21,708 bases of DNA from Stentor roeselii (lineage: Eukaryota; Ciliophora; Heterotrichea; Heterotrichida; Stentoridae): positions 1 through 21,708 of the forward strand of contig RSEH01000418.1 in the NCBI GenBank assembly GCA_006503475.1, written 5' to 3'. This document shows, in pieces, positions 1-21,708 of the stretch. A program made the translations under genes and the position numbers. Every line of letters starts with the position of its first letter. Positions within the stretch are counted from its first letter, which is position 1. Below the pieces are notes generated by a model, which saw only the letters and a list, made by a program, of their open reading frames with translations, had not been told where the DNA came from and ran no database searches.

Positions 1-1079
1 TTGCATTTTTTCAGATATTTTCTAAGTTTACTAGAAGATTAGCTTTGTGCCTGTTATTTGTTCTAAAAGGTGTCTATTATCAATTTTTTATTAGGATTCC
101 TGATTAAAAATTATAATAATTATTGAATTTCTGGATTCAATCTTAAATCAATACTTTTAATAGCTAAATAATATGTATGAGTATTGGCTTATCTAAGGTT
201 TTTATTTGTTTGATCTTATTTTTTAACCTTTGAATTTGGCTATTTTTGAAATAGATGAAGTATTACCCAAGTAATTATTTCTGAAGTTTTTCTTATATTA
301 TACAATGATTTTAAGGAAACAGTATTGAAAGATAAAAAAACCAAAAATTTAGTTTAATTAACTACTTCTATTATTTTTGACTGTAGGGATTTTTATAGAG
401 TTTGATAATATAAAAAAGTATTTTACAAATTAAATACTTCTTTCTATAATCAACATTCACCAATCTATAGTATTATTTCCTATATCTATTTAATACTATC
501 AACATGATCACCTTTTCAGCTGAATAGTGTTGGTTCAATTTAGTCTTAAAGTATTTACCTATTCAAGGTTTAATCACAACTTAGAATTTTTCTCATTTAG
601 GCCTTCTTTTGAAGCCACCCGGACTGTTTATCTAAAGATATTCACTCGTCAAATATCCCAAATTATAAATTATTCGATAACTTCAAACTTGCATCTGATA
701 AATGAATAGATTTTAGATTTATCTCATCTAAAACTTTACTGTCGATTAATTAAGAGTTTCTTATGTAAATTTTTTATGATATGTTTATTATGAAATAGAT
801 AAATTCAAGAAATTAGTCTACAAAAAATGGATTGAATCAAGTCATTATTAATCAACAATTTCATTATGAAAATGATTAAAATCAAATTAATTATAATAAA
901 CGATAGGCCTTTTAACTACTCGTTCTATTGATCTTTCTTAGAAGCAAAGCCAAGATCTGAATTCTTCAATATGAATAACCTGCATTCTTCTTTACTATTT
1001 GACTAGTTTATGTTGTATAAAAGTAGAGTCAAACAGTAAATATTGCATTCAAAATTTTAATAAATCCTTAAATTGCAGA
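1..1079. other. Gene-poor AT-rich region, no supported gene
   Basis: No reading frame here has a recognisable domain. The longest frame, on the plus strand at 527-709 (60 codons), matches nothing I know. On the minus strand the stretch around 500-720 reads as a coding-like frame containing the string SPGGFKRRPK broken by several stops, which could be another gene relic, but I cannot assign it. The right end of this stretch (about 900-1079) may contain the fully eroded C-terminal part of the phosphatase relic that follows. No tRNA-like cloverleaf or tandem repeat was seen. Confidence 0.5.
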
Positions 1080-1625
1080 TTTTTGTGAACTCGATTCCAA
1101 TATTAGAAAATGATCAAATGGATTAAACATTTCTGTCTTGAGTGTACCAGTAGCCTCCCATGATTATTAAAAGAGACAATCAATTTGAGTAAATTGGATT
1201 TTGAATTCTTGAATGATGTCTTTTTAAAAAGTTTCACCAGATCCTGGAGAAGAATTTACCCATCATCAAGGGAAATAACAGGTCGAGGAAGACCTTTTTG
1301 GAGACAAAGACTTGGTTTTCCACAAGAGCTGCCACTGTTAGATTATCGAATAAGTCGCTTAAATACCTCTACACCACAGAGTTTCCTTACTTTGTAAGAC
1401 ATTCATCATAGAATCCATAATGATCGAGATGCGAGAAGGTAAACTTAATAACCTCTTGTAAGTGTTCTGCGGTTTCTCTATCGGACTTTTAGACCATTAG
1501 TGTGAATGTCTCGATTTAATGATGCCCAGTGTTTGAATGGTTTCCTGTAAATAAATTGTTTGCTTTGGTGGCTTTCCTCAGATTTGTATTTCAATTGAAT
1601 TTAAGAGTAATTCTGGATTTTCGCA
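1080..1625 (-). pseudogene. PP2A-type Ser/Thr phosphatase catalytic subunit, decayed
   Basis: Read on the minus strand, this is a clear relic of a PPP-family (PP2A/PP4/PP6-like) catalytic subunit. Around 1398-1418 it encodes YGFYDEC, followed by LTK, a stop, GNSVV, a stop, RYLSDLFDN and then ALVENQVF. This is collinear with the family block YGFYDEC..KYGN..VW.Y..DLFD.LP..ALV..QIF. About 40 codons upstream, at 1531-1555, lies LFTGNH, where the family has the metal-binding LFLGDYVDRG. After a frameshift, CLQKGLPRPVISLDDG matches the CLHGGLSP..DTLD block, and at about 1134-1160 GGYWYTQD matches GAGYTFGQD. In-frame stops replace the conserved Tyr and Trp, there are at least two frame changes, and catalytic Asp, Asn and His residues are gone, so it cannot make an active phosphatase. 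The family assignment is firm; the exact ends are not. Confidence 0.88.
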
Positions 1626-2190
1626 GATACTAATACTCGAGTTTAACTCGTTGCACATTTACTCTGATGAATAAATTAATTTAAATTAGATGATCTTTAG
1701 CTCATTAGTTTCTTCGAGAAAATATCAATACTAACTTTAAGGCTTTTTTTAATTTTTACCACTAAAAAGCTAATACTTATATTAATCTTCTACTTATAAT
1801 CCATTATATATCTGTGTCTATCATTTTTATATTTGATCTACGATTTTAGTCTTAAAATGGCAGCTTCAAAGTTACTCACCGGACAGCTGATTATCTCAAT
1901 TAGACGATTATTTCTCTTTTTTTTTTTGATATTCAATTAGTTACTTTGATTTGGGTTGTTTTTAATTATCATAATCAACTTAAAGGCTTTTTATGGGAAA
2001 ACCAAACATTCTCTTACTCTAAGACGAAATCAACATAAATTTTATTAATTATTTTATGCACAAGCCTGATACTTGAATAGGCTTTTACTAGAGCAAGCAA
2101 GATTATAACTTAAAAAACTAATCCTAGTTTTAAACTAATAATCATCCTGAAATCTATTCTATTAATTTCCACAAAGACTTTTTGCAAATT
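1626..2190. other. Intergenic AT-rich DNA between two decayed genes
   Basis: Bases nearest 1626-1700 probably hold the eroded N-terminal part of the phosphatase relic. A fragment reading SISICENPE with a downstream IEIQI resembles the TVCGDIHG..DLLELF block, with the metal-binding residues lost. A T-run of about 15 bases lies near 1915-1930. Nothing else is recognisable. Confidence 0.4.
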
Positions 2191-3020
2191 CTATCTTAGA
2201 AATATTATCTTTCCTATAAAAGTTTCTAATACATTTAAAAACAGTACTTTAGACTTTAGAAAATTTGGTCTAAAAAGAGCTATCACTGCAGATTTGTTAA
2301 TTTCAGAAGGTTTCCTTATATTTTTCATATTCATAATAACTCGATTTAAATAAAAGGCTTGACGAGTAGCTATTGAAGAATCTTCTAAATTAAAAGCAAG
2401 ATCACTGTTATATTTATAAAATCTACATGGTTTAAATTCACAAATCTTAAAACAGCCTTTTTATTAATTCCTTCACAAATAAACCCTTTTCATTTATTTC
2501 AAGATCAAAAATGAGGCTATGATACTTCTTTGCTATTTAAATGTTTACCTCTCTGATAGCATGAACAATTCACTGATTGCACAAGATCTACGACTTCAAA
2601 AGCATTAAAAACTTCTACTTTATTCAACCCATTAAGGCTAATATTACCTTTATGATAATTAACCTTTATCCCTTCCTTTTCGATTGAAAGCATGTCAAAT
2701 AGTTGCTCTCTCATTATCTTGATAATGCTGAAGTTATATGAAAAGCTTTACCTAAATTTCTAAAAATTTGGTAGATTGATCTATTCAAAATTCCTGGAAC
2801 TTCTGAATTTCCATGAAAAGTAAAACTTTACCTGAATTCGGAGGGCCGTACATGATAATTGTTGAACTTATCCCTGAGTCTAAATCTTGCAATATCGGAG
2901 AAATTGAGTTGAAGACTTCATCAATTGTTGATGTTTTAGGGAAGATTTTAGGAATTCTGAAAATTTCGATGCTAGGAATTTATATTGTATTGTTGATTGG
3001 CTCTGGTAATTCGTTTTCTT
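2191..3020 (-). pseudogene. Kinesin motor-domain gene, decayed
   Basis: Several blocks of a kinesin motor appear in the correct order on the minus strand. The first is a FxFD-like stretch followed by STIDEVFNSISPILQDLDSG, and then MYGPPNSGK at about 2827-2850, which stands where kinesins have the P-loop AYGQTGSGKT. Next come PGILNRSIYQIF (family GIIPR...IF), REQLFDMLS (family YNEQ..DLL) and NISLNGLNKVEVFNAFEVVDLVQ, which fits the G.YV.GL.EV.V.S.EEV..L. block. A switch-I/II region reading LNSKEVS and LRFVNLNHVDF (family NLVDLAGSE) is broken by stops. The relic ends with PNFLKSKVLFLNVLETFIG, matching IPYR.SKLT.LL.DSLGG. There are several in-frame stops and at least one frameshift, and the P-loop Thr is replaced by Val. 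The 'plvq..l.G' spacing resembles kinesin-14, but the subclass is uncertain. The open stretch 2517-2714 is only a surviving piece of it. Confidence 0.85.
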
Positions 3021-3634
3021 GAAGATTTGAACTGAGTAAAAGTTTTATAAGAAGATATGAAGAGATGGGAAAATTCATAAAGATTATTATATTGAAGAAT
3101 AAAGTAACTATTTTAATCAAAATTATCTCAATCATTTTAAATTAAACATCTAAGATTTCAAGAATAATTTGATGATCCCTTTTATATCATATAAAGCAAG
3201 TCAAAATATAAGGAACTGCTGAATTTTTCAAATAGGATATTTGATAATCAGGCTAAAAAAAATTCTAAAGGCACTCAAAAACTTTTTTTTTGATCATCAT
3301 TTAAATTACTTTAAATTTTATTATAGATTAAATATTTCAAATAATTACTAATGTTGATATATAGTAAAGATTTGCATATGTATTATTGAAGCTATAGTAA
3401 AATAAAAATTCTGAGCTAAAACTAGGAAAATGCTGAATGATTTCTACAACTATTTCCGATTCTTATTTTTAATTATAAGAGATAGAAAATCATGATTTCT
3501 CAAGTTATACAAAAAATAAAGAATTTTCGGGAAGATTGTTCTTCATCTTTTCCTTGATGTGTCTACATTAAAAAAAAAAAATGATGTCTATATTTAAAAT
3601 GCTGTATATATGGTATGTGATAAAAGTTTATAAA
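3021..3634. other. Intergenic AT-rich region upstream of the kelch gene
   Basis: No gene or repeat was recognised. The left end may include the fully eroded N-terminal region of the kinesin relic. An A-run of about 11 bases (3571-3581) sits just before the kelch reading frame. It may belong to that gene's promoter or leader, but this is only a positional argument. Confidence 0.4.
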
Positions 3635-4864
3635 ATGTCAAATAGCTGTTATTTTTCTGGTTGTAATGAATTAGTCATATCAGGTTGCTCTTGTTCTCCT
3701 ACTATCTTTATGTGCGAAACTCATTCTGTAAATCACTTATTTTCCTATGGAAAGCATAATCCAAAAAAGAAATTCATCAAAAGTGAAGAAAATCAAAAAA
3801 ATTCTCTGATAGATTCTCTTGTTAGAAATAAAAAAATACTGTGTGAAAATATAAAAAAACTAAAAAATTATACAAACCAGATAATTAATAGAATCATATT
3901 TGAATCAAATATAATGTTAAAGGAAATGGTTAATCAAAATGAATTTTTAAATCAAAATTTAAAAATTCTTATGAAAAAATCTCTTGTGGATATAGAAATT
4001 TTTGAAAAATCGAACATTTCAAAAAGCAATCTTGTTAAGCCATGGACTATATCCACTTTATATTTTGAAAAAAGTATCAAGAAACTTTTCAATTTATATT
4101 CAATTAAGGTCTCTGAGTGTGATGATAATTTCGCTTTTTATTTTGATACTTCAATAACTAGGAATGTGCATTTGGTTGATTTAAATAGTTTTAAAAAGCA
4201 AACAATAGATATACAGCTCAATGATATGCTAGCATACTGTATGTGTTGTAAGGTAGATGATGGGAAGTATTTTGTATATGGAGGTCACAGTCCAATTATC
4301 TCATCTGCAAAATTAATTGATATAAAAAATAAAACAACGATAATTCTTCCATCAGATACTCCAAATTATGTTGTTGGGGGTTGCTTGTTTAATGAAGACA
4401 TTTATATCTTCGGTGGTAATAATGGAAGTGGTTACTTGGTTAATTGTAAAAAATATAATTTGAAACATAAAACCTGGAATCCTATTCAATCTTTTCCAGA
4501 ACCTATTGGGCATACAAGTGCTCATTATTAAAATAGTTGTATCTACACAACAGGGTATAATACCACAAAGGTTTACAAATACGATCCGATAGAAAACAAG
4601 TACTCATTTTTGAAGTATCCACTTAATCCCAATACATATAAGTATATAGTTCAAAATTTCGTGGTATGTTTTGGTTCATTTTTATACGAACTTGATCAAA
4701 ATGAAAATTTGATAAACAGGCAGGCATTTTCAGATTCTGGAGATACCTTATGTTCTTCAGCATTTTTTAAAAAAGGAAAATTTCTGTATTTTTTGGTTTA
4801 TACTCCAAAGCTCTATAGAATATCCTTAGAATCAAAGAAAATAGAATTAGTTAGTTTTAGCTAA
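3635..4864 (+). CDS. Zinc-finger/coiled-coil/kelch-repeat protein, interrupted by one in-frame TAA
   Basis: This is a full-length-looking gene of 409 codons broken once, by TAA at 4529-4531. The N-terminus has a B-box-like Cys/His pattern at residues 5-34 (C-x4-C-x7-C-x-C-x6-C-x2-H-x3-H), followed by a Lys/Glu/Asn-rich helical stretch (about 45-135) and then kelch-type repeats. Three signatures are visible: KYFVYGGHS, a VVGGCLFNEDIYIFGGN repeat, and HTSAHY, stop, NSCIYTTGYN with VYKYDPIENKY. The stop falls inside a kelch blade and the frame continues intact for 111 codons, so TAA stands where a codon such as CAA (Gln) is expected. The methionine at 3635 is preferred over 3581 because the 18 extra residues precede the Cys motif and look non-conserved. 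It is either a young pseudogene or makes a truncated product of 298 residues; other genes here use TAA as a normal stop. Kelch propellers usually bind proteins; no specific role is inferable. Confidence 0.7.
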
Positions 4865-5114
4865 AGTCATAATTTCTTATATTGGAAGGATCTCTCCTTT
4901 AAACTCTTGCATTATTGAGAAAACAAAGCGCCAGTATTTTTTATTTAGGATAACAAAATAACCTACTTTATGGATTTTTTATAGGTCATTAGTTGATATA
5001 AGAACTTAATATTTTTATTTGTATGTATTATAATAATATAAGTGAAAGATAATTTAACTCCGTAAATTCACTTAGTGATTTTTTAATGTATTTTTCATTT
5101 ACTTAATAGTTAAT

Positions 5115-5815
5115 TCATAATCTAACTTGAATATTCCATATAAGAATATCATTATAACTGATTTGATAAACAAAATATTTATTTTCATCACTTATCCATA
5201 TTTTCCTAATATAACTTAGATATTGACCTAAAACTGCAGTCAACTGTTTAGTCCTGACATTAAAAACTCAGAATTTTTTATCATATCCACCAGAGGCAGC
5301 TAATTGAGAATCTTTGCAAAAATTCACACAAGTATCTGTACCATGATGTGCTTTGATTTTAAATTTTTGAATACAATTCGGAATATCCCTTAAAATAGCA
5401 TTCCCATCTTCATCTCCTTATATTCCATGGATTTCATTCTGAGATATATCAGTACAATAAACTGAAGTCTTGTGACCTTTCAAGAATCAAATTATTGATA
5501 AGGTTTTTAGATTCCATAAATTAGGTTTTTTCCTCATCATTTGAGGAACTAAGAAAATAATTTTAAAGTAAGAGAAATACTAAAAGTACTTATAGAATTG
5601 TCTCTTTAAAACTATATGATTTTCATAGTTTGTATTATTAGAGATAAAAATATCTTCTTATTACCAAAAATTGTTAAATTATTGATAATAAATCTGGATT
5701 CACTCCTATACCTTTTTTATTCCAAAAATGAATCAAATGAAGTAGAAGATATTTTAATTATACATATCTTATCATCATTTCCTCCTGAAAACAGTAAAAC
5801 TTGAAAGTTTTAACA
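5115..5815 (-). pseudogene. WD40-repeat protein gene, decayed
   Basis: The minus strand encodes consecutive WD40 units. A first blade has SGGNDDKICIIK (about 5760-5790). A second has SSSNDEEKT and, after a frame change, NLWNLKTLSII. A third reads FLKGHKTSVYCTDIS, then GDEDGNAI. A fourth reads KAHHGTDTCVNFCKDSQLAASGGYDKKF, written here as separate motifs, then VFNVRTKQL. A last blade, IWISDENKYFVY, ends IWNIQVRL before a TGA at 5115-5117. Internal stops in the main frame are TGA at 5268-5270 (exactly where the WD-repeat Trp belongs), TAA at 5418-5420 and TGA at 5487-5489. A further TAA lies at 5717-5719 in another frame, so at least one frameshift has occurred. The N-terminus may extend toward 6000, but I cannot follow it. 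WD40 propellers are protein-interaction scaffolds; the exact family is unknown. Confidence 0.8.
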
Positions 5816-6619
5816 CAAAATACAAAACTAGTAAGAAAACAAAATATATGGTGATTGATATTCAGCTCTTATTTGATTGTTTCAAATGTACTAAATTTTT
5901 TCTTAGTCTGATTGAATAAAAATGAGCTTTTCGCTGGAAAAAGGCGATGAATTCAACTTATTGTTATTAAGCTTCAAGTGAGAATCCTTCCTTCTTTTCC
6001 AAACGTTGCATTCTTTAATGTTAACACCCTTAGACCCACTGATCAGAAATCCGTCAAATGAAAAGCCAGAGATAGGATCGTCTTTGAATGAATTTGTAGG
6101 ATTAGTTCAAAATAAGCAAGAACAAATTATTCTCAGTGAAAATTTCTACGAGGGTAAATTAGTGAACTTTGCACTTAATTCTTATTATTTCAAAAGTGCA
6201 ACAGGAATGAAGTTTGCAGGTCTAGAATATTGGAGAAAGTTTTAAATAGGCAGATTATTTTAATGGTCGTGACTGATGAACCATTTGTGAGGAACCACTG
6301 TTGGCTGAGAAAGCAAAATATAGACTTGGTCCTGAAATGCAGGCAAAGATTAAATTCTGATTGCTTGGACTGGAGTTACAGAGAATAATTTAACAGTTTT
6401 TTTAGCCTGTTCCTTAAAGTTTGCCACCTGGATTAAAAGCTAGCAAGCAAACTGCTAGTCAATGACTTACTAAACGGACCCTTTAGTGATTCTTTTATAT
6501 TCCGATAATGATGTCTTTGTATGAGCTTGTGATTTAATTTTTTGGAGAGATCACAACTGACTTTACATGATACATGATTGCCTATTGTGAAGTCTCCTTT
6601 AGAATCTAGTATATTAATG
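5816..6619. other. Region with coding-like fragments, no assigned gene
   Basis: A plus-strand frame at 6006-6245 (79 codons) has protein-like composition, ending ATGMKFAGLEYWRKF. Beyond its stop, a second frame at about 6285-6355 reads PLLAEKAKYRLGPEMQAKI, and a third at about 6365-6430 reads TGVTENNLTVFLACSLKF. The succession of coherent fragments in different frames suggests another frameshifted, decayed gene on the plus strand, but I do not recognise its family. GC content is locally a little higher than in the flanks. It could also be chance open frame. Confidence 0.35.
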
Positions 6620-7620
6620 ATATCTATTTGCTCAGAACATAATCATCCATGTACTTTCTACTGAGATGTTTGAACTTTTCATAAGTTTTTTTGCACTTCT
6701 CTCAGTTTTTTTTCTCAAGGATTGGATTTTTCCTGTCTATCAAAGAATCTCTCTGAGCTGAATTCATGATTTTAAGTTGTACATAAACTTCAATAAGAAT
6801 CCGTACTTATTTGGATCTTGAATGTCAAAATAATGAATAGAAATTCTGACGTAAAGTGATGATCAAAGATCACTGCTCTAAGAAACATGTTGTCCAAGAA
6901 AGGCTGAACCATTACCTGCTGAGCAGCTAACTATTTACATCGTTTATGGTAAAGAGGAATATAAGGCCATGACTAGAATAAGTATGTCGAGTTCATCCCG
7001 AATCAATAGTTCATTGCTGATGATAATCTATCAAAAAGCCACCAGTTGTTTCAAATGAGAAATAGTATCAATATGGCTTATTTTATTATCTTCCAGTGAA
7101 ACTATTGAAGAAACTAGTAATTTAGCTTTTGGTATTTTTTAGATGATTATTTGAATTTTGTTTTGATTCGTTCCCATATCTGAGGATATCAGAATATCGT
7201 AATTTTAAAGTTTTAGAATTACAGAATCTTTCTTTACGGATCATTTGAAAGATTTTGAATTCTAGAGATTTTAATTCGAAAAAATTTAATTTTAAGAAGA
7301 TTTCAACATTTGTTTTCTGAAGTAGATTCATTAAAAATACCTCCCCAAATGATATAAAGAAATTATTTGAATTTGGATCTTATTGAATTTTAGAAACCAA
7401 AGAGTCTAGTACTAAACTTCCTATTGATTGATATAGTATATTACATGGATAGTTTCTTAATTTCCTCATAAGGTTTCAAAAATCTAATAATTCTGATTGA
7501 TTTAACCTTACAATAATCTTCAATAATACTCTTCATTAGAACTTTGTCTATTGTTCTTGGTATTTACAATTTCTTTATATGCTTAAATAATTTAGTGTAA
7601 ATTATAATAACTTTTATAGC
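6620..7620 (-). pseudogene. Probable leucine-rich-repeat gene, decayed
   Basis: On the minus strand several coherent segments follow one another with stops and frame changes between them. The first is an upstream part at about 7440-7610 containing IPRTIDKVLMKSIIEDY. The second is a longer open stretch at 7122-7400, broken by one TAA, with FFELKSLEFKIF and KTLKLRYSDILRYG. The third, at 7031-7097, reads SLEDNKISHIDTISHLKQL, which fits the SDS22-like LRR pattern L.L.dN.Is.i..is.L..L. Lys-rich coding-like sequence continues down to about 6620. The LRR call rests mainly on that last repeat and on the Leu spacing in the middle segment. The gene is clearly not intact. The extent and subfamily are uncertain, and an unrelated Leu-rich protein cannot be excluded. 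Confidence 0.45.
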
Positions 7621-7810
7621 ATATAAGCTATTTTTAAGAAAGAAGCACTTCTCTGTTTATCAAATATATTGAATGTATTTTTACTAAATTTAAAAGATTA
7701 ATTACTTTATATATTATACATTCTGCTCTGAATTAGGTATAGACTCCATCATAAAGTCTATAAAATTTCATTTTCTAAGGCTGGCTTTATGCAATTTTTT
7801 GAATTTCTTA

Positions 7811-7931
7811 GAAATAAACTAAAAGTTGGTCTTTGAAATAGCAAATAATTGTGTCTTATTTCTGCTCATAGTTTATTTGAACTTGAATGATAGATATGCA
7901 ATTTTAAATCAAAAATTAGTTTATTTCAAAG
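7811..7931. repeat. Cluster of short inverted repeats
   Basis: AAATAAACTA at 7812-7821 reappears inverted as TAGTTTATTT at 7869-7878 and again at 7917-7926. CTTTGAAATA at 7831-7840 is matched by its exact reverse complement at 7922-7931. The arms can form alternative stems. Beyond them, aaggctggc (about 7779) and ggccttaa (about 7971) suggest longer imperfect arms with an indel of about 12 bases. This could be an eroded palindromic element or chance in AT-rich DNA. The rest of 7621-8130 shows nothing recognisable. Confidence 0.35.
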
Positions 7932-8130
7932 TTTTTGTAATGCTGTAAAAACTATAATTCTATAGCTGGCCTTAATCTTGATATATTTTGAAATTTAGCT
8001 TATTGATAATAATATAAAGATTATTCATGATATAGAAAATGATTCTTTCATCAATGTTTCGTCAAAAGTCTCTAATTAATTATAAAAACTATAAAAAATA
8101 TAATTATTTAAAATCAGCTAAGATATCATT

Positions 8131-8228
8131 ATGAATCAGACTAAGAATCAATTAAAATTGGATTTCAATAAGATATTTTATGAATCAGACTAAGAATCAA
8201 TTAAAATTGGACCTCAATAAGATATTTT
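8131..8228. repeat. 49-bp tandem duplication, two copies plus partial flanks
   Basis: Two directly adjacent 49-bp copies (8131-8179 and 8180-8228) begin ATGAATCAGACTAAGAATC and differ at only two positions (tt versus cc near the middle). Degenerate partial copies flank them: AAGATATCATT before, and GTGAATCA after, at about 8234-8241. Each unit contains the palindrome CAATTAAAATTG. The array ends 76 bp before the start codon of the WD40 gene, so it may lie in its promoter or leader region. The near identity implies a recent duplication. Confidence 0.85.
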
Positions 8229-8304
8229 ATCATGTGAATCAAATCCTAATCGATTTAGTTTCCCATTTCATTTAACTTTTATTATATAGTACATAATAAT
8301 AAAT

Positions 8305-10272
8305 ATGATGACGTCAGAAAAAAAGAAATACAAATGTGTTTGTCAAACAGGAACTATAAACGCTTCGAAACTCAAATATCATTTACTAAACCCACAATAT
8401 CATATTATTCAACAAGTAAAATATAGAAAACCTCTGAATCAAATCACTAAAATTGAACAAAGAATAAAATTTATTAAGTCATCAAGAATTCAGCTAACTG
8501 AAACAAATCAAAAAATAATTCAATGTATTAAAACCTTATTTATTAGAAAAATAAAACAGCTTTCCCTAAATTATAATATAAAATACAGAAATCGAAACTC
8601 AAAACATTCAGATATTGACAAACATATTAAATTATTATATAATAATCATACTATAAGACTCATAACAAACTTTAAGTACCTCAAACAAAAAATTCATCAA
8701 AGTGTCAATATATTTATTAAATCTCATTTGTCTGGAATAAGCTCAATGTCCATTCAAGAAAATTTAAATATTCTGGTTTGTGGTGGCTTCGACGGAACTG
8801 TTCGCTTTTTCAGCCTTGAAGGTCTATCTCAAATAGCAGCCTTTTGTTGCCATGAATCAGCTATCAAGGCAATCGATACCAAATCAAACCATTGCATAAC
8901 TGGCTCTGATGATTCAAAAATATGTTTATTCAGCCTTAAAACAAAAAAACTTCAAATATGTTTTCAAACATTATACGGATGTATTCTTTCTCTGAAGTTT
9001 TCGGAACTCTCTAATTATTTTGTTAGTGGATCAGAGAATGGATGCATAGGAATATGGAACGTTCAAATGAAAATGCTTTTTTTTCAAATAATTTCAAATC
9101 ATTGTGTTATGTTTGCAAGATTCATCCAAAACGATTGCTTTATAATCTGTTCAACCTTTGAGGGATTTATTAAAAAATTCAAAATACCTCAAAAATATTC
9201 ATTAATTGAAAAACGATATAAAAATTATTTGTTGTGCAGCAGTTTTATAGAAGAAACTGAAATTTTATTAACTGGCCATTTTGATGGATTTATTCAAGTT
9301 TTAAAACAATTTCAACTCTTTAAAACTTTCAAAGCCCATTCAAAGCACATAAAGTCAATAGACTACTGCTTAAAAACTGGAAAATTCATTTCAGGATCTG
9401 ATGATAAAACTGTAAAAGTGTGGAGTCTAGCATCATTTTCACTTCTAACAGTGCTTGATCATGTAAAACAACAAATTGCATGTGTAAAACTCTTCAACAA
9501 TAAAATTTATTCAAGTGGTAATGAAAGCCAGATTGAATATTTCGATCTTTCGTTTCGAAGAGTAATCAAAACAACCTCCCAGAAAAGATTTCATTGTTTT
9601 GTTTTATCTATTTCAATCAAACTGAAAATGATTGTGTATGGAATCGAAAGAGTTTATTTGTATTCTCTTATTTCAAACTCTGATATTCGTTCCAGATCGT
9701 TTGAAAGTGAAGTATCACATTTAGTGTTTTTAAGTTCTTCTATTTTGTGTGGAACTGCAAAAGGGTTTATTTATTGTGTTGATACATCTTTTTTGGAAAT
9801 TAAGAACAAGTATTTCTTTGGATTTTACCCAATTGAATTTGTAAGGGCAACAAAAAATTGGAAAGTGATAAGTTATTCGAATAACAATAAATCATTTGTT
9901 CAAGATTTAAGAAATTCAAAGATTTTATTGACTCATAATCAAAGAATACATGTCGGAAAGTTTAGAGAAAACATTTTTGTTTTTGTGGATTCTGCTTATG
10001 AGGTGTATGTTTCAAATAACTTTAAAAGTATCAGAAAAATCATTAAGGTTTCGAGTTTTCAATTGTTTTGGTTCAGATCTGTGGATTATATTCTTTTGAA
10101 AGATCGGTGTTCAGGTTTTATTATAATAAATATAAAGAGACAGGACTATGAAAAAAAATTAGTAAATTTGAAAGGAGTAAAATATTACATGAATAAAAAA
10201 CGAAAATTTGGTTTGACTGAAACAAGTGTGATTTTATCATCACTTAAATTTAGATGTGGGCTTGTTAACTAA
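8305..10272 (+). CDS. WD40-repeat protein, apparently intact
   Basis: This is a 655-residue open frame ending in TAA. Residues 1-140 are basic and Lys/Asn-rich, with a short Cys/His stretch (C11, C13, H26, H33) that may be a degenerate zinc site. From about residue 140 a WD40 propeller begins. Recognisable blades include VCGGFDGTVRFFSLEG, TGSDDSKICLFSLK, SGSENGCIGIWNVQ, TGHFDGFIQVL and SGSDDKTVKVWSLAS; later blades are more divergent. There is no signal peptide or transmembrane segment. Such propellers act as interaction scaffolds; partner and process cannot be inferred. Its neighbours to the left are decayed genes, one of them another WD40 protein of similar style on the opposite strand, so this may be a surviving member of a lineage-specific family. 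Coding DNA is more AT-rich than in the block beyond 11,956. The start at 8305 gives MM; the second Met is equally possible. Confidence 0.88.
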   Translation: MMTSEKKKYKCVCQTGTINASKLKYHLLNPQYHIIQQVKYRKPLNQITKIEQRIKFIKSSRIQLTETNQKIIQCIKTLFIRKIKQLSLNYNIKYRNRNSKHSDIDKHIKLLYNNHTIRLITNFKYLKQKIHQSVNIFIKSHLSGISSMSIQENLNILVCGGFDGTVRFFSLEGLSQIAAFCCHESAIKAIDTKSNHCITGSDDSKICLFSLKTKKLQICFQTLYGCILSLKFSELSNYFVSGSENGCIGIWNVQMKMLFFQIISNHCVMFARFIQNDCFIICSTFEGFIKKFKIPQKYSLIEKRYKNYLLCSSFIEETEILLTGHFDGFIQVLKQFQLFKTFKAHSKHIKSIDYCLKTGKFISGSDDKTVKVWSLASFSLLTVLDHVKQQIACVKLFNNKIYSSGNESQIEYFDLSFRRVIKTTSQKRFHCFVLSISIKLKMIVYGIERVYLYSLISNSDIRSRSFESEVSHLVFLSSSILCGTAKGFIYCVDTSFLEIKNKYFFGFYPIEFVRATKNWKVISYSNNNKSFVQDLRNSKILLTHNQRIHVGKFRENIFVFVDSAYEVYVSNNFKSIRKIIKVSSFQLFWFRSVDYILLKDRCSGFIIINIKRQDYEKKLVNLKGVKYYMNKKRKFGLTETSVILSSLKFRCGLVN

Positions 10273-11955
10273 GACTTAGTTAGAATAAACAATTTAATAT
10301 ATGATATTTTATCGGAATCCCCTAATTAATCCTTTTTATAAATAAGAAACCGTTGTTTGAATATTAAGATTATAATCCAAACTATATTGAAATTAGATGA
10401 GATAGCATGAATAAATCACATATACCACATTTCTTTCAATTAAATTTTCAGCAACTGAAAAAAAAAATTATACTTAATTATCTCTCTATAATAACCTTAC
10501 AAACTTTCATCAATAATTTCTAAACATTAATTAACTCTTCATTTTCTTACAAAATGAAAGAATCTCTACTCCTTCTCTAAAAAATAAAAATTAGAGCTTC
10601 TTCATTATATTTAATCTAGACATAATCTTAAAACTTTATGTAAATATAATCTAAAGGCATTAAAATCAATCATCTTCAAAGCACCAAAGTTTCGATCTCG
10701 CGAGTTGACAGGAATTAAAATCAAGTTTAATCTTCATTCTGTTTAACTTCCAATAAAGACATTCTTTTCCATTGATTTTTATAATTCTTAAATTCTTAAA
10801 TAGTAATTACGATGATTTCTCTACATAGAACTAAGCATCATTAATGTTGAGCTTCACTAATGAAATCCCTCAGAATTAATGAATGAATCTAAACCAAGCT
10901 TTCTTTATGAGAACCAACTCCCAAGTGTTCCTTTATCGATTAAAAGTCCTGTAATAAGCCGATAATGAAATCAGATTATTTAGCCTTAGAAAAAAATCAG
11001 TTAATTTATAACTTACTAATTGGAAAATAGTTCAAATAATTAAAAAGATTCCTAAGGTAATGATCTTTTTATGTTTGTGGCTTTTACTTTCAGTAAAACT
11101 TGCTTATTGTTTCAATTGGTTGATTAAAATTAAATCTTAATTATCGCTACGAAATAAAACTGTTTAGAAACTTAGAGACAAGACTCATATGAAATCGTTT
11201 AGACCCGAAAGTTTGGAATGAAAGAACTAATAGTTCAAGAGTAAATAAACCATATATTGTATAGATTTAATGAAGAGTTATTAAGGTAGCTTCCTTATGT
11301 TAGAGGAGTGTCAGAAATATTTTCATTCCAAGATTGTTAAAGCGAGAATATATGATATCTTGATGTTTTTTTATTTTAGCATAAAACTATCAGAACTATC
11401 ATGCATCTTAATAACCTCTTTTTCCTTTTCATCTTGCACTTTTATCTTTAAAGTTATGAAGTTTTTCATGAAATAGCTGAATTGCTGTCTTCATGTAGAG
11501 AAATGTTATAGTAATTATCACAATCACGAAAGACCTCAAAGTATTTACCAATTAAAGATAATTAAATATAACTAGAAAACAATTTAAGTAAAAGATATTC
11601 TTGAAATTAGTGTAATGCTCTTGAGTAATACTTCTGGTAGATCATCAGGCACCGATTGATAAAATAAGGAGTTGTAGCTAGATTTGGATATTAAAAGTGA
11701 GTAAACAAATTTATAATGTTTAATCTTCAGTAAATATGCAGATTGTTAATAAAAAACCTCAACTTCGCGAAAAAATGACTAATTTTTAAATTTAGTCAAG
11801 AAGGAAATAAGAGGTATCATATTCTTAGTTTGTTGAATTTGAATATATTTACTAACTGTAGTTGCGGACTAGTGATCAGAAGGTTAATCCTATAATTATT
11901 AAGAAATAATAAGTCTAGTATAATCCCTTTCAGTTATTCCGAAATTTTCCAATAC
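10273..11955. other. 1.7-kb gap, possible trace of a SUMO-protease-like gene
   Basis: There is no intact gene in this gap. On the minus strand at about 10612-10730 a frame reads LILIPVNSRDRNFGALKMID, which resembles the IPVN....HW.L.VID block of Ulp1/SENP (C48) cysteine proteases, with the catalytic His-Trp replaced. Just upstream, in another frame, is KNQWKRM. The similarity is short and the frame soon hits stops, so I treat it as a weak hint of another relic. The remainder (10,760-11,955) shows occasional open stretches, for example a Leu/Phe-rich plus frame at about 11,290-11,460, but no family I can name. No repeats were seen. Confidence 0.35.
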
Positions 11956-13104
11956 TTAAGCATCATCTAAACTAAAATTAAAATCCAGTTCAACTTCCGA
12001 AACATCAGGAAATTTTTTCTCACAGACCTCTTCAGAAAGACAAGAAAATTCTTGAAACATCTGAATCCAAACAACAAGATCATCAACAAAAATGCGATTA
12101 AGCAAAAACCTGGGTTCACTCCTTTCAAAAAGTTTCTTAATCTTCAACAACACCCTAAGTACCGCTTCCTTCCCCTCCTTAAAAACTTTCTGAGTATCAC
12201 TCCAAGCGATTTCAGCAATTTTAAAATTGCGATAAACTCCATAAACCAGAATCCTTCTAAGCACTTTCTTCATCATATCCTCAACTCTCTTGAACTCAAC
12301 CAAACATGAAAGTCCAGGTGAAATTTTATTGATATTTGCAGCAGTTTCACAAGAAAAATCATGAAGAGCTCTAATTTCATAACAAAAGCACAAAATTATT
12401 TCAACCACCAAGAAAAAAGTGGGCCTTTCAAGAGACTTATGCAATAACAAGCTTTTATTTCCAACTTTGACAAGACTTTCAAGAGACAAGGCGTCCATCC
12501 TCTCAACGATCGAAGGAAAATAGTCTTTAAACAGTTCTTTTGTGGAAGTTGTGTCAATCTGCACGTCAAGGTCTTCAAAATACCTGTCAAGGTCCCAGTT
12601 GTTATTTTCTTGTTGAGTTGATAAAACAAGTCTTTCCTCGTTTTCAGTGTTTTCAGGGTCCAGGTCGAATAATTCGAACATTTCTTCAGCTCGGTTCAGA
12701 AAAAATCCTTTTTCTTTGTGGTTGAAGCCGTAGCCTTCGGAGAGGATGTTGTCTTCTGAAAGGTCTGAATTAGAAACTTCTTCAATCAGTGGAATTCGGA
12801 TTGAGGAGGGCTTCGGCTGCATCAGGGTTGAAATCAAGGAAAGGTCTGGAAAATGCTCTCCTGGCGTTTTCTTTGGAAGGGTTAAAATCAGCTCTCCTTT
12901 TAAAGGGTTGTATTCGATTTTTTCGCTTCCGTCGGATTTCAGCTCGCATGGAAAAGTCAGTCGCAGGTGGTATGGCCGGAGGTAGAAGAAAAAGGAAGTT
13001 TCTTGGATGTCTACTTCTATTGATTTGATTTTAGCGTATTTGATTAGGATTGTCAGTTTTAGTGAGGTTTCTGACTGGTCTAGCCAGAACCGAGGAGTGA
13101 TCAT
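11956..13104 (-). CDS. SHQ1: SHQ1, H/ACA RNP assembly chaperone
   Basis: SHQ1 binds the pseudouridine synthase dyskerin/Cbf5 before it joins H/ACA ribonucleoproteins. The 382-residue product starts MITPRFWLDQ, matching the conserved MITP.F start of SHQ1, and continues with a CS-like beta-sandwich (about 1-90). That domain has the hallmark FYLRPYHLRLTFP and, downstream, the segment KGELILTLPKKTPGEHFPDL. An acidic linker (about 110-180) leads to the helical SHQ1-specific domain (about 180-345). The C-terminus is short and acidic. The protein is shorter than yeast SHQ1 (about 500 residues). The start is fixed by the family match and the stop is TAA. It is the last of five minus-strand genes; the next gene upstream lies 627 bp away, across a tandem repeat. 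Open frames on the plus strand opposite it are antisense shadows. Confidence 0.9.
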   Translation of the reverse strand: MITPRFWLDQSETSLKLTILIKYAKIKSIEVDIQETSFFFYLRPYHLRLTFPCELKSDGSEKIEYNPLKGELILTLPKKTPGEHFPDLSLISTLMQPKPSSIRIPLIEEVSNSDLSEDNILSEGYGFNHKEKGFFLNRAEEMFELFDLDPENTENEERLVLSTQQENNNWDLDRYFEDLDVQIDTTSTKELFKDYFPSIVERMDALSLESLVKVGNKSLLLHKSLERPTFFLVVEIILCFCYEIRALHDFSCETAANINKISPGLSCLVEFKRVEDMMKKVLRRILVYGVYRNFKIAEIAWSDTQKVFKEGKEAVLRVLLKIKKLFERSEPRFLLNRIFVDDLVVWIQMFQEFSCLSEEVCEKKFPDVSEVELDFNFSLDDA

Positions 13105-13244
13105 TATAAATGTCGAGGAGTTGAAATGATGCTGGATGGGATTTTAGAGTTGAATGATTGTTGATGAGTGAAATAAGAATGATTTTTTTGAGGTTTATTT
13201 GAATTTCTAGATAAATAAAGAATGAATTGATTTGCGGTTTATAT

Positions 13245-13576
13245 GAGTTTCTAGATAGCATTAGGAAAATTATTATATATATGAGTTTTGATAATATAAG
13301 AAAAATCATTATATATTTGAGTTTCTAGATAACATAAGGAAATTATTATATATATGAGTTTCTGATTGTATAAGGAAAATCATTATATATTTGAGTTTCT
13401 AAATAACATAAGGAAATTATTATATATATGAGTTTCTGATTGTATAAGGAAAATCATTATATATTTGAGTTTCTAAATAACATAAGGAAATTATTATATA
13501 TATGAGTTTCTGATTATATAAGGAAAATCATTATATATTTGAGTGTCTACATAATATAATAAAATCATTATTAAAT
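13245..13576. repeat. 37-bp tandem repeat arranged as 74-bp AB dimers
   Basis: About nine units begin with GAGTTTCT at 13245, 13283, 13319, 13356, 13393, 13430, 13467, 13504 and 13541. From 13319 on they are exactly 37 bp and alternate between type A (GAGTTTCTGATT...AAAATCATTATATATTT) and type B (GAGTTTCTAAATAACATAAG...). Alternate units are far more alike than neighbours, so the amplified unit is the 74-bp pair. The edge units (13201-13318 and 13541-13576) are diverged, as expected for unequal exchange. The array occupies most of the 627-bp gap between the start of SHQ1 and the stop of the IQCH-like gene. Its TATATAT tracts could also serve the SHQ1 promoter. Bases 13577-13731 are C/A-rich with no feature. 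Confidence 0.92.
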
Positions 13577-13731
13577 GAAACTCAATGTAAATTTTTCTTC
13601 TTTTAAGTATCATACTAAATCTAATCAAATCCTCTAAAACAATCCCTTATCAACCCAATACCCCCAACCTTTAAAACCATTAAACCTAAAAAATCTCTTA
13701 AACTCTTCAAAACCCTCAAAACCCATAAAAA

Positions 13732-16320
13732 TTATTTCAATAACTTGACTAAAAACTGATTTTCTTCTGAAAACTTTGAAAACTGTTCAACTTTCTCCCT
13801 AATCCCAATTTCTTCGGCGATTTGAATCAAATTTCCCGTTCCAGTTCGAGTGACTTGGATCAAAATAAAAAGCGCCTGAGCCAAAAACTCAAAAGCCTGT
13901 TCAAAATCCGAAGCAACAGCAACTATTCCAAGACATCCACTAGAAAAACTCGTATAAGGCAAGAAAGCAACTCCTTCATTATTGCTTAAATTAAACAAAA
14001 CATTCTCAATCCTGCACATATGAAACAAAGAAATGACTTTTTGTCCAATCAAGTCTTCATGAAAAACAAGAGGAGTCCAAACCCAGACTCGCTTTTCTTT
14101 CTCTTCTTGCATATTTTCCAGAGACCTCTTCGAAAAATCTTCAAAAACAACGAAATTCGAGTTTTCGTCAATGTAAACTTCTTGCTCGAATTCAGAAAAT
14201 TCTTGCTTCGCAACGAAAAGTTCACCGTCATTTTCCAGGCCATTCACGAGACGCCTGATAAAAACATTGATAAAAAGTGAGGAATTTGCTTCAATCTCAA
14301 AGTCAATCAACCCTGCTCCACAGAACTTCGCAGAAAGATACCCAAAAACATTCAAAGAATAAAGAAATCCAGCTAAAACCTTTAAATTTTCAGTGATTTC
14401 CAAATGTTTCAGAATTTTCTGAGGAAAAATAAAAGACTTGTAAACTTTTCCTCGCTCTTCAACAAAAACTGACTCTTGAAGCTTTCCTTCAGGGTCAACC
14501 AGAAAAGAACAAAAGACAACTTCTTCAAAAACAGCCTGAATCAAGACCCTTTGAAAGCCAGTCCAAGGCAGTTCATCCCATTCAGCATCCTCCAAAAAGA
14601 CCTTCCATTCACAAACCTCTTGATTTCCTTTTTTAACTTCTTCAAACTTTTCCGAAAACTCTTGAAAATTCCAGTTTCCAGAAGTTCCGGGTACGATTTT
14701 CAAGCCACTTTTTTTTAACACTTCCCAACGAGTGATTTTTGAAAATTTTTGAAAAGTGCTGGACATGCATCCGAAAATCGGGATTTTTAAAAAGTCGCCG
14801 ATGTACTCGTCGAACTCGTTGGTTTGGAAAGGGACGTAAACAGTTTTTTCGCTTCTTGTCGCTCTTTTGAGCTGGACCAGGTCGTGAGAGGACAGGTAAA
14901 GGGCTTTGGAAGTGTCGTTCATTGGGTTGCGGCAGAGGGTGTAAGGACAGATGAAGTCCAGGCGCCCTTTGTGAGGGATTTTTAAGATGTCTAGAAGAAA
15001 TTCGTAGTAGTTTATTATTTCCAGGTCGATGTATTGAAGAGTTATGTATTTTATTTTTATCTCTGGAAATGACAGGAGAAATAATCGGAATATCTCTGAA
15101 TTTGGAGGAGTTGGAAAAGATGGCATGTTGCTCCCGATGTGGATTTCTACACGGGTTTTGAGGAAAATAGACCAGTTTAACTTCAGCCATTCTTGTCTTT
15201 CGGAGAATTTGTTTGAACGGTCTTCTCGAAGCTTTGCTGCGAAGTTTTTGGTGTAGAGTTTTTTTTTGTATTTTTTGTATTGGACTTCGATTATTCTGAC
15301 CTTTGATTTTTCAAGCCGATGTCTTCTCATCCTGGCAGCTCCTTTGAACCTTCTCCACATGCACTGTATCTTCAAAGCAGCTTGAGCTCTAAGTCTTTTA
15401 AGATTTTCCGCATCTTCAAAACTTCTGACAACATCCAAAACATCATCTTTATTCTCAACAAGTAAAAGTGCATCATTCATACAACAGCATCCTTTATCAA
15501 CTTCCAAATTTTCACTTAAAACAAAAATTTCATCAATTCCATATTTTTTTGAAGCCGTCTCCAAAAATCCTAAAATTTCCAAAACCCTTCGATTTTGACA
15601 GTCTTTCAAAAACTCTTCAAAATCTTCATTTGTAACAATTTTTCCATCTTTTATCAAAATTTTGCAAGTTTTTTTCAAGTTTTCTTCAACTTTTGCAACA
15701 ACAGAAAGTTTTTTCTGAATAACTGGCTCGGAAAATATAAAATTTAGTTTTTTCTTCTTGGAATTGCAAGGAATCTTCAAAGGTTCTAATTGGATTGAAG
15801 AGTTGTGAAGCAAGGCCTTGCTGTGCATTAGAGGCGGATTTTCTTTACTTAAAGAGTCGAAGATTTCTGAGTGTTTTGAGAGAAGTCCTAAGTTCACTAG
15901 ACTGTAAATTCCTTTTTGTAGGTCTTCTTCGGTTAGGAGCACTGGGTTCGTTATTGGGTCTACTCGGGTTGCTTTTGGAAGGATTTTTGGACGGCAGTGG
16001 AAAAGTTTTAACTTTGACTTGGTTTTTGATTTCTGACTGGATTTCGTGGACGTTGGAAGATTGAAATACTTTTCCAAAAACTCAATTTCTTTAACACTAC
16101 CAGGTTGAAGAGACTTAAAAACCCTGGACAATTTATTTTTTTTATCCCCTCTCCTCGGAGTTAAAGGAGGAAGTTCCTCCATCAAAGAGTTATTCCTTCT
16201 AGCACTTCTAAATTTTAAAGGAGTCTGATTAAAACTTAAATTAGAAATCCTTGTATCCAGTCCCGAAAGTTTTCCCTTAAGCTGATCAATAGTCTTAACA
16301 TCAGATCTTTTTCCTTTCAT
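13732..16320 (-). CDS. IQCH-like protein (IQ motif plus ATP-grasp-like region)
   Basis: The 862-residue product resembles IQ domain-containing protein H, a protein of motile cilia and sperm that binds calmodulin through its IQ motif. The N-terminal third is basic and low-complexity (about 1-120). An IQ motif lies at about 314-332, reading AALKIQCMWRRFKGAARMRR. The following 500 residues carry the IQCH-typical body: SSHDLVQLKRATRSE, IPIFGCMSS and a GLKIVPGT stretch, then a region that resembles the ATP-grasp fold of this family. No membrane segment or signal peptide is present. The stop is TAA. The gap to the kinase gene upstream is only 67 bp, on the same strand. A ciliary role fits a ciliate, but is inferred from the family. 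The IQ motif is certain; the orthology to IQCH is likely rather than proven. Confidence 0.75.
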   Translation of the reverse strand: MKGKRSDVKTIDQLKGKLSGLDTRISNLSFNQTPLKFRSARRNNSLMEELPPLTPRRGDKKNKLSRVFKSLQPGSVKEIEFLEKYFNLPTSTKSSQKSKTKSKLKLFHCRPKILPKATRVDPITNPVLLTEEDLQKGIYSLVNLGLLSKHSEIFDSLSKENPPLMHSKALLHNSSIQLEPLKIPCNSKKKKLNFIFSEPVIQKKLSVVAKVEENLKKTCKILIKDGKIVTNEDFEEFLKDCQNRRVLEILGFLETASKKYGIDEIFVLSENLEVDKGCCCMNDALLLVENKDDVLDVVRSFEDAENLKRLRAQAALKIQCMWRRFKGAARMRRHRLEKSKVRIIEVQYKKYKKKLYTKNFAAKLREDRSNKFSERQEWLKLNWSIFLKTRVEIHIGSNMPSFPTPPNSEIFRLFLLSFPEIKIKYITLQYIDLEIINYYEFLLDILKIPHKGRLDFICPYTLCRNPMNDTSKALYLSSHDLVQLKRATRSEKTVYVPFQTNEFDEYIGDFLKIPIFGCMSSTFQKFSKITRWEVLKKSGLKIVPGTSGNWNFQEFSEKFEEVKKGNQEVCEWKVFLEDAEWDELPWTGFQRVLIQAVFEEVVFCSFLVDPEGKLQESVFVEERGKVYKSFIFPQKILKHLEITENLKVLAGFLYSLNVFGYLSAKFCGAGLIDFEIEANSSLFINVFIRRLVNGLENDGELFVAKQEFSEFEQEVYIDENSNFVVFEDFSKRSLENMQEEKEKRVWVWTPLVFHEDLIGQKVISLFHMCRIENVLFNLSNNEGVAFLPYTSFSSGCLGIVAVASDFEQAFEFLAQALFILIQVTRTGTGNLIQIAEEIGIREKVEQFSKFSEENQFLVKLLK

Positions 16321-16387
16321 AATATAACCTAAAAATCAATCCTTCTAAAAAATTAACCAATTAAATCAATCCTCATCTCTAAACTTT

Positions 16388-17803
16388 TCATCCCTTAATA
16401 GCTGTATCAGCATTCCTCAATTTCAACAACAAATTCTTCGCATTCTGATTAATATTTCTCCTTTGTTCCTCATTAACCGCCTTGAAACCTTCAACCTGTC
16501 CACTAAACCCATGATGATTTCCTCTCATTTTATTCATCCTTTTCATAAGTTCCGCAGAAATTCCAGCATTTTTCTCCTGAGGCGATTTGACAGGTTCAAT
16601 ATTTCTGCTTTTTTCAGGAAAAGCCAAAGTAAGCCAAGGATGTTTCAGCGCATGTTTCGCGGAAGGTCGATTTTCCGGGTCAGACTCAGTGAGTCTTAAA
16701 ACACAATCAATTCCTTCCCTTGACACATGTTTCCAATACTTATCCTGAAAGTAAATCTTGCATTCTTTATTCCTGATCAAGATCTCATTAGTAGTCTTCC
16801 CAGCGAAAGGGGCGCGACCACTGAGCAGTACATACAAAATGACCCCAGCACTGAAAATATCGCATTTTTTTCCATAATTCCTCTTTTTCAATATCTCAGG
16901 CGCGACATACCCAGGAGATCCACATCTTTGAACACAGTCTTCTTTACATTCAGCAGCAAGTCCAAAGTCAGCGATTTTAAACAAAACGTCATTTTCCCAA
17001 CTTTCCATCAAAATATTCTCAGGTTTCAAATCACGATGGACGTAATGATTTGAATGGATGAAGTCAACAGCTTGAAGCAGGTTTCGCATGAAAAATGCGG
17101 AGTTTTCTTCAGAGTAACTATTTTTCATCTGAATTCTTTGAAACAAGTCGCCTCCTCGCATGTAGTCCAGAATTAAATGGACTGATTCAGAGGTTTCATA
17201 GACTTTGTGAAGTTTTATTAGAAAAGGATGGGTCAACTTTCGCATTATTTTTATTTCTGAGATCAGAGCTGATGTCGAGCGAGAACTCGCCAGAATCGCT
17301 TGCTTTGATATCGACTTTACCGCGAATTCTTGTTGAGAGTCACTTTCATGTGCAAGAAATACTTTTGCGTAGTTGCCTCTTCCGATTTCTTTGATTATTG
17401 TAAAGTCTTCTTCTAAGTCACTTAGAAGGACGAATGGCGATAAAGCGTCCAGCCAGGATTCGAGATCTTTTGATGATGTCAGGTAAAAGTCTTGGAAAAT
17501 TCCTCGTTGAGTTAGACGGAAACCGAATCTTTTGTCTTCGTCGTTTTCCTCGCTGAAGGCTTCGAGACGTTTCCAGTAAAGATCGACTACTTGATTTGGG
17601 GATGATTTTTTTTTTAGGTATAACTTTCCGGGGGTTAAATGAAGGGTTTTCTTTTTATTTTTTCCAGAAGAATCAAAAAAATTTATGACTCCGGATTTCA
17701 AGGTTTTTTGGTCACAGTCTTGAAACGCAGATTCATCAACATTTTTCCAAAAAAAATCACTGGGATTACATTCAAAGTCAGCTTGCTCAAACAAAGAAGC
17801 CAT
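16388..17803 (-). CDS. PH-domain protein kinase, CAMK type
   Basis: This is a 471-residue Ser/Thr kinase. A pleckstrin-homology domain occupies about 35-125 (GVINFFDSSG at its start, WLDALSPF in the C-terminal helix), followed by a kinase domain at about 134-392. All catalytic landmarks are present: glycine loop GRGNYAKV (141-148), AVK lysine 163, alpha-C glutamate 183, HRDLKPEN (256-263), DFG (279-281) and APE (301-303). The CDIFSAGVILYVLLSGRAPF segment and the overall order point to the CAMK group. The enzyme should be active and may be recruited to membrane phosphoinositides by the PH domain. The C-terminal tail (about 400-471) is basic with no EF hands, so it is not a classical CDPK. The stop is TGA. 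Tight spacing to both neighbours (67 and 83 bp) leaves little room for regulatory DNA. Confidence 0.92.
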   Translation of the reverse strand: MASLFEQADFECNPSDFFWKNVDESAFQDCDQKTLKSGVINFFDSSGKNKKKTLHLTPGKLYLKKKSSPNQVVDLYWKRLEAFSEENDEDKRFGFRLTQRGIFQDFYLTSSKDLESWLDALSPFVLLSDLEEDFTIIKEIGRGNYAKVFLAHESDSQQEFAVKSISKQAILASSRSTSALISEIKIMRKLTHPFLIKLHKVYETSESVHLILDYMRGGDLFQRIQMKNSYSEENSAFFMRNLLQAVDFIHSNHYVHRDLKPENILMESWENDVLFKIADFGLAAECKEDCVQRCGSPGYVAPEILKKRNYGKKCDIFSAGVILYVLLSGRAPFAGKTTNEILIRNKECKIYFQDKYWKHVSREGIDCVLRLTESDPENRPSAKHALKHPWLTLAFPEKSRNIEPVKSPQEKNAGISAELMKRMNKMRGNHHGFSGQVEGFKAVNEEQRRNINQNAKNLLLKLRNADTAIKG

Positions 17804-17886
17804 TTATTATATTACTCTCGAAAAAATGCGTTTTAAAAATCCTTCAACCCTTCAATAAAAAACCATTTATAAAGTAAAGGAAAAGT

Positions 17887-18732
17887 CTAAAAATGAATTT
17901 CTTTCGACTCCTTAACCGGATTTTTGCACAAAGGACACTTGACAGGATTTCTTTTACTAACAACAGTGCCAGGCTGCACATTCATAGTTTCAATCATGCA
18001 AGTTTTACAAACAATGATATGCCCACAAGGAAGAAAAACGACATCCTTCATACAACTCTTACAAACAATGCACTCCAAGTTCTGCTCCTGCCGTTCTTTC
18101 ACCTGATTCCTTTTTTTCTCAAGCTGATAATTAAGCTGTTGAATCGCTTGTTTGGCAGTTTCCAGTTCTTCCTTAAGTCTTTCCGATCTTTTCGTCAAAT
18201 ACTCTGAAAGTTCTTCAAAATGTCTTTTTTCTTCTTTTTTGTCTTCTAATTCTTCAAACTTTTTCTGAGTCTTTTGAATGAAAGAGGACTTCGCGATTTT
18301 CAACAAGCGAATAAAAGATACGTAGTTCGAAGGGTCCTCGCCGAGGATTTCTTTGTAGTGATAAACGAAAAGACCGAATTTTGAACCTGAAAAAGTTGAA
18401 CCGAATGACCTGTCATCGCTGCGGCCGATTAAATAAACGTTGCCGAATTCTTGACTTGGCTCTGAAAAAACTGCGAGTGTTGCATGGCCTGCTTCTTTTG
18501 TCAGATGGTCCAAATGAGTGAACCCACTTGGTGAGTCAGGAATTTCGTAGAGAAGAGCTTTTAAGTGAGATTGAACTGAAGACTCGTCGAGAAGAGGGAT
18601 GTCGCTTAGACTCACTGACATGTCGTAGTTTAACTCTGATGGGCAACAACCGTTGAAGAAGACTCCTTGGATTTCAACTGTGAAATCGTAAAGCTTTAAA
18701 CTTATTCTTACTAGTTCAGGGGACTCTACCAT
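17887..18732 (-). CDS. RING-finger protein, probable E3 ubiquitin ligase
   Basis: The product has 281 residues in three parts. The N-terminal region (1-150) is predicted globular; I do not recognise its fold. A charged coiled coil spans about 150-215 (FEELEDKKEEKRHFEEL and onward). A C-terminal C3HC4 RING has all eight ligands: C221, C224, C236, H238, C242, C245, C266 and C269, in the pattern CIVC...LPCGH..VC..C and CPLC. The DVVFLPCGH core resembles RING domains of the IAP/MGRN1/neuralized kind, which transfer ubiquitin directly and often dimerise. A coiled coil before the RING supports oligomer formation. The stop is TAG. It lies between the kinase (83 bp) and the membrane protein (117 bp), all on one strand. 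The substrate is unknown. Confidence 0.88.
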   Translation of the reverse strand: MVESPELVRISLKLYDFTVEIQGVFFNGCCPSELNYDMSVSLSDIPLLDESSVQSHLKALLYEIPDSPSGFTHLDHLTKEAGHATLAVFSEPSQEFGNVYLIGRSDDRSFGSTFSGSKFGLFVYHYKEILGEDPSNYVSFIRLLKIAKSSFIQKTQKKFEELEDKKEEKRHFEELSEYLTKRSERLKEELETAKQAIQQLNYQLEKKRNQVKERQEQNLECIVCKSCMKDVVFLPCGHIIVCKTCMIETMNVQPGTVVSKRNPVKCPLCKNPVKESKEIHF

Positions 18733-18849
18733 GGAAACGCTTTTATAAGGGAATATGGAGTTTTGAGATTAATCAGTTTAATAGTGCACCTCTATAACAT
18801 TAAACTATTCATTATCAAGATACTAAACCTCTAAACCACTTTTGGCACA

Positions 18850-19839
18850 TTAAATATTCCTGATAGTCTTAATCAACAAGTCCTCATCAATTATCTCAGC
18901 ATCCATCAAATTATCCTCAACGATCTGCAGCTCTAAGTTCTGTGGATCTAAATCTTCCTGCACGTCCTCAAGCATGTCATCCCTTGCTTTAAAACTATCA
19001 ATATTTTTCTGGTTGACTCCCTTCAAAAATTCTACCCGATGCAAGGAAATCAAAGAATTTCCAGCAATAGCTAAAACTGCAGCAAATCCATAAAAAAACG
19101 ACGCCTTGTTCAAGCTTTGAAATCCTAAAAAAAAAGTAATAAAAAATCCAAAAACAAGAGTCCAAGTCTGAAACATTGCCAAAAAAACGACAATATCATG
19201 ACTCTTCAAAAGATTTTTCACAAGACTCGAAGCAAGTCCACAGCAAATAAAAATCAAGAGCACTGCAGGAAAAACCAAGTTTTTTTCCTCTGCTTCTTCA
19301 GAGTCCTTCAAGCAAACATCATAAAAAACTCGAAAACCGGTCAAAAAACTCACAACAAGCTGAGCAGGAATCACGGCTTCAAACAAAGTTTTTCTTGAAA
19401 AAAAGCCAAGTTTTCTCATAACCAATAAAATCACAATCGCTGAGACCTGGTAAACAATAAAAAAATCAATTAAAACGTTTTCAGTGCTGAAATCATTGCC
19501 ACTTTCTGAACTCACAACAAAAACAGCAGCTCCAATCAACCCAAAGCCAATTTTTTCCGCTTTAACAAAAGAAACTTCGTGATCATTCGCGTAGAAGATC
19601 TTGAACCAGCTCAAATGACAGGAAGAAAGAACCAAGACCTGAATAAAACTCGTTTGTGTCCAACTGAACAACTCGATTAAAGCCCCAGCAGTGAAGACCA
19701 GGGTTAAAAACCAGTTTTTTTCGTAGAAAGCTGGAGAAAGGGGCAGTTTGAACAGGTTACTTTCACGGTAAAGAGAAAATTCTTGCAAAAAGGACCCAAA
19801 AACGCATATTAGACTAAATCCTAAGTTCTGGGCAGCCAT
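18850..19839 (-). CDS. Multi-pass membrane protein, DMT-transporter-like
   Basis: The 329-residue protein has about nine hydrophobic segments (roughly 5-21, 44-60, 64-82, 96-110, 122-142, 153-173, 188-210, 214-238 and 246-264). It ends in an acidic, soluble C-terminal tail (about 275-329). Segment number, the short loops and the Gly/Ala-rich final helices suggest the drug/metabolite transporter superfamily, which includes NIPA-type Mg2+ and nucleotide-sugar transporters. I see no diagnostic signature, so the substrate is unknown and the superfamily call is tentative. The first Met is the only one before the first membrane segment, so the start is secure. It is therefore notable that its start codon is 9 bp from that of the divergent taxilin gene. 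The stop is TAA. Confidence 0.72.
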   Translation of the reverse strand: MAAQNLGFSLICVFGSFLQEFSLYRESNLFKLPLSPAFYEKNWFLTLVFTAGALIELFSWTQTSFIQVLVLSSCHLSWFKIFYANDHEVSFVKAEKIGFGLIGAAVFVVSSESGNDFSTENVLIDFFIVYQVSAIVILLVMRKLGFFSRKTLFEAVIPAQLVVSFLTGFRVFYDVCLKDSEEAEEKNLVFPAVLLIFICCGLASSLVKNLLKSHDIVVFLAMFQTWTLVFGFFITFFLGFQSLNKASFFYGFAAVLAIAGNSLISLHRVEFLKGVNQKNIDSFKARDDMLEDVQEDLDPQNLELQIVEDNLMDAEIIDEDLLIKTIRNI

Positions 19840-19848
19840 TTATATTGA
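19840..19848. promoter_or_regulatory. 9-bp divergent start-to-start spacer
   Basis: Only TTATATTGA separates the start codon of the membrane-protein gene (19837-19839, minus) from the ATG of the taxilin gene (19849, plus). Any promoter for either gene must sit inside the other's coding region, or the leaders must be nearly absent. If taxilin starts instead at the later ATG (19975), the gap would be 135 bp. Confidence 0.55.
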
Positions 19849-20745
19849 ATGAGCATCGGCCAGGAAGACGCCCGGAAGCTGAGTAAGGGTTAATCAGAGA
19901 AAATCACCAAAAAGATTCAAGACGAGCTGAAAACGCTTTATAATGAAACCTCCGGCGATAGACGAGTCCAGCTCTTGATGGAAAGATTGACCAAGGAAAT
20001 CAATGAAGAGTATCGCCTTGAAAGTGAACTTCTCAAGTCACGTAAAGAAGGGGAAAGTTCTAATGTTGAAATTGAAAGACTGAAAAACGACTGCGCAATT
20101 GAAAAAAGCGCTAAACAGAAAGCGGAAAACCTTTGCAATGAACTGCAGAATAAACATAAACAGATTGTAGATGATGCTAATAAAGCAAGTGAAGAGGGCA
20201 GGCAGAAGAGGATTAAAATCACTGAAGAGTATCAAAATGAACTCACTGAACGCCAGAGGAAACTGGAGGAGGTCTTGTATCAAAGAGCGGAATATGATAA
20301 GTACAATAAGCTGCTTAAGGAAAAAATGACTGAACTCATTGGGTATGTCGAAGAAAGAGATAAAAGCTTCAGCACCCTTCTCGAAGAAAAAAACAAAGAA
20401 ATCGAGTCACTAAAACTCCAAACAGAGGCAAAACCCTCAGCAGAAGAAGAAAAACTCAAAGAAGAGCTCGAAATTTACAAGAAAAAATTCGAGGACTTCC
20501 AAAACTCTTTAACACAAAGCAACCAACAGTTCGCTTTCTTCAAAAAAGACATGGACCAAAAAGCCAAACTCTTTAAATCTGTGCAACTTGAGAACAGAGG
20601 CTTGAAACAGAAACAAGAAGAATTCGGCCACAGCCTTCAACAGTTAAAAGAAGAAATCGGAATCCTCACAGAAAGCGTAAAAAAACATGAAAACGACATC
20701 TCGAAAGCGACTGAGTTGAAGAGAAAGTTGAGTCAAGATAATTAG
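19849..20745 (+). CDS. Taxilin-family coiled-coil protein, with one 15-nt intron
   Basis: Taxilins bind syntaxins and act in vesicle traffic. The product is 293 residues after removing a 15-nt intron at 19883-19897, and is almost entirely coiled coil, rich in Glu and Lys. The C-terminal segment LEIYKKKFEDFQNSLTQSNQ followed by FFKKDMDQKAKLFKSVQLENRGLK matches the most conserved part of taxilins (KF.EFQ..L.KSN..F..F..EM.KM.K....LE.E). The earlier AENLCNELQNKHKQI matches the LCRELQ.HNK motif. Without splicing, the frame from 19849 stops at a TAA in codon 15. Removing GTAAG..CAG restores MSIGQEDARKLKKITKKIQ, a plausible helix joined to the rest. A shorter form from the ATG at 19975 would need no intron, but loses about 37 residues. 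The stop is TAG. Confidence 0.82.
19883..19897 (+). other. 15-nt spliceosomal intron
   Basis: GTAAGGGTTAATCAG begins GTAAG, ends AG and carries adenines at positions 10-11. It contains the only in-frame stop (TAA) between the ATG at 19849 and the taxilin body. Its length is a multiple of three. A 15-nt length is characteristic of heterotrich ciliates such as Stentor and Blepharisma. It is not confirmed by transcript data. Confidence 0.7.
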
Positions 20746-20772
20746 TTTAGCCTTTGTAAGACTCTGGTAATA

Positions 20773-21579
20773 ATGTCAAAGAAACGTGAAAAGTACAAGT
20801 TTGGCAACTTTGACTGTTATTATGGAGAAAGGAACCTTGAAAGATGGAATGATTCTAGAATTGCATTTATGAGGAAGGAATGGTTTTATCAGAAGAAAGT
20901 TCTGGATATTGGAAGTAATGATGGAACTTTCACTATTTTAATTGCTTGCGCTTTTGACCCTGCTTCGATCTTAGGCTTGGAGATTGACTCGAGACTTGTC
21001 AATCGAGCTGTTGAAAATATTGTTTTTGTTGAAAGAACTAGAGAGATTATCTTGAAAAATCAAGAAAAAATTAAGGCTTTAGAGGAACTTGAAAAATTTC
21101 CTTTATCGTTTAGATCTTATCTTCGAATGCCGAATTATGTTGAGAGTCTTAGGCCTTTCGTTGGATTTGAAAAGACTTTGGCTGCTCAGGCGGACTTTCC
21201 GAGAAATGTTTCTTTTCAGATGGTGAATGCTTTGGAGGCTAGTTGGTCAGCTGATACCGTCTTATTCCTTTCAACCTCAAAATGGGTGCATCTAAACTGG
21301 GGAGACTCAGGTCTCAAAAGCCTATTCCTTCAAATCTACCAAAGCCTATCTCCAGGAGGCCTCTTCATATTCGAGCCACAAGACTGGAAAAGCTACAAAA
21401 AGTCCAAATTCAAGCTAAAAGAACTCAGTAAAAATTTCGACGAAATCCAATTCAAGCCAGAATCCTTCGACATCTATTTAAAAACCCTTGGTTTTCTCCC
21501 AATCTCCTCATCCCTCTGCGAAAATGACAAAAAAAACTTCACCCGATCAATTTTCATTTATTCCAAGCCAGTCAATTAA
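20773..21579 (+). CDS. Bin3-type RNA methyltransferase (MePCE/BCDIN3 family)
   Basis: The 268-residue SAM-dependent methyltransferase resembles the Bin3 family, which methylates the 5' phosphate of small RNAs such as 7SK and U6, or of pre-miRNA and tRNA-His. Family signatures appear in order: FGNFDCYYGERN (10-21) and EWFYQKKVLDIGSNDGTFT (36-54, motif I binding SAM). Acidic motif II, GLEID, lies at 68-72. Next come LFLSTSKWVHLNWGDSGLK (164-182) and PGGLFIFEPQDWKSYKK (194-210), the characteristic post-catalytic block. A 90-residue helical insert between motif II and the SVTKWVHLN-like block is normal for the family. It is complete at both ends and ends in TAA. It starts 27 bp after the taxilin stop, in the same reading frame. 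In other eukaryotes relatives associate with 7SK or telomerase RNPs; which RNA is modified here is unknown. Confidence 0.92.
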   Translation: MSKKREKYKFGNFDCYYGERNLERWNDSRIAFMRKEWFYQKKVLDIGSNDGTFTILIACAFDPASILGLEIDSRLVNRAVENIVFVERTREIILKNQEKIKALEELEKFPLSFRSYLRMPNYVESLRPFVGFEKTLAAQADFPRNVSFQMVNALEASWSADTVLFLSTSKWVHLNWGDSGLKSLFLQIYQSLSPGGLFIFEPQDWKSYKKSKFKLKELSKNFDEIQFKPESFDIYLKTLGFLPISSSLCENDKKNFTRSIFIYSKPVN

Positions 21580-21708
21580 ACCATTTCTAAAAAAAAATCC
21601 TAAAAAATCCTAAAAACTTCAAAAAACTTCAAAAAAACCCTTAAAAATCATTCAACCTTCAAAAAACTCTTTTATCACCTATTTAATGGTAAATGGCCAG
21701 AATATAAA
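21580..21708. other. Intergenic end of window, possible edge of another gene
   Basis: Short A-rich near-repeats follow the methyltransferase stop (ATCCTAAAAA twice, CTTCAAAAAA twice). At the extreme right, two alternatives exist. An ATG at 21686 opens a plus frame reading MVNGQNI to the edge. Alternatively, a minus-strand frame ends in TAG at 21679-21681 after nine codons (FIFWPFTIK). Given the compact spacing, one may be real, but the piece is too short to decide. Confidence 0.25.

What the first reader, a model, noticed from the sequence alone, without database searches (positions are those of the whole stretch)
1..11955. Graveyard of decayed conserved genes next to a compact intact gene block
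At least three recognisable eukaryotic genes (PP2A-type phosphatase, kinesin motor, WD40 protein), and probably an LRR gene, lie here broken by stops and frameshifts, while every gene to the right of 11,956 is intact with gaps mostly under 120 bp. Gene-dense ciliate somatic genomes are not expected to carry 12 kb of such relics. The left part could be germline-limited DNA removed during macronuclear development, a subtelomeric decay zone, or a region of relaxed selection after segmental duplication. The relics and compaction are seen in the sequence; the cause is inference.
Basis: partly seen in the sequence, partly recalled or inferred. Interest (0 to 1): 0.7.

Follow-up and report, generated by a model that had tools for sequence, protein, structure and literature searches.

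The report
Decaying chromosome-end zone in a ciliate
The left half of this ciliate contig is a patchwork of DNA segments shared with the ends of many other contigs, where copied genes are kept or fall to pieces, next to an ordinary tightly packed block of working genes.

Summary
The window is a whole 21,708-bp contig (C369) of a 44.4-Mb ciliate assembly with CCCTAACA telomeres. Its left 12 kb (27% GC) holds real relics: a PP2A catalytic subunit, a kinesin-like motor and an antisense WD40 gene. The right block (36% GC, 89% coding) is intact and essentially single-copy. Two corrections: the left part also contains an intact 655-aa WD40 gene (8305-10272) under purifying selection, and a kelch gene broken by one TAA. 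No LRR gene was found.

Nearly all of 1-11,946 is multicopy; its copies lie mainly at contig ends, a few telomere-capped. DNA from the terminal 6.4 kb of capped contig C56 recurs at 29 contig ends, 26 in the same orientation. The PP2A relic carries the same premature stop in three copies: it was dead before it was copied. Flanks collect indels about 15-60 times faster, per substitution, than WD40 coding sequence.

Best explanation: a subtelomere-like zone of the somatic genome, built by segmental exchange between chromosome ends, where gene families are born and die. Germline-limited DNA is not supported. No telomere lies on this contig, and WD40 enrichment at capped ends alone is not significant, so repeat islands that break the assembly remain a rival.

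The parts
1..261 (.). Multicopy end segment; also on C86 8.35 kb inside a telomere-capped end, and on C127, C220, C384, C114
   Evidence: positions; telomere caps of C384 start and C86 end
259..1660 (.). Duplicated segment: C499 end (86.7%) and C31 start (85.5%)
1303..1560 (-). PP2A catalytic-subunit relic; one premature TAA shared by all three copies
1681..3981 (.). Duplicated segment, 90.3% identical to C31:2928-5215, 26 indels of which 2 are multiples of 3
2194..2979 (-). Kinesin-like motor relic (2788-2979 by direct match, the rest by eye); open or less broken kin at C31 (210 aa), C169 (324 aa), C90 (303 aa), C288 (312 aa)
3635..4864 (+). Kelch-repeat gene, nearly intact, single in-frame TAA at 4529-4531
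5092..5851 (.). Duplicated segment in C31 (88%), also inverted at C31:439-1161 (82%)
5130..5522 (-). WD40 relic
5848..6862 (.). Duplicated segment: C380 (85%), C114 (88-95%)
6862..8300 (.). Degenerate flank shared with C54 and C157
8305..10272 (+). Intact 655-aa WD40-repeat gene of a large, contig-end-enriched family
10421..11946 (.). Degenerate multicopy flank shared with C410, C54, C43 and others (about 72%); no recognisable gene
11956..13104 (-). First core gene: SHQ1-like, intact, start of single-copy DNA
13732..21579 (.). Rest of the compact core block: 862-aa ORF (no Pfam match), protein kinase, RING-finger protein, 329-aa ORF (no Pfam match), taxilin, Bin3-type methyltransferase
19883..19897 (+). 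15-nt GT-AG intron in the taxilin gene

Best explanation
Positions 1 to about 11,950 are a subtelomere-like end domain of a somatic (macronuclear) chromosome of a heterotrich ciliate; 11,956 onward is the single-copy core. Shown: the left part is a mosaic of segments shared with many other contig ends. Shown: its WD40 gene is under selection while neighbouring segments decay without frame constraint. Inferred: exchange or duplication between non-homologous chromosome ends, in the germline where changes are inherited, keeps copying these segments, relics included. Inferred: gene families at the ends expand, diverge and die, and selection keeps only some copies.
For: Almost the whole left part has copies elsewhere; in the right block the longest other match is 0.63 kb at 68%, in the kinase gene, besides a 158-bp overlap with C289. 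On contigs of at least 60 kb, 19 of 24 match clusters of 6000-11,955 lie within 10 kb of a contig end (4.2 expected), and 9 of 16 for 1-6000 (2.5 expected). Control: 27 of 67 WD40 rows lie within 10 kb of a contig start, against 6 of 122 kinesin rows (Fisher p 2e-9). Telomere links: WD40 family sequence near capped ends C56, C254, C464 and C384; window 7-261 at 8.35 kb from the capped end of C86. C56:80-6460 matches 29 contig ends within 10 kb, 26 in the same orientation (p 1.5e-5), and 18 of 18 on contigs of at least 40 kb; window 1-6000 gives 10 of 12 (p 0.04) and 10,421-11,946 gives 6 of 6. The same DNA lies directly beside the telomere of C476 (76% over 532 bp). C48's telomere-adjacent DNA matches C380:1434-1930 (72%), 0.5 kb from the C380 segment shared with the window. 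Birth and death: one premature stop shared by three PP2A relic copies; indels per substitution 0.003-0.008 in intact WD40 coding sequence (3 copies) versus 0.09-0.20 in flanks; dN/dS 0.47-0.60 in 10 of 10 pairs of 5 open copies.
Against: C369 itself carries no telomere repeat. Of 42 listed capped ends only 2 have a WD40 row within 10 kb (0.63 expected, p 0.13), so the enrichment rests mainly on uncapped contig ends. Within about 0.5-0.8 kb of the telomere, 21 of 25 capped ends show no similarity to another capped end (C86 contributed only about 50 bases, and C48 is one of the 21 although it matches C380). Three of 29 ends break the orientation rule for C56 DNA (C477, C373, C308, all on contigs under 35 kb). 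The WD40 gene itself has no preferred orientation to the end (12 of 29). Some copies are internal, such as C7, C64, C165 and C228.
Confidence: 0.73

Rival explanations
1. Interspersed repeat islands: the left part is one of many multicopy, gene-poor islands inside chromosomes, and it lies at contig ends because assemblies break in repeats.
For: Most contig ends with matches are uncapped: 18 of the 20 ends fetched carry no telomere repeat. Some matches start exactly at a contig end. Some islands are internal, such as C64 and C228. Capped ends alone give no significant WD40 enrichment. A composite repeat that always breaks on one side could also give a fixed orientation.
Against: Orientation to the end is kept at 26 of 29 ends for C56 terminal DNA, 18 of 18 on contigs of at least 40 kb, and at 10 of 12 for window 1-6000. 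Two capped ends share telomere-adjacent DNA in the same orientation (C56 and C476), and so do C330 and C9, which a composite repeat does not predict. Many matches lie 2-9 kb inside the end rather than at the break.
Confidence: 0.18
2. Germline-limited DNA (an unexcised internal eliminated sequence or contaminating micronuclear DNA) joined to somatic DNA at about 11,950.
For: AT-rich, gene-poor and relic-rich. Ciliates do remove such DNA (PMC7599177, passages read).
Against: Related segments lie within 1-9 kb of CCCTAACA caps. The WD40 coding sequence is under selection. No contig was found with an excised form.
Confidence: 0.06
3. Assembly or sequencing errors made intact genes look broken.
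For: Most indels are 1 bp.
Against: In the same assembly three intact WD40 coding sequences differ from the window's by 329-387 substitutions but only 1-3 indels. Relic copies share a stop codon in frame.
Confidence: 0.02

Closest known systems
Tetrahymena thermophila germline subtelomeric and pericentromeric 'genome innovation centers' (LRR genes; PMC6564038, passages read, part of the abstract among them)
   Same: Young, fast-evolving gene families concentrated near chromosome ends; ectopic recombination proposed; higher Ka/Ks there than in arms
   Different: There the ends are germline chromosomes and the family is LRR; here the ends are those of a somatic assembly and the families are WD40, kelch and kinesin-like
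Paramecium surface-antigen genes in subtelomeric regions of macronuclear chromosomes (PMC9788069, passages read)
   Same: Multigene family at somatic chromosome ends, with a pseudogene and alternative ends discussed
   Different: Different proteins; expression of one antigen at a time is discussed there and expression is untested here
Blepharisma stoltei somatic genome (PMC9942806, section 5 and passages read)
   Same: Gene-dense somatic genome of similar size (41 Mb), 15-16-bp introns, CCCTAACA telomeres
   Different: That species reads UGA as tryptophan and has very many alternative telomere addition sites; 'subtelomer' has 0 occurrences in its main text
Paramecium imprecise elimination of germline repeats with chromosome fragmentation (PMC7599177, passages read)
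   Same: Would place repeat-rich DNA next to somatic chromosome ends
   Different: Not testable here without germline sequence

Membership tests
Subtelomeric segmental-duplication domain | Segments shared among the ends of many non-homologous chromosomes | tested here: met
   shared among many contig ends; that each contig end is a chromosome end is inferred
Subtelomeric segmental-duplication domain | Conserved orientation relative to the chromosome end | tested here: met
   26 of 29 for C56 terminal DNA and 10 of 12 for window 1-6000; the WD40 gene alone is not oriented, 12 of 29
Subtelomeric segmental-duplication domain | A telomere at the outer edge of this very domain | tested here: inconclusive
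   none on C369; related segments lie near capped ends C56, C254, C464, C384, C86
Subtelomeric segmental-duplication domain | Enrichment at telomere-capped ends taken alone | tested here: inconclusive
   2 of 42 capped ends have a WD40 row within 10 kb, 0.63 expected, p 0.13
Germline-limited (eliminated) DNA | Absent from the somatic nucleus | not testable with these tools
   no reads; copies near telomere caps argue against it
Pseudogene (PP2A, kinesin-like, antisense WD40) | Homology to a functional gene plus disabling lesions and evolution without frame constraint | tested here: met
   homology is weak for the kinesin-like relic
WD40-repeat protein | WD40 repeats above the Pfam gathering score | tested here: met
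   PF00400, 75.5 bits against a cut-off of 27
Kelch-repeat protein | Kelch motif above the Pfam gathering score | tested here: met
   PF13964, 33 bits against 25.3, read with X at the one TAA
LRR gene | LRR homology at 10.4-12 kb | tested here: not met
   no LRR match in six frames (Pfam); no PDB match for the two of six frames tried
Heterotrich ciliate macronuclear genome | CCCTAACA telomeres, 15-nt introns | tested here: met
   one intron seen; species not named by any search

The most novel reading that the evidence does not exclude
In this heterotrich a class of somatic chromosome ends is fixed and shared: non-homologous chromosomes exchange terminal segments in the germline, so that ends form one recombining pool carrying a large, fast-evolving WD40 family that could be chosen or expressed by position, as subtelomeric antigen families are. 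Somatic ends would then sit at germline subtelomeres or repeat islands rather than at arbitrary breaks.
Probability: 0.25. Interest if true: 0.6.

Novelty: new member of a known kind. Interest (0 to 1): 0.4.

Why it matters
Subtelomeric birth-and-death zones are well known in other eukaryotes and described in other ciliates. Ciliate somatic chromosome ends are healed breaks, so shared, oriented, gene-family-bearing ends in a heterotrich somatic genome bear on where and how germline chromosomes are cut in this class. The finding also identifies a large contig-end-enriched WD40 family under mild purifying selection that can be studied directly.

Tried and rejected
LRR gene at 10.4-12 kb: no profile match in six frames and no PDB match for one frame per strand. 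Non-coding RNA: no Rfam match at gathering scores. Hidden 15-16-nt introns as the cause of stops: rejected from indel lengths and from stops falling on conserved Tyr and Trp positions. Excised form elsewhere in the assembly: none found. WD40 orientation as a marker of the end: no preference, 12 of 29. WD40 enrichment at capped ends only: not significant. A universal telomere-adjacent repeat: not found, 21 of 25 capped ends without a match to another capped end. Naming the species: not achieved; the Stentor genome paper is not held.

Row choices. One search took all non-self rows. One search left rows out (24 of 34, 41 of 51 and 48 of 50 were given) and treated seven contigs of unknown length as if only their start counted. 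One search fetched those lengths and one search repeated the test with all rows: the count for C56 DNA fell from 27 to 26 of 29, because C477 turned out to be short; the other counts did not change. The report uses, and the lead confidence was lowered by 0.01 for it. One search also replaces the 22 of 30 clusters with 29 of 37. One search scores C373 and C384 as exceptions by nearest end. Both carry a telomere at the other end of the contig, which would make them consistent, but the counts are given uncorrected.

Full report
What was given. The window is the whole of contig C369 (21,708 bp) of an unnamed 44.39-Mb assembly of 522 contigs. The assembly carries CCCTAACA telomere arrays at many contig ends (547 exact starts of a three-repeat pattern, 0 for the reversed control pattern), and some contigs are capped at both ends (C40 and C153). 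The same repeat and 15-16-bp introns are reported for Blepharisma (PMC9942806, section 5), and a 15-nt intron is present at 19,883-19,897 in the taxilin gene. The genome is therefore taken to be a heterotrich somatic genome. The kinase ORF ends in TGA and the core genes are complete without in-frame TGA, which points to the standard code; this is modest evidence, because the ORFs were called with TGA as a stop.

The contrast is real. GC is 27.0% in 1-11,955 and 36.5% in 11,956-21,708; intact coding sequence covers 16% of the left part (27% with the kelch gene) and 89% of the right. The right block encodes SHQ1, a protein kinase, a RING protein, taxilin, a Bin3-type methyltransferase and two proteins without a Pfam match at E 1e-4. 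Its right end overlaps the start of C289 (149 of 158 columns identical, one 9-base gap), so C369 probably continues there.

What is broken and what is not. A PP2A catalytic relic, a kinesin-like relic (weak by sequence) and an antisense WD40 relic are present. The kelch gene 3635-4864 has one stop; its nearest match, on C169 (55%), is itself broken by a frame change. On C169 a 324-aa kinesin-like frame and the kelch gene lie in the same opposite-strand arrangement as in the window. The WD40 gene 8305-10272 is intact. Its family gave 68 scored rows in the genome, the window's own included, a lower bound.

Modes of evolution. Between the window and C54, C155 and C157 the WD40 coding sequence shows 329-387 substitutions but only 1-3 indels (0.003-0.008 indels per substitution). 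The flanks of these copies and of C410 show 0.09-0.20, which per copy is about 15 to 60 times more (C155 lowest, C54 highest). The relic segments against C31, C499 and C380 show 0.12-0.19, and 0.05 for the inverted C31 copy. The broken C410 WD40 copy is intermediate, 0.029. In C157 the three indels are 1, 2 and 6 bp and the frame stays open. dN/dS among five open copies is 0.47-0.60 in 10 of 10 pairs, which is selection, but mild. The PP2A relic has a TAA at the same site in the window, C31 and C499, and a TAG shared by the window and C499. The gene was dead before the segment was copied. The nearest intact PP2A match is on C14 (67%, 312-aa frame).

Where the copies are. From 1 to 11,946 almost every stretch has copies elsewhere. 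On contigs of at least 60 kb, 19 of 24 clusters (6000-11,955) and 9 of 16 clusters (1-6000) lie within 10 kb of an end, against 4.2 and 2.5 expected. A control family, kinesins, is not end-enriched: 6 of 122 rows within 10 kb of a contig start, against 27 of 67 WD40 rows and 21 of 58 kelch rows (rows, not genes, so some loci count more than once). Among WD40 rows the closer relatives are the end-enriched ones: 26 of 34 close rows, against 5 of the 15 distant rows whose contig length is known (33 distant rows in all), lie within 10 kb of either end.

Chromosome end or assembly break? This is the main doubt. For the chromosome-end reading: DNA from the terminal 6.4 kb of capped contig C56 is itself multicopy. 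Of its 37 match clusters 29 lie within 10 kb of an end, and 17 of 25 on contigs of at least 60 kb, against 3.9 expected. It keeps its orientation to the end at 26 of 29 ends (p 1.5e-5), 20 of 23 for the outer 1.6 kb alone, and 18 of 18 on contigs of at least 40 kb. C56 and C476, both capped, share telomere-adjacent DNA, as do C330 and C9. C48's telomere-adjacent DNA matches C380 about 0.5 kb from the C380 segment shared with the window. Window 7-261 has a copy 8.35 kb inside the capped end of C86. The 300 bp next to the telomere have 14-40% GC in the 25 capped ends looked at (only about 50 bases for C86), like the left part for the most part.

Against it: C369 has no telomere. Most ends with matches are uncapped: 18 of 20 (read), and 37 of 40 contig starts (not all of these starts are the matching end). 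Only 2 of 42 listed capped ends have a WD40 row within 10 kb (0.63 expected, p 0.13), and 21 of 25 capped ends compared share no telomere-adjacent DNA with another capped end. There are therefore at least two kinds of capped end, and the claim is made for the shared kind.

Literature. Subtelomeric gene innovation is described for Tetrahymena germline chromosomes (PMC6564038, passages) and for Paramecium surface antigens (PMC9788069, passages). A search for heterotrich, subtelomer, Stentor and Blepharisma (at least 3 of 4 terms) gave 30 papers, of which 10 were seen as a listing. Two of these 10 contained 'subtelomer': in the passages read of one it concerns hypotrich nanochromosomes (PMC10946202); the other (PMC10449743) was not opened. 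A second search (subtelomeric, macronuclear chromosome, ciliate, gene family, pseudogene; at least 4 of 5) listed 13 papers, none with a heterotrich in its title. No paper reporting such a zone in a heterotrich was seen in these two searches, which cover open-licence papers only.

Verdict. This is most likely a subtelomere-like mosaic with living and dying gene copies: a known kind of region in a lineage where these searches found no description of one.

Noticed in passing
window 13212-13571: Tandem array with a 37-bp spacing in the one long intergenic gap of the core block.
   Followed up: no
L113 (C56:1-9000), 2831-4489 +: A 553-aa open frame in a 40% GC island between the telomere and the WD40 gene, within otherwise 20-29% GC sequence.
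   Followed up: no
L048 (C31:1-7500), 439-1161 and 5534-6301: The antisense-WD40 relic segment occurs twice in inverted orientation at one contig end.
   Followed up: partly
L007 (C169:56300-60553): A 324-aa open kinesin-like frame with an atypical P-loop (GDSQSCKT) beside a kelch pseudogene: possibly a non-motor kinesin-like family.
   Followed up: no
capped contig ends C330 and C9: Telomere-adjacent DNA 87% identical, but the telomere sits about 340 bp further in on C330: same end sequence, different addition site.
   Followed up: no
window 18850-19839 and 13732-16320: Two intact core ORFs without any Pfam match at E 1e-4.
   Followed up: no
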